Positions 1 through 64,000 of a stretch of DNA of 64,000 nucleotides are shown here, piece by piece (within the stretch, counting starts at the first letter, position 1; each line of letters begins with the position of its first letter). The notes under the pieces are model-generated. The model was given only the letters and a program-made list of their open reading frames with translations. It did not search any database and was not told the origin of the DNA. A program made the translations under genes and the position numbers. Source of the DNA: Lentisphaera araneosa HTCC2155 (lineage in GTDB: Bacteria > Verrucomicrobiota > Lentisphaeria > Lentisphaerales > Lentisphaeraceae); contig NZ_ABCK01000005.1 of assembly GCF_000170755.1 (NCBI RefSeq), positions 124,001-188,000 of the forward strand, in the 5' to 3' direction.

Positions 1-243
1 GTTGCGGTTTACTTACGGGTAGGGAAGAGCTTCACTGACCATGAAATCGCGGTAGTTGCAGGAATCTCACAACGCGGCGTGAAGACATTCCTTAAGATTT
101 ACGACGAGTTTAAGAATAAAGATATGTTCAAACATCGTCTGGATGAAATCCTGCTTACAGGAGATGAATACTATAAGGAAGTTGGCGAAAAAAAAGACTC
201 ACTACTGTCGAATCTATCAAATCCCGTATGGAGCAGAGCATGA
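1..243 (+). CDS. 3' end of a helix-turn-helix-like protein (partial)
   Basis: The reading frame is open from the first base and ends in TGA at 241-243, giving about 80 residues. The readable part contains a stretch like a helix-turn-helix (HEIAVVAGISQRGVKTFL), so a DNA-binding role is likely. Its 5' end lies outside the window. It overlaps the next gene by 16 bases, which points to translational coupling. The two together resemble the two-gene arrangement often seen for DUF1670 proteins. No function is claimed beyond probable DNA binding. Confidence 0.6.
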   Translation, partial: VAVYLRVGKSFTDHEIAVVAGISQRGVKTFLKIYDEFKNKDMFKHRLDEILLTGDEYYKEVGEKKDSLLSNLSNPVWSRA

Positions 244-1097
244 AGACGCATATTTCAGCGAATGAAGCAACTTACGGACCACAACAATATAAAACTTTTG
301 CTGGAGCTTTAACAGCTTTTTTCTCAGAGGAGTGTCCGCAACTGGGAGGAATGAGGACTCGGCAAGTTTTGAGCTCAACTATTATCTCTATGGTCAATAA
401 ATTCTATCCCGAAACTTCTCATTTAAAACAGGGTCAGACGCCATGGGTGACCACTGACAAAAATGCGACTAAATCATACGGAAAAAAGATCAATCAAACA
501 CCTTTAGTGAGTGTTATCCTAGATTTAGTACGAGCAGAAGATATTCAAGAGCGCAAAGACGGTAAGAAGCTCAGAGACATAAAAAAGGAAGCTGTTGCAA
601 GGATGCTCAAACAAAGTTATAAGCAAGGTGGCTGTATGACCTCGGTTGAATTAGCCATTCTTTTAAAGATCTCTCCACCAACTGTGGGTAAGTATATTAA
701 AGAATGGGAACTGGAACACAATGAGGTCTTACCTCGAAGAGGTTCAATACATGATATGGGGCCAACTCTCACGCACAAAAAAATTATAATTGAAAAACTT
801 TTCATAAAGAAACTCAGCGTTCAACAAGTAAGTCGTGAGACTTATCATTCATTCCAGGCTATCCAGCGTTATATCAGCAAATTTAAACAGGTTCTTATCT
901 GTTATAAGAAGGGCATGAATATCAATGAGATCGCCAAAGTTATTGGAAATACACCCCGGTTAATCAAAGAATATGAAGCTATCATCTTGGAGTACAAAGA
1001 CCGAGGGTTTGTTTTAGAGCAAATCATCAATACGGACGCAAAGGTGGACTCACAATACGAAACCATCGTCAATGACTTGAACTCTCAGAAAAACTAA
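228..1097 (+). CDS. DUF1670-like protein with several helix-turn-helix segments
   Basis: This 289-residue protein has at least two helix-turn-helix-like stretches: one around residues 140-165 (TSVELAILLKISPPTVGKYI) and one around 225-245 (MNINEIAKVIGNTPRLIKEY). Between them is the phrase SRETYHSFQAIQRYI, which I associate with the DUF1670 family; this rests on memory, not a search. Family function is unknown. The first ATG at 228 is followed by a second Met at codon 5 that lies at the stop codon of the upstream gene, so either could be the start. A mobile-element or regulatory role is possible but not shown. Confidence 0.6.
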   Translation: MEQSMKTHISANEATYGPQQYKTFAGALTAFFSEECPQLGGMRTRQVLSSTIISMVNKFYPETSHLKQGQTPWVTTDKNATKSYGKKINQTPLVSVILDLVRAEDIQERKDGKKLRDIKKEAVARMLKQSYKQGGCMTSVELAILLKISPPTVGKYIKEWELEHNEVLPRRGSIHDMGPTLTHKKIIIEKLFIKKLSVQQVSRETYHSFQAIQRYISKFKQVLICYKKGMNINEIAKVIGNTPRLIKEYEAIILEYKDRGFVLEQIINTDAKVDSQYETIVNDLNSQKN

Positions 1098-1126
1098 ATA
1101 TCTGTACGTAAGGGGACAAATACACC

Positions 1127-1381
1127 TCACGGACAAATGACCTTATTTACAGACTCCCCTTCATTAAATTTATCGACTAAGTCGTACTCTTCAGCACTAA
1201 ATGTTATTTCTACACCAGTGAACACATTTACCATTTCAGAGGTATTAGGTTCTTCATACTCAACAAGTAAAACACTCAAATCTTCTAGTTCTACATCTCG
1301 AGAGCCGATGAAGTACTCTACTCCAACGCTTACAATAAGTAAGCACAGAAAGGCTGAAAATATCTTAAAACACTTTTTCAT
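1127..1381 (-). CDS. Small protein with N-terminal signal or membrane segment
   Basis: This is an 84-residue frame with a basic start (MKKCFKIF) and a hydrophobic core of about 15 residues, as in a signal peptide or membrane anchor, followed by a strongly acidic domain. A purine-rich GAGAGGGG lies about 13 bases before the ATG, rather far for a ribosome binding site. A plus-strand frame (1137-1406) covers the same DNA but lacks such an ordered layout, so I prefer the minus-strand reading. No family is recognised. Confidence 0.4.
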   Translation of the reverse strand: MKKCFKIFSAFLCLLIVSVGVEYFIGSRDVELEDLSVLLVEYEEPNTSEMVNVFTGVEITFSAEEYDLVDKFNEGESVNKVICP

Positions 1382-1476
1382 ATTACTGTATGAACCCCTC
1401 TCATAATAGTTTTACCCTCTCGAAAAAATTGAATGCTAAAATATATTTAACTTAATGAATAAACAAGGGCCTTAGC

Positions 1477-2541
1477 GTGAAAGATAAAAAGAGAAAAATC
1501 ATCCATGTGGATATGGATTGTTTTTTTGCCGCTGTTGAAGTGCGCGACCAGCCCGAACTCAAAGGCAAAGCCGTTGCGGTTGGTGGAGCAGCAAAACGAC
1601 GCGGGGTTATTGCGGCTGCAAATTATGAAGCTCGTAACTTTGGTGTGCACTCGGCGCTCTCTACCGCCATTGCCTTACGACGTTGCCCTGAGCTTATCAT
1701 TGTTCGTCCTAACATGAGTAAATATAAAGAAGTGAGTACTGAAGTTTTTAAAATCTTTCGCAAGTACACTCACTTGGTCGAAGCCATTTCCCTGGATGAA
1801 GCTTTTTTAGATGTGAGTGAATGCCCTCTGCATCACGGTAGTGGTACGCTGATTGCCGAGGCCATAAAAAAAGACATCTATGCTAAAACGGGACTCCGCG
1901 CATCTGCGGGAATTGCCCCCAATAAATATTTAGCTAAAATTGCTTCTGATTGGATGAAGCCTGATGGAATCTACACGATCCCACCGGAAAATATCGAAAA
2001 ATTTGTACAACAATTACCCGTTAAAAAAATCTGGGGTGTAGGCAAGGAAACTCTTCGCGAACTGCGCAAATTTGGTCTAGAAACTTGTGCAGACTTACAA
2101 AAAATCTCTGTGAAAAATCTTGCCAAACTCATTGGAACGAATCGAGCCGAAGAACTCCTTGAACTGGCAAAAGGGATTGATAATCGCGAAGTCAAAGCCA
2201 ATCGTGAACGCAAATCCTACACGAGGGAAAGAACCTTTGATAGCGACTTGAGTCATGGCGAATGTTCTGATGCACTGAAAGTTATTTTTGACGAATGCAA
2301 AAAGAAACTCAAGGCTTACCTCGAAGAAAAACCTCAGTATAAAATCAAAACCTCAGTACTCAAAGTGAAATTTGCCGATTTCACTTCTACCACAGTTGAA
2401 TGCGGTGATTTGAATTTTGAATGGTCAGTTATCGAGAGCCTCTTAACGAAGGCCCTTGAGCGTAACCAATTACGCGTTCGCTTGATGGGCTGTGGCGTTA
2501 AATTTACCAAACACGACAGCGCCCAACCCGACTTATTTTAA
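1477..2541 (+). CDS. dinB: DNA polymerase IV (Y-family translesion polymerase)
   Basis: This 354-residue protein is a full-length Y-family polymerase that copies damaged template and extends mismatched ends. The N-terminus carries the metal-binding motif HVDMDCFFAAVE and the second acidic motif SLDEAFLDVS near residue 105, the two catalytic carboxylate sites of the palm. The KIWGVG/LRKFGLETCADL segment is the thumb helix-hairpin-helix region, and the C-terminal little-finger domain follows. The start is GTG. The gene ends four bases into the convergent reductase gene. I see no clear LexA box upstream, so SOS control is not supported. It has no C-terminal clamp-binding motif that I can name with certainty, although QPDLF at the end fits one. 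Confidence 0.95.
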   Translation: MKDKKRKIIHVDMDCFFAAVEVRDQPELKGKAVAVGGAAKRRGVIAAANYEARNFGVHSALSTAIALRRCPELIIVRPNMSKYKEVSTEVFKIFRKYTHLVEAISLDEAFLDVSECPLHHGSGTLIAEAIKKDIYAKTGLRASAGIAPNKYLAKIASDWMKPDGIYTIPPENIEKFVQQLPVKKIWGVGKETLRELRKFGLETCADLQKISVKNLAKLIGTNRAEELLELAKGIDNREVKANRERKSYTRERTFDSDLSHGECSDALKVIFDECKKKLKAYLEEKPQYKIKTSVLKVKFADFTSTTVECGDLNFEWSVIESLLTKALERNQLRVRLMGCGVKFTKHDSAQPDLF

Positions 2542-3524
2542 TTGTGTTTATCCACCACTACATCAGTCACTGGGAATGAACAACAAGCTAAGCGACGGCC
2601 CTCTGCCAATTCTTCATCAGTAAAAAAGTCTTCATTGACATGGCGAACTTCGCCTTCTTTCAACTGTACTTCACAGGAACCACAAATTCCCGATTTACAG
2701 GAGTGGCGTACACGAACTTTTTGACTATGCAAGAAATCGAGTAAACTCTGTTCTTTAGTATACTCATAATCTACACCCTTGTAATTAATATTGACTTTCC
2801 CAGAGAAACCGGAGTTCACTGGAGCTGCAACTAAAAAGAGTTCTTTGTGGAAATTGGATTTAGAGACCTTATTCGCCAGTGCGAGTTCTTCTAAATTCTT
2901 CATCATCGCATCGGGTCCACAAGTGTAAAATTCTGCTCGCTTAAAGATCACGCCTGTATCCTCGAGCAATTCTTTATTGACGCGACCGCGTTGACCTTGC
3001 CATTCTGGATCCTGATCACCACTGATAATGGGAACGTAAATCAAATTGGGGTGCGCAGCTGCTAAATCGAGTAGTTCCTGATGAAAAACTAAATCTTCTA
3101 AATGACGCGATGCGTAAAAGAAAAGGAGCTTGCGAGTATCTTTAATGGACAAGGCATATTTGAGCATAGATAAAACAGGAGTCACACCAATACCGCCTGC
3201 CACAAAAACACTCGTAAGCGCTGCTTGCTGTAAAGTAAACTTCCCTTCTGGTTCATCACAAAGGAGTTCATCACCGACTTTCACTTGCGTGTGCATCCAA
3301 GTTGAACCCAAACCACCCTCAATGAGTTTTACGGAAATTTCGTAAGAACCTGAATTAGTGGGGGAACTACTCAATGAATAAGGACGTAATACATCACCCT
3401 CTTCTCCTGTGTGTACAGTTAAATACTGACCCGCAAAATATTTTTTGTATTCTTCTAGTGGCTCTAGACAGAAAGTTTTAATTGTCGGGCAGTGTTCGAT
3501 GATTTCACTCACTCTTAAACGCAT
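2538..3524 (-). CDS. Ferredoxin-NADP reductase-type flavoprotein with C-terminal 2Fe-2S domain
   Basis: The 328-residue protein passes electrons between NAD(P)H, FAD and a 2Fe-2S centre. The FAD-binding motif RPYSLSSSP lies near residue 47, the NAD(P)-binding start VAGGIGVTPVLSML near 108, and CGPDAMM near 205. The C-terminal plant-type ferredoxin domain has CKSGICGSCEVQL and a fourth Cys near the end (LACCSFP). This order matches the Hcr / phenol-hydroxylase-reductase / vanillate-demethylase-reductase superfamily. No partner oxygenase or hybrid-cluster protein is next to it, so its electron acceptor is unknown. It converges on dinB with a 4-base overlap. Confidence 0.9.
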   Translation of the reverse strand: MRLRVSEIIEHCPTIKTFCLEPLEEYKKYFAGQYLTVHTGEEGDVLRPYSLSSSPTNSGSYEISVKLIEGGLGSTWMHTQVKVGDELLCDEPEGKFTLQQAALTSVFVAGGIGVTPVLSMLKYALSIKDTRKLLFFYASRHLEDLVFHQELLDLAAAHPNLIYVPIISGDQDPEWQGQRGRVNKELLEDTGVIFKRAEFYTCGPDAMMKNLEELALANKVSKSNFHKELFLVAAPVNSGFSGKVNINYKGVDYEYTKEQSLLDFLHSQKVRVRHSCKSGICGSCEVQLKEGEVRHVNEDFFTDEELAEGRRLACCSFPVTDVVVDKHN

Positions 3525-3710
3525 GATGTTTCCTTAATTTTAAACTCTTAAATTTTCTTCTTCATAAATTCTTCCTTTTTGTGCTCTTTTCAACCTCCAA
3601 AAAAGCACTAAGTAGAAATCAATTTAAGCTCTACTTGAATTGACTTTATCCGAGCTCAATCTAAAATAAGCTTTCACTAAGTTAGGCATCCTCGGGGAAC
3701 ACAGAAGTTA

Positions 3711-5630
3711 ATGGTCAATAAAGAAGATAAAGAAGCGGCGAAAAAAGTATTTCGCACCGTGAAAGGTTTGGTGAAAAACTTCTTTTCCAATGATGTCCGT
3801 TCGAATCAAGCCACTTCACCAAGTTCAAGCAAAGCACAAGAAGCCCTTGCGGAAGTCGCAAACTCAACTGAAGACACTGGCGAGAAACAAGAAAACAAGC
3901 CGTCTGAATCAGTTGCTCAAAAAAAACTGCCTTCTTATAGTGAACTCATTCAAAACTACAGAGACCGCCAAGAAAACTATGCACAGCACAGTGATCAAGC
4001 TCAAGTGGTCATCTCGCACTACCGTCAACTGATGCTCGAAAAACCTCAGCTTATGGCGCCTGACCCGACGATAAGCCTCGAGACTGTGACAAATGAAGTT
4101 ATTGAAGAAACACCAGTCGACATTGAAGTCGCTACTGAAGAAAGCCTTGACGAAGAAGTTCTCGTTAATGAACACCTCAGCAAACGCGAGAGCGATAGCC
4201 TGAATTACAAAGTCCCCGACCTTTCGTGCTTCATTAATTCAGAAGATTATGTCCATACGCCCGAAGAGTGGAAGCAAGGAACAATGGAGACCATTCAGGA
4301 CACTTTAGATAGCTTCCGTATTGACGCAGTGGTTCAACAACTCACTTGCGGACCTCGCATCGCGCGCATTGATGTTCGCCCAGCACCAGGCGTGAAAGTT
4401 TCTGATATCGCTCGCCTCAATAACAACTTCGCCATGGAACTTCATTCCCCCTCTATAAGAATTCTCGCGCCTGTTCCCGGCCAACCTTATGTGGGTCTCG
4501 AAATCCCTTCTCCCAATCCTAACCCTGTGGCGATTCGCGATTTATTTACTACTTCTACTTGGACACAATCAAACGCAGCTTTACCCCTCGTTTTAGGGAG
4601 AAATACTTCTGGCGAAGCGATCATACTTGACCTTGCCCGTGCGCCACATTTGCTGATAGCTGGCTCCACAGGCAGTGGTAAATCGGTCTGCATCAATACC
4701 ATACTCGCTTCTTTACTCAGTAAATTTTCTCCTGCTGAACTGGAGTTAATCTTAGTCGACCCCAAGGTCGTTGAACTCAGCGTCTACGGAACGGTGCCCC
4801 ATCTACTCATGCCCGTCGTTAACGACCCTAAAAAAGTTCCCGCTATCTTGCAATGGGTAATTGACGAAATGAAACGTCGCTACGCTGTCCTCGCCAGTGT
4901 GGGGTCACGTAATATCGCAGCCTTCAATTCTCGCAAAATCAAAGAAGATGAAGACCCAAACACTCCCCAGCGTTACCCCTACATGGTTATTGTAATCGAT
5001 GAACTCGCTGACATCATGATGAATGCTGGCAACGAAACCGAAACCTACTTAGCACAAATTGCCCAGCTCTCTCGTGCCGTTGGTATCCATACGATCATTG
5101 CCACGCAGCGTCCGAGTGTTGATGTCCTCACGGGTATTATCAAAGCGAACTATCCAACGAGAATCGCCTTCAAAGTAAGCTCTCAGATTGATTCACGAGT
5201 TATCCTCGATACGAAAGGTGCAGAATCCTTATTAGGCCAAGGCGACATGCTCTTCCGAGCTCCGGGTGGAGCTACAAGTGAACGCTTACAGGGTGCCTTA
5301 GTTCGAGACGAAGAAATTGAAGACTTAGTTAAGGAATGTTCCTCAGTCATCCAAGCCGACTTTGATAATGAACTTGCTCAGTTGCTCATGCGTCAAGCTC
5401 CAAAAGAAAAGGAGGGAACTCTTGAACCTCTTGAGATCGATGAAGATGATTCTCTGCTGCAACAAGCCATCGAAATCATTCGCCACGATCGCAAATCATC
5501 CATTTCCTACATTCAACGACGCTTACGCATTGGCTATAATCGGGCCGCAAGCATTGTCGAAGAACTTGAGTCTCGTGGCATCCTGGGTCCTCAAAAGCCT
5601 GGTGGCAAACGTGAAATCTTTTTGGATTAA
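3711..5630 (+). CDS. ftsK: FtsK/SpoIIIE-type DNA translocase lacking membrane segments
   Basis: This 639-residue ATP-driven DNA pump acts in chromosome segregation. After a charged, low-complexity N-terminus (about residues 1-170), the alpha/beta motor domain follows, with Walker A GSTGSGKSVCINT near residue 325 and Walker B YMVIVIDELADIMM near 425. The ATQRPSVDVLTG and KANYPTRIAFKVSS motifs are typical of FtsK. The last ~65 residues form the winged-helix gamma domain that reads orientation sequences (SSISYIQRRLRIGYNRAASI). No hydrophobic stretch long enough for a membrane span is present, whereas classic FtsK has four. It is probably soluble or tethered by a partner. Seven bases separate it from the next gene. 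Confidence 0.93.
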   Translation: MVNKEDKEAAKKVFRTVKGLVKNFFSNDVRSNQATSPSSSKAQEALAEVANSTEDTGEKQENKPSESVAQKKLPSYSELIQNYRDRQENYAQHSDQAQVVISHYRQLMLEKPQLMAPDPTISLETVTNEVIEETPVDIEVATEESLDEEVLVNEHLSKRESDSLNYKVPDLSCFINSEDYVHTPEEWKQGTMETIQDTLDSFRIDAVVQQLTCGPRIARIDVRPAPGVKVSDIARLNNNFAMELHSPSIRILAPVPGQPYVGLEIPSPNPNPVAIRDLFTTSTWTQSNAALPLVLGRNTSGEAIILDLARAPHLLIAGSTGSGKSVCINTILASLLSKFSPAELELILVDPKVVELSVYGTVPHLLMPVVNDPKKVPAILQWVIDEMKRRYAVLASVGSRNIAAFNSRKIKEDEDPNTPQRYPYMVIVIDELADIMMNAGNETETYLAQIAQLSRAVGIHTIIATQRPSVDVLTGIIKANYPTRIAFKVSSQIDSRVILDTKGAESLLGQGDMLFRAPGGATSERLQGALVRDEEIEDLVKECSSVIQADFDNELAQLLMRQAPKEKEGTLEPLEIDEDDSLLQQAIEIIRHDRKSSISYIQRRLRIGYNRAASIVEELESRGILGPQKPGGKREIFLD

Positions 5631-5637
5631 TTGACTT

Positions 5638-6873
5638 ATGCCTATTGATATCACAGCAGAGAAACTGATTAAAGAAATTAAGGACGACCTTCAGGGCACA
5701 CTTGATTCTCTTAAAGATGATTACATCCCAACGCGCATCCTACAGGATGCCTTTTACGACCACAATTGTCCTGAATTTGAATTCTTTTTAGCTTCCTTTG
5801 AAGATGCACCTTCGGCATTAATTGAAAAACTTTGTCAAAAAGAACTACAAGAAAACGCTGCCATTGCTCTCGCCTCTCATTCACGTTTGCCCGTTTCTGC
5901 CATGGTGAAAATTGCTCAAGAGAGTGAACTCAATAGTCAGAAAATTGCGCTCGCCGCAAACCCCGCAATTTCCCCTCAGGCAGCCAATGCTCTCGCTAAA
6001 GATACTTGCCCTAGTGTGCGGGCTACTTTAGCAGCCAACAAAGAAACTCCTTTACGGATTCGAGAATTTTTACACTACGACGAAACAGCTTTAGTAAGAC
6101 TTGCAGGTCTACAACGTTTTACCGATGAAGATGCCCTCAAAAGAGCTTGCTTTGACTTAGATGTTCAAGTTAAAATAAAGGCTATCTTAACGGGTCGTTA
6201 CGATGATGAATTCCTAGCTGTACTCGCACATTCTAATGATCATATCATACAAAGCACCTTACTTGAAAGAAAGAATTTAAGCCCACAAATTTTGCGCCCC
6301 ATGCTTTTTAGTCCCTACCTTGACGTGGCCAAGTGCTGCCTTGAACTCATGGAATTAGATTCTGCCGATCAAGCGGGGATACTCAGTTTTCACCCTCTCT
6401 TAATTGAGCAAATGCTAAAAACTCAAAAACTCTGCCCTCAAGTACTCGACGAATTTATTCACGGTGCCGAAAACGAGTCTTTAGAACTTTTGCTAGAAAC
6501 GCAAAACCTGGAATTAGAAACTCTGCTTAAACTTGCTGAAAATGCCAAAGCGAGTCTCGCCAAAAAACTCATTGAAATATCGGACAACAACGCCGACATC
6601 ATCCGTACACTTTCACGTGGCAACAAAGAAATTTTATATACCCTAGCGCTCTACGCCGAACTAACGCCACAACAAGTAGCGAACCTCTTTTCGGATAGTG
6701 ACCGCTTACTCATTTTTATTTTAGCAAAACGCGGCTTTCAATGCCCCGATTTACCCGGACTCATTGCTCAAGACTTGATCGATGACCCCATTCCGAGCAT
6801 TCGCGATTTTGCCTCGAGTTCCAAAGAACTCAGCCCCCATTCAACAACAACACAGGAGAATAACCATGGCTAA
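5638..6873 (+). CDS. HEAT/LRV-like helical repeat protein
   Basis: The 411-residue protein is built of recurring helical units with phrases such as LAANPAISPQAANALAKD, LAANKETPLRIREFL and TLLERKNLSPQILRPML. These resemble HEAT or leucine-rich-repeat-variant (DUF2336-like) arrays, which usually bind other proteins. There is no signal peptide or membrane span. It starts 7 bases after ftsK and overlaps the next gene by 8 bases, so it is probably co-translated with both. A scaffold role for the soluble FtsK is an inference from position only. Confidence 0.75.
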   Translation: MPIDITAEKLIKEIKDDLQGTLDSLKDDYIPTRILQDAFYDHNCPEFEFFLASFEDAPSALIEKLCQKELQENAAIALASHSRLPVSAMVKIAQESELNSQKIALAANPAISPQAANALAKDTCPSVRATLAANKETPLRIREFLHYDETALVRLAGLQRFTDEDALKRACFDLDVQVKIKAILTGRYDDEFLAVLAHSNDHIIQSTLLERKNLSPQILRPMLFSPYLDVAKCCLELMELDSADQAGILSFHPLLIEQMLKTQKLCPQVLDEFIHGAENESLELLLETQNLELETLLKLAENAKASLAKKLIEISDNNADIIRTLSRGNKEILYTLALYAELTPQQVANLFSDSDRLLIFILAKRGFQCPDLPGLIAQDLIDDPIPSIRDFASSSKELSPHSTTTQENNHG

Positions 6874-7234
6874 AAAAGCCCTCAGTTTCATTGACCTCGT
6901 CACTGGCGCCGACACCGACACACTGCGCGCCGCCTTAGAAGCCCGTAGTAAAATAGATGAATTACTCGTCTTACGCCACGAAGCTTACAGAAAAATTGCC
7001 GAACTCGAAGAACAAGTCAACAATGTCGTTGGCGATGAAGGAACCTTCGAATTTGATGCCCCTGAGTCTGATGTGGCTTTCGGTGGAAAATCCCCCAAGA
7101 AAAAAGCCCCCGCTAAAGCCAAGGCTACAGACACTGCTGCTTCAAAAGAGGAAGAAGAAATTCCAACTGAAGAGCTCGAATACGTCTCCGAAGATAGTGA
7201 AGAGAATCCTGATACAGAAGATAAAGCTAAGTAA
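6866..7234 (+). CDS. Small helical protein with Lys/Ala/Pro linker and acidic tail
   Basis: The start chosen is the ATG at 6866, preceded by AGGAG seven bases upstream and overlapping the stop of the previous gene (ATGGCTAA). A longer frame from 6782 has no such site. The 122-residue product has a predicted helix (residues ~20-50), then a histone-H1-like basic linker (PKKKAPAKAKA), then a very acidic C-terminus rich in Glu and Asp. No family is recognised. The next gene has the same helix-plus-lysine-linker design. DNA or nucleoid contact is a guess based on composition. Confidence 0.75.
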   Translation: MAKKALSFIDLVTGADTDTLRAALEARSKIDELLVLRHEAYRKIAELEEQVNNVVGDEGTFEFDAPESDVAFGGKSPKKKAPAKAKATDTAASKEEEEIPTEELEYVSEDSEENPDTEDKAK

Positions 7235-7253
7235 AAATAAGTCGTAACTATTT

Positions 7254-7643
7254 ATGAATCCCACTAACCACATAAAAGTCCAAGAATTGCTGCTCCAAAG
7301 GCAGGAACTCTTTGCGTCTATTTATGCTGCAGAAAGTGAGATAGCTGCTTTGACGGAAGGTAAACTTAAGATCCCTCCTGTTCCTGTTGATTTACCTTCC
7401 TCTAAAAAAGCACCCCCGAAGAAAAAAGCCTCTGCTAAAAAAGCTAAGGCAAAAACCCCCGCACTCCCTCACCGACAAGCCTTCTACTTAATCAAGAGTG
7501 GAGAAACTCGCGAGGAAATCTACGAGAGTCGCACCCTGCTTCTCGCTCGGCTCAAGCTCCAAGAAATCCCCATCAGTAGTGCTCATACAGCACATTATGT
7601 GAAAGGCGAAATTGAAATCCTTGACGATTTCTCTCCTTCCTAG
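7254..7643 (+). CDS. Small protein with Lys/Ala-rich linker, related in design to its upstream neighbour
   Basis: This 129-residue protein begins with a helix (KVQELLLQRQELFASIYAAE), followed by a basic linker (SKKAPPKKKASAKKAKAKT) and a C-terminal globular part with ESRTLLLARLKLQEI. Its first 75 residues parallel those of the preceding gene (SKIDELLVLRHEAYRKIAELE plus PKKKAPAKAKA), which suggests an old tandem duplication whose C-termini have diverged. It is the last gene of the ftsK cluster, 19 bases after its neighbour. Function is unknown. Confidence 0.7.
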   Translation: MNPTNHIKVQELLLQRQELFASIYAAESEIAALTEGKLKIPPVPVDLPSSKKAPPKKKASAKKAKAKTPALPHRQAFYLIKSGETREEIYESRTLLLARLKLQEIPISSAHTAHYVKGEIEILDDFSPS

Positions 7644-7900
7644 AATTTTTTTAGTATTGATTTCAATCACTCGAATGTGTAAACTAAGTCAAATCAATGA
7701 GTGCTTGTATGAATCAAATTAAATAGTGCGTGACCGAAAACCCAGTGTTTATGAGTTTGTTGATGATTTTAAGTTAATATAAAAATTCAAAATATGGTTA
7801 TACGTGTCGTGCAGTCATAGTATTATCATTTTTTTAAGGCCTAGGCGTCAGAACAAAGGCTTTTTTTCTATTTATTCACTAAGTCAAGGCAGGAGAAAGT

Positions 7901-7920
7901 ACGCCGTGAATGGCGTTTTT
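7901..7920 (+). terminator. Possible rho-independent terminator
   Basis: ACGCC and GGCGT form a 5-bp stem around a 6-base loop, followed by TTTTT. It lies about 260 bases after the ftsK cluster and 17 bases before the 3' end of the convergent transposase gene, so it could end plus-strand transcription. The 257 bases between 7644 and 7900 hold no gene that I can see. A transposon end probably lies there, but I could not find matching inverted repeats by eye. Confidence 0.45.
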
Positions 7921-7936
7921 ATTATTATGAAGAGCT

Positions 7937-9430
7937 TTAAGCGCTTTTTCTTTTTCTACGTAGGACTTTGATTTCTCTGGCCATGATGATAGCACCAAGA
8001 TGATGGATATTACTGGCACTTATCGCCATAGCGGCATAACGTTCGAAATTAGGAGTACCCTTATCAGGGCATCGGTCAAAACCATGACTTTCAAGAGCGT
8101 TAATAGCTGATTCAACTGCGGGGTGTTGTTTGCGAGCGACGACAAAGGCCTCCTTACTTTCACGCTCTTGAGCAGCTTTATTTCGGCGACCTTTTACAGG
8201 GAGGTGAGCTCTTACCTCTAATGCTTCAATGCGGGAGTGATTATTTTGACCATCCTTATCTACCTTTGAATAAAAACCCTTATCAAAACTCATCGATGTC
8301 AGCCCAGGGTACAGCTCCTTACTTTTACGAACCATTTCAACCGCCACGTCTTTATCCTGCTCGCCCTTCATGATCCTATGGTCGAGAATAAAGCCAAACT
8401 GATCTTCAACTACACATACCTTCACGCCAAGTTCCTGACGAATCCCAGCTTTTCCTTTGCATATCCATTCTGTGTGAGGTTCAAAAATCGAATACACCTT
8501 TTCATCGGGTGAAATAGTCTCTCCATTAAGAACTCTACGACTTATTTGCTTAATGAATAAGTCCGTGTAATCCATGTTTAACTGAAGCTTGGGACACTCT
8601 TCATCTAAAGAATTCTGGAGAGTTCTTGCTTTGAGTAAATGAGCTCGAGCCACACTAAGGTAATCCTTAATTATCTCCTCTATTTCTAAGCGACGTTTTT
8701 CCTTTCGCTCTTCTTTCTTCGAGTTAGAGTGACGCATCTTGCTCAGTTTATTATAAAGGCTATGGAATTTCTTTTGCTGGCTTTTTACTTCACGCCAGCC
8801 AGTGATTTTCAAAGATGAAGCCAATTTGCCTCCGATGCTCAATACTTTGCGTACAGAATCTTTTAATAGATTCAAATCAGTGGGGAAATGAACATTCGTT
8901 TCAAAAACAAAAGAATCGCAACGACTATGTAATTCTCGTTCTTCTGGGAAAAGTAATTCATGGCTGAAAGCAACTACGAGTTTACTAATTTTATTGGCAA
9001 TTTCTTTTGTAAAAAGGCTAACGTTATCGTGTATTGTTTGGCGTCCTGTAACTATGTCGACATCACAAAAAAGATCAACTCCACAGATCTCCCGAATTTT
9101 GTGATGATAATCATAGCAACTTTTGAGCTTGTCATAATCCCAATTACAGCTCAAACGCAAAGTGCCTAAAACAAAAATAACCCAGAGATCCATTCCTTTA
9201 CGTCCATCATTCCAGGATGTTCCTTTAGGAACTAATTCAGACAAAACATCTTGGATTTCTTTGAGTAAAACTTTGTTTCGATAAATTTCTTGTAAACCAC
9301 GAAGAGTTTTGGTTATTTCATCACGGCAGTATGTGTCGAGTCTCACTTGTTCAATTGGCGTGACTCCGAGAAGTGGGTTTTCTCCTAATTCTGCTTGTGT
9401 ACTTGTAAAATTACGCATGCTATATGACAC
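7937..9430 (-). CDS. Transposase of an ISNCY-like insertion sequence
   Basis: The 497-residue protein looks complete. It has an N-terminal DNA-binding part, a DDE catalytic region with candidate acidic residues in VFETNVHFPTD, SMSFDKGFYS and AINALESHGFDRCPD, and a central Lys/Glu-rich coiled stretch. The phrase EPHTEWICKGKAG followed by GVKVCVVEDQFGFILDHRIM is typical of the ISNCY-type transposases common in this group (family call from memory). There is no frameshift or internal stop, so it may still be active. The ends of the element were not found. It sits just upstream of a gene that appears to lack its start. Confidence 0.82.
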   Translation of the reverse strand: MSYSMRNFTSTQAELGENPLLGVTPIEQVRLDTYCRDEITKTLRGLQEIYRNKVLLKEIQDVLSELVPKGTSWNDGRKGMDLWVIFVLGTLRLSCNWDYDKLKSCYDYHHKIREICGVDLFCDVDIVTGRQTIHDNVSLFTKEIANKISKLVVAFSHELLFPEERELHSRCDSFVFETNVHFPTDLNLLKDSVRKVLSIGGKLASSLKITGWREVKSQQKKFHSLYNKLSKMRHSNSKKEERKEKRRLEIEEIIKDYLSVARAHLLKARTLQNSLDEECPKLQLNMDYTDLFIKQISRRVLNGETISPDEKVYSIFEPHTEWICKGKAGIRQELGVKVCVVEDQFGFILDHRIMKGEQDKDVAVEMVRKSKELYPGLTSMSFDKGFYSKVDKDGQNNHSRIEALEVRAHLPVKGRRNKAAQERESKEAFVVARKQHPAVESAINALESHGFDRCPDKGTPNFERYAAMAISASNIHHLGAIIMAREIKVLRRKRKSA

Positions 9431-9643
9431 CTTGGATTCTTTTATTTTATCTGTATCCTATTGGATAAATAGTAGTTTATGATGAAGTACTATACATTTA
9501 AACAAAAGTTTTATAGGGTACTTTAATACTGTTTTCTAGAAAAACTCACAACTTATTTTCCTTATAAATTATTATACTTAAAAGACTTAGGTTCATTTAG
9601 GTCAGGCACTAAATATATCGAAGAAGAAGTTTTACTGCAATGT

Positions 9644-10747
9644 TTGCGAGACCCGCAAAACTATTCCTTCGAGACTTCTTTTGATCTGCAAAGTTTTCAG
9701 ACTCTTTGTGAGTACCACCGCATTCGTCCTCAGCTTTACGAAATACTCAAAAACAATAAGACAACTCCTCTCGACCTCCTAGCTTACCTAAAGACTCAAC
9801 GCGAACAATGGACTTTTCGCAACCTCGCCTTCATGGCTGAAGCCAAGAAACTCAAGGCCGCTTTTTCAAAAGCTGATATCGATATCATTTTTTATAAAGG
9901 TGGCTTATTATCTCAAGAAATTTACGGAGACTTTTCAATTCGTGAATCGAGTGATCTCGATATTATTGTGCCGCCGAATAGACTTATCGAAGTCGGTGAT
10001 TTACTTAGTAAACTTGGCTATAAACTTTGCCGAGACCCCCAACTGTGGGGACATGAAACCTTTATCCTCTCCGACTCTGAAATCGAATGGCATCATGAAG
10101 AAAAACAAATCACTCTCGATCTTCACTGGCGGCCTAATAACCCTAGAACTGGGCTCAATTTTTCCTATGAAGACTGTAAAACCTATTCACGATTCCTAGA
10201 ACTCCAGAACGATTGCTTTCGATTAACTGAGCTTGAATTCACTTTCCTGCTATTGGCTTGCCATCGCCTTAAGTCTCCCCAACGTCGACTCTGTCATTTA
10301 CTTGACCTAATTACTTTGTTTGAGAAATCTCAATTAAACTGGGAGTCAATGACGAAACTCATTGAAGAATTTAAACTCCAAAAAGTCATCGCAAAAACTC
10401 TCGTATCAATACTTTCTATCCATCCAAACACTTCTCTTCCTGAAACGCTCCTTGATATCTTACCTAAAAATTGGCAACACAATGGAATTAGCAAAGAAGA
10501 TCTAGGTTGTATTAAAATAGACTCGTCAAACAATAAAACTTGGTTGCAAAGCTCATGGAATTTCTTAGTATACTCAGCGTCTAATCACTATTCTTTGAAG
10601 AAAAAAATGACTTGTAATAGTTTTATTTTTCTCTATCCTAGTGTTCAAGTGACGCGTACGATTCTACTCAAACCAAAAGCCCGCTTCCTTTATCCACTCA
10701 TCATTCCACTAGTTTATATAAAGCTTGCTTTTCAAAATAAATCCTAA
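9644..10747 (+). CDS. Nucleotidyltransferase-family protein (NTP_transf_5 type), possibly 5'-truncated
   Basis: The nucleotidyltransferase core is seen at about residues 75-115: FYKGGLLSQEIYGDFSI followed by SSDLDIIV, where the spaced acidic residues bind metal. This matches the uncharacterised nucleotidyltransferase family often found in polysaccharide or peptide clusters. The only conventional start is a TTG at 9644 without a clear ribosome binding site. The frame stays open upstream to about 9527 and encodes SGTKYIEEEVLLQCLRDP, which looks like genuine protein sequence but has no ATG, GTG or TTG. The original 5' end may have been removed when the neighbouring insertion sequence arrived. 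Confidence 0.7.
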   Translation: MRDPQNYSFETSFDLQSFQTLCEYHRIRPQLYEILKNNKTTPLDLLAYLKTQREQWTFRNLAFMAEAKKLKAAFSKADIDIIFYKGGLLSQEIYGDFSIRESSDLDIIVPPNRLIEVGDLLSKLGYKLCRDPQLWGHETFILSDSEIEWHHEEKQITLDLHWRPNNPRTGLNFSYEDCKTYSRFLELQNDCFRLTELEFTFLLLACHRLKSPQRRLCHLLDLITLFEKSQLNWESMTKLIEEFKLQKVIAKTLVSILSIHPNTSLPETLLDILPKNWQHNGISKEDLGCIKIDSSNNKTWLQSSWNFLVYSASNHYSLKKKMTCNSFIFLYPSVQVTRTILLKPKARFLYPLIIPLVYIKLAFQNKS

Positions 10748-10832
10748 CAAAATCTTTCTATCGACAATCAAGCCTTTGAGCTTGACATAATTTAATTCTT
10801 TTCCATTATGTTTTAAATAATTTTGGTTACTT

Positions 10833-12470
10833 ATGCGCATTACATTTTTATCGGTAAACAGCTCCTTTTCTCATACCTCAATGGCTTATCCTATTTTGAG
10901 AGGTTATTGCGACCCCGAAAAACTCCATGAATGGACTTTAGTGGAATGTGCGACGAAAGAGAAAACGGAACGCGTGCTTCACCGCCTCAGCCAAAGTGAT
11001 CCAGAAATGATTTTGGCCTCGGCCTATATTTTTTCCTGTAAGGAACTTTATGAAATTCTCTCACGCTACGTTCTCATCAATCCGCAGGTTAAAGTCGTAC
11101 TCGGCGGACCAGAGTTCTTAGGAGACAACGAAGCCATCTTGCGTAAATACCCGTGGGTTGACGTCATTGTTCGAGGTGAAGGTGAAATCCCCCTCAAAGA
11201 AATCTTTGAAGAGAAGGGCTATGGGTACATCAATGGACTTTGCTGGATAGATGAAGAAGGTCGCTACCGTGACAACGCTAAAGCCACTTTGGCCAAGATG
11301 GAAGATATTGTCCCTCACTATAGTGACCTCTTTGATGAAAGGCGCCCCTTTGTTCAGTATGAAACTTCACGAGGTTGCCCCAACCGCTGCTCCTTTTGCA
11401 CATCGAGTCTCGACACAGTCTTACGCTTTATACCCTTAGATGATGTGCGTAAACATCTACAGAAAATCGCCAAAATTGGCACCACTGAAGTACGTATCTT
11501 AGATCGTACCTTCAATATCAAAAGCAGCCGTACATTGAAACTCATGCAAATGTTTCGCGAAGAGTTCCCACAACTACGTTTTCACTGTGAAGTGGACCCT
11601 GCACTTGTAACTGATGAATTCCTCCACGAACTCAAACAAATGCCTAAAGGCCAAATGCATATCGAAACTGGTCTGCAAACTTTTTCTCAAGATACTTACG
11701 ACACGGTTCAACGCCGCAGCCCCATGGATCGGACCGTTAAAGGCTTACAAATCCTCTGTGATTTAGAAAACGTAGAAATTCATGGTGACCTCATTGGCGG
11801 TCTTCCGGGAGCCACTCGCGAGAGCCAACTTAATGACTTACTCGCACTTATTGCTCTTGAGCCTGCTGAGATACAATTGGAAAACCTCAAACTACTTCCT
11901 GGCACGCCCATGTGTGAATACAAAGAAATTGTGGCGGCTCCAACTCCTCCCTATGAAGTTCTCCGTACTGCTACTATGAATTATGATGAACTCACTCAAG
12001 TTGCCGAATGGTCTCGTCTCATTGACTGGTATTATAATTACCAAGCTTTGCAGCCCGTACTCATTAAGACGATAAAACGTCAATTAAGTTTTTTTGAGAA
12101 CTTCCATGCTCACATGCGTTCCCAGGATGCTTTTGCGCAAGCCCTCAATCCAGAAAAGCGCTTCCGCCTAATCTACGATTATCTCGTAAAAATAGACGAG
12201 CAAGAAGCTCTTTTTGATTTGGCTCAAGCCTGGTTCTTAGCAGGGTTTTCACCTGAACGAGGACTCTTTCCCGCAAAAACTAATCCCGCAGGCATTGCTG
12301 AGGATGCCGAATTTATTTGTGGGCAAAAAGAAGATATTGAAGTAAAACGTCAGTTTGTTTTTTATCATCAAGATAAAGCCCTCTACATCAATTATGGAAA
12401 AGGTTGTATCAATAACAAAAAAACCTCCATTTCACTTTGGGAAAGCCAAGTTCTTGTCCCTCAGCACTAA
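10833..12470 (+). CDS. B12-binding radical SAM protein (DUF4080 type)
   Basis: This 545-residue enzyme has an N-terminal cobalamin-binding domain (residues ~1-130, including VVLGGPEFLGDN), then a radical SAM domain with the iron-sulfur motif CPNRCSFC (C-x3-C-x2-C) near residue 185. A C-terminal extension of the DUF4080 kind follows. Such proteins use S-adenosylmethionine radicals for methylation or rearrangement, but the substrate of this subfamily is not known. It starts at ATG 10833 and stands alone in its strand neighbourhood. Confidence 0.88.
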   Translation: MRITFLSVNSSFSHTSMAYPILRGYCDPEKLHEWTLVECATKEKTERVLHRLSQSDPEMILASAYIFSCKELYEILSRYVLINPQVKVVLGGPEFLGDNEAILRKYPWVDVIVRGEGEIPLKEIFEEKGYGYINGLCWIDEEGRYRDNAKATLAKMEDIVPHYSDLFDERRPFVQYETSRGCPNRCSFCTSSLDTVLRFIPLDDVRKHLQKIAKIGTTEVRILDRTFNIKSSRTLKLMQMFREEFPQLRFHCEVDPALVTDEFLHELKQMPKGQMHIETGLQTFSQDTYDTVQRRSPMDRTVKGLQILCDLENVEIHGDLIGGLPGATRESQLNDLLALIALEPAEIQLENLKLLPGTPMCEYKEIVAAPTPPYEVLRTATMNYDELTQVAEWSRLIDWYYNYQALQPVLIKTIKRQLSFFENFHAHMRSQDAFAQALNPEKRFRLIYDYLVKIDEQEALFDLAQAWFLAGFSPERGLFPAKTNPAGIAEDAEFICGQKEDIEVKRQFVFYHQDKALYINYGKGCINNKKTSISLWESQVLVPQH

Positions 12471-12594
12471 AAATCCTGTCGAAAACTTTGGACTCCCCTC
12501 GCTTTTTCATCTTCCTCTAAGAATCACCACACAGGCAGGCTTGACCCATTCACAAGCTTACTTATATTAAGCCTCAATTTTTTAAAGGACATTT

Positions 12595-13038
12595 ATGGAA
12601 ATCGCCACTAACAGAAAAGCTCGCTTCAACTACGAAATCATTGAGAAATATGAGGCTGGTGTTGAATTGCAAGGAACGGAAGTCAAATCTTGCCGCAATA
12701 AGTCTATTTCTATTGCTGAAGCTTTTGTTGCCTTCGAAAGTGGTGAAGCTTGGATGCGCGAATCGCATATTTCACCATATGAACAAGGTAATCGCAATAA
12801 TCATGAACCCAAACGCAAACGTCGCTTACTACTTCATAAACGCGAAATCCGCAAACTCATGCGTGAAGTGGAGCAAAAGGGACTCTCCGTAATACCCTTA
12901 AGTGTTCATCTGAAGCGCGGAAAAATAAAAATCTCTATTGGCCTTTGCCGTGGTAAAAACACTGTGGACAAACGCGATAGCATTAAGAAGCGCGATAATG
13001 ATCGTGCACTTCAGCGCCTCAAAAACAAAACACTCTAA
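12595..13038 (+). CDS. smpB: SsrA-binding protein SmpB
   Basis: The 147-residue protein binds tmRNA and brings it to stalled ribosomes for trans-translation. The family hallmarks are present: an N-terminal ATNRKARFNY, YEAGVELQGTEVKSCR, the RRLLLHKREI central motif, and a basic C-terminal tail with GKNTVDKRDSIKKRD. Length is close to the usual ~155. The start at ATG 12595 is preceded by AAAGGAC. A tRNA gene starts six bases after the stop. No tmRNA gene is seen nearby. Confidence 0.96.
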   Translation: MEIATNRKARFNYEIIEKYEAGVELQGTEVKSCRNKSISIAEAFVAFESGEAWMRESHISPYEQGNRNNHEPKRKRRLLLHKREIRKLMREVEQKGLSVIPLSVHLKRGKIKISIGLCRGKNTVDKRDSIKKRDNDRALQRLKNKTL

Positions 13039-13043
13039 GTTTT

Positions 13044-13117
13044 GCTCTGGTAGCTCAGCTGGATAGAGCAGGAACCTCCTAAGTTCAAGGTCGGCAGTTC
13101 GAATCTGCCCCAGAGCA
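13044..13117 (+). tRNA. tRNA-Arg (anticodon CCT)
   Basis: A 74-base cloverleaf is present. The acceptor stem GCTCTGG pairs with CCAGAGC, the D stem GCTC with GAGC, and the T arm is GGCAG-TTCGAAT-CTGCC. The anticodon loop CTCCTAA gives CCT, reading the Arg codon AGG. The bottom four anticodon-stem pairs form and the top one is a G-A mismatch. The CCA end is not encoded. Confidence 0.93.
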
Positions 13118-13227
13118 CATCTTTTTTAATCTTTTTCTAAATCTCATGTCCAAAGTAAAACTTGTAGCCCACGAGACTATGGTTTATCATAAAGTCATCA
13201 AAAACTATTGAACCCACGCATTAGACC

Positions 13228-13449
13228 ATGAACCAAACGACATCCCCTACTCCTGTTAAATTTAAGAGCCCTGAAAGCTCTTTTGATATTAAAAAAATCA
13301 TTCAGTATTTTCTTATGGCAGTTGGTCTCTTTACATGTCTTTGCATGGCATTTTTTGTTTTCTTGATCATCCTCATTGCATCTTTAAGTGATGATCAAGC
13401 TAAAGCAAAACAGGAAGTTCCTGTTGGAGAACTTTTCCCTTTACAATAA
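13228..13449 (+). CDS. Small single-span membrane protein
   Basis: This 73-residue frame encodes a polar N-terminus, one strongly hydrophobic segment of about 25 residues (residues ~30-55) and a short polar tail. No ribosome binding site is clear. It ends one base before the 3' end of the convergent DUF1080 gene. The hydrophobic pattern suggests a real inner-membrane protein, but no family is recognised. Confidence 0.5.
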   Translation: MNQTTSPTPVKFKSPESSFDIKKIIQYFLMAVGLFTCLCMAFFVFLIILIASLSDDQAKAKQEVPVGELFPLQ

Positions 13450-13450
13450 G

Positions 13451-14152
13451 TTATTTACTTGGTTGCTCTTTAATTAGTGGAGCCTTTTGATCTTCTGTGG
13501 TCACACCTGGTTCGAGCTCCATGATTCGAATATTGCGAAAGTGAATTTCACTTCCCTCCGCTTCTAGGCACAAGTAACCCTTTTTTATTTCGCTACGACT
13601 CAAACCATTGACAAACTTGCCATTGATTGCCAGTTTCACTGTTCCGTCGACTGCTACTACTGTGTACTGATTCCATTCGCCCACTCCTTTGCAACGCATT
13701 TCAACTGATTTACTTCGAGTTCCACGAGGGTTGTCAGGACTTGTTTTGAGCCCCATACTTCCAAATAATTCCCCACTCACATAAGCCTCGATTCGTTTAT
13801 GAATTTTTGACCATTGAAGTTCAAGCATTTGAACTTCAACCCCTTTTGGTAAAGGCTTGTTGTTGTAGCCAGTGCCCTCACTCCAAATAAAGACACCCGA
13901 GTTCCCACCTTCTTTCATATGGCGCCATTCAATCTGAAGAATAAAATTTTCGTACTGCTTCTCACTGCGCATCACCCCTATCGGCTTACCTGAACAAATC
14001 AACAAACCATCTTTGACTTTCCATGTGGCTTTTGATGTATTGACATCAACCCACCCAGAGAGGTCTTTGCCATTAAAGAGTTTTTTAAAAGAAAAATTTG
14101 CTTCTTCAGCAAATAAAACGGTGGTAAACATTAATAGAAACAAGTATCTCAT
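13451..14152 (-). CDS. Secreted DUF1080 (3-keto-disaccharide hydrolase family) protein
   Basis: A start at 14152 is preferred because GTAGG precedes it and it begins a proper signal peptide ([17 protein letters not shown]); a longer frame starts at 14167. The mature part is one DUF1080 domain, a jelly-roll fold, with the hallmarks [15 protein letters not shown]-like [10 protein letters not shown] and [20 protein letters not shown]. Some members hydrolyse 3-keto-glycosides; the substrate here is not known. The gene lies between a small membrane protein and an ECF sigma factor on the same strand. Confidence 0.88.
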
Positions 14153-14219
14153 AACAAACCTACACAAATATTTAAATATGAAAACCTATATTATTTTATT
14201 AAAAATACAATTTTTATAT

Positions 14220-14855
14220 TTAAAAATCTAAACTCTCACGTAGGTATTTGATCTCTTCAATCAACTTGAGTTTAATTCGACTAATGTATTTATAAACAGA
14301 ATCAGCACTAACTCCAACTTTTTCTGATATATCATTCGGGCTCATACCTTTACGAGCCAAAGAAAAGGCTTCAATCGCTTTATCACTGAAGTGGCTGCGA
14401 ATATTCTCCATCGCTTTATTAGAAATAAAGAGTTCCCATTCCTTTTTTTCTCGCTCTTCGATTTCAGCTATGGGAATCTCTTGATCTACTTCATTAAAAT
14501 CTTTAGCTTTATTGAGTTTGCTTTCGTATGACTTCTGCTTGCGAATAAAATTGATTGTTTGGTTTCGCGTCACTCTAGATAACCAGTAACGAAATTTGGT
14601 TCCTTCACGCTCTTTGTCAAAAGTAGGTAGGTATTTCCATAGTTGTACTAAAACTTGCTGCTGAACATCCTCGGCATCACTTTTTGCTATATTCATTGAG
14701 CGAATGATGACATAGATATATTGCTTATAAAAACTTATAAGCTCCTCCCAAGCTTTCGCATCATTATCTGCACAAGCTCGATTCAACAAAGTATAACTCG
14801 TGGAATAGTCGTCTTTCATTTTACAAAATAAAGTACTTAGCTTAATTTGAAACAT
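14220..14855 (-). CDS. ECF-type RNA polymerase sigma factor
   Basis: The 211-residue protein has a sigma region 2 (WEELISFYKQYIYVIIRSM, then DAEDVQQQVLVQLWKYLPTF) and a region 4 helix-turn-helix (MSPNDISEKVGVSADSVYKY). A second possible start is Met13 at 14819. It is divergent from a membrane Ser/Thr kinase whose start is only 43 bases away. This arrangement of sigma factor and kinase is common in Planctomycetota and relatives, where the kinase may control the sigma factor. Confidence 0.88.
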   Translation of the reverse strand: MFQIKLSTLFCKMKDDYSTSYTLLNRACADNDAKAWEELISFYKQYIYVIIRSMNIAKSDAEDVQQQVLVQLWKYLPTFDKEREGTKFRYWLSRVTRNQTINFIRKQKSYESKLNKAKDFNEVDQEIPIAEIEEREKKEWELFISNKAMENIRSHFSDKAIEAFSLARKGMSPNDISEKVGVSADSVYKYISRIKLKLIEEIKYLRESLDF

Positions 14856-14898
14856 ATTTCTTTATTAATCTCACTTTTAATTTTATGAATGGTCACAT

Positions 14899-16959
14899 GT
14901 GAATCCGAGCGAAGATCAGCAAGACGAAGAGTTTTTCACCCACATTGATGAAAGCCTCTGTGAGTTTTTTGACGCCGAATTAAACGAAGAGGAATTAGAG
15001 TCCGCCTACCCTATTCAAAACGAAATCAAAAAATTGAGTGATTTTTACGAAATCCTCGGCCCCGTTGATCAAGGTGGAATGAAGAAGATTTACCGCGCAA
15101 GAGATTTAAAAGCAGGTCGAATTGTCGCCTTAGCTAAACTTAAACGAGATGCAAAAGCAGAAACCATTGAGCAATTCCTACGTGAAGCACGCCTCACCGC
15201 CTCGCTGCAACACCCCAACATCATTACCATTTATGATGTTGGACTCGATGAAACTAAGTCGCCCTTTTTCACTATGGAATTACTCGAAGGTCAAACACTA
15301 AAAAAGTACCTCGACAGCTCCAGCAAGAAAAACTTTGATCTCAGTATCTTTTTAAAAATATGTGATGCGATTTCTTATGCACACAGCCATTCAGTCTTAC
15401 ATTTAGATTTAAAACCTGAGAACATCTACATTGGCTCATTTGGACAGGTAACTGTTTGCGATTGGGGCATTGCCCGAATCCTCAACCAAGATGAAGAGGC
15501 AGAAATCGATCCGCAACGAGACCCCAACATCATAAACCATATGACTCTTCAGGGACAAATCAAGGGAACTCCAGGCTACATGGCTCCCGAACAAGCTCAC
15601 GCCTATGAAAACAAAGATCAAAGAACTGATATTTATGCGCTTGGTGGCATCCTCTATTTCATGCTGACGCAAGAAGCGCCGATCCAAGGCAAGGAATTCA
15701 CTACTTTACTAGAAAAAACTAAATCTGCTGAAATCCAGCCTATTAACCCCAAAACCCCGACTCCCCGTGCGCTTAAGGCCATTCTTAAAAAATGTTTAAA
15801 TCTAAACCCTCAAGAACGCTATAAAACTGTCAATGATTTAAAACTAGACATAGTTAAATTCCAAGAAGGCTTTGCGACCATAGCAGAAGATGCGGGGATC
15901 TGGGTGCATATACAGCTTCTTTGTCGTCGACAATACAAAGTTCTACTCATTATCATTTCGATCCTTTTACTTATTGGATTCATTGCAAGTCAATCACTTC
16001 AACGCATTAAACAAGAACGTAACCTCGCCCTCAACGCCGAACAAGTGGCACTCAAAGCTGAGCAAGAAGCATTAGAAGAACGCCAGAAAGCCGAGTTAAA
16101 TTTAAAAGAATTAAAAGAAGCTCATCGTCAAAACCAAGTACTAACAGATGATATTTTAGAACTCACCCACGAAATCGCTAACAGTGATGATTTAAGTGGT
16201 GCCAAGAGAAAAATTGCTCTTCTTGAAGAGGCATTAAAAAAAGAAACAAAAGAGAAAAAGAGAAAAAAAATTCTCCGTAAGAAAGCTCTTCTACATTTTG
16301 TTTTACAAGAGTTCCATGCCGCTTCAGATATCTTCACACAAATTAATACAGAGAATAGCTTAAATAGATTTATCGAGGTGAGTAACTGGGCAAAAGAACT
16401 TAAGACTGATGACAAAGCCTTGAGCGATAGTCAACTTGCCGAAATTTTCTTACAGTTTAACCACAATCAATTTGAACTTACTAAAGCGATGTACTACAAG
16501 CATATTCAATTTAGATCTACCTCCAATAAAGATATCGCAGGATCTGTAGAACTCGCAAAAATCATGATTTACTACAACAATAAAGTTTGGGATAAAACAA
16601 AAATAAATGCACATAAAGATTTCCTTATCGATGGAACTCTATCCCTGCGCAAACTTCCTGTCAGCCGTTTTCTGATTGAACCCTACAGACTTAACATTTT
16701 AGAACAACTGGAGTTTGATACACTAGATATTTCCTACACTTCCTTTTTCGAATTTATCCAAATAAAAGATATCCCATTCAAGACACTGAATTTATCGGCG
16801 TGTCGTCTCAACGAAATTAATGATATGCGTATAGGCATACTCAAAAGCACGGGAGTTGAGAAGATCATCTATCAAGAAAAATATTTTAAAGACTTTGAAA
16901 TCGACTTACTTTCAAAACACTTTCATTTGATCGAAGAAAAACAATTCTCATTTCAGTAG
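14899..16959 (+). CDS. Membrane Ser/Thr protein kinase with a non-standard catalytic site
   Basis: This 686-residue protein starts at GTG. The kinase domain spans about residues 49-325 and includes HLDLKPEN in the catalytic loop and GTPGYMAPEQA. Two positions deviate: the metal-binding DFG is DWG, and the glycine loop is GPVDQGGMKKIY. The VALAKLK segment supplies the probable catalytic Lys. One membrane span (VLLIIISILLLIGFIAS, ~residue 350) is followed by a Glu/Lys/Ala-rich coiled coil and a C-terminal domain with a leucine-rich stretch. The catalytic domain would face the cytoplasm. It is divergent from the ECF sigma factor gene. Confidence 0.88.
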   Translation: MNPSEDQQDEEFFTHIDESLCEFFDAELNEEELESAYPIQNEIKKLSDFYEILGPVDQGGMKKIYRARDLKAGRIVALAKLKRDAKAETIEQFLREARLTASLQHPNIITIYDVGLDETKSPFFTMELLEGQTLKKYLDSSSKKNFDLSIFLKICDAISYAHSHSVLHLDLKPENIYIGSFGQVTVCDWGIARILNQDEEAEIDPQRDPNIINHMTLQGQIKGTPGYMAPEQAHAYENKDQRTDIYALGGILYFMLTQEAPIQGKEFTTLLEKTKSAEIQPINPKTPTPRALKAILKKCLNLNPQERYKTVNDLKLDIVKFQEGFATIAEDAGIWVHIQLLCRRQYKVLLIIISILLLIGFIASQSLQRIKQERNLALNAEQVALKAEQEALEERQKAELNLKELKEAHRQNQVLTDDILELTHEIANSDDLSGAKRKIALLEEALKKETKEKKRKKILRKKALLHFVLQEFHAASDIFTQINTENSLNRFIEVSNWAKELKTDDKALSDSQLAEIFLQFNHNQFELTKAMYYKHIQFRSTSNKDIAGSVELAKIMIYYNNKVWDKTKINAHKDFLIDGTLSLRKLPVSRFLIEPYRLNILEQLEFDTLDISYTSFFEFIQIKDIPFKTLNLSACRLNEINDMRIGILKSTGVEKIIYQEKYFKDFEIDLLSKHFHLIEEKQFSFQ

Positions 16960-17048
16960 TAATTCAGTCTCTTTTTAAACATTTTTCTCAAGAAAAAATC
17001 ACTAAAACATGTATCATTATCAGAATCAAATTTTATTAGGAGCTTCAT

Positions 17049-18881
17049 ATGTGCGGCATTATCGCATACGCTGGTGAGAAAAACCCTTTAAACGTACTTA
17101 TAAATGGACTCGAACGCTTAGAATACCGTGGATATGACTCTGCAGGAATTAGCGTACTCAAAGATAGTGACATTTACACTGTGAAAGCTGCAGGTAAAGT
17201 ATCTAGCCTCGCTGAACGCATTGAAGCTGACACTCAATTGGAAGATGTGAGTCAACTTCATTGTGGTATTGCACATACTCGCTGGGCAACTCACGGTGGT
17301 CCTACTGAAAGTAACGCTCATCCCCACCTTGGTCAAAACTCTCGAATTGCTTTAGTTCACAATGGCATTATCGAAAACTACCAAGAACTGAAAAATGACT
17401 TGCTTGCTAAAGGCCACACCTTTAAATCCGAAACGGATACTGAAATTCTAGCTCACCTTATAGAGTCACATTACGACGATGATCTCAAGAAAGCTGTTTC
17501 AGAAGCTCTTGCCAAAGTTGAAGGGGCCTACGGTATTGCCGTCATTTCTAAAGATGAGCCCGACACTATTATTACAGCGCGTTTTGGTAGCCCTATAGTC
17601 ATTGGTCTCTGTAAAGATGAAGTGATTATTGCTTCTGATATCAATGCAATTGTTCAGCATACTGACCGTGTTGTCTACCTCAATGATGGTGACTTAGCGA
17701 TTGTTAATAAAGAAGGCATTAGTTTCCACGACCTTACTTTAAAGTCCGTTCAACGTGATGAGGAAAAGATCACCCATTCAGCTGAAGAGGCTCAAAAAGG
17801 TGGATTCTCTACTTTTATGATGAAAGAAATCCATGACCAACCAAGAGCCGTTCGAAACTCTGTACGTGGTCATTTAGATTTTGATAACGCCACAACTTCT
17901 CTTGGAGGTTTACACATGAACCCCAAAGAGCTTGCTTCTATTGATCGGATTCAACTTTTTGCCTGTGGCACATCACTCAACGCAGCTCTTCTAGGGCAGT
18001 ATTTCTTTGAAGATTTGGTTGGTATACCCTGCCAAGTTACTCAAGCCGCTGACTTTAGGTATAGAAACCCCATTATTGAGAAAAACACTTTGGCAATTGC
18101 TCTCAGCCAATCAGGTGAAACTGCCGATACTTTGGCTGCTGTTCACGAAGCTAAGCGTAAAGGGGCTGATCTTATCGCTATCTGTAACGCCGTTGGCTCT
18201 ACAATTGCTCGTGAAGCTGGTCGTGGCGTCTACCTCCATGCGGGTCCCGAAATCTCTGTAGCGTCTACTAAAGCCTTCACAACACAAGTATCTGTTCTAC
18301 TTCAATTAGCTATCTTACTCGGTCGAACCAAGCGCCTAGATCGCGGACAAGCTGCAGATATTTTAAAAGCTATTGATCAACTGCCAGAGCAAATTGAAGA
18401 AGTTTTAAAGCTTTCAGACTCTATCAGAACAATCACTGAAAAGTATACCGATGTTCACAGCATGTTTTTCATTGGTCGTGGCTATCAATACCCAGTCGCT
18501 CTTGAAGGTGCCTTAAAAGTGAAAGAAATTTCTTATATTCACGCTGAGGGTTATCATGCCGCTGAGCTCAAACATGGTCCTTTAGCACTACTTGATGAAA
18601 AAGTCCCCGTTGTTGCTATCTGCACAAATAAAGATTCTGCTCAAAAAATAGTCTCGAATATTAGAGAGTGCTCATCAAGAAAGTCACCAGTTATTGCCGT
18701 TGTAAGTGAAGGAATCGAGACTCCTGCTGATGATTCAATAACTATCCCTCAAGCACACCCAACAACTGCACCTATCTTAGCGGCAGTTGCTCTTCAGCTC
18801 TTCTCTTTCCACATTGCTGATTTAAGAGGTTGCTCCATTGACCAGCCTAAAAACTTAGCCAAGTCAGTAACTGTAGAGTAA
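17049..18881 (+). CDS. glmS: Glutamine-fructose-6-phosphate aminotransferase
   Basis: The 610-residue enzyme makes glucosamine-6-phosphate, the first step to UDP-GlcNAc for peptidoglycan and lipopolysaccharide. It starts MCGIIAYAG, placing the nucleophilic Cys directly after the initiator Met. The glutaminase domain carries the TRWATHG and HNGIIENY motifs, and two SIS isomerase domains follow, with CGTSLNAALLGQYFFE and SGETADTLAA. The end is DQPKNLAKSVTVE, as expected. AGGAG lies 7 bases before the ATG. No glmS ribozyme-like structure is visible in the short leader. Confidence 0.97.
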   Translation: MCGIIAYAGEKNPLNVLINGLERLEYRGYDSAGISVLKDSDIYTVKAAGKVSSLAERIEADTQLEDVSQLHCGIAHTRWATHGGPTESNAHPHLGQNSRIALVHNGIIENYQELKNDLLAKGHTFKSETDTEILAHLIESHYDDDLKKAVSEALAKVEGAYGIAVISKDEPDTIITARFGSPIVIGLCKDEVIIASDINAIVQHTDRVVYLNDGDLAIVNKEGISFHDLTLKSVQRDEEKITHSAEEAQKGGFSTFMMKEIHDQPRAVRNSVRGHLDFDNATTSLGGLHMNPKELASIDRIQLFACGTSLNAALLGQYFFEDLVGIPCQVTQAADFRYRNPIIEKNTLAIALSQSGETADTLAAVHEAKRKGADLIAICNAVGSTIAREAGRGVYLHAGPEISVASTKAFTTQVSVLLQLAILLGRTKRLDRGQAADILKAIDQLPEQIEEVLKLSDSIRTITEKYTDVHSMFFIGRGYQYPVALEGALKVKEISYIHAEGYHAAELKHGPLALLDEKVPVVAICTNKDSAQKIVSNIRECSSRKSPVIAVVSEGIETPADDSITIPQAHPTTAPILAAVALQLFSFHIADLRGCSIDQPKNLAKSVTVE

Positions 18882-20816
18882 TTAAAAGTGCTCGATCTCA
18901 CAACCTTCGGGCATCGCCCGAAGAAATTTTGCACCATAATTAGTATTGCTAACACGGCTATCCATTAATACGACGATGCCGCGATCTTTAGCGGAGCGTA
19001 TGAGGCGGCCTATACCCTGCCTCAGTTTCAGTTGGGCTTCAGGTACAGAGAAATCAAAAAAGGCTCGTCCACCTGTTTTCTCCAAGTGCTCACAGCGCGC
19101 TGCAATGAGTGGATGATCAGGGACAGCAAATGGAATACGCATAATAATAACATTGCGCAATGACTCTCCTGGTACATCCACTCCCGTCCAAAAAGTATCC
19201 GTCCCAAATAAGACCGAGTTATTGTCTTCTTTAAAAGCCTGCAATAATAATGCGGAAGACGCAGCTTCTCCCTGAACGAGTAGCTTTAGGCCCATTTCAT
19301 TCATAAAGGGTCGCACAGCATCGGCAATCCTTTTCATTTGGGAAAAGGATGTAAAAAGCACGAATGCTCCTCCTGTGGACATATGAATAAAGTAGCGCAG
19401 CCAGGTAAGGGCCTCTTTTTCATAATCATTTTCTTTCGGAGAAGGCAATGTTTGGGCCGCAAAAACTTTCATTTGATTCTTGAAATCAAAGGGGCTATCT
19501 AAAATCATATCGAGTGACTCACTCATTCCCACTCGACTGCGGTAGTAACTGAGTTTTTCACTCACGGCTAAGGTCGCACTCGTCGTGACTACGGGTGTTT
19601 TTGAGCGAAAAAGCAAATCATTTAAAATCGGCGCCACATCAATAGCGGCCGCATGCATGGATAAGTGTTTAGTACTTTTTTCAAACCAAAAGACATGCTC
19701 TTCGGAACTCGCTCTCAAGAAAAAAGATAGGCTATCCGTGAGCTTTAATAGCCGTCTTGATAAAGAGCGATATTCAGTTTCCTTCTCGGGATTGCCCTCT
19801 TCTTCATCTGCATAAAGTTCGAGTAAACCACAAAGCTGAGTTAGACCTTCTGCCAGTGGGTTCTCTGGAACAACAGGTTCATGAATTCTGTGTGTTTTAT
19901 TTTCATCTGGTAACCAAGCATGAAGACTTTGAAAGAAGTCTCGCACTTCATCATGCATTTTAGCGGCTAAATGCCGTCCTCTATTATCACTTACCGTGCT
20001 TATTGCCCCACGCTTACTGCGCTTATTGTAAATCCTACGCAGTTGATATAGAAAAGTGCCTGCTGACAAACGGATCCCTAGATGAACGGCTGCGACGTCT
20101 TCCACTGTGTGACATTCATCAACAATAATTGCGGATGCAGATGGCAATATACCCGCCTGTTCATCACCCGTTTCTGCCTTGATTGCGAGGTCTGCAAAAA
20201 ACAAGGCATGATTCACAATGATTACATCGGCGCCATAAAGTGATCGTCGAGATTTTTGAAAAAAACAGGGTTTAAAATGAGGGCAGCGTTGATTCAAGCA
20301 ATTGCCCTCTTCGGCATTAACTGTGCCCCAAGCACCATTATCTACTGCAAAAGGAAGTTCCGTTTTACAACCGTTTTCACTTGTTGCTGACCAGGATTTT
20401 ATACGAAAAACTTCAGGAATCATGCTCTCGTCGGGCAAAAAATCCGGACTACCAGCCGCCGCAGCATTCATGCGCCGCATGCAAATATAATTACCTCTAC
20501 CCATGCCAATGACTGCATTAAAATCCTCTCCGAGCATGAGTTGAACCGCGGGGACATCTTTTTTCAGTAACTGTTCCTGGAGGTGTTTTGTATGAGTTGT
20601 AATAATTATGGGCTTTGTTTGCTCTGTATTACGGTGCCATTTAACTGCTGGCAATAAGTACGCAATACTCTTGCCGACTCCCGTTGGCGCTTCTACACAC
20701 AAGTTTAGGCCTTCAGATAAGGCGTAATAAACTTTACTTGCCATCGTTTCTTGTTGCGGACGTCGCTCAAAATCACGACCATCTAAGAAACTAAAGTGCT
20801 CTGGGAATATTGACAA
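18882..20816 (-). CDS. dinG: DinG/YoaA-type ATP-dependent DNA helicase
   Basis: The 644-residue protein is an XPD-like superfamily 2 helicase that unwinds DNA damage intermediates. It has Walker A EAPTGVGKSIAYLLP near residue 40, a DECH box (IIVDECHTVEDVA), and four cysteines for an iron-sulfur cluster (ICMRR, NCLNQRCPHFKPC). Motif VI is QGIGRLIRSAKDRGIVVLMD near the C-terminus. It converges tail-to-tail with glmS; the two stop codons touch. There is no exonuclease domain as found in Firmicute DinG. Confidence 0.9.
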   Translation of the reverse strand: MSIFPEHFSFLDGRDFERRPQQETMASKVYYALSEGLNLCVEAPTGVGKSIAYLLPAVKWHRNTEQTKPIIITTHTKHLQEQLLKKDVPAVQLMLGEDFNAVIGMGRGNYICMRRMNAAAAGSPDFLPDESMIPEVFRIKSWSATSENGCKTELPFAVDNGAWGTVNAEEGNCLNQRCPHFKPCFFQKSRRSLYGADVIIVNHALFFADLAIKAETGDEQAGILPSASAIIVDECHTVEDVAAVHLGIRLSAGTFLYQLRRIYNKRSKRGAISTVSDNRGRHLAAKMHDEVRDFFQSLHAWLPDENKTHRIHEPVVPENPLAEGLTQLCGLLELYADEEEGNPEKETEYRSLSRRLLKLTDSLSFFLRASSEEHVFWFEKSTKHLSMHAAAIDVAPILNDLLFRSKTPVVTTSATLAVSEKLSYYRSRVGMSESLDMILDSPFDFKNQMKVFAAQTLPSPKENDYEKEALTWLRYFIHMSTGGAFVLFTSFSQMKRIADAVRPFMNEMGLKLLVQGEAASSALLLQAFKEDNNSVLFGTDTFWTGVDVPGESLRNVIIMRIPFAVPDHPLIAARCEHLEKTGGRAFFDFSVPEAQLKLRQGIGRLIRSAKDRGIVVLMDSRVSNTNYGAKFLRAMPEGCEIEHF

Positions 20817-20980
20817 ATGATGACTCGTAGTTGATTTATTTATCGCAACATTAAACCCCTAAAAGCGCTATGCTAGTTTTAGATTTTTTTTTATCGCTTT
20901 TAATCTTAAATGAATATAATGAATTTAATTAAAACTGGACTATTTTTGAGTAATTAAAAATTTAACCTAGGACTTTTTAC

Positions 20981-22033
20981 ATGAGTTTTCAACGATTAAG
21001 CTTTGAAGAGGGTTTAGACCTCTTTAAAAACGCCGATCTTTTTGATCTACAAAAAATGGCAGTCGAGCAACGCAACAAAATCAACCCAGCTAACGAGGCG
21101 ACTTACGTCATTGATTCAAACCCGAATTATACTAATGCCTGTACAGCTGATTGCCTATTCTGTGCTTTTTACCGCAAGCCGGGTGATGAAGAAGTCTACG
21201 TAAGAACCCTCGATGATGTTCGCCAAATGATGAAAGATGCCCAAGATCTTGAAGCGACTACCGTATTGCTCCAAGGCGGTCTTCACCCCGATCTCAAATT
21301 GGACTATTACTTAGATATCATCAAAATGACTGTGGCAGAATTCCCAGGAATCATCCCTCACTTCTGGTCAGCTCCTGAAATTGATAATATCGCTGAAGTT
21401 GAAAACATCGATGTCCGCGAAGTTTTACAAAAAATGTTTGATGTGGGCCAGCTTTCACTTCCTGGTGGTGGCGCAGAGATCCTCTCACAAAAAGTTCGCA
21501 ATAGAATTTCTCCCAAGAAACACAAAGTGGATCGTTGGTTACACATACATGAAGTGGCTCATGAAATCGGTATGAAATCAACCGCAACCATGATGTATGG
21601 TCACAGAGAAGAAGCTGAAGATATCCTTATTCATTTACAGGTAATTCGTGACATCCAAGACCGCACAGGCGGTTTCACGGCCTTCGTACCGTGGACATAC
21701 AAAAAAGATAATACTCTTTTAGGTAAAAAAGTTACGCGTGAAAGTACTCCAGAAGATTACTACCGTATTTTAGCTTTCTCACGCCTCTTCTTAGATAACT
21801 TTGATCACATCCAAGCCTCTTGGTTTAGTGAAGGCAAGGACACTGGTATTAAGTCCTTATCCTATGGTGCTGATGACTTTGGTGGAACTCTCTTTGAAGA
21901 AAACGTTCACGCTGAAACTGGATTCATCAACAAAACGAGTGCCGAAGGCTTGCGTAGCATGATTATCGAAGCGGGCTTCACTCCTGTACAACGAGACACA
22001 CTTTACAATAAAGTTTTAGCAGTAAAAAGTTGA
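20981..22033 (+). CDS. mqnC: Cyclic dehypoxanthinyl futalosine synthase
   Basis: This 350-residue radical SAM enzyme catalyses a step of the futalosine route to menaquinone. The iron-sulfur motif CTADCLFCAFYR (C-x3-C-x2-C) lies near residue 50, preceded by DSNPNYTN. Family phrases LLQGGLHPDL and LSLPGGGAEIL separate it from MqnE. Other mqn genes are not in the window, so the pathway is scattered. Choice of MqnC over related CofG/CofH enzymes is strong but made without a search. Confidence 0.9.
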   Translation: MSFQRLSFEEGLDLFKNADLFDLQKMAVEQRNKINPANEATYVIDSNPNYTNACTADCLFCAFYRKPGDEEVYVRTLDDVRQMMKDAQDLEATTVLLQGGLHPDLKLDYYLDIIKMTVAEFPGIIPHFWSAPEIDNIAEVENIDVREVLQKMFDVGQLSLPGGGAEILSQKVRNRISPKKHKVDRWLHIHEVAHEIGMKSTATMMYGHREEAEDILIHLQVIRDIQDRTGGFTAFVPWTYKKDNTLLGKKVTRESTPEDYYRILAFSRLFLDNFDHIQASWFSEGKDTGIKSLSYGADDFGGTLFEENVHAETGFINKTSAEGLRSMIIEAGFTPVQRDTLYNKVLAVKS

Positions 22034-22139
22034 ATTTCCTTCAAAGATACTCTTGAAGTCTTTTTAACTCGGAGTATTACTTAAAGCCTCATTATTTGCG
22101 AGTGGTCACCGCCACAGCAAACACCACACTTTTTAAGGT

Positions 22140-22216
22140 CGCGGGGTGGAGCAGTCAGGTAGCTTGTCAGGCTCATAACCTGAAGGTCGTAGGTTCGAAT
22201 CCTGCCCCCGCAACCA
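22140..22216 (+). tRNA. Initiator tRNA-fMet (CAT), copy 1 of 3
   Basis: The 77-base gene encodes its own CCA end. The first acceptor base is C opposite A72, the unpaired terminus that marks bacterial initiator tRNAs. The anticodon loop is CTCATAA. The anticodon stem is TCAGG/CCTGA, so the three G-C pairs usual in initiators are reduced to two, with A29-U41 replacing the first. All three copies are identical. Confidence 0.95.
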
Positions 22217-22233
22217 TTTTTATATTTTAAGGT

Positions 22234-22310
22234 CGCGGGGTGGAGCAGTCAGGTAGCTTGTCAGGCTCATAACCTGAAGGTCGTAGGTTCGAATCCTGCC
22301 CCCGCAACCA
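22234..22310 (+). tRNA. Initiator tRNA-fMet (CAT), copy 2 of 3
   Basis: This copy is identical to copy 1 and starts 17 bases after its end. The TTTTAAGGT just upstream is also repeated, so the tandem unit includes a little 5' flank. It is probably co-transcribed with the other copies. Confidence 0.95.
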
Positions 22311-22333
22311 TTTTATATATTATCTTTTAAGGT

Positions 22334-22410
22334 CGCGGGGTGGAGCAGTCAGGTAGCTTGTCAGGCTCATAACCTGAAGGTCGTAGGTTCGAATCCTGCC
22401 CCCGCAACCA
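22334..22410 (+). tRNA. Initiator tRNA-fMet (CAT), copy 3 of 3
   Basis: This copy is identical to the other two and lies 23 bases after copy 2. The start of the phosphatase gene is only 17 bases downstream, so that gene may be read through from the tRNA promoter. Confidence 0.95.
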
Positions 22411-22427
22411 TTTTCTTTTGGTACTTT

Positions 22428-23216
22428 ATGGATCCCCGAATTCAGCTATTAAAAAGCTTTGCTAAGCCCTCTTCAGAGATCTGCAACAGCTACTTCAGTA
22501 AGAATGCAAAAACATGGCAAAAGGCCGATAAATCCTTTGTCTCTGAAGCTGATATTAAAGTCAATGATTTTCTACTCTCACAAATCCAATCTCATTTCGC
22601 GGAAGACGCCATACTAAGTGAAGAGAGTCCCGACAACCCCAAGCGTTTCACCGCTGAATACACTTGGATCATTGACCCCATTGATGGCACAAGTGAGTTT
22701 ATTGCTGGAAGTCCAGAATTTTGCGTCATGGTTTGCCTCGTTCACAAGAACAAACTCGTCTATGCGATGGTGGCCATTCCCCAAGAAAATAAGGCATACT
22801 TTGGCGGCCCAGCTAAGAGCTTGATTGAACTCGACCTGCTCTCTAACAAAGAAACTCGACTTGTTCCTAAAGAAATCAACTCCAACACCCTCGTTATTTC
22901 AAAATCTCGTGCAGCTAAAGAAATCAGTATTTTTGCAGAAGAATGTAATTTAACGACCTTCTCTTGTGGGTCTGCGGGAGTAAAAGTCTGCCGCATCCTT
23001 CAAGGCAAAGCTGACTATTACATTCACATCAACAAGATTGCCGAATGGGACACAGCGGCCCCAGACTGCCTATTAAAATCTTGGGGAAGAGGCTTAACTG
23101 ATCTCGATGGTGAAGAACTTAAGTATAACAAAAGCAGCTTTTACCACCAACATTTTTTTTATCTAAATCAGTCAGAACTATTGCAATCAGCGCAAAAAAT
23201 TTTTCAACTCAATTAA
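22428..23216 (+). CDS. Inositol monophosphatase-family phosphatase (CysQ/bisphosphate nucleotidase-like)
   Basis: The 262-residue enzyme has the metal-binding motifs of the family: LSEESPD near residue 65, WIIDPIDGTSEFI near 83 and EWDTAAPDCLL near 205. Family members remove phosphate from inositol phosphates, histidinol phosphate or 3'-phosphoadenosine 5'-phosphate. The GTSEFI variant and short length are compatible with a CysQ-like role, but the substrate cannot be fixed from sequence. It follows the tRNA-fMet array. Confidence 0.87.
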   Translation: MDPRIQLLKSFAKPSSEICNSYFSKNAKTWQKADKSFVSEADIKVNDFLLSQIQSHFAEDAILSEESPDNPKRFTAEYTWIIDPIDGTSEFIAGSPEFCVMVCLVHKNKLVYAMVAIPQENKAYFGGPAKSLIELDLLSNKETRLVPKEINSNTLVISKSRAAKEISIFAEECNLTTFSCGSAGVKVCRILQGKADYYIHINKIAEWDTAAPDCLLKSWGRGLTDLDGEELKYNKSSFYHQHFFYLNQSELLQSAQKIFQLN

Positions 23217-23275
23217 AGGCTGTACATTTCATGGTTTAGCTTTTACTTTTATAAAAAACAGAATTACTTAATAAA

Positions 23276-23803
23276 ATGCTACCATTATCTCTCAGTCTTT
23301 TAGCCCTCTCTCCTAATCCCTCTTTGGATTACTTGGCTGCAAAGCAGTTGAAGCTAAATATACCTTCAAAATTCTACAGCGAAGTTTCTGAGCAAAAAGA
23401 TTGGCTAAACAACCTCTATACTTTGGAGCTCAATCGCGAAAAAACCTATTACGAACGTTCAATTGAAGATCAGAACATATATAATTCTTATTTAACTGAT
23501 TATTATACAGAAGATGACATCCAATTCCTTCATGGCCTCGTGGGGCGAGACTCCTACAGACTCACTCTACATACGCGCTTTTGGGGAGGGGACAGATCTG
23601 GTTACGCACAAGGCTTTTCCTATAGTGAAAGAGCCTCTCCCAATCTGACATGGGGAATGGGTATTGAAAGAGCTGAAATGAAGAGCGACAAACGCTATAA
23701 CTGGGACAATAACTCCTATTACAATGTTGATTCTTGGCTGAACTGGCAACCGACACCCCACACTAGCCTTTATTTAGGGGTGACTGGCTCCGTTGCGGAG
23801 TAA
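23276..23803 (+). CDS. Probable secreted protein of unknown function
   Basis: The 175-residue protein begins with a short hydrophobic stretch (MLPLSLSLLALS) and then a Tyr/Trp-rich sequence. Its second half alternates polar and aromatic residues (SYRLTLHTRFWGG, SPNLTWGMGIERAEM, HTSLYLGVTGSVAE), like strands of an outer-membrane barrel. It overlaps the convergent acyltransferase gene by 34 bases. No family is recognised, and the barrel suggestion is inference. Confidence 0.55.
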   Translation: MLPLSLSLLALSPNPSLDYLAAKQLKLNIPSKFYSEVSEQKDWLNNLYTLELNREKTYYERSIEDQNIYNSYLTDYYTEDDIQFLHGLVGRDSYRLTLHTRFWGGDRSGYAQGFSYSERASPNLTWGMGIERAEMKSDKRYNWDNNSYYNVDSWLNWQPTPHTSLYLGVTGSVAE

Positions 23804-24693
23804 TCTACTTTTAAGTCATTTTCTTTTTCGGACATAGGACGAGTTTTCCAACGCTTATGCATCCAAATCCAATAAGCTGGATGATCATACAAAGCTTGAC
23901 TCAATACATCCATCACCTTTTGAGTATTTCTCTGAATTGACTCTTCATCAGCATCCTCTCTAGCAAATGACATTGGTTCATGAAAATAAACCGTTTGCGA
24001 TAATACGTCATCTTCCCTATATGCAGTTGTGGGAACTACTGTTGCGCCTGTTTTTGCCGCTATCATTAAGGGTGAGACATAAGTAGAACACTGCTCTCCC
24101 ATAAAATCAACAAAACACCCTTCTGTACGCTTAGAGTTTTGATCCATCACCAAACATACCGTCTCGCCTCTCTTCAAAGCCTTAAAGATTGCTAACACAG
24201 ATTTTGCACTCTTCTCAAGACAATTCACTTTATGAGGTTCTCTAAATGTTTTTGAAAAGTATCCATCTTCAAAACCTTTAACATCTTTAATGATCACACT
24301 TACTGGGTTACCAAACTCAACGACCTTTAGAATACACTTTTCCCAGTTAGCATAGTGCCCCGTTAAAATCAAAACTCCCTTGCCTTTATTGATAGCGTCC
24401 CTGTAAAATTGATCATTTTCAGAATTTACTTTTTCTAATAACTTAGATGAACTAAGCACAGGCTGTTGCAAAATTTCGATTGCGGTAAGTCCAAAGTGAA
24501 AATAAATCTCTCGTAACAAGGACTTATCCCAGCCCTTAACTCCATAAACCAAATTTAGGTTATAAACAACAATTTTTTTTCGAAAGCGTACGACATACAA
24601 AAGCACATAGCCAAGAACTCTAGCCAAGACATAGAGCAAAAAATCAGGAAATAGTGAAAAAATATAATAAATTATTCTTAAAAAAAACTGCAT
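23770..24693 (-). CDS. Lipid A biosynthesis acyltransferase (LpxL/HtrB family)
   Basis: This 307-residue protein adds a secondary acyl chain to lipid A or a similar lipid at the inner membrane. The N-terminus has a hydrophobic anchor (FFLRIIYYIFSLFPDFLLYV). The catalytic motif HYANWE (H-x4-E) is near residue 113, and VMDQNSKRTEGCFVDFMG is the expected second block. Length matches the family. It supports a Gram-negative cell envelope. It stands alone on the minus strand. Confidence 0.88.
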   Translation of the reverse strand: MQFFLRIIYYIFSLFPDFLLYVLARVLGYVLLYVVRFRKKIVVYNLNLVYGVKGWDKSLLREIYFHFGLTAIEILQQPVLSSSKLLEKVNSENDQFYRDAINKGKGVLILTGHYANWEKCILKVVEFGNPVSVIIKDVKGFEDGYFSKTFREPHKVNCLEKSAKSVLAIFKALKRGETVCLVMDQNSKRTEGCFVDFMGEQCSTYVSPLMIAAKTGATVVPTTAYREDDVLSQTVYFHEPMSFAREDADEESIQRNTQKVMDVLSQALYDHPAYWIWMHKRWKTRPMSEKENDLKVDYSATEPVTPK

Positions 24694-24788
24694 CTAGTCA
24701 CTTGCCAATTGTACTTACCAAATTTTAATATAAAATGAGCTCAAGTTCTTATTGAAGGTTGAGAACACTAAGGGAGAATACTATAACT

Positions 24789-25958
24789 ATGGAATCGTAC
24801 AACTGTTATTCGTGTGGATTTAATAATCCTATTGCACACACTCACTGCGCAAAATGTAAAAAATCTGGTGCTGCGGCCGCTTTGACTTCTACTGGAACGG
24901 GCTCGTTTCCCGAAGGCTTTATTTGGCCTCTTTTTCCAAAAAACCTTAGCTTAGGCGCTGCACCTGCAGACGATGTATTGATTCCGACTAATAAAATCCA
25001 AGATCATCATTGTCGACTTGACTTTGTCAAAGGCCTTTTCTATTTGACTCTCCCGAAGACAGCTCCTCCTGCATTCATCGGTGGCCAACAAGTCCGCCCT
25101 AACATGAAGCAGGCTTTGAACGACGGGTCAAGTTTGAAAATTGGTGATGAAGAGCTCAAAATTACTTACTTTAATGGGCATGAAGGCTTTTCTGAAAAAG
25201 AAACTTTTGAACTAAAACAGCTCGCTGAAAAATCAGTTAATCCCACTGTCTCAAGACTACTTCATATCATCGCTTTCAAACGAGAAGTCATCAACCTCAC
25301 TTCTTCTGCTGACATTTTTTCTTTTGCTATTGACACTGTCCTTAGAATTACTGAACTCGATAGAGCTTACGCCTTTCAAGTCACCTCAGAAGATGATCAA
25401 TTAAAAGTAAAAGAAGTTATTGCCAAAAACTCTGACTTCACAATCATAGAAGAAGAAGATTTCAGCATTTCCCGATCGATAATGACTAAAGTCCTCGAAA
25501 ACCAAGGCTCTGTCTTTATTCAAGATGCAGACAAGGATGTCAATTCAACTGTCTCAATGGCGAATTTCAATATTAAAACCGTTATATGCCTACCCCTAAC
25601 AGTCAAAAATGAACAAGGTGAGCGCGAACTCATTGGCATTATCTATGCTGATAAGACTTTAAGTACCACCCCCCTCCCCTCAGGCATTAACTCTTCCCTG
25701 CAGTCCATGAGAAAAATCACCTCTCACCACCTCGTGCGCACTATGATGATCGATGACGCTCAATCAGATGTGGATGGTTTCAAAAGTTACTTTAGTAATC
25801 TTAATGGAGAGATTCAGAAAATTCGCGATTATTTAGCAGACACATCCAATCATATTGAAGCAGGCACTAGTTCCGATTCAAATGTATTTCAAGAACGCGT
25901 CTCTGAATGTAGCGAAGCCTTGAAAATGCTCTCTGAAAGCGTTAAACAAAACTTTTAA
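24789..25958 (+). CDS. Zinc-ribbon, FHA and GAF domain signalling protein
   Basis: I choose the ATG at 24789, preceded by AGGGAG, over a TTG at 24759. The 389-residue protein starts with a zinc ribbon (CYSCG and CAKC). A degenerate FHA domain, which binds phosphothreonine, covers residues ~35-125 (LSLGAAPADDVLI). A GAF domain covers ~165-320 (FSFAIDTVLRITELDRAYAF) and may sense a small ligand. It converges with the FHA/PEGA operon, overlapping its last gene by 4 bases. Partner kinases could be those at 31-32 kb or 15 kb. Confidence 0.82.
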   Translation: MESYNCYSCGFNNPIAHTHCAKCKKSGAAAALTSTGTGSFPEGFIWPLFPKNLSLGAAPADDVLIPTNKIQDHHCRLDFVKGLFYLTLPKTAPPAFIGGQQVRPNMKQALNDGSSLKIGDEELKITYFNGHEGFSEKETFELKQLAEKSVNPTVSRLLHIIAFKREVINLTSSADIFSFAIDTVLRITELDRAYAFQVTSEDDQLKVKEVIAKNSDFTIIEEEDFSISRSIMTKVLENQGSVFIQDADKDVNSTVSMANFNIKTVICLPLTVKNEQGERELIGIIYADKTLSTTPLPSGINSSLQSMRKITSHHLVRTMMIDDAQSDVDGFKSYFSNLNGEIQKIRDYLADTSNHIEAGTSSDSNVFQERVSECSEALKMLSESVKQNF

Positions 25959-26410
25959 TTTTTCCTAAAAACTAAATTTAGCTGCTTCTTCGGGGCCAAT
26001 AAATACTTTTCTTTGTACAGTTCTAAAAACTCGAGCTGCTGCTCTACACCCTTCAGTTCAAGTCTCGTTGTCATTATTAATTCACGTAGATTTGACTCAT
26101 TATCATTTCCCGTCATAGCCTCGGCATATATACGTCCTGCTTCAGACTCCACTTCCCCCATATATTTCAAGCGACTTTCCAGTGTCAGCTTCTTTAAATG
26201 ATAGAGTGAACGACACAAGTCATAATCAAACTGAAAGCTCTCTAAATATTTACTTTTGATTTGCGAAGGTGGCAAAAACTGAGTTTTGTCTAATTTATTT
26301 TTAAACTGAGCTATATAAAGCTTATTCTCCATAGATAGGAGCTTTTCGCTGTATTCGATTTCACCAAATAAAGGACTCATAAAAAAGAATATTAGTAAGG
26401 TCAACTTCAT
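25955..26410 (-). CDS. Small secreted protein, last gene of the kinase-FHA operon
   Basis: The 151-residue protein has a signal peptide (MKLTLLIFFFMSPLFGE) and a helical, charged mature part. Its start overlaps the stop of the upstream FHA/PEGA gene by 4 bases (ATGA), so the two are translationally coupled. No family is recognised. The neighbour has a periplasmic PEGA part, so an envelope partner role is possible. Confidence 0.7.
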   Translation of the reverse strand: MKLTLLIFFFMSPLFGEIEYSEKLLSMENKLYIAQFKNKLDKTQFLPPSQIKSKYLESFQFDYDLCRSLYHLKKLTLESRLKYMGEVESEAGRIYAEAMTGNDNESNLRELIMTTRLELKGVEQQLEFLELYKEKYLLAPKKQLNLVFRKN

Positions 26411-28173
26411 TCGACCAACTCACACTCTGTCAAAACCAACATATCTAAGCCCCTTATCCCTAAAGACCACGCCCGGACACTAAGGCGTTTACCATAATAA
26501 GAAAGGTCTTCATTTTGACCTTTAAAATAGCATTCTACTACATCATCCAAACGCAGTGTGTGCCAATTCTCATTTGAACTCAAAGCGGTAACCGTACCTT
26601 GAACTTCGAGATACTTATTTCCATATTTTTCGAAAAAACTTAATAAATCCATTTTACTTTTATCTTCTAATATCTCCTTTACAGCAAACTTCTCTATATT
26701 CTTTTCCCGTTCAGGTCCTCGATATTTTCTTGGCTCCCAAATATTCTCATTTAAAGGTAATATTTTTTTCTTTATCACTTCAATTCCCTTACTAATCCCC
26801 AAGCTCTCGGCTTTAGATGAAGCCTCCCAAGATAAAATATCTTTAAGGAGAATTCTTTTTTTCTCACCTTGTTCTAAGGCAAACACTAAGTCCCGATCAC
26901 CCTTTTCTTGTAGCATTCCATAAAACTCTTCGCCAGATTTTAATTTCACAAAATGACTTATTGTAAAAATTTGACTGCGAATGATTTTATCTTCTCCAGC
27001 TTTTATCCTTAGATCGAACTCTTCTTTTACTGTTTTACCTCTTGCCTGGATTGAAAGGAAATACTCCCCTGCATTCAATTTCTCGAGCTTTATAGGGTTT
27101 TCACTCGAGTCAAGTACTTTCCCATTGAGGTTCACTTCACAGTCAATGGCTGGCAAAGTAATTTCTAGTGAGCAATGATTGGGGTGTAATTCATAAAGCT
27201 TAATTAAATCATTTAAAACAACACTCACTGATGAGTATGAATCCAAGCTTATAGTCAAATTCTTTCCTTCTAACTTATCTTTTCTAATATAAGCTGGACT
27301 AAGAGCTAAATGCTCACCCTCATGAAGTAAATTCACGGAATTTGGTGTAGTTTGAAAGTCTAAGTACCTCTCATCCCTCTCTAAATCCACTACTACTTTT
27401 TGGTCAGATTGTAAATCCAACAAAAACTCCTTTTTATGATAGGCACGCTTAAAAACGGAAATGTAATGAAAGCCTTTCTCTAGGGATTTTAATTCAATCG
27501 GCAACTCCCCCTTATAATCTCCATTAACTTCTACGCTCACCGACTCAATTGGAGAACTTATGTTTAACACGCACTCAGGCTCTAATTCTTGATCTACAGC
27601 CCCATCCACATTTCCTGTTTCATTATCACTAAAACCCGCTTGCTCAAGCCGTATTTCATCACCCTGTTCAACGCTTAAATCAATTAAAACTGGCTCATTC
27701 AATTTTGGAGTGATTTTTCTTTGATCGACCTCATAAAACAAGTAGGCAAAAGCAACAAAAAATAAACCAAGTAACAAAGGCGTTTTATTAAAACTCAGCT
27801 CAGTTTGCTGTTCAGGTAGATCGGGATCACTTTCCGCAAGACCCGAATCCACAGTCGCAGTAGCTATATTATTAAGTTCTTTTCCACCTGTCTCAACTAA
27901 GGAAAAAACCTCTTCCCCAATTTTAAGTTGATCACCAACTTTCACCCGGCTAGCTTTTGCTATTTTTTGCCCGTTTATATAGACGCCATTATGGCTCTCT
28001 AAATCTTCCGACCACACTTCACCATCATGCTGAGTTAATTCGACGTGCTTCCCACTTAATTTGGGGTCATTAATCACAAGTGTGCATGAATGACTACGAC
28101 CAATGATAATTGAAGCTTCTTCAAAGCTCAATAATTTCCCTTTTAAGTTCCCCTCACTAAAGTAAAGTTTCAC
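26407..28173 (-). CDS. Membrane protein with cytoplasmic FHA domain and PEGA-like periplasmic domains
   Basis: This 588-residue protein has an N-terminal FHA domain (residues ~15-95: IIIGRSHSCTLVINDPKLSG, then ESHNGVYINGQKI) for binding phosphothreonine peptides. A single membrane span is near residue 135 (LLLGLFFVAFAYLFYEV). The periplasmic part has one or more PEGA-like units (VEVNGDYKGELPIELKSLEKG and CEVNLNGKVL). The start is GTG, immediately after the TAG of the preceding gene, so it is co-transcribed with DUF1549, DUF1501 and kinase genes. It could carry a phosphorylation signal from the kinase to the envelope. Confidence 0.82.
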   Translation of the reverse strand: MKLYFSEGNLKGKLLSFEEASIIIGRSHSCTLVINDPKLSGKHVELTQHDGEVWSEDLESHNGVYINGQKIAKASRVKVGDQLKIGEEVFSLVETGGKELNNIATATVDSGLAESDPDLPEQQTELSFNKTPLLLGLFFVAFAYLFYEVDQRKITPKLNEPVLIDLSVEQGDEIRLEQAGFSDNETGNVDGAVDQELEPECVLNISSPIESVSVEVNGDYKGELPIELKSLEKGFHYISVFKRAYHKKEFLLDLQSDQKVVVDLERDERYLDFQTTPNSVNLLHEGEHLALSPAYIRKDKLEGKNLTISLDSYSSVSVVLNDLIKLYELHPNHCSLEITLPAIDCEVNLNGKVLDSSENPIKLEKLNAGEYFLSIQARGKTVKEEFDLRIKAGEDKIIRSQIFTISHFVKLKSGEEFYGMLQEKGDRDLVFALEQGEKKRILLKDILSWEASSKAESLGISKGIEVIKKKILPLNENIWEPRKYRGPEREKNIEKFAVKEILEDKSKMDLLSFFEKYGNKYLEVQGTVTALSSNENWHTLRLDDVVECYFKGQNEDLSYYGKRLSVRAWSLGIRGLDMLVLTECELVE

Positions 28174-29844
28174 CTAATACACTCGGAATTCAGGTGAATT
28201 TATAATTGTCCAAGTCATTTCAAATACACCAGAGTTTACATAAGATGCGTCAAGATCTAATTTATTTTCAAAGAACAAGCGCTCGCGTTCATTCGGCAAC
28301 CTTGTGTAATAATGAACGAAAAACTCATTCAGAAATAGTTCAAAATCCTTTTTCTGAGATAAAGCATACCAAGCTTTGGCTTTGTTATCTATGAACTCTA
28401 AGGCGGCCTTGTTACTCGCTAAAAAAAGCGCCTGGGATAGACTTCCTCGATAAAAAGCCTCTGAATCCGACAAGGAACTGGGGAACATGTCATCAATATA
28501 TTTCTCTTTATCTTTTTCCAACTTGTAGAGTGACTGCCAACTTTCCTCTTTTTCAAAACTCTTCATGGCATCAGTCATGAGTACATTTAATATTTGCTCA
28601 CCATCTAAATGACGAATTTTTCTACTTTTAAAATAAATAAAACCCTCTTCGTCAGATTTTTCTGCGGAAGACATTCGATAAATATCAGACATCAACACTG
28701 TCTTTACTAAGGCATAAAGATCGAATCCATTATCCTCAAATATTTTAGCATAAGTATCCAAACGCTCACCATTATCATGATTGGCACCATAAACGTCATT
28801 AGCGGGCATAACTATCCCTCTTCCAATCAACCAGTGAGCTACCCAATTAGACGTAGACCTCGAAAAATACAAAGGCTTCTTATACGCCATCCAATCGGCT
28901 AAGTAATCTCTCGCACTTCTAGTTATATGAAGCGCTCGATCGGGCCCAAACAACAAGCGTGGACGAGCCGTGTGCTTCTTTTCCTCAACCACATACTCTA
29001 ATTTCAAATGAGTTAATCGTCGTTCTTTCTCAAAGATATAAAGCTGGGGTGCCAATAACGCTTTATCAGAACTCATTTCCCCCATATCAAATTTCATACT
29101 AAGATTTTGTCCACGACTCTCCTCATAAGAAATCTCGTCATAGATACTCTGCCCCTTTTCTTCCATTGCAATCCAATCTAAAACATCTTTAAGTTCTGCC
29201 CCCAAAGCTTCTTGGTTTCTATAACTTTTAGCGACCCTTTTTTTAAGTGCTTTAAGTTCTTTTTCTGTCTTCACATAACGCTTTTCCATGCCTTCGAAAA
29301 AAGTCGCCATCGACCAAAAGTTCTCATGCTTGAGCTCCGGGTAATATTTATGATCGTGACACTCTGAACACGCCAAAGTTATTCCCCAAACATTTTCCGT
29401 AAATCGACCTGCCATCATTTTGGAATCTTCTGCACCTGTGTAAAACAGCACCATTTTATTTCGAGCTGAAATACCATCGGCACTTAACATATCACGAATA
29501 AACTTGCGAAAATCGCCACCAACTTTGACGTATTCTTTTTTGACATGTTTCTCTAAGCCCCTATAAACTAAGGGGTGTTGATCTCTGTCTTGACGCTTAG
29601 GAGCGTAGTGATCAACTATTTTTGTAGCAAGATTACCCCGAAACTCTTCACTCTTCAATAAATCATTAACTAGTTTTTCATAACGACCAGTTTTTATCAA
29701 CTCCGTCCCCGAGTAGTATTCACTTACACTAGGTAAACGATTTTGAGTATCTAAATACAAACGCCTAAGTAAGCGATCAGCTTTTTCTTGAGAAGCAGAT
29801 AGCAAAAATGTACTTAAAAGGAGAAATGTAAAAAAAGTCTTCAT
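28174..29844 (-). CDS. DUF1549/DUF1553-like secreted protein
   Basis: The 556-residue protein has a signal peptide (MKTFFTFLLLSTFLLSAS), then LLRRLYLDTQNRLPS, the hallmark opening of DUF1549. A CSECHDHKYYPELKHENFW motif, containing CxxCH, lies near residue 160. The DUF1553-like part follows with WLIGRGIVMPANDVYG. It is shorter and more divergent than the 750-residue homologue at 33.6 kb. Its start overlaps the stop of the DUF1501 gene (ATGA). The biochemical role of the family is not established; the CxxCH may bind haem. Confidence 0.82.
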   Translation of the reverse strand: MKTFFTFLLLSTFLLSASQEKADRLLRRLYLDTQNRLPSVSEYYSGTELIKTGRYEKLVNDLLKSEEFRGNLATKIVDHYAPKRQDRDQHPLVYRGLEKHVKKEYVKVGGDFRKFIRDMLSADGISARNKMVLFYTGAEDSKMMAGRFTENVWGITLACSECHDHKYYPELKHENFWSMATFFEGMEKRYVKTEKELKALKKRVAKSYRNQEALGAELKDVLDWIAMEEKGQSIYDEISYEESRGQNLSMKFDMGEMSSDKALLAPQLYIFEKERRLTHLKLEYVVEEKKHTARPRLLFGPDRALHITRSARDYLADWMAYKKPLYFSRSTSNWVAHWLIGRGIVMPANDVYGANHDNGERLDTYAKIFEDNGFDLYALVKTVLMSDIYRMSSAEKSDEEGFIYFKSRKIRHLDGEQILNVLMTDAMKSFEKEESWQSLYKLEKDKEKYIDDMFPSSLSDSEAFYRGSLSQALFLASNKAALEFIDNKAKAWYALSQKKDFELFLNEFFVHYYTRLPNERERLFFENKLDLDASYVNSGVFEMTWTIINSPEFRVY

Positions 29845-31061
29845 GACATCAACTCATCAATCCCTGACTTTGATGGGCACAGATCCAAAGGACGACCACT
29901 TTTATGCATGTAGGGTTCATTGGGATTAAAGCCTAAATGACGATATAAAGAGTAGCTAAAGGCTCCCATCGTCACAGCATTTTCAAGACTTAAACCATCT
30001 TTTGAACTTTGACCTATATGCTGCCCAGAAAGGTTTCCTCCTATTAGGAGAATTGGGGTATTCATTGGGTAATGATCTCGACCTGCATTAGCATTAATCC
30101 GAGGCGTTCTCCCAAAATCTCCTGCAATCATGACCATTGTATTTTTTAACAAACCCATAACCTTTAATTCTTTTAACAATTGACATAAGCCCTTATTAAG
30201 AGGTTCTGATAAATTTCTACAGCGTTCCACATTATTTTGATGTGTATCCCACCCTCCATAGGGAATTTCTATCGAAGGGACTCCTGCTTGAATTAAACGT
30301 CTGGCTTGTAAAAAACTCTGTCCAATACCTTTGCCATAAGCTTCGATAGTTTGTGGGCTTTCACCACTCAACTCAAAGACTCGATTAGAGATACCTAAGC
30401 TCAACTGCGTCGCTTTGCGCCCATGGCGGAGCTCTTCTTTAATTTGATCTAAATGAGCATTAGCAGAATGTTTCATGTATTCGTCGCGCAAAGATTCCGA
30501 ACGGATGAGACGCGTACGCCAATCTTCGTCAACTTTTAATTTATTTTGCCCCGGCTTCATACTATAGGGACTGAATTCATTCCCAAGGAAACCCGCAGAT
30601 AATGAACCACCTAAAGAAACGACTTTAGGTAAATCTGACTCTTTTTCTTCAGCTAAAGCCCAGCCCGCAATCGAACATAAACCTGGCTGTACCTGAGCTG
30701 GATTAGGTAAAAAACCTCCCGTTCCGACATAATACCTTCCCAGTTCATGGGCTCCTATTCGCGAACTCGTATGAACTAACGCCATGTGCTCTGAAAAACC
30801 TGCTAAACCTTCATAAGACTCGGCAAAATAGACATTTTTCATTGCCGTCTTTATACCTTTGATCCCACCTCCGTTGCTATGATCTGGCTTGGCGTCAAAA
30901 GTATCCATTTGCGAGGGTCCACCACGCAAATTGACGTATATAAAGTGTCTGATTTTTTCTTTTCTCTTGGGCTTAGCATTCGCGGAATTCGCAAATAACA
31001 TGCTCGACAAGGCGACACTACTACCACTTAAAAATGTTCTTCTATCTAAACTCACAGACAT
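29841..31061 (-). CDS. DUF1501 protein with twin-arginine-like signal
   Basis: The 406-residue protein begins with a twin-arginine-type signal (LDRRTFLSGSSVALSSMLFA). The mature part has the DUF1501 hallmarks: YVNLRGGPSQMDTFDAKPDH, the central YGGWDTHQNN and the C-terminal DFGRTPRINANAGRDHYP. The fold is related to sulfatases and alkaline phosphatases. DUF1501 is normally encoded beside DUF1549/DUF1553, as here. The kinase gene lies 69 bases upstream on the same strand. Confidence 0.9.
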   Translation of the reverse strand: MSVSLDRRTFLSGSSVALSSMLFANSANAKPKRKEKIRHFIYVNLRGGPSQMDTFDAKPDHSNGGGIKGIKTAMKNVYFAESYEGLAGFSEHMALVHTSSRIGAHELGRYYVGTGGFLPNPAQVQPGLCSIAGWALAEEKESDLPKVVSLGGSLSAGFLGNEFSPYSMKPGQNKLKVDEDWRTRLIRSESLRDEYMKHSANAHLDQIKEELRHGRKATQLSLGISNRVFELSGESPQTIEAYGKGIGQSFLQARRLIQAGVPSIEIPYGGWDTHQNNVERCRNLSEPLNKGLCQLLKELKVMGLLKNTMVMIAGDFGRTPRINANAGRDHYPMNTPILLIGGNLSGQHIGQSSKDGLSLENAVTMGAFSYSLYRHLGFNPNEPYMHKSGRPLDLCPSKSGIDELMS

Positions 31062-31130
31062 TAAATTCCTTAATTATTATCTATAATAATTAACGACATC
31101 AATAAAGTTTTTATTGTGTGAATAAAAAGA

Positions 31131-32123
31131 TTAAGCTTCTACTTCTACTTCTTCTTGCTCAGCTTCGACTGCTGAATCATACAAAAAGCATATATCATTA
31201 TAAAGCTCATCATAAGTCTGATAGCGATCTTCCATTTCATGGGCGATGAGATTATCTATCAAAATACAGAGACCTTCCGGAAGATAGTCATTAAGCTCCT
31301 GAATCGGGTAACGATAGGGGTGCATGTGACCTTCTACGATTTCCTCATTAGGTCCATCAAAATAATTCTGTCCGTTGACAACATAATAAAAGACCATACC
31401 CAAGGCGTACATATCAGACCTTTCATCTTCAACTATGCCTTTGATTCGCTCTGGTGGGATATAGGATGGTGAACCAATTAAATTGTCATCATCTATCTCC
31501 TGCTCATCCTTGTGGATCGCGAGACCAAAATCAACCAAAGTCAGCTTCTCACCTCTTACAATCACATTTTGAGGTTTCAAATCGCGGTAGATAAAGCCAG
31601 TAGTCGCCATGTAACGCAAGGCGTCAACTAATTGTTTCATCCAGGAATACAACTCAACTTCGGAAAACTCAAAACCCTTAGCTATCTGCTCCAAGGTGTA
31701 GCCCGGTACATAATCCATTAATAAGAAGGCCTTACCACTCTTATAGCCAAAGCGATAAGCTGTTGCAATATGAGGATGTTCAAAACTCATCACTACGTCA
31801 CCTTCATAAAGCAAACTTTGGAAACGGAAGTCACATTCATCAGTATAATCTGAAAGTTTAATCGCATACAGTTTGGGGTCATCATACTTCTGAGCCATAT
31901 ATACACGCCCCATACCACCTTCACCTGTAACATCGTACAGCCAAAACTCAGTGATTCTCATGGGCATAAAAACATTTTCGCCACAACTTTGACACTCATA
32001 TTCTCTTAATGGTTCATAACCTTCCATATCACACCACTCATGGCATGTCATGCATTTAGCTAGGCCATCTTCAAAGCGTTTAAGCTCATCCTCTGTCAGA
32101 GCAGTAGTTCTGTAACCTTCCAT
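31131..32123 (-). CDS. Ser/Thr protein kinase with N-terminal zinc ribbon
   Basis: The 330-residue protein starts with a zinc-ribbon-like segment (CMTCHEWC then CQSCGENVF). A complete kinase domain covers residues ~60-315: GEGGMGRVYMA glycine loop, AIKLSD catalytic Lys, YRDLKPQN catalytic loop, VDFGLA, and SPSYIPPERIKG. No membrane span is visible, so it is cytoplasmic. It heads a probable five-gene operon (DUF1501, DUF1549-like, FHA/PEGA, small secreted protein), which supplies a phosphate-accepting FHA partner. Confidence 0.88.
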   Translation of the reverse strand: MEGYRTTALTEDELKRFEDGLAKCMTCHEWCDMEGYEPLREYECQSCGENVFMPMRITEFWLYDVTGEGGMGRVYMAQKYDDPKLYAIKLSDYTDECDFRFQSLLYEGDVVMSFEHPHIATAYRFGYKSGKAFLLMDYVPGYTLEQIAKGFEFSEVELYSWMKQLVDALRYMATTGFIYRDLKPQNVIVRGEKLTLVDFGLAIHKDEQEIDDDNLIGSPSYIPPERIKGIVEDERSDMYALGMVFYYVVNGQNYFDGPNEEIVEGHMHPYRYPIQELNDYLPEGLCILIDNLIAHEMEDRYQTYDELYNDICFLYDSAVEAEQEEVEVEA

Positions 32124-32457
32124 AAAAAATCTTCATATATAGTTATTGTAATCTAAGGCCTTTAATCTAAATCCATATCCCCATATTTCTAGACTCAGAA
32201 CTTTAAAGCCCTTGGTCTAATCTGCTAAATAAGTCTAATTTTAACAAAAAACGATACTTAACTAAACTTTTACACACAAATAAGCTTCCATAAATTAAGA
32301 CCTAAGAGATATAGTACAGGAAAGTATATAAAACTTCTGTGACTTTTAACCAATTTTTCAAAGACTTTACCCCTTCACAGCACTTACTTTTATTGTGATT
32401 TCATTTTTAACAGTCTAAATTGAGCTATAATTAAACAAGAAACTTTAGGTACTCAAA
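32124..32457. other. Intergenic region between divergent kinase and lipoprotein genes
   Basis: These 334 AT-rich bases must carry promoters for both flanking genes. A TATAAT at 32426-32431 is a candidate -10 for the lipoprotein gene, but no good -35 lies at the right distance. I see no RNA gene or coding frame. Confidence 0.4.
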
Positions 32458-33495
32458 GTGAAATTCCATCTCCCCTTAACTGCATGTCTTCTTTTCTCCC
32501 TTATTAGCTGTGACTCAGAACAAGTTCAAAAAATCAAAGATAAAGTCAAACAAAGCACTGAATCAAGCGCCGACGCTAAAGGCGAAGAGACTCCTGAGGT
32601 CGTTCTTTTCGATAAAGAAGGCGCCATTCAATATATCAATTCACAACTTCCAAAAGTTGTGCTCCCTGGTGAATATGAGTTCACAGCAGAAAAAGCCAAC
32701 AACGAAAAATTCGGTGATTATGTAAAAATCCAATACCTAAATGAACTGAGCTATAAAGAAGACTATTATAATGTAGATAAATCCGTATCTTTCATGAAAG
32801 TTTTACAGGATAAAGGATGGACTAACGAATTTGCCCAACTGAAAAAAGCTCCCTATACCTTTTATTCTAAAGTAGCCGTAAAGGGTGATAAGACGGCTAT
32901 TCAAGGTTCACTAATCTATAGAAAAAGTGGTGAGAAAATGGTTTTCAAAGATCACAAATTGGAACGTGGTCACATTGTTGAAGGTTTCCCTCAAGCAAAG
33001 TTTGGAAAGTCATACCTTCTCGTAGGATCTATGGAAGCCGATACAGCAATTGACGGTTTCATGCAGGATTATGCTGTAGCTAAAAGACACAATGACAACG
33101 TCCTTAACACGGTGACTCCAGAAAAAGTGTATAAAGGAAGTTTAAAAATCACTCCGGAACTTAAGAAAGACGTTACTTGGACAATGGGTAAACAACACAA
33201 GTTACTCAAAACGACTGAAGCTCTTATCACCTTCGATGAAAACCCTGAACTTAAAATCATCTTAAAAGGAACGTACTTAACAGAAATTCGTCCTAGTAAT
33301 AGAAGCAACCTTAACTACAAGGTAGAATCCGTCACAGTCTACGACTCACCTAGGGATCCATTTTTCCAAAAGATCCATCCTTATATTAAATCGGAATACT
33401 TCACTTTATTCCTCTCACCTAGTGGCAACTTATCTGGCATGTCAAAAAACTTAAAAATTGATCTCACTCCATATGATGGGAAAGTAAAAGAATAA
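32458..33495 (+). CDS. Lipoprotein of unknown function
   Basis: The 345-residue protein starts at GTG and has a lipoprotein signal (LPLTACLLFSLISC), with the lipid-carrying Cys at residue ~19. The mature protein is Lys/Glu-rich and contains regular beta-rich stretches (VAVKGDKTAIQGSLIYRK). No family is recognised. It is followed by a strong terminator, so it is probably monocistronic. Confidence 0.78.
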   Translation: MKFHLPLTACLLFSLISCDSEQVQKIKDKVKQSTESSADAKGEETPEVVLFDKEGAIQYINSQLPKVVLPGEYEFTAEKANNEKFGDYVKIQYLNELSYKEDYYNVDKSVSFMKVLQDKGWTNEFAQLKKAPYTFYSKVAVKGDKTAIQGSLIYRKSGEKMVFKDHKLERGHIVEGFPQAKFGKSYLLVGSMEADTAIDGFMQDYAVAKRHNDNVLNTVTPEKVYKGSLKITPELKKDVTWTMGKQHKLLKTTEALITFDENPELKIILKGTYLTEIRPSNRSNLNYKVESVTVYDSPRDPFFQKIHPYIKSEYFTLFLSPSGNLSGMSKNLKIDLTPYDGKVKE

Positions 33496-33584
33496 GCCAA
33501 GCGACTTTATAAGCCGGCTCTGAGTTACATATCGTTCTTATCACAAGCCCTAAGCATTAGAGTAACTTTAAGAAAAACTTTCAA

Positions 33585-33614
33585 AAAACCTGTAAGATCC
33601 TTACAGGTTTTTTC
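33585..33614 (+). terminator. Rho-independent terminator after the lipoprotein gene
   Basis: AAAACCTGTAAG and CTTACAGGTTTT form a perfect 12-bp stem around an ATC loop, followed by T's. It lies about 90 bases after the lipoprotein stop and 26 bases before the next gene, separating the two transcription units. Confidence 0.9.
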
Positions 33615-33639
33615 GTAAACTCTCAAAACGGAGCTTTTT

Positions 33640-35892
33640 ATGAAACTTTACTTAATTTTACTTTTCCTCTTACCTTCATTAATTTTTTCAGCCACTCACC
33701 CAAATGATGCGATTGCAAAAATTAATAGCTTGGTAAACTCAAAGCTCGAGGGGAACCTAAATAAAAAATCTGATGACTCAACATTTGTTCGTAGAATTTA
33801 TCTAGATATCATCGGGCGTATTCCTTCTATTGAGGAAAGCTCTTCATTCATCTCCAATAAAAACTCCAACAAACGACAAGAACTGATTAAAAACCTTATC
33901 ATGTCGGAGGCTTATGTTTCCAATAACTTTAATTACTGGGCAGATATCCTTCGCATCACTAATGATGGTGGCAATAATATCCGTGTGATGACCGCTGCAT
34001 ATAGTCAATGGTTAAAAAAATCCCTCCGCGACAACAAACGCTACGATGACATGGTCTTTGAACTATTGTCGAGTGAAGGTTCTGTATGGGATAACCCCGC
34101 AGCCTCATACTACTTGCGTGATAATGGCATGCCTTTAGATAATACCGCTAATACAATACGTGTTTTCCTTGGAACTCGACTCGAATGTGCTCAATGTCAC
34201 GATCACCCTTTCGACGATTGGACACAAATGGAGTTTTACCAAGCAGCTGCTTTTACCTATGGATATAAAGGAGGAACTTTCCCAAGTGATAAAAACTCTA
34301 ACTTATCAGGTTTAAAAAAGCACATTGGTGCTCTCAATAGAGAAAAGTTTGCGCAAGCCGCAGGCAGTAAAAAAGTCCGTGTCGTTTTTAATGAAAAACA
34401 ACTCCAAGACCTTCTCAAAAACAAAAACTTCCAAAAATATTTGAAGAAATCAAATATGAGCCAAGAAGAATATGTACGACGCGCACGAAAAGGCATGCAA
34501 GCCACTACAGATATGAAACTCATTCAATATTCAACTAAGGAAACGATTGAATCTCTCTTCGGAAAAATGCGTTCTACCACACTCGACACCAAAGAAAAAG
34601 ACCTCAAACTTCCTCATGATTATCAATATGATGACGCCAAGCCCGAATCTCTTGTAAAACCCGCCACCATGTTTGGGGATAAATTCACCATGAGAGAAGG
34701 CGAAAGTCGCCGTGAAGCTTTTGCTCGTTGGTTAACTTCTACCGATAACCCTACTTTCACCCGAGTCATTGCTAACCGCATGTGGAAAAAAGCTTTTGGC
34801 GTAGCGGTCTTCTCTCCTGTTGATGAAATAAATGATTTCACCAATGTTCGTAACGAAGAACTCATGAATTACTTAGAGCAACTCATGAAAGACCTCGATT
34901 ACAACCTAAAAGCTTTTCAATACATCATCTTCAACACCGATGCTTATCAAGCTAAGGTCAGCGCTACTCAAATTGGCACCAAAGAAGCTTATGACTTCCG
35001 TGGCCCTGTACTGCGCCGCATGAGTGCTGAACAACTCTGGGACTCACTCATAACTTTGAGTATTGAAAATCCAGATATCTACCTCAGCAGCTCAAAAAGT
35101 GATGAGGCCCTTGTAAGTAGTATTCGTGCTAAATACCAAGCCATAGAAAACATGGATACCAATGAATTTGTTGATAAAATCATGAACATTGCCGAATACA
35201 CGGCTTCTCGAGATAAAGAAATTAAAGACCTACGCCTCAAAACGCTTGAAGCAAGAAAAGAAAAAGATTTTCAGAATATCAAAAAACACCAACAAGCCAC
35301 AAAAAAGATTTATAAAAGCATTGAAGAGAAAACAAAAAATACCTTAGCCATGAGCACTTCAGGCTCAATGGATATGCAAATGATGGATAGCATGAACTAC
35401 AAAGCCAAAGGTAACAAAAATAAGTTTCAGCTCATTAAACAAGAGCCCAGTGCCAACTTATCAAAGAACCAATTAAAGGTAAGAAACTCCCAATTTAAGC
35501 AATTCGAAAAAATGCTCACTCATTTCTACCGTGCCTCTGAGCTCTCTTCCCCTTCCCCTCGAGGTCATTTCCTCCGCGACTTTGGCCAATCAGATCGCTT
35601 AAGTATTCAAAATGCCAATAAATCACCTACGATTACCCAAGCATTGAACCTCATGAATGGTCATGTATACCGTGTCCTCAATAATCCTCATTCCTTACTT
35701 GGTCGCAAACTACATGCAAGTAAAAGTACTCCAGAGAGTTTCGAACTGCTCTACCAAGCTTTCTTCAGTCGCAAGCCCACAACTCGTGAATGGGAGATCC
35801 TCGGCAAAGAGACAAAAATCAGCAAAAGCGAAGCGACCAAAAATGTCCTTTGGGCTTTACTCAACTCAAAACAATTCACTTTTATTCAGTAG
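33640..35892 (+). CDS. DUF1549/DUF1553 secreted protein
   Basis: This 750-residue protein has a signal peptide (MKLYLILLFLLPSLIFSA) and the DUF1549 opening (FVRRIYLDIIGRIPSIEE). The CAQCHDHPFDDWTQMEFY motif, with its CxxCH, is near residue 185. DUF1553 follows, with RREAFARWLTSTDNPTFTR and NRMWKKAFGVAVFSP. A Met/Lys/Gln-rich insertion lies at residues ~530-610. It is paired with the DUF1501 gene 9 bases downstream, the normal arrangement in Planctomycetota and Lentisphaerota. Function is unknown. Confidence 0.92.
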   Translation: MKLYLILLFLLPSLIFSATHPNDAIAKINSLVNSKLEGNLNKKSDDSTFVRRIYLDIIGRIPSIEESSSFISNKNSNKRQELIKNLIMSEAYVSNNFNYWADILRITNDGGNNIRVMTAAYSQWLKKSLRDNKRYDDMVFELLSSEGSVWDNPAASYYLRDNGMPLDNTANTIRVFLGTRLECAQCHDHPFDDWTQMEFYQAAAFTYGYKGGTFPSDKNSNLSGLKKHIGALNREKFAQAAGSKKVRVVFNEKQLQDLLKNKNFQKYLKKSNMSQEEYVRRARKGMQATTDMKLIQYSTKETIESLFGKMRSTTLDTKEKDLKLPHDYQYDDAKPESLVKPATMFGDKFTMREGESRREAFARWLTSTDNPTFTRVIANRMWKKAFGVAVFSPVDEINDFTNVRNEELMNYLEQLMKDLDYNLKAFQYIIFNTDAYQAKVSATQIGTKEAYDFRGPVLRRMSAEQLWDSLITLSIENPDIYLSSSKSDEALVSSIRAKYQAIENMDTNEFVDKIMNIAEYTASRDKEIKDLRLKTLEARKEKDFQNIKKHQQATKKIYKSIEEKTKNTLAMSTSGSMDMQMMDSMNYKAKGNKNKFQLIKQEPSANLSKNQLKVRNSQFKQFEKMLTHFYRASELSSPSPRGHFLRDFGQSDRLSIQNANKSPTITQALNLMNGHVYRVLNNPHSLLGRKLHASKSTPESFELLYQAFFSRKPTTREWEILGKETKISKSEATKNVLWALLNSKQFTFIQ

Positions 35893-35901
35893 GAGCTTAT
35901 T

Positions 35902-37155
35902 ATGGACCGTCGACAATTCATCAAAACTGCCGGAGCTAGTGCACTAAGCTTCAACCTTCCTTTCAACGCCATGGCGTCTTCTCTAGACTTTAAACAAACA
36001 CCTGGATCTGCCAAAAACCTCATCTACCTTTACATGGGTGGTGGCATGTCACACATGGATACATTTGACCACAAAGGTAGCCATAAGAATCAAGGCCCCG
36101 TTAAAGCGATCAAAACTCGAGCGCAAGAAGTCGAGATCTCTGAATTCCTTCCTTTGACAGCTGAGCACACAGATAAAATGGCTATTGTCAACTCAATGAC
36201 TTCTACGGCTGGTGCCCATGCTCAGGGTAATTACTTCATGCATACCAGTTATGAGATGCGCTCCACTATTCAACACCCAGGAATCGGTGCTTGGTTTCAA
36301 AAATTCCACGGCAAACTTAACAAAACTTTGCCCGGCTCAGTTTTCGTCGGTGGCAATAGCCGCACCTTTGGTAATCGCGGTTTCTTTGAACCAGAATACG
36401 CTCCCCTTTCTATCAGCAGCCCCGAAGCTGGCTTAAAAAATGCAAAAAACCCCTATTTCGAAGATAAAGAATTTCATCGCCTCACTTCTTTGACTAATGA
36501 ACTCGACGAAAAATTCATGAAAGATTTTGAACTCGATAGTACTCAGTCGGCAGTTTCAACTTACCGTGAAGCTATGGACCTCATGTCGAGCCCTGACCTC
36601 GCAGCTTTTAAACTTGATAATGTCACTGAAAAAGACAAAACGATGTATGGCGATAATAATTTTGGCATGGGTTGCCTCCTTGCTAAACGACTCGTTCAAA
36701 AGGGTATCCGTACAGTCGAGGTTTCTCTCGGAGGCTGGGATACTCACAGTAATAATTTTGATCGCGTTTCACTCAATACAAACACTCTCGACAAAGCCTA
36801 CAGTGCTTTATTAAGCGATCTCGAAGAAAGTGGCATGCTTAAAGACACCCTTGTTGTACTCGCAACTGAATTTGGTCGAACTCCAAAAATCAATGTTAAT
36901 GACGGCCGTGACCACTACCCTAAAGCCTTCTCTTGTGTTTTAGCAGGTGGTCCAGTGCGCGGCGGCCAGAAATATGGTATGACCAGTGAAGATGGCACTA
37001 CTGCTGTTAAAGATGCAGTTAAAATTCCAGATTTTAATGCGACCATCGCAAAAGCTCTAGGGATGCCTTGGCAACAACAGCTCTTCAGCCCCTCTAAACG
37101 CCCTTTCAAAGTGGCCCACAGAGGCAAACCAGTCGATGCCCTCTTAACAATTTAA
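35902..37155 (+). CDS. DUF1501 protein with twin-arginine-like signal
   Basis: The 417-residue protein begins MDRRQFIKTAGASALS, a twin-arginine signal. It shows YMGGGMSHMDTFDHKGSH, SLGGWDTHSNNFDRVS and EFGRTPKINVNDGRDHYP, the three standard DUF1501 blocks. It is probably exported to the periplasm as a partner of the DUF1549/DUF1553 protein encoded just upstream. It is paralogous to the gene at 29.8-31.1 kb. Confidence 0.92.
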   Translation: MDRRQFIKTAGASALSFNLPFNAMASSLDFKQTPGSAKNLIYLYMGGGMSHMDTFDHKGSHKNQGPVKAIKTRAQEVEISEFLPLTAEHTDKMAIVNSMTSTAGAHAQGNYFMHTSYEMRSTIQHPGIGAWFQKFHGKLNKTLPGSVFVGGNSRTFGNRGFFEPEYAPLSISSPEAGLKNAKNPYFEDKEFHRLTSLTNELDEKFMKDFELDSTQSAVSTYREAMDLMSSPDLAAFKLDNVTEKDKTMYGDNNFGMGCLLAKRLVQKGIRTVEVSLGGWDTHSNNFDRVSLNTNTLDKAYSALLSDLEESGMLKDTLVVLATEFGRTPKINVNDGRDHYPKAFSCVLAGGPVRGGQKYGMTSEDGTTAVKDAVKIPDFNATIAKALGMPWQQQLFSPSKRPFKVAHRGKPVDALLTI

Positions 37156-37171
37156 AGAGTCTTAAAGAAAA

Positions 37172-38302
37172 TTATTTTACTTTCTGCCGAATTTCTTTTG
37201 CGGACATGCCGTAAAATTTCTTGAGATATTTATTGAGTTGATTCGTGGATGAAAAACCTAGTTTATACGCCGCTTCGGTAATCCTAAGCGATGCATCTAA
37301 TTCTAAAAGTTCTTTAGCTTTCTCTGCTCGTACTGAACTAATAAATTCTAAAGGCGTCTGCTGCAATTCCTCTTTAAAATGATACTCCAACCAACGCCTA
37401 GAACGTCCTATATGGCTTGCTGCACTCTCCACATTAATTTGTTGCAGAACATTGAGTCGAATGAATTCTACGACCTTGGCAATCTCCGGATTATAAATTG
37501 ATAAGACAGCTGTAGAATCCCGTTCAAAGATCTCACCACAGGGAATCACATGGTCACCAGCGACTGATTCGCCATTCATAAAACTATGAAGTAATTCAGC
37601 TACCTTATGCCCTAGTTTCCTACCTTGCCTGGCCACACTACTCAAAGTCGGTGTTGCCAACTCACAATTCACTTTGTCATTATTCTCCCCCATCACAGAG
37701 ATTTGTTCAGGGACTTTGATTCCTATTCTTGCACAAGTTTGCAAAACTTCGACGGCACGGGGGTCGTGAGCTGCCAACAAGGCCGTCTTGGGCGCGAGAG
37801 TCCGTAAAAAGCTTTCTAAGCCATCGTTTGACTGCTGCCATTCGGTCGACACTCCGGAATGCGCCTCGTATAAGTCAACCTCATAACCGTGATCCGCAAC
37901 TAGATTGCGAAATCCACGATAGACTTCTGCTGAATACCAAACTTTTTTAATCCCATAATAGGCGAAATTGCGAAAACCTTTTTTAAGAAAGAACTCAGCT
38001 GCTTTTTTTCCTATCTCTTCGTAATCGGCGCAGACTCTAGGAACGGGACTTTTTTTGAGCACACCAGAAATATTGATGCAGGGGATACCTAAACTTTGAA
38101 TGAGTTCCGCTTCCTCCTGACTATTGATTTGGGCGATAATCCCATCGCCATCCCAATTTTTTAAATCCCGAATTTCCAGCCTATGTCGTTCTGGATTGGT
38201 TAAAAATTGCCAATTTGCCGCACAAGGATGATTACGAATCCCATAAAGAACTTCAGTTAAATGATCCACTCCAATCGGAAAGGCTAGAGCTACTCTTTTC
38301 AT
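37172..38302 (-). CDS. XylR-type regulator (LacI-like sensor plus AraC HTH)
   Basis: The preferred start is the ATG at 38302 (MKRVALAFPIG), preceded by AAGGGCG; a longer frame begins at 38347. The N-terminal ~270 residues are a periplasmic-binding-protein-like sensor as in LacI and XylR (GIPCINISGVL, ISVMGENND). The C-terminal ~100 residues form two AraC helix-turn-helices (VESAASHIGRSRRWLEYHFK and RITEAAYKLGFSSTNQLNKY). Such proteins bind a sugar and activate tandem operator sites. The candidate operator lies in the 136-base gap to the divergent cytochrome operon. Confidence 0.9.
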   Translation of the reverse strand: MKRVALAFPIGVDHLTEVLYGIRNHPCAANWQFLTNPERHRLEIRDLKNWDGDGIIAQINSQEEAELIQSLGIPCINISGVLKKSPVPRVCADYEEIGKKAAEFFLKKGFRNFAYYGIKKVWYSAEVYRGFRNLVADHGYEVDLYEAHSGVSTEWQQSNDGLESFLRTLAPKTALLAAHDPRAVEVLQTCARIGIKVPEQISVMGENNDKVNCELATPTLSSVARQGRKLGHKVAELLHSFMNGESVAGDHVIPCGEIFERDSTAVLSIYNPEIAKVVEFIRLNVLQQINVESAASHIGRSRRWLEYHFKEELQQTPLEFISSVRAEKAKELLELDASLRITEAAYKLGFSSTNQLNKYLKKFYGMSAKEIRQKVK

Positions 38303-38345
38303 ACTTACGCCCTTATTTTTTTGCGCTTTCATGTAATTATAATAC

Positions 38346-38412
38346 ATTTTTGCGTATTTTAAACTTTTTTTTCGTTAAATGAATCATGATTTTTTACTTT
38401 TCATCCCCCATA
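38346..38412 (+). promoter_or_regulatory. Candidate XylR-type operator, site A
   Basis: This sequence begins TTTTGCGTA at 38348 and has TTTTCGT 19 bases later, then a TGAATCATG palindrome core, CTTTTCA and CCC. It aligns without gaps to site B at 50060-50126, and the spacing to the start codon is nearly the same (91 versus 94 bases). The tandem TTTGCGT/TTTCGT half-sites fit a dimeric AraC-type activator. The link to the adjacent regulator is inference. Confidence 0.7.
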
Positions 38413-38438
38413 GTTGATACAATCAAACAAGGACAAGT

Positions 38439-39428
38439 ATGAACAAAACAATTCTAAGTTTATTGGGCCTGACCCTTTCTGTCGGCCTCTCTGCCGATGT
38501 AAAACGCGGTCAGCAAGTATTCAATCAATTTTGCGCCAATTGCCATGGCGATAAAGGTCAGGGGCTAGTTGGTCCTAACCTCACTGACAAGGAAATCCTG
38601 CACGGTAGCAGTAAAGAAGAGATAGTGAAAGTCATTAAAAATGGCGTCTTAGAAAAAGCTATGCCCGCATGGGGAACTATCCTCAACGATTCACAAATCT
38701 CGGATGTCAGCGATTATGTTAAATCCATCATCGGCAAGAATCTCAAAAATGGCTTCGTCGCAGTAAAAACAACAGTGAGTTCCTTCCCAACAGGAACTCT
38801 AGAAAAACCTTACCTCATTCGTACTTACATGCCTGCATTGGATCTTGATAAAAGTATTTTCGTCAACCACGGCAAAGGAGGCAACGTCAACAAATACAGT
38901 CCCGGCTCCGGCAAAGAGGACCCCAAGAAAGTTCAAAAGCCCATCAATGGCTTGCCTTCGACAATCACCGTTAATTTTGGCCAAGAACTTTCCTATACTT
39001 TCGACACCCTAGAATGTCGCCTGCTCTACACCTGGTCAGGGCAATTCCTCGACATGACCAAATACTGGGGCAAAGGAACCGGCGGCGGCCGCAGAGGTTT
39101 TGGCTACATCCCCGATATTATGGGTGATGTTCATTTCAAAACTTCCGGAGCTCACCCATTCAAAGGCAAGGTACAATTTAAAGGCTACCGCAAAGAAAAG
39201 GGAATTCCCGTATTTCTCTATCAGGCTGGAGGTCTTTCTATCAGTCTTAAAATCACTCTCGGGCCTAAAAAGGGCGAAGCCATTTGCGAATACCGCACAA
39301 ATTCAAAGGAACCTCTCAAGATCAAGCTCCCTCCCGGAATTCAAAGCTCATCCGGTCAGAGCGGAAGCTTAATCCTAAATGCCCAACAAGCTCAAAACTT
39401 TAAACTCATCGTCAAAGGAGCAAAATAA
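38439..39428 (+). CDS. Secreted c-type cytochrome with C-terminal beta-rich domain
   Basis: The 329-residue protein has a signal peptide (MNKTILSLLGLTLSVGLSA) and an N-terminal cytochrome c domain, with CANCH near residue 32 and a distal Met in KAMPAWG. The C-terminal ~200 residues contain FDTLECRLLYTWSGQFLDMT, a phrase I associate with planctomycete proteins fused to cytochromes (recalled, not searched). It probably takes electrons from an oxidoreductase in the periplasm. Its stop overlaps the start of the next gene by one base, and it starts the operon controlled by site A. Confidence 0.85.
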   Translation: MNKTILSLLGLTLSVGLSADVKRGQQVFNQFCANCHGDKGQGLVGPNLTDKEILHGSSKEEIVKVIKNGVLEKAMPAWGTILNDSQISDVSDYVKSIIGKNLKNGFVAVKTTVSSFPTGTLEKPYLIRTYMPALDLDKSIFVNHGKGGNVNKYSPGSGKEDPKKVQKPINGLPSTITVNFGQELSYTFDTLECRLLYTWSGQFLDMTKYWGKGTGGGRRGFGYIPDIMGDVHFKTSGAHPFKGKVQFKGYRKEKGIPVFLYQAGGLSISLKITLGPKKGEAICEYRTNSKEPLKIKLPPGIQSSSGQSGSLILNAQQAQNFKLIVKGAK

Positions 39429-41779
39429 TGAAGAAATTTCTACTCACAGTTTTTGCCCTTTCCGCAAATCTTTTAGCTGAAAGCTATAAAGTCGACACCA
39501 TTAAGACGCCACTGGAGATTGCTCCTGAAATTGGTGGCCTCGCTTTTAATCCATCCGGTGAACTCGTGGTCGTCACCCGCCGTTCAGGCATTCAAATTGC
39601 CAAGACCGCAAAAGATCCAAATGGCTTTCAGTGGCGCAGTTTTAGCGATGATTCACTGCACAACCCCTGTGGTGTGCAGGTTATATCTGATTCAGAAATG
39701 TTTATTTCCCAAATGGCTGAGCTCACCAAGGTCTCCGACACCGATAAAGATGGTATTGCCGATTCTTACGAACTCATTTCAAATGAATTTGGCTTAAGTG
39801 GCAACTATCACGAAACTAATTATATCCTGCCCGATAAAAAAGGTGGCTGGTATATCGCTGTGGGTACGGCATCACATAACGGTCCAACCTTTTATCACAC
39901 TCAAGGTGAATACAAACATAACGGTCGCCGCGGCCGCAATTTCGCTGCTGTAAAATGGAAGGGTTGGGTCATGCACATTGATGCTAAAGGAAAAATAACG
40001 CCATTCGCCAAAGGCTTCCGCATGCACAATGGTATGGGCATGAGCCCTGACGGCAAAATTTTTGCCGGTGACAATCAAGGTGACTGGCGGGGTACATCGC
40101 CCATCTATCACGTCCAAAAAGACAAGTTCTACGGTCACCCATCAGCGCTGGTTTGGGACGAAAAGTTCGTTAAAGAAGTATCAGACAACCCCCTCTTCTA
40201 CTACATCAATAACATGAAACAGTACGAAAAAGACCGTACACCCGCGGCTATTGAACTTCCCCAGGGAATGATCTGTAACTCACCTGGAGAAATAATCTTT
40301 GATACCAAGGGTAATTTCGGCCCATTTAAAGGCCAAGCTTTTGTGGGCGATATCGCAGGACCGCGCATCGTGCGCCTCATGTTTGAAGAAGTCGATGGCG
40401 TGATGCAGGGGGCTTGTATTAAGTTCGTTGAAAAGAAAGTCCGCACTGGCAATAACCGCTTGGTATTCAGTCCCAAGGGCGATGAACTCTACGTAGGCCA
40501 AACGGTTCGTGGCTGGGGCAAGCCCTCAGAAGGTATTCAGCGTATTTCATTTAATGGTGAAATGCCTGATTCCATTCAAAAAGTCGAACTAACTCAAGAA
40601 GGCTTCCACATCACTTTCACCAAGGAAAAAAGCCCACAGGATTTAGCGAATATCGCAAATTATGCCGTGCAATCCTACCACTACCCTTCTACTCACAAAT
40701 ACGGTTCAAAACCTATGGATCGTAAAAATATTCAAATAACAAAAGTTGATGTCGGAAGTGATAAGAAAAGCGTACTCATTCATGTCAATAGCCTTCAAAC
40801 TAAGCGCCTCTACCAAATTGATGTAAAAAACACCTTAGCTAGTTGCTTAGATCAAGCTCGCGCCATTTATAAAATAAACCGCCTACAGCCGGGAACTGTC
40901 GTTAAAGAAGTCAAAATTGAAAAAGCTGAGCCTGCAACTGTTAAGCTCAGTAAAGGTAAAGACAAAGTGACTGTAACTGTCGATGGCAAACTCTTTACCG
41001 AGTTCATCCAGGGACCAAACAAGCCCTGCCTTTATCCCGTCAATGGACCAAATCAGGAAAACCTCACTCGCCATTACCCTTTCAAAAAAGGAGTGAAAAA
41101 TGAGAAGCCAGATCATCCCTGGCATACGGGGATTTATTTCACCTTTGGCAAAATCAATGATATTGATTTTTGGAATACCAGAACCGGCAAAGATAAGTAC
41201 ATAAAAAATGTCGATCTTCAGACTGATGGTAGTAAAATCCTCGCTCATAACCAGTGGATCCATAATGACAAAAAAGTTCTCAGCGACATAACAGAAATCA
41301 CTTTCTCTGCCGACTCAAAAAAGCGCTTCATTGATTATAAAGTCACCCTTAATGCTGACACAAAAGACCTCGTTTTTGGTGATACAAAAGAAGGCATGAT
41401 GGCCATACGCATGGACCCTAGTTTCAAAGTGAGTGGCCAAGGCGCTACCGTTCTCAATAGTTCCGGCACTTCAGGAAAAGGTGTTTGGGGAAAAGAAGCC
41501 AAATGGGTGAGTTACAATAACATTCAAGGTTCCGTTATAAGTATCATGGACCATCCAAAAAACCTCCGTCATCCCAGTCGCTGGCACGCTCGTGACTACG
41601 GCCTTTGCGCTACAAACCCCTTTGGTCAAAACTCTTACACTAAGAAAAAACTAGCCAAAGATCCCTTCACACTCAAGAAAGGACAGCAAATCACTTTCCA
41701 ATACCGTTTTGCTTTTCACAAAGAAACCAACGACAAAGATTCAATCAACAAGCTTTACAATTCCTGGACACAAAAATGA
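39428..41779 (+). CDS. Fusion of sorbosone-dehydrogenase-like propeller with DUF6807 (PmoA-type) domain
   Basis: This 783-residue secreted protein (signal MKKFLLTVFALSANLLAE) has two parts. Residues ~20-500 form a beta-propeller like PQQ-type L-sorbosone dehydrogenases (IGGLAFNPSGELVVVTRRSG, GMGMSPDGKIFAGDNQGDW). Residues ~520-783 are the DUF6807/PmoA-like domain, with NGPNQENLTRHYPFKKGV and DHPWHTGIYFTFGKIND. This probably couples an oxidation to a sugar-processing step in one chain. It sits between a cytochrome c and a TIM-barrel isomerase, and overlaps the latter by 4 bases. Confidence 0.82.
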   Translation: MKKFLLTVFALSANLLAESYKVDTIKTPLEIAPEIGGLAFNPSGELVVVTRRSGIQIAKTAKDPNGFQWRSFSDDSLHNPCGVQVISDSEMFISQMAELTKVSDTDKDGIADSYELISNEFGLSGNYHETNYILPDKKGGWYIAVGTASHNGPTFYHTQGEYKHNGRRGRNFAAVKWKGWVMHIDAKGKITPFAKGFRMHNGMGMSPDGKIFAGDNQGDWRGTSPIYHVQKDKFYGHPSALVWDEKFVKEVSDNPLFYYINNMKQYEKDRTPAAIELPQGMICNSPGEIIFDTKGNFGPFKGQAFVGDIAGPRIVRLMFEEVDGVMQGACIKFVEKKVRTGNNRLVFSPKGDELYVGQTVRGWGKPSEGIQRISFNGEMPDSIQKVELTQEGFHITFTKEKSPQDLANIANYAVQSYHYPSTHKYGSKPMDRKNIQITKVDVGSDKKSVLIHVNSLQTKRLYQIDVKNTLASCLDQARAIYKINRLQPGTVVKEVKIEKAEPATVKLSKGKDKVTVTVDGKLFTEFIQGPNKPCLYPVNGPNQENLTRHYPFKKGVKNEKPDHPWHTGIYFTFGKINDIDFWNTRTGKDKYIKNVDLQTDGSKILAHNQWIHNDKKVLSDITEITFSADSKKRFIDYKVTLNADTKDLVFGDTKEGMMAIRMDPSFKVSGQGATVLNSSGTSGKGVWGKEAKWVSYNNIQGSVISIMDHPKNLRHPSRWHARDYGLCATNPFGQNSYTKKKLAKDPFTLKKGQQITFQYRFAFHKETNDKDSINKLYNSWTQK

Positions 41780-42615
41780 AATACGCCATTTGTAACGAAA
41801 CATATCAAAACTGGAGCTTTGAAGATACCTGTAGAGACATAGCCTCACACGGATACCAAGGTGTGGAAATCGCTCCTTTTACACTCAAAAAGAACCCTGA
41901 AGAACTCACTATTTCAGAGGCTAAAACTTTTGCGAAGATCGCAAAAGCTCACGATTTAGAAGTTGCCGGTCTACACTGGCTCCTAACAAAACCTGTGGGG
42001 CTTCATATCTCCACTCCCGATTGCGAAGTCCGCAAACGCACCACAAACTTCCTTCAGCACCTCGTGCGCCTCAATGCCGCCATGGGAGGCGACGTGCTCG
42101 TTTTCGGTTCCCCCATGAGTCGTAATGTTCCAGAAGGTGAAGATTATAATGAGTACTGGGATCGCGCCCGTGATTCTATTGCGATCATGGCAAATGAAGC
42201 TGAGAACGAAGGTGGGATCATTGCCATAGAACCACTTGGTCATGTGGAGACCAACTTCTTCACTTCTGCAGAGGAGACCATCAAAATGATCAAAGAAATC
42301 AATTCTCCCAACTGCCGACTTCACCTGGACGTCAAAGCCATGTCCTACGAAGACAAAGCGATAGCTGATATCATTGCGGACTCCGCAGAATACCTCGAGC
42401 ATTTCCACGCCAACGACCCTAACCTTCGCGGCCCAGGTACCGGCGACATTGACTACGCACCCATCTATAAAGCGCTCAACAAAATCAATTATTCCAAATG
42501 GCTTTCCATCGAAGTCTTCAACTACGATGAAGGTCCGGAAAACATCGCCCGCAATAGCATCGAATTCCTTAAAAACTGTGAAAAGAAGTATGAATCAAGT
42601 CAAACTATCTCATGA
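41776..42615 (+). CDS. Sugar phosphate isomerase/epimerase-like TIM-barrel protein
   Basis: The 279-residue cytoplasmic protein is a xylose-isomerase-like TIM barrel. The metal-binding residues are visible in IAIEPLG (Glu), LHLDVKAM (Asp), EHFHAND (His) and LSIEVFNYD (Glu). Members of this superfamily include epimerases and the lyases and isomerases that act on 3-keto sugars. Its ATG overlaps the TGA of the upstream fusion gene. It is the last gene of the operon. Confidence 0.87.
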   Translation: MKYAICNETYQNWSFEDTCRDIASHGYQGVEIAPFTLKKNPEELTISEAKTFAKIAKAHDLEVAGLHWLLTKPVGLHISTPDCEVRKRTTNFLQHLVRLNAAMGGDVLVFGSPMSRNVPEGEDYNEYWDRARDSIAIMANEAENEGGIIAIEPLGHVETNFFTSAEETIKMIKEINSPNCRLHLDVKAMSYEDKAIADIIADSAEYLEHFHANDPNLRGPGTGDIDYAPIYKALNKINYSKWLSIEVFNYDEGPENIARNSIEFLKNCEKKYESSQTIS

Positions 42616-42665
42616 TGAAAATTCGAGTGCTGAAAGCACGGCATAACTGAGCCTAGTTCGTCAGA

Positions 42666-44322
42666 GACTGTGTGAAAAAGATTTGCCTTTGTATCAAACT
42701 AAAATAATTAGCGAGTTTACCTGATTCTTTTGTCTGATGAGCATTTTTATTGCCTTTGTGTTGATGTAAGAGCTCATTAATAGGTGGTTTTGAACATGTT
42801 TTTGCCAAAAGCTCTTCCTACCTTTGAGAAATGACATGATCTCAGAGAAATTCACAATATTAAGAACCCTATTCAAATTATAAGTGAGTTGTGCCAAGAA
42901 AGTTTCTGCCTGTGCCGACTCTATTCCAATCATATTGTATCCACCAGTAAGAATGTGTCTTTTAATCGTTCCAAAAGGATGTTCTACAATGGCAGACCTT
43001 CGCTTCATGATATTTGGTTTGGCTTTCATTCTTTCCCGAACATTCTCCAAAACGTGTTCGTGTTCCCAGCGTTGAATACTTCTGCTTTTAGAGTTTGTGC
43101 ATTTGTCTTTCCGAGAGCAATTTACACAAGCTTCTGGACTTTTATATATCCAATAAGTTTTACAATCTTTTTTCTTGTTTTGATATTTTTGGAGGATTTG
43201 TCCCGCAGGACATGTGTAGGTGTTATTATATTCGTTGTAAATAAACTCAGGTTTCCCATAGAAACCTTTACCTTCCATGGGACATCCTTTTTCAGGTATA
43301 TAGCTTTGGTAACCATCATCTTCACAAGCTTTTATATCTTCATTACTAAAATAACCTTTATCTGCGAGAAGATTGGCACCTTTTACTTCCTTAATAACAT
43401 CAGCGAGCCTAGATCGCAAGATTCTGATGTAACTTCAGCTGCAATAATCAAATAATTTTTATCATCTACTGCGTGTTGAACATTATAGCCTACCGTACTT
43501 TTTCTCCCTTTTTTAAGAGGGCGGCTTTCTGGATCGTTGTAACAAATACTGTTTTTATCAGTAGTGTCCAACTTTTGTTTTAGTTTCTTTAATTCTTGTG
43601 ATTTTTCTTGATTTTTCACTAGTGAGCTTTTTAGCTTGTTTTGTTTTTCTTCTCTATTTGGAGAAGGAGCTTCATCTAGTTCCTCTAATTGTCCTAGGTA
43701 CTTTTCTACCTCTTTTTCATACTTCTTAAGTGCTGAGTTTAATTTATTTTTAGTCCAGCTTTTACTAATATTGTTAACGGCTTTAATACTCGTGCCATCA
43801 ACAGCTATAAAATCCCCCGAAATCAACTTAAGCTTGTTACACAACAGGGTGAATTGAGCGCTAGCCTTTTTAAACGCATTGCGGTTTATTCTCCTAAAGT
43901 CACAGATAGTTTTAAAATCTGGTTTTAATTTACCCATGAGCCAAATCACTTCGAGATTCACTTTACAAGCTCTTTCTAGTTTGCGGCCACTACGAATTCC
44001 ATAAGAATAACCATAGATGAACAACTTCAATAAATCGGCCGGATCATAAGCAGGTCGACCCCGCCCATCTAACCTTTCTTTGGGGTAAGTAAAACCGCAT
44101 TCGCTCAAGTCTAAACCATTAACAAATTCATCTATAAAGCGCACTTTATTATTTTCATCGACATAATCATCAAGACAATCTGGCAGTAATAAAACCTGAT
44201 CACGTGATACTCTTTTTATAAAGCTCATAAACTTCCCACATGAATTATCAACAATATCTTATATACTATAATATATAAGCTTATTTAAATATGTATATTT
44301 GGATATTGTTTTTCACACAGCC
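42666..44322 (-). mobile_element. IS1182-like insertion sequence inserted in a hairpin
   Basis: The element is 1,657 bp, with terminal inverted repeats GACTGTGTGAAAAA and GGCTGTGTGAAAAA (13 of 14 match). It is flanked by an 8-bp target duplication TCGTCAGA at 42658-42665 and 44323-44330. Without the element, the host DNA reads CTAGTTCGTCAGAACTAG, a perfect stem-loop whose central 8 bases were duplicated. The single transposase gene is frameshifted, so it may be unable to move on its own. Confidence 0.92.
42694..44228 (-). pseudogene. Frameshifted IS1182-family transposase
   Basis: Two frames meet at about 43383-43419. The N-terminal frame (43383-44228) ends EVTSESCDLGSLMLLRK. The C-terminal frame continues as LADVIKEVKGANLLADKGYF. 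A one-base change would give a normal IS1182 transposase: DDE domain with SGDFIAVDGTSIKAV, the LLADKGYFS block, and the IVEHPFGTIKRHI end. I see no classic slippery heptamer at the junction, so an inactivating mutation is more likely than programmed frameshifting. Confidence 0.85.
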
Positions 44323-44429
44323 TCGTCAGAACTAGATCTACGGTACAAAATTCCATTGCGAGTTCTGTAGGTACGGCATAAATAACTCTGCCATACATTC
44401 GGTATTCCTATATCTTACCACCCGAGTGC

Positions 44430-44455
44430 CCCAAGGCTCACGCCTTGGGCTTTAT
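44430..44455 (+). terminator. Probable terminator of the cytochrome-isomerase operon
   Basis: CCCAAGG and CCTTGGG form a 7-bp stem around a 6-base loop, followed by CTTTATTTT. Before the insertion sequence arrived, it would have lain about 165 bases after the isomerase stop. It is also the last hairpin of a stem-loop array. Confidence 0.75.
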
Positions 44456-44585
44456 TTTGTCATGCCTTCAGCATTCGACTAAAGATCTAAAAACACAAAT
44501 CAATACAGCTAAAATTTAAGCGGTAAGTATGACCACATTAATTAAGTTTTTTAAAGTTTGAATAAATTTTGTAGTGCCTTGCCAT

Positions 44586-44877
44586 CTAAACAGTTTTAGT
44601 TAAATATGCTCATAGGTTCCAAAACCTTAAATCAAGCGCCTCAGATTAGCTTGTATTAACTTATTAATTTGGCTGACTTCTTTTTCATCAATTTGATATT
44701 CTTTGGCAAGTACCTTGAATTGGTTAACCGCCTAAACAGTTTTAGTTAAATATGCTCATAGGTTCCAAAACCTTAAATCAAGCGCCTCAGATTAGCTTGT
44801 ATTAACTTATTAATTTGGCTGACTTCTTTTTCATCAATTTGATATTCTTTGGCAAGTACCTTGAATTGGTTAACCGC
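44586..44877 (-). repeat. 146-bp perfect tandem duplication at the hipA 3' end
   Basis: Bases 44586-44731 and 44732-44877 are identical. The right-hand copy holds the last ~35 codons of hipA and its stop; the left-hand copy is therefore an untranslated echo of the gene's 3' end. The length is not a multiple of three, but this does not harm the gene because the extra copy lies after the stop. Perfect identity suggests a recent event. Confidence 0.95.
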
Positions 44878-45999
44878 TTCAGCGACTTCTTCTATTATTG
44901 TCTTTGCTTTGCCCAATTTTATTCCAGATATCTTGGCTAAATCTAGAAGCTGTTCTTTGCTAGGGTTTTTACCTTCTCCGCAAAAACTCATACTATGTTC
45001 AGCTCCGGGGCCCCTATTAAAGGTTAAATCATATGCTGGTGTTGCTGACCAGTCCTGATTTGTATAAATAAATGAAAAGTTTTTCACGTGATCATCACGA
45101 TTATTACTGCACAAATTAAAGACTGCTTGTCGAAAAAGCTGTTCTACATCATTTTGCTTTTTTGTCAAGATTCGCGTCAGCTTTAATAGATCTAGATAAT
45201 CATTCGATGGAATGCGAAAATTTGAATGAATTAGGTTACCAAATGTATGAATGTGAAAGCGTTCACCTGCTTCTCTATCAAAACGTTTGATGCCAAAATA
45301 ATAGTGATTATCCTCACTCTGAAAAAGTCTTGTTTTAGGCATTATCAAACCAGCTTGTTGCGCCATAGTAGAGTAAACATACTCTATTTTTCCTGAGTCA
45401 AGATGCTCATTTGGCGCCACAAACTTAAGTATCCATGCTTGAAAGTCTGATGGTAGAGTGTCCGCCGTAATGATTTCATCCTTTTTTATTCCGGCCAAAA
45501 CCTTTGGTCGAGCTCCCCCTGGACTACCTCCGTAATGTAATAACTGAGGTAAAACTTCATGAATTGATCCCTGCCAAACTTTTTCCACTTCACTTGCCAT
45601 GGATTTTAAACTGAGGCTTTCTTGCAAAAACTGCTCTTGATTAGTACAAGGCTCATAAGTTAATGCGCCCATACTTCGTGAACCCAAATAAGCCAAACGA
45701 TCGAGCACGGAAAGCTTATGTGGATCTAGCCCTTGCTTACGGAAAAAGCGATCCATTAATAGCAAGCCCCAACCATCGGGTAATGAATCATCAAAAAGAC
45801 CAAAAACAGTAGAAAATTCATGATCTTTAAATTCGTGTAAGCCCGGCTTCGGTGCTAATTTAAATGGTGAAAGCCAAAGGGGGTCCAGGAGAAAGTCACT
45901 ATCATATTCAAAGTAAATTTTTCTATTGTTCTCTGCCAAAATACCCACGAGTCGCTTATTGCTTAAACTGCTTTGATAATACACCTTAAGCTTTTTCAT
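44773..45999 (-). CDS. hipA: HipA-like toxin kinase
   Basis: The 408-residue protein is a Ser/Thr kinase toxin of the HipA family, which in E. coli phosphorylates glutamyl-tRNA synthetase. It shows the N-terminal domain (LFDDSLPDGWGLLLMDRFFR), the glycine-rich ATP loop GGSPGGARPKVLA, the catalytic loop NNRDDHVKNFSF and the metal-binding AYDLTFN. All key sites look intact. It overlaps the antitoxin gene by 4 bases (ATGA) and is in the same orientation. Confidence 0.92.
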   Translation of the reverse strand: MKKLKVYYQSSLSNKRLVGILAENNRKIYFEYDSDFLLDPLWLSPFKLAPKPGLHEFKDHEFSTVFGLFDDSLPDGWGLLLMDRFFRKQGLDPHKLSVLDRLAYLGSRSMGALTYEPCTNQEQFLQESLSLKSMASEVEKVWQGSIHEVLPQLLHYGGSPGGARPKVLAGIKKDEIITADTLPSDFQAWILKFVAPNEHLDSGKIEYVYSTMAQQAGLIMPKTRLFQSEDNHYYFGIKRFDREAGERFHIHTFGNLIHSNFRIPSNDYLDLLKLTRILTKKQNDVEQLFRQAVFNLCSNNRDDHVKNFSFIYTNQDWSATPAYDLTFNRGPGAEHSMSFCGEGKNPSKEQLLDLAKISGIKLGKAKTIIEEVAEAVNQFKVLAKEYQIDEKEVSQINKLIQANLRRLI

Positions 46000-46289
46000 A
46001 AACGCCCTCGTTTTGCTGTCGACTCACGAACTTCCAAATCCTTTAAACTACTCGCTATTGGGGCTTGAAATAGCTGTTCAAAATCTTCTAAATGATCTAA
46101 TGCAAAAGCAAGCTTGAGTAAAGATTGTAGTGAAATGAGTCCGGTTTTTTCAAAACGGCGTAAAGAAGCTAGGCTTACCCCGGAACGATCGGATAAGGTT
46201 TGTTGCTTCCAGCCTAAAGCCAAGCGCTTCTCACGTAGCCTTTCTGCCAAGAGGATGGAAATCTCTTCTGGAGTATTTAAATAATACAT
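45996..46289 (-). CDS. hipB: HipB-like antitoxin/repressor
   Basis: The 97-residue protein carries an XRE-type helix-turn-helix (GWKQQTLSDRSGVSLASLRR). In the family it binds HipA and represses the operon. The gene comes first and overlaps hipA by 4 bases. Its start lies inside one arm of a 13-bp perfect inverted repeat. Confidence 0.9.
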   Translation of the reverse strand: MYYLNTPEEISILLAERLREKRLALGWKQQTLSDRSGVSLASLRRFEKTGLISLQSLLKLAFALDHLEDFEQLFQAPIASSLKDLEVRESTAKRGRL

Positions 46290-46338
46290 AATATATTATT
46301 GTTTATTGGTTAAAAAAACATTAATCAATAATATATTA
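46289..46338. promoter_or_regulatory. Candidate HipB operator (inverted repeat)
   Basis: TAATATATTATTG at 46289-46301 and CAATAATATATTA at 46326-46338 are perfect 13-base inverted repeats, 24 bases apart. They span the region just upstream of the hipB start codon, where a self-repressing antitoxin would bind. Binding is inferred from position and symmetry. Confidence 0.6.
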
Positions 46339-46376
46339 GCACTTATTAGCAGACATGCAAATATTAGAACCAACCC

Positions 46377-48221
46377 CTATTTCACTCGCATCCAGTCAAT
46401 TTCAATTTTTGTCCCCGCGGGAGCTTTAAACTCAAGTTTGAGATCTTTAATCGTACCTGCCCAATTTGCGCCCAGGGCAAAATTTAAATCGTTAAATTCA
46501 TCCGTCCCTGAGACTTTACTTGAGGCGATATTTTCACCATTTGCTGAAAACTGAATTTCTGCTGGTGTATTGGAGCGTATTCTCAAGACTAAATCACCTT
46601 GATTGCGACTTGAATCAAGTTTGAGGCCACTGCGCTTGAGTGAAGCTTTTTCCGCGATTAAGTCAAAGTTTAAAAAACCCTGTCGACCAGAAATATTTGT
46701 GGTTTTACCATCTGATATCCAGCCCTCATTTTGCCAGCCTCCACAGTCGAATTCAAACATTAATTGCCCATCTTTGGGGTCGCGATTATTATACTGCTCC
46801 CAGAGGTCAGAGAGACCATCGCCATCTGAGTCCGTACGCACGCGTTCGTATTCAGCATTGACGCCCTTGAAGCGGCCATTGCCGTTAATCTCTAGTTCAA
46901 TATCGGGTTCTTGACCTGCACCTAAATCGCCTTTAGCTACCCATGAATTTAGAATCTGACGATGCTCTTTGAGAACTGCTTGGTACTTCGGAAGTTTTGC
47001 TAGGTTATTAACTTGGGCTGGATCTAAAGTGATATCATAGAGTTCTTCTGCAGGACGTTCCCCAAAATAGATTTCTGCTAACTTGGGGTCTAGTGTTCCC
47101 TTGGCGTATTCACTGCGCATAAATTTGAGATAATCTTTATTGTCGCGGTACTGAGGCTGTAAGAAAACTCGATCCAATTTGTAGTTGCGCGTGTAACGGT
47201 ATTTGTCTGTACGAATAGTTCTCACTCGATCAATAGTATGATCACAGCGGTCGCGACCTGAGCCAACATAACTTCGAGCCTTAAAATCATCCGCAAAAAG
47301 ATTTTGTCCCTCAATCCACTCGGGGTAATCAATCCCCGCCCAAGTTAAGCTTGTGGCCGAAACGTCGAGGATTGTTACCAAATCATTGCGTACTGCCTGC
47401 TTGGGAACCCATTTTTCTGGTCCAATGATAACGAGTGGTACGTGAAGTCCTGCCTCAGTAGGCATCTGCTTGTGACGAATGAGGTTATTGGCTCCATGAT
47501 CGGAAAAGTACACCACAATCGTTTTTCCCATGAGTCCATCTTTTTTGAGTTCATCGAGAATACGGCCAATGCGATCATCATCTGAACGAATCGTATCGCA
47601 GTGCTGAGCTACGATCTCGCGATACATTTGATTCTGGGGATAATCGGCAGGAACAGTCACTGCTCCGGGATTTGTTTTGCGTTCCCTAGGAAATTTACCG
47701 GTGTTAGTTTTGCCACCTTTGAGCTGAATTTGACCAAAAAAAGGTTTTCCTTTTGGCATTTCTCTCCAGGACATTGAAGTCTGTTTACCATTTACTTTTA
47801 TATATGTACTCGGAGGATAAGTGAAGTTATAATCATCTTTACCCTGATTAAAAGTGGCGTAACCCGCCTCCTTAAAAAGCTGAGGTAGAGTTTTCATTCC
47901 TTGAGGAAGAGGTAAAGCCCCCTTCCCTCGACGGGAACGATGTTCATGAGCACCAAAGCGAAATTGATTAGCTCCGACAATCACAGCTGATCGACAAGCA
48001 GAACAAACGGGCGCAGGCACATAAGCTCGCTTAAAGATCACTCCTTCACTCGCCATTTTATCTATGACTGGAGTTTCCCCTTTTTGTACTTCATAATCGT
48101 AAGCCCCCATCCATGGCGAAGTATCTTCTTGAAACAACCACAGAATATTGGGTTTATCCTCTGCAAAGGCATTTTGATTTAGGAACAAAGTAAAGAGTAA
48201 AGTCAATAAAAGTTTATTCAT
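46377..48221 (-). CDS. Secreted sulfatase with C-terminal calcium-binding-like and beta-sandwich region
   Basis: This 614-residue protein has a signal peptide (MNKLLLTLLFTLFLNQNAFA). The sulfatase domain opens KPNILWLFQED, and the activation motif CSACR near residue 73 supplies the Cys that is turned into formylglycine. After residue ~490 comes DSDGDGLSDLWEQ, a thrombospondin-type-3-like calcium site, then a ~100-residue beta-rich domain that may bind glycans. The usual motif has Pro at its third position, so Ala here is a known variant. The modifying enzyme is not in the window. Confidence 0.9.
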   Translation of the reverse strand: MNKLLLTLLFTLFLNQNAFAEDKPNILWLFQEDTSPWMGAYDYEVQKGETPVIDKMASEGVIFKRAYVPAPVCSACRSAVIVGANQFRFGAHEHRSRRGKGALPLPQGMKTLPQLFKEAGYATFNQGKDDYNFTYPPSTYIKVNGKQTSMSWREMPKGKPFFGQIQLKGGKTNTGKFPRERKTNPGAVTVPADYPQNQMYREIVAQHCDTIRSDDDRIGRILDELKKDGLMGKTIVVYFSDHGANNLIRHKQMPTEAGLHVPLVIIGPEKWVPKQAVRNDLVTILDVSATSLTWAGIDYPEWIEGQNLFADDFKARSYVGSGRDRCDHTIDRVRTIRTDKYRYTRNYKLDRVFLQPQYRDNKDYLKFMRSEYAKGTLDPKLAEIYFGERPAEELYDITLDPAQVNNLAKLPKYQAVLKEHRQILNSWVAKGDLGAGQEPDIELEINGNGRFKGVNAEYERVRTDSDGDGLSDLWEQYNNRDPKDGQLMFEFDCGGWQNEGWISDGKTTNISGRQGFLNFDLIAEKASLKRSGLKLDSSRNQGDLVLRIRSNTPAEIQFSANGENIASSKVSGTDEFNDLNFALGANWAGTIKDLKLEFKAPAGTKIEIDWMRVK

Positions 48222-48423
48222 AGCATCTCATCATTTCTTGTCATTGTTATCACTTAAAGACTATTCTCAAGAATCCTTAAGATCTTTCAGGCTTATACAA
48301 AAAAACACTCTCAATATAAAAAACTGACATCAGAAGCTCAAAAAAGTCGCTTTAAGCTGATTTTATGCATGAGGAGATTGAGTGATTTTTATTTTCAATT
48401 GATTTAATTATGGGGCTCTGCCC

Positions 48424-49837
48424 CATAAGCGCTAACCAAAATTGACATTTACAAATCTTAAATTATATTGAAATGATATTATTTTCATTAAATAAAGGTT
48501 AGTACTTAATATGGATATAGATGGCTTAGTTCGGTCTGATTGGGATTATTTTAAAACATTCCTTCCTGATGGTTGGGATGGTATGATGGCGGAAACTGGA
48601 ATGCTAAAGTTCGGACGAAAATTTTCAGGCTAAGATGGCCCTTCGAAGCTTCTAAGAACATTACTAATTCATTTGGGTGGGAACCTCTCTTTACGCTCAA
48701 CATGCGCCTTGGCAAAAGAGGGCAATATTATTGACGTTAGTGATGTAGCATTACTCAAAAGGTTACAAAAATCAAGTGAGTGGTTCAACTGGTGCACTAC
48801 GCAACTATTGGATAAAATGAAGCCAAGAAACTCACAGGGACTTCCTGAGCAAGAAGAATATAATTTTAGATATGTTGACGGCTCTATTGTCAGAGAACCA
48901 GGAGCAACAGGATCCACATGGAGGCTTCACTACTCTATGAATGCAAAAACCTTAGCGCCAGACGAGATTACTATAACGGATCAAAAAAAAGGAGAGTTAC
49001 TTAAGAATTATTCCGTTAAACCAAATGACGTTTTCATTGGAGACCGTATTTATCCACGCAGAAATGGCATTATTCATGTCCATTCCAATGGAGGCTATAT
49101 TCTTTGTCGCTTCCCTCCTAGCCTTACCCCTTTACATAACGACAATGGTACGCCTTTTAAACTCTTGTCGAAATTACGGAAATTGAAACTCGGAGATATC
49201 GGTGAATACAACGTTGTTATAAAACACAATGAAGGTCAAATAAACGCTCGAGTTTGTACTATGAAAAAAGATCATGAAAGTACTTTAAAAGCTCAAAAAG
49301 CGATTCATCGGAAAGCCAGTAAAAACAGTCGCAAAGGAAGCACAAGACCGGAAACTTTAGAGTATGCAGGATATATTTTAATCTTAACTACATTGGCTGA
49401 GTCTGTATCACCCGAAAAAATCCTTAATATTTATCGTAGCCGATGGCAAATAGAGCTTCTATTCAAGCGCTTAAAATCAATTATAGGTGCGGCACCCTTA
49501 TACAAAAAAAAATGATATAGGAATGAGGAGTTGGCTCGCAGGAAAGATTTTAGTAGCAACATTGATTGAGTATATAATTCGCTGCGGCGAAGATTTTTTC
49601 CCCTGGGGATACCCCATCAAAAAAACTATCCAAAACTAACAGTGCTAGATCATTATGGCGAGAAAGAGAGTTTTTATATTCCATAGTTTTACAGACTATA
49701 CTTCCAGCGATATCACTAAGAAAGGTTGTGGTGAATTGGATGAGAATTCGCGAAACACTCAAAGAACCTCCACGTACACGTAAACTGCAAATAGACACAG
49801 TACAGAATGATTTAAAAGCTTCTGGTTAGCGCTTATG
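48424..49837 (+). mobile_element. Defective IS4/IS231-like insertion sequence
   Basis: The 1,414-bp element has 15-bp perfect terminal inverted repeats (CATAAGCGCTAACCA). Its flanks are an 11-bp direct repeat GGGCTCTGCCC (48413-48423 and 49838-49848), which fits the GGG-N5-CCC target known for IS231. The target was the central part of the palindrome GGGGCTCTGCCCC. The transposase has three lesions, so the copy is inactive on its own. Confidence 0.9.
48511..49829 (+). pseudogene. Degenerate IS4-family transposase
   Basis: The frame starts at ATG 48511 (MDIDGLVRSDWDYFKTFLP) and has an in-frame TAA at 48631. It resumes in the same frame with PSKLLRTLLIHLGGNLSLRS. The IS4 signature YRSRWQIELLFKRLKS is intact near 49430. 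A frame change occurs at a run of nine A's near 49503-49512, and another at a run of six T's near 49590. The C-terminus is read as SARSLWREREFLYSIV and ends at 49829. At the poly-A run, one fewer A would restore the family-like YKKNDIGMRSW. Confidence 0.88.
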
Positions 49838-49999
49838 GGGCTCTGCCCCAAACCCTGCAAGGACTTGCCAGTCCTTGACCAGGCGGATCATTATAAAATC
49901 ATCTATAAACTCAAGGAAAAGCGCTGACGCGTAGCGACTAGCGTCGGGATTCTTAAGGGTGCTTAGCACCCTTGAGTTGGGCTTGGGACAAAGTCCCAA
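49838..49999. repeat. Array of five unrelated stem-loops
   Basis: Five different hairpins follow one another: GGGGCTCTGCCCC (interrupted by the insertion sequence), AAGGACT/AGTCCTT at 49859-49876, GACGC/GCGTC at 49926-49945, AAGGGTGC/GCACCCTT at 49955-49973, and TTGGGAC/GTCCCAA at 49983-49999. They differ in sequence but share 5-8-bp stems. No coding frame covers them. The remaining bases to 50059 hold nothing that I recognise. Confidence 0.8.
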
Positions 50000-50059
50000 A
50001 TAATAAAACTATAATTTAATCCTCCCCCCTGCAAAATCGTGTTTTGATGATAAAATTCA

Positions 50060-50126
50060 TATTTTGCGTAAATTGAATGATTTTTTCGTGATTTGATTCA
50101 TGCATTTCATCTTTTCAGACCCTAAT
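50060..50126 (+). promoter_or_regulatory. Candidate XylR-type operator, site B
   Basis: TTTTGCGTA at 50062-50070 is followed by TTTTTTCGT ending at 50089, then TGATTCATG, CTTTTCA and CCC. The element aligns without gaps to site A at 38346-38412. It lies in front of the sulfatase operon, 94 bases before its ATG. Confidence 0.7.
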
Positions 50127-50155
50127 ATTTTCTATATCAAAAAATTAGGCCTCCA

Positions 50156-51658
50156 ATGAAATACCTTATTGTACTATTTTCTTTTATTTGCATTCTTGGC
50201 GCAAATGAAAAACCCAACATCATTTTTGTCCTTGTGGATGACATGGGCTACTCTGATCTAGGCTGCTATGGCAGTGAGATCAACACTCCAAACATTGATT
50301 CATTGGCAGACAATGGTTTGCGCTATACGCAAATGTATAATACGGCAAAATGCTTTCCTTCGCGGGCTTGCCTCTTGACGGGAATTTATGCTCAACAAAG
50401 CGGCATGGATAAAAGGCATGCGAAAATGTTGAATTCCGCAACTCTAGGCGAAGTACTTAAAACAACTGGTTACAGAACTTTTGCATCGGGTAAGCACCAT
50501 GGCACTGAAAATCTTTTCGATCGTGGCTTTGACCATTACTATGGTTTACGCGATGGTGCTTCGAATATGTGGAACCCCGGAAAACAACGCTCTGGCGAAG
50601 CCGCTCCAGGTAACAAGGGGCGTACGCGCTACTGGTGTGATGACGAAAAAACTATTGCTAGCTACACTCCAGAAGATCGTAATTTTCATGTAACTGACGC
50701 ATTTACCAATAAAGCTCTGGAGTGGATGGATGAAAAAGAGCTCGAAACCCAGCCCTTCTTTCTCTACCTATCCTACACAGCGCCTCACTACCCCCTCCAT
50801 GCCTGGCCGGAAGATATAGCCAAATACAAAGGCAAATACGATCAAGGCTACGAAGCCATACGCGAGGCTCGCTATAAGCGCATGGTTAAAATGGGAATCA
50901 TTGACCCGAACAAAAGCTCTCTAGCAAAATGGACTGAGCGTAATTGGTCTAGTTTAAAAGGAATTGAATTAGAAAAAGAAAAACTCCGTATGGAAATCTA
51001 TGCGGCTATGATCGAACATGTAGACCGCAGTGTTGGTAAAATCATCTCCAAGCTAAAATCGCAAGGCAAATATGAGAACACCCTTATTATGTTTGCTTCA
51101 GATAATGGCGCTTGCGCTGAGGGAAGCGGAGCCAAAACTAAATCCACTAAGATTGAAGATTTTGGCAATGTCGCTAGTTTTGAAACTGTTGGTAAATCTT
51201 GGGCTACCGTTCAAAACACTCCTCTTCATAACTGGAAAAACTACTCGCACGAAGGTGGAATTCGCACTCCTTTCATCGTTCATTGGCCTGGCAAAATCAG
51301 TACACCCGGAAGCTTCAATTCTGAGCCCATACATTTTATCGATATTATGAGTACTCTAGTCGTTATCACCAAGGCAAAATATCCTTCAGATGTTACTCCC
51401 ATGCAAGGAACGAGTATTGCTCCCACTTTTTCAGGTCAAGAACTCAACAGGTCCCAGCCACTTTTCTGGCAATGGTCTAAAGGTGGTGGTATCCGCGACA
51501 ATAATTGGAAAGCCGTATTCTGGGGAAAGAAATGGGAACTCTTCGATATGTCTAAAGATCAAAATGAATCTCATGACCTCTCCAGTCAATACCCCGAAAA
51601 ACTCGAAGCACTCAAAAAACCTTACCATGCATGGTATAAAAAAGCCAAAAGCCAGTAA
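50156..51658 (+). CDS. Secreted arylsulfatase-type sulfatase
   Basis: The 500-residue protein has a signal peptide (MKYLIVLFSFICILGA) and the metal-binding start KPNIIFVLVDDMGYSDLGCY. The activation motif CFPSR lies near residue 64, with Cys to be converted to formylglycine and TG following. HDHG-like metal residues appear in MFASDNGACAEGSG. It probably removes sulfate from glycans in the periplasm or outside. It is the first gene of an operon of four with an esterase, DUF1080 and a second sulfatase. Confidence 0.93.
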   Translation: MKYLIVLFSFICILGANEKPNIIFVLVDDMGYSDLGCYGSEINTPNIDSLADNGLRYTQMYNTAKCFPSRACLLTGIYAQQSGMDKRHAKMLNSATLGEVLKTTGYRTFASGKHHGTENLFDRGFDHYYGLRDGASNMWNPGKQRSGEAAPGNKGRTRYWCDDEKTIASYTPEDRNFHVTDAFTNKALEWMDEKELETQPFFLYLSYTAPHYPLHAWPEDIAKYKGKYDQGYEAIREARYKRMVKMGIIDPNKSSLAKWTERNWSSLKGIELEKEKLRMEIYAAMIEHVDRSVGKIISKLKSQGKYENTLIMFASDNGACAEGSGAKTKSTKIEDFGNVASFETVGKSWATVQNTPLHNWKNYSHEGGIRTPFIVHWPGKISTPGSFNSEPIHFIDIMSTLVVITKAKYPSDVTPMQGTSIAPTFSGQELNRSQPLFWQWSKGGGIRDNNWKAVFWGKKWELFDMSKDQNESHDLSSQYPEKLEALKKPYHAWYKKAKSQ

Positions 51659-51662
51659 TTTC

Positions 51663-52694
51663 ATGCGAATATTTTATACCTTCACAATTTTATTTTTCTC
51701 TTATTCCATCTTAGCTAAAAATAATTGGCCCGATTACTCTAAAGAGATTAAATATAAAACTTCCATAGATTCTACTTACCAAGCCATGATGAGCTTTGTG
51801 AGTCCTTCTGATAAAAAACGCCCTCTTTTAATTGCATTACACAGTTGGTCGGGAACATATACACAAACAGGTTGGCAAAATGATGCACTGCAATGGTGCT
51901 TAGAAAATAATTGGCACTTTATTCATCCTCATTTTCGCGGCCCAAATTGGACTAAAGATGCCTGTGGATCTGACAAGGCCGTTCAGGACATAATCGATGC
52001 GATAAACTATATGAAGCAGAACCACAAGATTGATACGCAACGTATTTATCTAATGGGGAGTTCTGGCGGTGGTCACATGGCACTACTTATGGCGGGTCGC
52101 CACCCTGAAATTTGGGCGGGAGTCTCCGCTTGGGTTCCCATCTCCGATATCTACTCTTGGTGGCAAGAAAATGATAAACATAAAAAGTATAAAAAATACG
52201 CCCGTCACATCGAAAAAGTAGTGGGAGGACGACTCGACCAAAATAAATTTGCCCGAGAACAAGCTCAATTACGTTCACCTAATAAATTCTTATCTGCAGC
52301 TCAAAAAGTAAATATCGATATTAGTGCAGGGATTTATGATGGCCACAAAGGGGGCAGTGTTGCTTTTACTCATTCTTTAAAAGCCTTTAATACCATAGTT
52401 TCTGAAAAAGACAGAATCCCAAAGAAACTCATAAATACTTTTTATAAAAAGCAATCTTTACCTTCCGAACTCCCCCAAGCAAGTAAAGACCCGCTTTATC
52501 AAAAAAAAGAACTCATTTTCAGAAAACAAACTCAACACACAAGAGTCAATATCTTTAAAGGCGGCCACGAAATCATTTCCCATGCAGCACTGAATTGGCT
52601 TAAAGAACAAAAAAAAGGCAAACCAGCCATATGGATTCCCTCAAGCATTTATACTTTATCTCAATCTATTAACAAACACAAGTCAGGTCTTTAA
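51663..52694 (+). CDS. Secreted alpha/beta hydrolase (esterase or peptidase type)
   Basis: I choose the ATG at 51663 because a signal peptide follows (MRIFYTFTILFFSYSILA); a longer upstream frame overlaps the sulfatase. The 343-residue product has the nucleophile elbow GSSGGGH (G-x-S-x-G) near residue 130, an Asp in the GIYDGHKGG segment and a His in FKGGHEI, a complete Ser-Asp-His triad. It resembles prolyl-oligopeptidase-type esterases. It may remove acyl groups from the sulfated glycan. It starts 5 bases after the sulfatase stop. Confidence 0.85.
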   Translation: MRIFYTFTILFFSYSILAKNNWPDYSKEIKYKTSIDSTYQAMMSFVSPSDKKRPLLIALHSWSGTYTQTGWQNDALQWCLENNWHFIHPHFRGPNWTKDACGSDKAVQDIIDAINYMKQNHKIDTQRIYLMGSSGGGHMALLMAGRHPEIWAGVSAWVPISDIYSWWQENDKHKKYKKYARHIEKVVGGRLDQNKFAREQAQLRSPNKFLSAAQKVNIDISAGIYDGHKGGSVAFTHSLKAFNTIVSEKDRIPKKLINTFYKKQSLPSELPQASKDPLYQKKELIFRKQTQHTRVNIFKGGHEIISHAALNWLKEQKKGKPAIWIPSSIYTLSQSINKHKSGL

Positions 52695-52708
52695 AACAGG
52701 AAAATAAT

Positions 52709-53266
52709 ATGAAAAAATTCGCAATAGCTCTACTCGCACTCAGCACTTCACTTCTTGCTTTGGAAAGTGGTGGTCTTGAATGGAAAGAACACAAAAATAA
52801 CTGGACTACTGAGGATAATCTTATTATTGGTGAAAATGTCGACAAGAAAAATTCTGTGCTTTGGACTGAGAAAAAATTCAAAGATTATGAGCTTGTCGTA
52901 AAGTTTAAAACTGACTCCAAAGATTACGACTCTGGCGTTTTTCTCAGAGGTAATAGTCACCAAGTTCAAATTGGTGTTTCTCGTTCACTGAAAAAAGATC
53001 TCACGGCCTGCATTTATGCTCCCAGCGACAAAAAAGGAAAGTACCCTGCTAGCAGTGACAAAGTAGCTGAACTCCATAAACTGGGTCAATGGAACGAAAT
53101 GAAAATGATCGTTCAAGGCAAGAATATGAAAGTCTACCTCAACGGAACTCAAACAGTCGATTACGACGGCGTAAAAATCAAAGAAAGTGGCCCCATCGGC
53201 CTTCAACTTCACGCTGGAGTTCACCAAAAAATGGAGTTCGAAATCGTCTCCTTCAAAGAGCTTTAA
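52709..53266 (+). CDS. Secreted DUF1080 (3-keto-disaccharide hydrolase family) protein
   Basis: The 185-residue protein has a signal peptide (MKKFAIALLALSTSLLA) and a single DUF1080 jelly-roll. Its hallmarks are FKDYELVVKFKTDSKDYDSG and GQWNEMKMIVQGKNMKVYLNG. It is 14 bases after the esterase gene. Within this operon a role in 3-keto-glycoside hydrolysis or glycan binding is plausible, but the substrate is unknown. It is shorter than the paralogue at 13.5 kb. Confidence 0.88.
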   Translation: MKKFAIALLALSTSLLALESGGLEWKEHKNNWTTEDNLIIGENVDKKNSVLWTEKKFKDYELVVKFKTDSKDYDSGVFLRGNSHQVQIGVSRSLKKDLTACIYAPSDKKGKYPASSDKVAELHKLGQWNEMKMIVQGKNMKVYLNGTQTVDYDGVKIKESGPIGLQLHAGVHQKMEFEIVSFKEL

Positions 53267-53276
53267 ACCTGGGAGC

Positions 53277-53416
53277 GCCGGCGCCTCGCCGGCATGTTTA
53301 CTCAATCGGACCGCGCAGCCCCAGCTGCGCATAAAGTTTTCTCCAACACGCTGAAGCGTGGACTATGTACAAATCCGAACTGCCGAGCTCCTGCTCGGCA
53401 AACCTAAGCCGAAGGC
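53277..53416. repeat. Array of GC-rich stem-loops between two operon genes
   Basis: Distinct hairpins lie in order: GCCGGC/GCCGGC (53277-53293), GCGCAGC/GCTGCGC (53313-53330), CACGCT/AGCGTG (53347-53360), TGCCGAGC/GCTCGGCA (53381-53400) and a short GCC/GGC (53408-53416). The loops are 2-5 bases. The region is GC-rich against its AT-rich surroundings. It ends 17 bases before the next sulfatase start, so it would be inside the operon mRNA. Confidence 0.85.
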
Positions 53417-53433
53417 GCAACCCAATAAAACAC

Positions 53434-54903
53434 ATGATAAAACACCTCCTCACCCTACTCATCTGCCTATCTACTATTGCTGTCGATAAAAAGCCCAACA
53501 TCCTTTATATTTTTACCGATGATCAAACTCACCGGTCGGTATCGGCTTACGACGAGGCGCATGATTGGGTACAAACTCCTAACATCGATAAATTAGCTGA
53601 GTCGGGAATGAGATTCACCTCCTGCTACACAGGTACCTGGTGTCAGCCATCTCGCGCCAGCAAACTTACGGGCTTGCTTCAGCATTCATTAGATTCACTT
53701 AAAATCACCAATTATCCCATGGCGGAATATGATCCTAAAACTCTGCCCTTTTTCCCTGCTGTATTTCGTCAGCAGGGTTATGAAACGGCCTGTATTGGCA
53801 AATGGCATTTGGGTGAAGATGTGGGACATGGCCGCGATTGGGATTACTCTGTTATCTGGGATCGCGGTGGCCCGAAGAGCAATAAGTACGCCTACTTTAA
53901 CAATAGTCTTGTCCGAACTAATGGCGGTGAACGCAAGCCCTTGGGGGGATACACCACCGATAAGTTTACTGAGCTCGCAGTGGATTATATACACAAACAA
54001 AATGACAAGGAGAAACCTTGGTACCTATGGCTTTGCTACCCAGGTGTCCATGGCCCCTACACACCCGCCAAACGTCACAAAGATTTTTATAAAGATGTTG
54101 AAGTAAAGGTCCCCTCAGATATTTTTGGTCCGCGACACAGTAAACCTGCACACCTAAAAAACATGACGCGTTGGAAAAAAGATAAAAATGGTACGCCTGT
54201 AGGCTTCGCTAGTCAAGTCAAAAAATACCACAACGCAGTCAAATCACTAGACGAAGCAGTGGGTACTCTCATGAAAGCCTTAGAGGATAGTGGCCAATTA
54301 GAAAACACCATCGTCATCTTCACTTCAGACCAAGGCTTTGCTTGGGGGCAGCATGGTTCAAAAGAAAAATGGCTTCCCTATGATGCCAATATTATTGCCC
54401 CGCTCATTATCAAAGCACCTGGTATTACTCAGCCTGGCACGGTGAATGGCGAAGCCGTCTGCGGTGTCGATATCACTGTTACTATTCACGAACTTGCCGG
54501 CATTGAACCCCAATGGAAAATGCATGGCCGCAGTCTAATGCCTTTGCTAAAAGATCCCCACAAAAAGCTCGCTTCGCCCATGCTGATGATCAACACAACC
54601 CATCGCTATGGTTCAAAAATCAACGAAGAACTTAAAGCAAAAAACTACGACGCCTTTAAACGCCGGGGGCTCTACGCCTGGATGATGATGCGTGATGGCA
54701 AGTACAAATATATTCGTCACTTTAAAGACAATGTTATTGAAGAGCTCTACGACCTAGAGAAAGACCCCAAGGAACTCAACAACCTTGCCATCAACCCCGA
54801 GTACAAAACAAAACTCAAACAACTTCGAGAAAAAACCGAATTAGAATTCAAGAAGCAGGATGGCGATTTCATCGACCTGCTACCCCATCCAAAAACACTA
54901 TAA
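53434..54903 (+). CDS. Secreted sulfatase
   Basis: The chosen start is ATG 53434 (MIKHLLTLLICLSTIAV), which gives a signal peptide; the frame itself opens earlier through the hairpin array. The 489-residue protein has KPNILYIFTDDQTHRSVSAY and the activation motif CQPSR, followed by ASKLTG. FTSDQGFAWGQHG is the late metal-binding motif. The end has ELYDLEKDPKELNNL, a typical sulfatase C-terminus. With the 50-kb sulfatase it probably attacks one glycan at two sulfate positions. Confidence 0.92.
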   Translation: MIKHLLTLLICLSTIAVDKKPNILYIFTDDQTHRSVSAYDEAHDWVQTPNIDKLAESGMRFTSCYTGTWCQPSRASKLTGLLQHSLDSLKITNYPMAEYDPKTLPFFPAVFRQQGYETACIGKWHLGEDVGHGRDWDYSVIWDRGGPKSNKYAYFNNSLVRTNGGERKPLGGYTTDKFTELAVDYIHKQNDKEKPWYLWLCYPGVHGPYTPAKRHKDFYKDVEVKVPSDIFGPRHSKPAHLKNMTRWKKDKNGTPVGFASQVKKYHNAVKSLDEAVGTLMKALEDSGQLENTIVIFTSDQGFAWGQHGSKEKWLPYDANIIAPLIIKAPGITQPGTVNGEAVCGVDITVTIHELAGIEPQWKMHGRSLMPLLKDPHKKLASPMLMINTTHRYGSKINEELKAKNYDAFKRRGLYAWMMMRDGKYKYIRHFKDNVIEELYDLEKDPKELNNLAINPEYKTKLKQLREKTELEFKKQDGDFIDLLPHPKTL

Positions 54904-54938
54904 TTCAATTTGGGTGAATTTATAACAACTAAAAAGAT

Positions 54939-56528
54939 TTAATTATACTCAAAGCACCCCATAAAGGATTGATCAACTGGATCTTTGAAGACAAAAATCC
55001 TACCTTTTACATCTATTGACTCCAACGTTAATGGTTCAAGTTGAGACTGAAACTTTATAGAACTAATAAATTCTTCTTGGGAATTCAAATCTTTAATATG
55101 TTCTTTTATATCACCTGATCGCCAAATACCTACAAATGGCAGAATACCTTCACTTTCTAAATACCATCTACCTTCACCTTCATAAGGAGGAGTTCGATTC
55201 ATTTTATCAAGTATCTCTTCACTTAAACAATCTTCATAATAACCAAACTCATCATCAATTTCATGCTGTACCTTAAGTATCCCTTTCTCAATAGCATTTA
55301 TATGCACATAAAAAAACTTATCACCAGGGTGGTTTCTATCTACTAATAATTTTAACTCATCAACACTAAGGTCTACTTTGTATGATTCGTCATAATGACT
55401 TAACCATGGGCGTAGACAAAGTCCTTTTTGTCCAGTTAAATCACATACTTTGTCTAGCGCTGGATTCCAACCTAGATAATCAAAGTCCGCTTGAAAATAA
55501 TTTATTTCCCTAGATTTTTGCACATTATTCTCAAACAGTTCATTTATTGCTTTTTGTCTTTTTTCTAACTGATTTTTTTCCTTCGCTGCTTCTGCAATTT
55601 TGTTAGCCTCTACTACTTCTTGATTAAACTCTTTTTTTCGCGCTTCTATGGTTTCTATTGCTCTTCTGTAAGTTAATTCTATGTCATTGTCAAAACGATC
55701 ATGTTTAATCAAAAAATTCTTTAAACTTGAACCAGACTTACCTGCCAAATAATCTATTCCCCACGGACTAACACGATTCAAATCAATCAACAAATTATTA
55801 GATTCTAATAAACGAAAAAACTTTTGACTAAACAAAATTTCATTAGCTGATTTTACATAAAAAACATCTAAATTTTCAATCATTTTTTCAAACTCAAGCT
55901 TAATATATTTAGGAACAGGTTGATTATATTTGTCGCTAAAATGGTTTCTGAAAAAATCCTTTTCATCCAGAATATCCTCAAATTGAGCCCAATATACAGA
56001 TTTGCTAGGTTGTAACTTAGCTGTCAAACTTTTGATCAACACTGGTTTAAATCTCAAACCATTTAACCCGTTACTTTTATACATTTCTATAAATCTACTT
56101 TTTACTAAGAGAGACAAGTCTCCATTAGCCAATAAATTTATCTGCCAATTTTTAAAATTGCCAAGATTTTTAACATCCATAATTAAATCTTCATTAATAA
56201 TTTCATTGAAATTATTATCTGAGTCATACCAAGAATTACCTGATAGACTTAAAAAGGGAAATTCATATTTGTCATCATCACAATATTCTAAACTAATAGA
56301 AGTGTAATAATATTTATTAGACTGACTTCCATCTTTATCGAAACCCAAATCATCAAAGATATTGCATACTTCATAAAACAAATCCAAATCACAGAAATTT
56401 TTATAAAACCGCCCCTTATGCGGCAAATCCAATACACATAATTCTGAATGTAATATCTGGAGCTTACTGTTCACTGTGGATTTTAAGTCTTTATCAAAGT
56501 GAGCGTTTACACAAAATTTATACTTCAT
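54939..56528 (-). CDS. Unrecognised protein with weak likeness to immunity-type DUF1629/Imm11 repeats
   Basis: The ATG at 56528 is preferred over one at 56561 because GGTGGAG lies just before it. The 529-residue protein has no signal peptide. Two segments have the same plan, VKSRFIEMYKSNGLNGLRFKPV and FSQKFFRLLESNNLLIDLNRV, which look like the repeated unit of Imm11/DUF1629-type immunity proteins. A coiled-coil-like Glu/Lys-rich stretch lies near residue 310. No toxin gene is adjacent. The family likeness is from memory and weak. Confidence 0.6.
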   Translation of the reverse strand: MKYKFCVNAHFDKDLKSTVNSKLQILHSELCVLDLPHKGRFYKNFCDLDLFYEVCNIFDDLGFDKDGSQSNKYYYTSISLEYCDDDKYEFPFLSLSGNSWYDSDNNFNEIINEDLIMDVKNLGNFKNWQINLLANGDLSLLVKSRFIEMYKSNGLNGLRFKPVLIKSLTAKLQPSKSVYWAQFEDILDEKDFFRNHFSDKYNQPVPKYIKLEFEKMIENLDVFYVKSANEILFSQKFFRLLESNNLLIDLNRVSPWGIDYLAGKSGSSLKNFLIKHDRFDNDIELTYRRAIETIEARKKEFNQEVVEANKIAEAAKEKNQLEKRQKAINELFENNVQKSREINYFQADFDYLGWNPALDKVCDLTGQKGLCLRPWLSHYDESYKVDLSVDELKLLVDRNHPGDKFFYVHINAIEKGILKVQHEIDDEFGYYEDCLSEEILDKMNRTPPYEGEGRWYLESEGILPFVGIWRSGDIKEHIKDLNSQEEFISSIKFQSQLEPLTLESIDVKGRIFVFKDPVDQSFMGCFEYN

Positions 56529-56684
56529 CTTTTCTCCACCTAATTTTAAGTACATTTCCAATGTAAACCTAATCTAAAGTTCTCAGAGATTTCTTAAAGT
56601 TAGGGTTTTAAACTTCTTTCATAAAAATATTGCTTTTATTCAACTTTTAGACACTTTGTAATTTTGTAATCCGGAGAAATTAAA

Positions 56685-57047
56685 TTGAAAACTACACTGA
56701 TAATTGGTGCTACACCTCGCCCTTCCAGCTATGCTAATAAAGCCATGCTGGAATTGGAAGAACATGGACACAAAACTTTGCTCTATAATCCCCTTGGGCG
56801 AGCCATTGATGATAGAAAAATTCATACGGAAATAGCGCAGATCAGCGAGCCCGTCGATACTATTACCCTCTACGTCCGACCGGCCCGCCTGCAGCCCATT
56901 GTCGAGGAGCTCATAGCCCTCAAGCCCAAGCGCATCATCTTTAATCCCGGAACTGAAGATGCTGATATCATGCAAAGCTTTAAAGATTCAGAAATCGAAG
57001 CTCTAGAGGCCTGCACCTTAGTCATGTTACGTACAGGACAATATTAA
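56685..57047 (+). CDS. CoA-binding domain protein
   Basis: The 120-residue protein starts at TTG with GGAG eight bases upstream. It is a single Rossmann-fold CoA-binding domain: LIIGATPRPSSYANKAMLEL at the start, LYNPLG, and RIIFNPGTEDADI near residue 85. Such small proteins are widespread and of uncertain role; some bind CoA or NAD. It is divergent from the unrecognised gene. Confidence 0.85.
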   Translation: MKTTLIIGATPRPSSYANKAMLELEEHGHKTLLYNPLGRAIDDRKIHTEIAQISEPVDTITLYVRPARLQPIVEELIALKPKRIIFNPGTEDADIMQSFKDSEIEALEACTLVMLRTGQY

Positions 57048-57112
57048 AGCAACTAGCGAACTGATAAATTTAAGGACTACTTAAAGAACTCAAAAACATC
57101 TAAAAGCATTTA

Positions 57113-58375
57113 TTAAACGAGAATATCCTCAATCATGCCCGTGCTATCTCCAAAGGACTCTTGTCGAATGCCATTGGCGTTCAGCAGTGTGAGCCAAAGG
57201 TTATTCAATGGCGTTCCTTTGGGCATTATTTTATGCTCCCCTAGTTTGAGGATGTGCTTATTACCCGCCACTAGAACGGGACAATTTGTCAGGGTATGCG
57301 AAGTCGAAATATTTGAACCATAAACAAGTGTTGTCGTATCAAAAAGACTCTGTCCATTCACATCCTTTGTCTGTTTTAAACGATCCATCAAGTAGGCGAG
57401 AAGCTCACTTTGTTTTTCATCGCGAAGTTTAGAAACGGTCAAACGATCGCCTTTCCCATAATGACTCATATTGTGAGAAGTTATGCTCACATCTAAGCTT
57501 TGAAGCAGGCTCTCTACCGGCTGACGATAGGTGATCACCCGTGTCGAATCTGTTTGTAGGGCAGCTACGAGCAAGTCATACATCAGCTTAATTTCATCGT
57601 AGCCCTTGAGACCTTTTTGCGGTTCCTGCAAAGGTGCTTGGGGTTTAGGTTTTCCCAACCAAGACTTTTCCTTGGCTAACTGCAATTCTATTTCTCGAAC
57701 TGATTCCAAGTATTCATTTAACTTATCTTTGTCTTCTGACGTGAGCTTTTGACTGAGTTTATTAGCATCAGCTAAAACGGCATCTAGGGAACTGCCTCGT
57801 TTGGAAATGAGTTGCTGTTTTTCCTCTATAGACATGCCCGCATTACCAAAGAGTTTATTGTAGACCAAAACGGGGTTTTGCATTCCTGCCATCGGTTTAC
57901 CGCTCTGATTCCAAGACATCGAGAGTCCAGGACCATGCCCCGAAACGGAGGGCTTGGCGCAATCAAATTGCAAAGAAGAGAAACGATTGTTTTCTCCCCA
58001 AGCTTGAGCCGCGAGCTGATCACAAGAAATCGTATTACTAAAGCTCCTACCTGGAACGGCATAACGATTCGCACCCGTTAAAAACATTGTGCTACCCCAA
58101 TGGCCCTGCTTATTATATTGGTGCTCGGTCCCAAGGATTAAACTGAAATCCTTTTTATGACGAGCTAAGGGTTTGAGTCCTTCGGAGAGCTCATACTCAC
58201 TTCCCTGTTGACTTTTGTTAGGATACCAGCTCTGTTTTGTCACGCCCCAACCAAAAGAGAGGAAGAGCATCTTATGATTAATCTGAGTCTCTTTCACATC
58301 ACCTTGAAGTGAGTTCATATAGGGCAGCGCCAAAGTTGTGCCTAAGCCCTTAAGAAAAAATCTTCTGTCCATCAT
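57113..58375 (-). CDS. DUF1552 protein with twin-arginine-like signal
   Basis: The start is taken at 58375, where GAGGTG precedes ATGATG; a longer frame to 58411 overlaps the upstream gene. The signal is MMDRRFFLKGLGTTLALPYM, with the twin-arginine pattern. The mature part contains SWNQSGKPMAGMQNPVLVYN and TTLVYGSNISTSHTL, both typical of DUF1552. The family is normally encoded next to DUF1592-type cytochrome proteins, as here, one base after that gene's stop. Its function is not known. Confidence 0.9.
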   Translation of the reverse strand: MMDRRFFLKGLGTTLALPYMNSLQGDVKETQINHKMLFLSFGWGVTKQSWYPNKSQQGSEYELSEGLKPLARHKKDFSLILGTEHQYNKQGHWGSTMFLTGANRYAVPGRSFSNTISCDQLAAQAWGENNRFSSLQFDCAKPSVSGHGPGLSMSWNQSGKPMAGMQNPVLVYNKLFGNAGMSIEEKQQLISKRGSSLDAVLADANKLSQKLTSEDKDKLNEYLESVREIELQLAKEKSWLGKPKPQAPLQEPQKGLKGYDEIKLMYDLLVAALQTDSTRVITYRQPVESLLQSLDVSITSHNMSHYGKGDRLTVSKLRDEKQSELLAYLMDRLKQTKDVNGQSLFDTTTLVYGSNISTSHTLTNCPVLVAGNKHILKLGEHKIMPKGTPLNNLWLTLLNANGIRQESFGDSTGMIEDILV

Positions 58376-58376
58376 A

Positions 58377-60890
58377 TCACCTCTTCGTTTTAAATTCTTT
58401 CGATTGCACAATAGCGTGAATTAAGTTGCGCATACTAAACTGATCTTTTTTCATTTCTAAGTGTAAGTCATCCATTAAAGCTCGATCAGAAAAAGCTACT
58501 GGACGGCCTAGGCTATAGGATAATAAATTCCTAATAAGACCATAATTAAAGTCATCGGCACGATCGTAAATGATATCACGTAGTTCAGCATAAGACTCAA
58601 ATGAGGGGCCTTTGTATAAAGATCCCGCAGGGTTGATCGCAATTTTAATTTTATTGAAATTGTCTTGATCACGCCAGCGCCCTGTGGCATCAAAATTTTC
58701 TAAGCCCAAGCCAATGGGATCAATTTTCTTATGGCAATGAGAACATTGAGGCTCTTCTTGGTGCACCTTCAAAACTTCTCGCACGGTTAATTTCTGACCT
58801 TCTAAACGACTGAGTTGAGGTACATTGGCTGGTGCGGGAGGCGGTGGATTATTTAAGAGTTTTCTCAGAACCCAAGTCCCTCGTTCAACGGGAGAAGTAT
58901 GCTGACCATCGGAACCCATAGCGGCTATAGCCGTCATACTCATGAGACCACCCCTGAAGAAATTGTCTGCTACGTCAACTTTTCTAAACTCATCTCCTTC
59001 GACTCCCTCTATCCCATAATGCGTCGCTAACATGGCGTTTAAAATAAGGAAATCAGATTTGAGTAAATTCTTTGTGCTCAAGTTATTGTCCACGATATAT
59101 TTCACCGTTTCATAAACTTCCTCAGCTGCGGTATCTCTCAATGTTTCATCGTAATTCGGGTATTTATGAGGATCAAACTGAAACAAGTATAGCCTCTCCA
59201 TATCCAGCCATTGATAGACAAAGGATTGATAAAAGTTTTTTATCCGATGATTTGCCAGCATACGATCCACTTGTGCCTTCAAAACATCACCTTTCAATTC
59301 ACCTTTCTGTGCGAGCTTTATCAACTCTTTATCGGCGGGTGAACTCCATAAAAAGTAGGCTAAGCGATTGGCTAACTCAACTTGATTCAATGATTTTTTC
59401 TCATTTTCTACCCCTGCTTCAGCAAGATATAAAAAACTGGGGGAGGACAAAATAATTGCTAAGGGTTCTATAAGAGCTGCACGGGCTTTCTTCCCAGCTC
59501 TTTTCTCATTCTCATAAATGACCACGAGTTTATCGATGAATTCTGTTGCAGGAGCATCCCCGCGAAAAGCTTCTCGACTAAAGCCTTCTAATAAGGATCT
59601 TACTTTTTCCTGATTCATGAAAACTTTCGTGGAAGTTAAAAGCTCTTGAACCTGATCTGTTCTCTTAAATTCTAAGGGACCTTCCCATTCAAGCCAATCA
59701 ATCCAAAGGGCATGACCAGCTCCTGCATGAGTTTTCGTTTTTTTATCTCGACTTTTACTAAATTTGGCACGAGCCGTCCCCTCATTAGATTTTTCCGATA
59801 AAACTATACGGCGACTCCCGTCATTAACTTCTACAAGCGTTTCAATTATTTGAGGCTCCCTTGCATCGGCAGTGATATGGAAGCTATTCAGACGTTTGAT
59901 TGCACCTTTATCCATTATATTGAGGTTCAAAAAAGTCCGTTCAGGATCGGCATCAGCTGTTTTGGCGACGCGGATTCTGATTTTATAAACCCCTTCCGCT
60001 ACCCAGCTATGATGCATTTTTTTAGGATTCTTTTTGAGAGCCTTACTGACCCTTAAATCAACTGCGAGCTGAGGAATGGGTCGAAACAAAGAAAGTAAAT
60101 AGCCCTCTTCACTCAGAGGATGATTAAAATACGTTTCAAAGGCAGGAAAAAAACGTTTGTAATCATTGGAAATAATCTCTGTCGCTCGTAAGTCCTTGAT
60201 GCCAAAATCACTGGGCTTTAAACTTTTATCTTTTCGCGCTCGATAAGCTTCCACGCTCTTATATTCATTCAGTAATTTACCGCGCTGCTTTTTGATGAAT
60301 TTATTTTTATTCTCGACTTCCACACGATGTTTAACGAGGCTTTGAGGCTGACTTCTAATAAATGCTTTCTCAATTGCGTCACGAGCAATAGTTAAATACT
60401 GATCCAATTGATCTGGCGACATAAATAGACCGCCGCCATCAGTATCAAAACTTTCTCCGGAGCGATCATCAGGAAGGTCTCCTACATCGACTGTGACTCC
60501 GAGAATAGCTTCGAGTGTATTGGCATATTCATTGCGGTTCAGGCGACGCATAATCACTTGCCCGCCTGAATCACTTAGAGTGCTGCGCGCTTCGACGAGT
60601 TTTGCAGAGAGCAAAGCCAAAAACTCTAACTTCTCTTTTGCAGGGGGCACGGGCTCTTCTTCGGGAGGCATTTCTCCTGATTGCACGGCATCGAGAATTT
60701 GTTGCCAATGATCGGCTTGCTGAACGGTGTTAATTTCTAGTGATAAATTATCTAAACGAACTTTGCCCTTTTGCTTTTTTTCATTGTGGCAATCGTTACA
60801 ATGAGCTTCAAAGAAATTCCTGTAAACTTTCTCTTGAGCTCCCAGTAAGTTAAGGAAAATCAATATTATAGCAATAACTCTTTTACTCAT
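58377..60890 (-). CDS. Secreted c-type cytochrome multidomain protein (DUF1587/1592/1588/1585 series)
   Basis: The 837-residue protein has a signal peptide (MSKRVIAIILIFLNLLGA) and an N-terminal planctomycete cytochrome domain with CNDCH near residue 33. RRLNRNEYANTLEAILGV opens DUF1587 near residue 115, LANRLAYFLWSSPADKEL marks the DUF1592 region, and a late HCHK in QCSHCHKKIDPIGLGLENFD is DUF1588. A DUF1585-like C-terminus follows. Haem binding is expected. It heads a two-gene operon with DUF1552. Confidence 0.92.
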   Translation of the reverse strand: MSKRVIAIILIFLNLLGAQEKVYRNFFEAHCNDCHNEKKQKGKVRLDNLSLEINTVQQADHWQQILDAVQSGEMPPEEEPVPPAKEKLEFLALLSAKLVEARSTLSDSGGQVIMRRLNRNEYANTLEAILGVTVDVGDLPDDRSGESFDTDGGGLFMSPDQLDQYLTIARDAIEKAFIRSQPQSLVKHRVEVENKNKFIKKQRGKLLNEYKSVEAYRARKDKSLKPSDFGIKDLRATEIISNDYKRFFPAFETYFNHPLSEEGYLLSLFRPIPQLAVDLRVSKALKKNPKKMHHSWVAEGVYKIRIRVAKTADADPERTFLNLNIMDKGAIKRLNSFHITADAREPQIIETLVEVNDGSRRIVLSEKSNEGTARAKFSKSRDKKTKTHAGAGHALWIDWLEWEGPLEFKRTDQVQELLTSTKVFMNQEKVRSLLEGFSREAFRGDAPATEFIDKLVVIYENEKRAGKKARAALIEPLAIILSSPSFLYLAEAGVENEKKSLNQVELANRLAYFLWSSPADKELIKLAQKGELKGDVLKAQVDRMLANHRIKNFYQSFVYQWLDMERLYLFQFDPHKYPNYDETLRDTAAEEVYETVKYIVDNNLSTKNLLKSDFLILNAMLATHYGIEGVEGDEFRKVDVADNFFRGGLMSMTAIAAMGSDGQHTSPVERGTWVLRKLLNNPPPPAPANVPQLSRLEGQKLTVREVLKVHQEEPQCSHCHKKIDPIGLGLENFDATGRWRDQDNFNKIKIAINPAGSLYKGPSFESYAELRDIIYDRADDFNYGLIRNLLSYSLGRPVAFSDRALMDDLHLEMKKDQFSMRNLIHAIVQSKEFKTKR

Positions 60891-61319
60891 TCGTATAATT
60901 CTCTATTTAGTACTTCTTCCATTAGTCCCATCATTAAAATAATAAAACCAAATAGGAAAAGTGACAATTAACAGATTTCCCACTTTTATTGACTTAGCTG
61001 CCTATAGAACTTTGAGCTTCTTTAGTGAACAAGGAGTGAATAAAGCCGGTTTTTGTCCGAAATAAGACGAATATTGGATATATTGAACGATTTCCGAGCA
61101 GGAACTCCTTAAAAACTCAGCTGTTTTGCAGTCTAAGGGAGAGAAGTCCGACAGGCTGCAGCTTAAGTCAACAAAGTATACTACAAAATATTATACGATA
61201 TAAATACTTAAAAAATTACAGTGTAATTACAATTTCCAATGAAATTTTACAACATGCATACTACACAAATATAGATTAGTCTAAATACTAATGAACAAAT
61301 TCTTAAAGAGAATTAATTT
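60891..61319. other. Intergenic region without recognised gene
   Basis: These 429 bases separate two minus-strand genes. The sequence is AT-rich. I see no coding frame, RNA gene or site B-like operator here. A few imperfect palindromes are present but none with a terminator tail. Confidence 0.5.
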
Positions 61320-62231
61320 TCACTTCGAAGCTACTAAACTCACATTTGTTGGTAAATCAATTCCTGTATCTTTATTACGACGAAGCTTCCATACTAGCTT
61401 TTTATCACGACTTACTTCAAACATCGGGAAAGTGCTATTGTAAGCAGAAACAACAATATTACCATTGTCTCGTATCACAAAACCTCCTACATACTTTAAG
61501 CCTAATACAGGTAGATCAATCGACTGTAAGGACCACACAACTTTATCATTTTTATCAATTTCTATTAAACTGGCTCCATAGCCAGTTCCAACAAGTACAT
61601 TACCGTTATCTAAAAGCTCTACACCATGAATGCGGTTAACTTTTGCTGGGAGATCAAGCTTATTAAGCTTAATAGTGCGAGTTAACATTCCCTGTTTATT
61701 TAAAATATAAACTTTATTTTGTCCACAAGCTGAAATGATATAGCCACCATCTTTTAATTTCCTTACAGTCTTCATCTGTAATCTATTTTCATATTTTAAA
61801 AAAGGAATTTTAATCATTCGGCGAATTTTTCCTTTCGGATTAAGCTCCAGTAGCACTTTGTTGACTCCTATAAGCATTCCACCATCATCTAGGGGTTGGC
61901 AAGAGTGAATTTCTAAGGGACGTTTCTTAGGCTCAAAATAAATAGTTCGAGTATTCTCATTGTCATATTTCCAAACTCCAAATGTACCACATACGATGGT
62001 AAATTTATCTGTTTTCCACACCTCTTGACACTTGCCATAGGAAGCCCATCGTTTCGTAACTTCTCCCTTTTGTATGTATTTACCCTGCTCTTTCAAATAT
62101 TCTGTGACCAATAATTCTGGTACAAATTCTCTATTATACTCTAAGCCATCACTAGAAATAAATTCTAATTTTTCAGCGAAAGCAACATTTAATAATAGGA
62201 TGAAAATTAAACACAATTTGGTACTTTTCAT
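61320..62231 (-). CDS. Secreted beta-propeller-like protein
   Basis: The 303-residue protein has a signal peptide (MKSTKLCLIFILLLNVAFA). The mature part has repeated blade-like phrases such as GGYIISACGQNKVYILNKQG, DNGNVLVGTGYGASLIEID and DNGNIVVSAYNSTFPMFEV, as in PQQ-like or NHL-type propellers. No catalytic site is recognised. It may bind a ligand or surface glycan. It is the only gene on its strand between two long gaps. Confidence 0.75.
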   Translation of the reverse strand: MKSTKLCLIFILLLNVAFAEKLEFISSDGLEYNREFVPELLVTEYLKEQGKYIQKGEVTKRWASYGKCQEVWKTDKFTIVCGTFGVWKYDNENTRTIYFEPKKRPLEIHSCQPLDDGGMLIGVNKVLLELNPKGKIRRMIKIPFLKYENRLQMKTVRKLKDGGYIISACGQNKVYILNKQGMLTRTIKLNKLDLPAKVNRIHGVELLDNGNVLVGTGYGASLIEIDKNDKVVWSLQSIDLPVLGLKYVGGFVIRDNGNIVVSAYNSTFPMFEVSRDKKLVWKLRRNKDTGIDLPTNVSLVASK

Positions 62232-63043
62232 AATTCACTCACTTTTTATTTAAAACAAACTATATCTATACTAGAATTATTTATCAACTGGATTTATAAT
62301 TAATTTTCTCGTAATATCTATTCAAGTAATAAATAGACAGATAAGACCATGTCTTGTTACAATTATATAACATGACAATTTAATCATTCGTAACAGCTTA
62401 CCTAATAATAAATTACTATTAGTTGAATCCTTAAGCGATATTCATTTGGGTTTTACACCATCATGGAAACATATAATTCAAAAGTATTTTTGTGAAAAAT
62501 CACTCGATTAGGTAGGGCTTACTGAATAATTGCGTTTTTTAGGAAGAATCTTTATACCAAGGCGAAGTCGTATTTAAATACCTCGAGCTACAGGCGCAAT
62601 TATACTTACAAAAAACGGTTTATAGGGTTATTCATGCAAAGGCAAATTAAAAATAAGGTCTTTAGGCTTGCAGGGAAACAAGTGCTCCCCCAAAAAATCA
62701 TTGATTAACAAAAATAAACAGCCCGTTCAGTAAACCCTAGGTAGGATAGAAGCCATGATACTTGGTATTCGAGAAGGAAGCCGTCCCTCTCGAGCTCTCC
62801 CTGTAAGAGTTTGCCAATCCTTGATGAAGCGACTAGGAGCTTTACCCCGCTTTATGAGTAAAAAAAAAGTAATATCGCTTACTTAAAATGAATTTTTCAC
62901 TAAAAATCAGATCCAGTATTCTCGACTTAAATTGAGTACTCATAAAAAAATAGTCGCAATTGGACAAGTATATGACTTTCTGAGACATTTTTTAGGCAAG
63001 GTCATACTAGTATCTTTACTTATAAATAATTAAGAGCGACTAT
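62232..63043. other. Long gene-free stretch with a relic repeat
   Basis: About 810 AT-rich bases carry no convincing coding frame on either strand. A hairpin TCGAGA/TCTCGA occurs at 62769-62793, followed by a 26-base repeat at 62799-62824. The last part must carry the promoter of the next gene. Possibly this is a decayed gene or element, but nothing identifies it. Confidence 0.5.
62799..62824 (+). repeat. Dispersed 26-base repeat, second copy
   Basis: This sequence matches 49853-49878 at 21 of 26 positions, from CCCTG through TTGCCA to TCCTTGA. The other copy forms a perfect AAGGACT/AGTCCTT hairpin; this one keeps only part of the stem. It suggests a family of small intergenic elements. Confidence 0.55.
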
Positions 63044-64000
63044 ATGACTCAAAATCCCCCTGCAGAATTTATCATTGAAGAAAACGAAGGTCACATCACA
63101 TCTCTCAAGCGCAAAAATGATCCTTTCGAAACCGAATTCATACGCCCAGGAAATAATTTAGGTTGCGTCAACCTTTCCTACAGGCATAAAGCTGACTGGA
63201 TTCATTGCGATCAAACAGGTAGCGATGAGCTAACAGTCTCCAGTTCCTTTTCATCCAGTGGCCCACTCTTGGAATGGACTATTAAATTGAGTAATACGAG
63301 TCATTCGCCTCTAGAAATTGGCACACTCGAACTTCCCTTTCAGTTCAATGAAGAATACACCCGCAATCCGAAGGAATCTTTTGAAGGACGGGTTTTTAAA
63401 CACAGTCATATTGCGGGGCATAATTCATTTATTTTCTGGCTACCCGTAGGCGGTATTGGGGCTCATTTACTCATGACTCCCACAGAAAACACCCATCTCG
63501 AATTTTTCGAAGCTAAAAATGGTATCTATGCAAGTGGCGGAGCGCTCTATAGCGCCTTCATTCATTCTAAAGCCCATGTGGAGAACTTGACCGGAACTTG
63601 GCGACAGGAGAATAGCAGTAAAATATTGCAGGCAGGGGAAAGTATTTCTTATAGCTTTCGCTTTCATTGGTGCGATAATTATAGCGACATCCGCAAAAAA
63701 ATATACCAAAGTGGTGGCATAGACATTCGCATTGCTCCAGGCATGGTGATTCCCCGCGACCTCAAAAGCAAAATAGCTATGCGTTCTCAGCAAAAGATCA
63801 CTCGCATTCAAGCCGAATTCCCCGAGGAGACTGAGATTTCTAAACTTCCAAAGCATGGTGAAAATGAAATTTATGAAATCAACTTTCAGAAGCTCGGCGA
63901 AAACAAACTCACTCTACATTACGGTGATCAACAAGAAACGATCTTAGAGTTTTTTGTTAGCGAAGATTTGGAAACCTTGATCAAAAAACGCGCCTCATTC
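63044..64000 (+). CDS. 5' part of a large protein, possibly DUF5695-like (partial)
   Basis: The frame starts at ATG 63044 and stays open to the window edge (319 codons). No signal peptide is present. The sequence is beta-rich, with ISYSFRFHWCDNYSDIRKKI and WLPVGGIGAHLLMTPTENTH, the latter like the DUF5695 family of large carbohydrate-related proteins (recalled, not searched). The 3' end lies outside the window. It does not share the site A/B operator. Confidence 0.65.
   Translation, partial: MTQNPPAEFIIEENEGHITSLKRKNDPFETEFIRPGNNLGCVNLSYRHKADWIHCDQTGSDELTVSSSFSSSGPLLEWTIKLSNTSHSPLEIGTLELPFQFNEEYTRNPKESFEGRVFKHSHIAGHNSFIFWLPVGGIGAHLLMTPTENTHLEFFEAKNGIYASGGALYSAFIHSKAHVENLTGTWRQENSSKILQAGESISYSFRFHWCDNYSDIRKKIYQSGGIDIRIAPGMVIPRDLKSKIAMRSQQKITRIQAEFPEETEISKLPKHGENEIYEINFQKLGENKLTLHYGDQQETILEFFVSEDLETLIKKRASF

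Follow-up and report, generated by a model that had tools for sequence, protein, structure and literature searches.

The exported DUF1501 and DUF1549 proteins are very abundant in PVC bacteria, with dozens of DUF1549 proteins per genome in Planctomycetota, and their function is not known (see also PMC5615132 and PMC4452313). In Lentisphaera araneosa HTCC2155, whose genome carries at least 25 DUF1501 genes, one such pair lies in a tight block with the genes of a serine/threonine kinase, a membrane FHA protein and a small exported protein. This raises the question of what connects the pair to the membrane protein, and whether phosphorylation in the cytoplasm controls it, as was suggested in a preliminary description of the locus. 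The window considered here is the whole stretch of DNA that was analysed, 64,000 nucleotides in length. ORF calling places the block at 25955-32123 of the window, as five open reading frames of the minus strand. The block and its immediate surroundings comprise the following features:

32458..33495, plus strand: putative lipoprotein, divergent neighbour without family assignment (345 aa)
32124..32457, no strand: intergenic region between the kinase gene and the divergent lipoprotein gene, candidate promoter region of the operon (334 bases)
31131..32123, minus strand: Ser/Thr protein kinase (330 aa; ORF and Pfam Pkinase, 9.9e-40)
31062..31130, minus strand: gap between the kinase and DUF1501 genes (69 bases)
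29841..31061, minus strand: DUF1501 protein (406 aa; PF07394, 9.4e-58)
28174..29844, minus strand: short DUF1549/DUF1553 (PSCyt2/PSD1) protein (556 aa; PF07583, 5.9e-16; PF07587, 4.8e-15)
26407..28173, minus strand: membrane FHA-PEGA protein (588 aa; FHA, 2.9e-16; PEGA, 9.3e-7)
25955..26410, minus strand: small exported protein (151 aa; signal peptide by inspection; without Pfam match)
24759..25958, plus strand: zinc-ribbon/FHA/GAF protein, convergent neighbour outside the transcript (399 aa)

The successive spacings from the kinase gene to the small protein gene are 69, -4, 0 and -4 bases, and the ORF calls thus bear out the layout given in the preliminary description. Its label of a DUF1549-like protein was right for DUF1549 and had missed the DUF1553 domain on the same protein. 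The FHA-PEGA gene has a GTG start, and the junction with the DUF1549 gene reads TAG|GTG. The convergent zinc-ribbon/FHA/GAF gene overlaps the last gene of the operon by 4 bases. Alignment of the 32124-32457 intergenic region across three species of the genus reveals conserved blocks. Consensus promoter sites are no commoner than in shuffled sequences (16 found, 22 expected).

Further features lie elsewhere in the window. Three sulfatase-like genes and other genes of exported enzymes, recognised by inspection, occur near the operon at 46377-54903. A HipA-like protein and a 97-aa helix-turn-helix-like partner, encoded with a 4-base overlap on the minus strand at 44773-46289, look like a complete HipBA toxin-antitoxin pair. 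One transposase is split over two overlapping frames, a DUF772 part and a DDE part (42694-44228, minus strand), and another transposase gene is apparently incomplete (48673-49515, plus strand).

The conservation of the block within the genus can be followed in the window genome and in the two other sequenced species, G001 and G002. The five genes have identical order and strand in both, so the arrangement is not unique to this genome, the outcome that the preliminary description had named as a possible objection. The proposed survey of other lineages gave a mixed answer, since beyond G001 and G002 the five-gene order was found in none of the other Lentisphaeria families or the sampled Planctomycetota. 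When the gene starts in G001 and G002 are adjusted to conserved N-termini, the three species are alike in the 4-base DUF1501/DUF1549 overlap, the 0-base DUF1549/FHA junction and the 4-base overlap of the FHA and small-protein genes. The kinase-DUF1501 gap measures 69 bases in G002 and 249 in G001, with scant sequence conservation. Identity to the window proteins is 90-94% for the kinase, 75-85% for the DUF1501 protein, 75-76% for the DUF1549 protein, 48-57% for the FHA-PEGA protein and 34-38% for the small protein (38% in G002 and 34% in G001, where the counterpart is at the matching position). The genes flanking the operon likewise keep their order, and both the FHA/GAF gene and the divergent lipoprotein gene are conserved beside it in all three species. 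Because of these conserved flanks, gene order within the genus is weak evidence for a functional unit.

Stronger evidence comes from other genera of the family. In G004 and G005, which represent a second genus, the order is DUF1501, short DUF1549, FHA/PEGA and a 216-aa exported protein, without the kinase and with unrelated flanks. The next gene in both encodes a protein with an STN-like region (4e-6 in G005, just below the cut-off). Profile comparison of the small protein with the 216-aa protein aligned a plausible 34-column stretch at a probability of 3.9%. In G003, a third genus, a DUF1549 gene is followed by that of a PEGA protein, and the contig breaks off without reaching a DUF1501 gene. 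This PEGA protein lacks the FHA domain and begins with a cysteine-rich, zinc-ribbon-like stretch; the 40 bases between the two genes leave no space for an FHA domain. The gene that follows it in G003 (locus L057, 4669-5637, minus strand) encodes an exported FGE-sulfatase-type protein (8e-34), unlike the small proteins of the other genera. The further short DUF1549 genes of G003, G004 and G005 have no PEGA neighbour, and those of G004 and G005 precede DUF1501, which is the ordinary order.

The trees agree with inheritance of the module as a unit. The FHA-linked DUF1501 proteins form one clade (support 99/99), and in the DUF1549 tree the FHA linkage needs two changes, which we interpret as a single gain and a loss in G003. 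The case is therefore strong for the central genes of the operon, since the three species share the overlaps and a second genus, whose flanks differ, has the same DUF1501-DUF1549-FHA/PEGA order. Within Lentisphaeraceae, the DUF1501, short DUF1549/1553 and FHA/PEGA genes with a small exported gene are inherited together, their ends mostly overlapping or abutting; the kinase gene ahead of them is confined to the window's genus. The suggested coupling of the exported pair to a membrane FHA protein is accordingly a property conserved in the family, with one origin in the DUF1501 tree.

The short DUF1549 subfamily is found only in Lentisphaeraceae among the searched genomes and the best 80 loci listed. 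A search of 388 genomes from the phylum with its profile (A1) found members in 5, all of them Lentisphaeraceae and all at or below 1e-221, and nothing falls between this value and the 1e-40 threshold. A scan of genome contigs, from which records of the window's own genome are possibly absent, yielded one strong locus (G004) among the best 80 listed, the next reaching 3e-17. The best match in another set of six genomes, five from Planctomycetota, reached 5e-28 and is partial; these five genomes and the contig scan with its best 80 loci make up the Planctomycetota sample. An FHA or FHA-PEGA relative was seen near other DUF1549 genes at 0 of 79 loci (of the best 80 listed, flanks up to 8 kb). The search at these control loci used phmmer with the window's own protein as query, and with such a single-protein query distant FHA genes may have escaped. 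A kinase relative was present at 6 of the 79. At one of these six, on a Planctomycetota contig (L131, 14366-17619), a second DUF1501 gene is followed after 102 bases by the start of a kinase gene in the same orientation. Neighbouring kinase and DUF1501 genes thus also occur outside the family, by chance or otherwise, possibly as an independent link.

The DUF1501 protein matches PF07394 over profile positions 2-389 of 390 (196.7 bits, cut-off 27). Its start, DRRTFLSG, is of the twin-arginine type, with R7-R8 invariant in alignment A5, and TatC is present in 6 of 6 family genomes. The same alignment contains an invariant set of Asp and His residues (D56, H105, D272, H274, D329, H330). We take the protein to be of the alkaline-phosphatase-superfamily type and this set to have a metal role; comparison with the PDB gave no convincing relative. 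The DUF1549 and DUF1553 domains score 59.5 and 56.1 bits, the PSD1 match covering profile positions 2-121 of 244. By inspection, the DUF1549 protein has a Sec-type signal peptide. Its motif C159-x-x-C162-H163-D164-H165 is invariant in alignments A1 and A7, distant relatives included, and cytochrome c assembly genes are present. AlphaFold predicts a largely helical fold (pLDDT 75.8, pTM 0.77), which has no match in the PDB below E 4; a weak resemblance to phycobilisome linker polypeptides (sequence E 0.0035, fold E 4.4) is not relied upon. For neither protein does a PDB relative point to a reaction. Export of the pair to the periplasm by the predicted Tat and Sec routes is supported by these signals. 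The surface location assumed earlier finds no such support, as neither a lipobox, nor a sorting domain, nor an outer-membrane feature was seen in either protein.

A second, ordinary DUF1549/DUF1553-DUF1501 pair in the usual order lies 1.5 kb from the operon (33640-37155, plus strand); it is adjacent in G001 and not in G002. Its DUF1549 protein (33640-35892) has 750 aa, compared with 556 aa in the short form. A third exported pair of PVC type, at 57113-60890 on the minus strand, consists of a DUF1552 protein whose gene overlaps that of a PSCyt1/PSCyt3/PSD2-5 protein.

The FHA-PEGA protein consists of an FHA domain (7-94; 60.1 bits, cut-off 20.7), one transmembrane segment near 128-146, a PEGA domain (203-264) and a further beta region. 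Its C-terminal part contains tentative SH3-like (near 405-455) and OB-like (near 521-588) segments, the latter giving a tRNA_anti-like match of 0.017 in two members. FHA domains bind phosphothreonine, and the residues responsible for this (G25-R26, S40, H43, N62) are kept in 5 of 5 FHA-bearing members (alignment A2). Identity in the FHA domain is 68% and 60%, against 6-25% in the poorly conserved linker and stalk; the periplasmic part is also well conserved. The structure model, built from a two-row alignment, is of low confidence (pLDDT 44.8), too low for a fold search. Many genomes of the phylum contain matches to the profile of the periplasmic part (A8), nearly all of those listed covering PEGA repeats only; one match, in G007, spans nearly the whole model. 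The proteins of G007 and G039, which belong to other Lentisphaeria, also have an FHA domain and are encoded beside a PHP-type gene (by inspection), not beside DUF1501. The FHA-PEGA protein family is therefore not dedicated to the DUF1501/DUF1549 pair; it seems to be older in the class and was apparently joined to the pair in Lentisphaeraceae. In G007 (locus L175, 7679-11360), the FHA-PEGA gene adjoins the PHP-type gene and is divergent from that of a trypsin/PDZ (HtrA-like) protease. Our literature search found no description that combines the terms "PEGA domain" and "FHA domain".

The kinase (Pkinase match of 137 bits) is a soluble protein without a transmembrane segment, with a zinc-ribbon-like CxxC...CxxC at its N-terminus and intact catalytic motifs (the lysine in YAIK, YRD and DFG). 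Its activation loop, AIHKDEQEIDDDNLIGSPSYIPPE, has no threonine, and the loops of all four kinases compared (three species and a G005 relative) contain serine and no threonine. Since FHA domains normally need phosphothreonine, these loops lack the usual docking site. A TT motif at the N-terminus (T6, T7), which to us recalls the TT motif of GarA and OdhI, is kept in the genus and missing from the G005 relative; the genus kinases are at least 90% identical, so this conservation carries little weight by itself. The nearest kinase outside the genus is that G005 protein (322 aa, 55%), which is encoded outside the operon, next to a gene that looks VWA-like by inspection. In the 86% complete genome of G004, no kinase relative at the 55% level was found. 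With about 100 kinase matches and at least 25 DUF1501 genes in the window genome, about 0.6 kinase-DUF1501 neighbours are expected by chance (assuming about 5,000 genes), and for this reason the adjacency is not strong evidence. The kinase as a core partner throughout the family was considered and rejected, as its place beside the operon is peculiar to the window's genus; the preliminary description had counted it as a core part, which the G005 relative elsewhere and the 249-base gap in G001 also speak against. The kinase is the least firmly linked part, and its role as the source of phosphorylation is the least secure step of any mechanism that includes it.

The reading that we prefer, quite possible if somewhat short of probable, is a PEGA protein that anchors an exported metalloenzyme and its CxxCH partner at the inner membrane, with the FHA domain as an exchangeable cytoplasmic phosphothreonine input and the adjacent kinase as the likely source of the signal in the genus of the window. 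Exported folded via Tat, the DUF1501 protein would act as a metal-dependent hydrolase from the alkaline phosphatase/sulfatase superfamily. Its DUF1549/1553 partner would be alpha-helical and leave via Sec, and its CxxCH site may bind haem c or a metal. The PEGA protein, anchored in the inner membrane, may hold or position the pair by its periplasmic beta domains, perhaps together with the small protein; gene order is the ground on which we infer that the DUF1501 and DUF1549 proteins bind it. The cytoplasmic FHA domain would bind a phosphothreonine protein and so tie the complex to a cytoplasmic signal. That this input is exchangeable is suggested by the G003 relative, which has a zinc ribbon in its place. 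In the genus of the window, the adjacent kinase would be the likely source of the signal. Its target would be a separate protein or the TT motif at its own N-terminus, not the activation loop, which has no threonine. Anchoring is the most likely function of the PEGA adaptor. Control of the pair by phosphorylation is plausible, and no more is claimed because the kinase gene is the less firmly linked addition; as an essential control, it is weakened by the FHA-free G003 protein and by the activation loop.

A simpler arrangement would keep the anchor and drop the phosphorylation: a constitutive PEGA scaffold in the inner membrane, an FHA domain serving generic oligomerisation or docking, and a kinase that is a chance neighbour with other targets. 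The zinc ribbon in G003, the unlinked kinase of G005 with none at that level in G004, the likelihood of one DUF1501 neighbour among some 100 kinases and the threonine-free loop all fit it. Nevertheless, we hold it to be possible but doubtful, since the phosphothreonine pocket is kept in all five FHA members in a domain far better conserved than its linker, 2 of the 11 FHA matches of the genome (the FHA-PEGA protein and the zinc-ribbon/FHA/GAF neighbour) lie within 3 kb in the operon block, and the kinase is adjacent in all three species of the genus. At the other extreme, the kinase, the FHA-PEGA transmembrane adaptor and the exported metalloenzyme with its CxxCH partner would form a single inside-to-outside phosphorylation switch, which we consider unlikely. 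If true, such a switch would provide a regulatory and physical handle on very abundant PVC proteins without known function.

The signal could also run inward, with the PEGA/OB domains and the DUF1501/DUF1549 pair detecting a substrate or the redox state of the periplasm and reporting through the FHA domain to cytoplasmic partners such as the kinase and the FHA-GAF protein. A protein that crosses the membrane once, with FHA in the cytoplasm and beta domains in the periplasm, would suit such sensing, as would the convergent FHA-GAF gene conserved beside the operon in the genus. This gene is, however, not beside the operon in the second genus, and no feature indicates the direction of the signal, which makes inward sensing improbable. 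Least probable is that the genes stand together because local gene order changes slowly. The flanking genes do keep their order within the genus, but the maintained stop/start overlaps and the recurrence of DUF1501-DUF1549-FHA/PEGA amid other flanking genes in a second genus, and in one clade, stand against it; as an explanation of the core, it is largely refuted by the second genus. The lineage also gives practical access: with the pair genetically tied to a single membrane adaptor, it provides a bait for pull-downs, and the zinc-ribbon variant of G003 and the kinase-free operons of G004 and G005 are natural comparisons that could separate anchor from control.

Several known systems share parts of this arrangement. 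PknB-type kinases have the FHA substrates GarA, OdhI and FhaB, and there, too, kinase and FHA protein are encoded together. The best partial NCBIfam matches of the operon proteins are PknB for the kinase and FhaB for the FHA domain (78 bits), both below the family cut-offs. In contrast to PknB, the operon kinase lacks PASTA domains, a transmembrane segment and an activation-loop threonine, and it falls short of the PASTA-type profile NF033483 (144.9 against 450 bits). YscD/PrgH of type III secretion and GltG of gliding share with the FHA-PEGA protein a cytoplasmic FHA domain, one transmembrane segment and repeated periplasmic domains. The Yop-YscD_cpl profile matches it above the cut-off (1e-14), and the GltG match is weak and far below. 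The FHA-PEGA protein differs from these in its PEGA and OB-like periplasmic part, and its operon carries no secretion or gliding genes; type III secretion genes are absent from the operon and the scanned neighbours, and the YscD match is to the cytoplasmic-domain profile only. Closer in build are the G007 and G039 proteins, with FHA followed by PEGA repeats and, in G007, a match that also covers the C-terminal region, and they differ in their PHP-type gene neighbour.

Among systems that contain DUF1501, the DUF1501-DUF1800 pairs, some of which adjoin bacterial chitin synthase genes (PMC5122149), share a Tat-type DUF1501 protein and a partner without known function. The partner belongs to another family, and no FHA, PEGA or kinase gene is listed in that work. 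PMC4452313 and PMC4960237 cite Kamneva et al. (2012) for a module of DUF1501 genes in PVC bacteria, and PSCyt2 genes are reported to adjoin a family of genes without known function (PMC5615132). The PVC pairs of DUF1501 with DUF1549/DUF1553 resemble the operon in both protein families, in adjacency and in export. The operon departs from them in its short DUF1549 subfamily, in the reversed order with DUF1501 first and in the FHA/PEGA gene directly downstream, and the module is thus a lineage-specific variant of the known DUF1501/DUF1549 kind.
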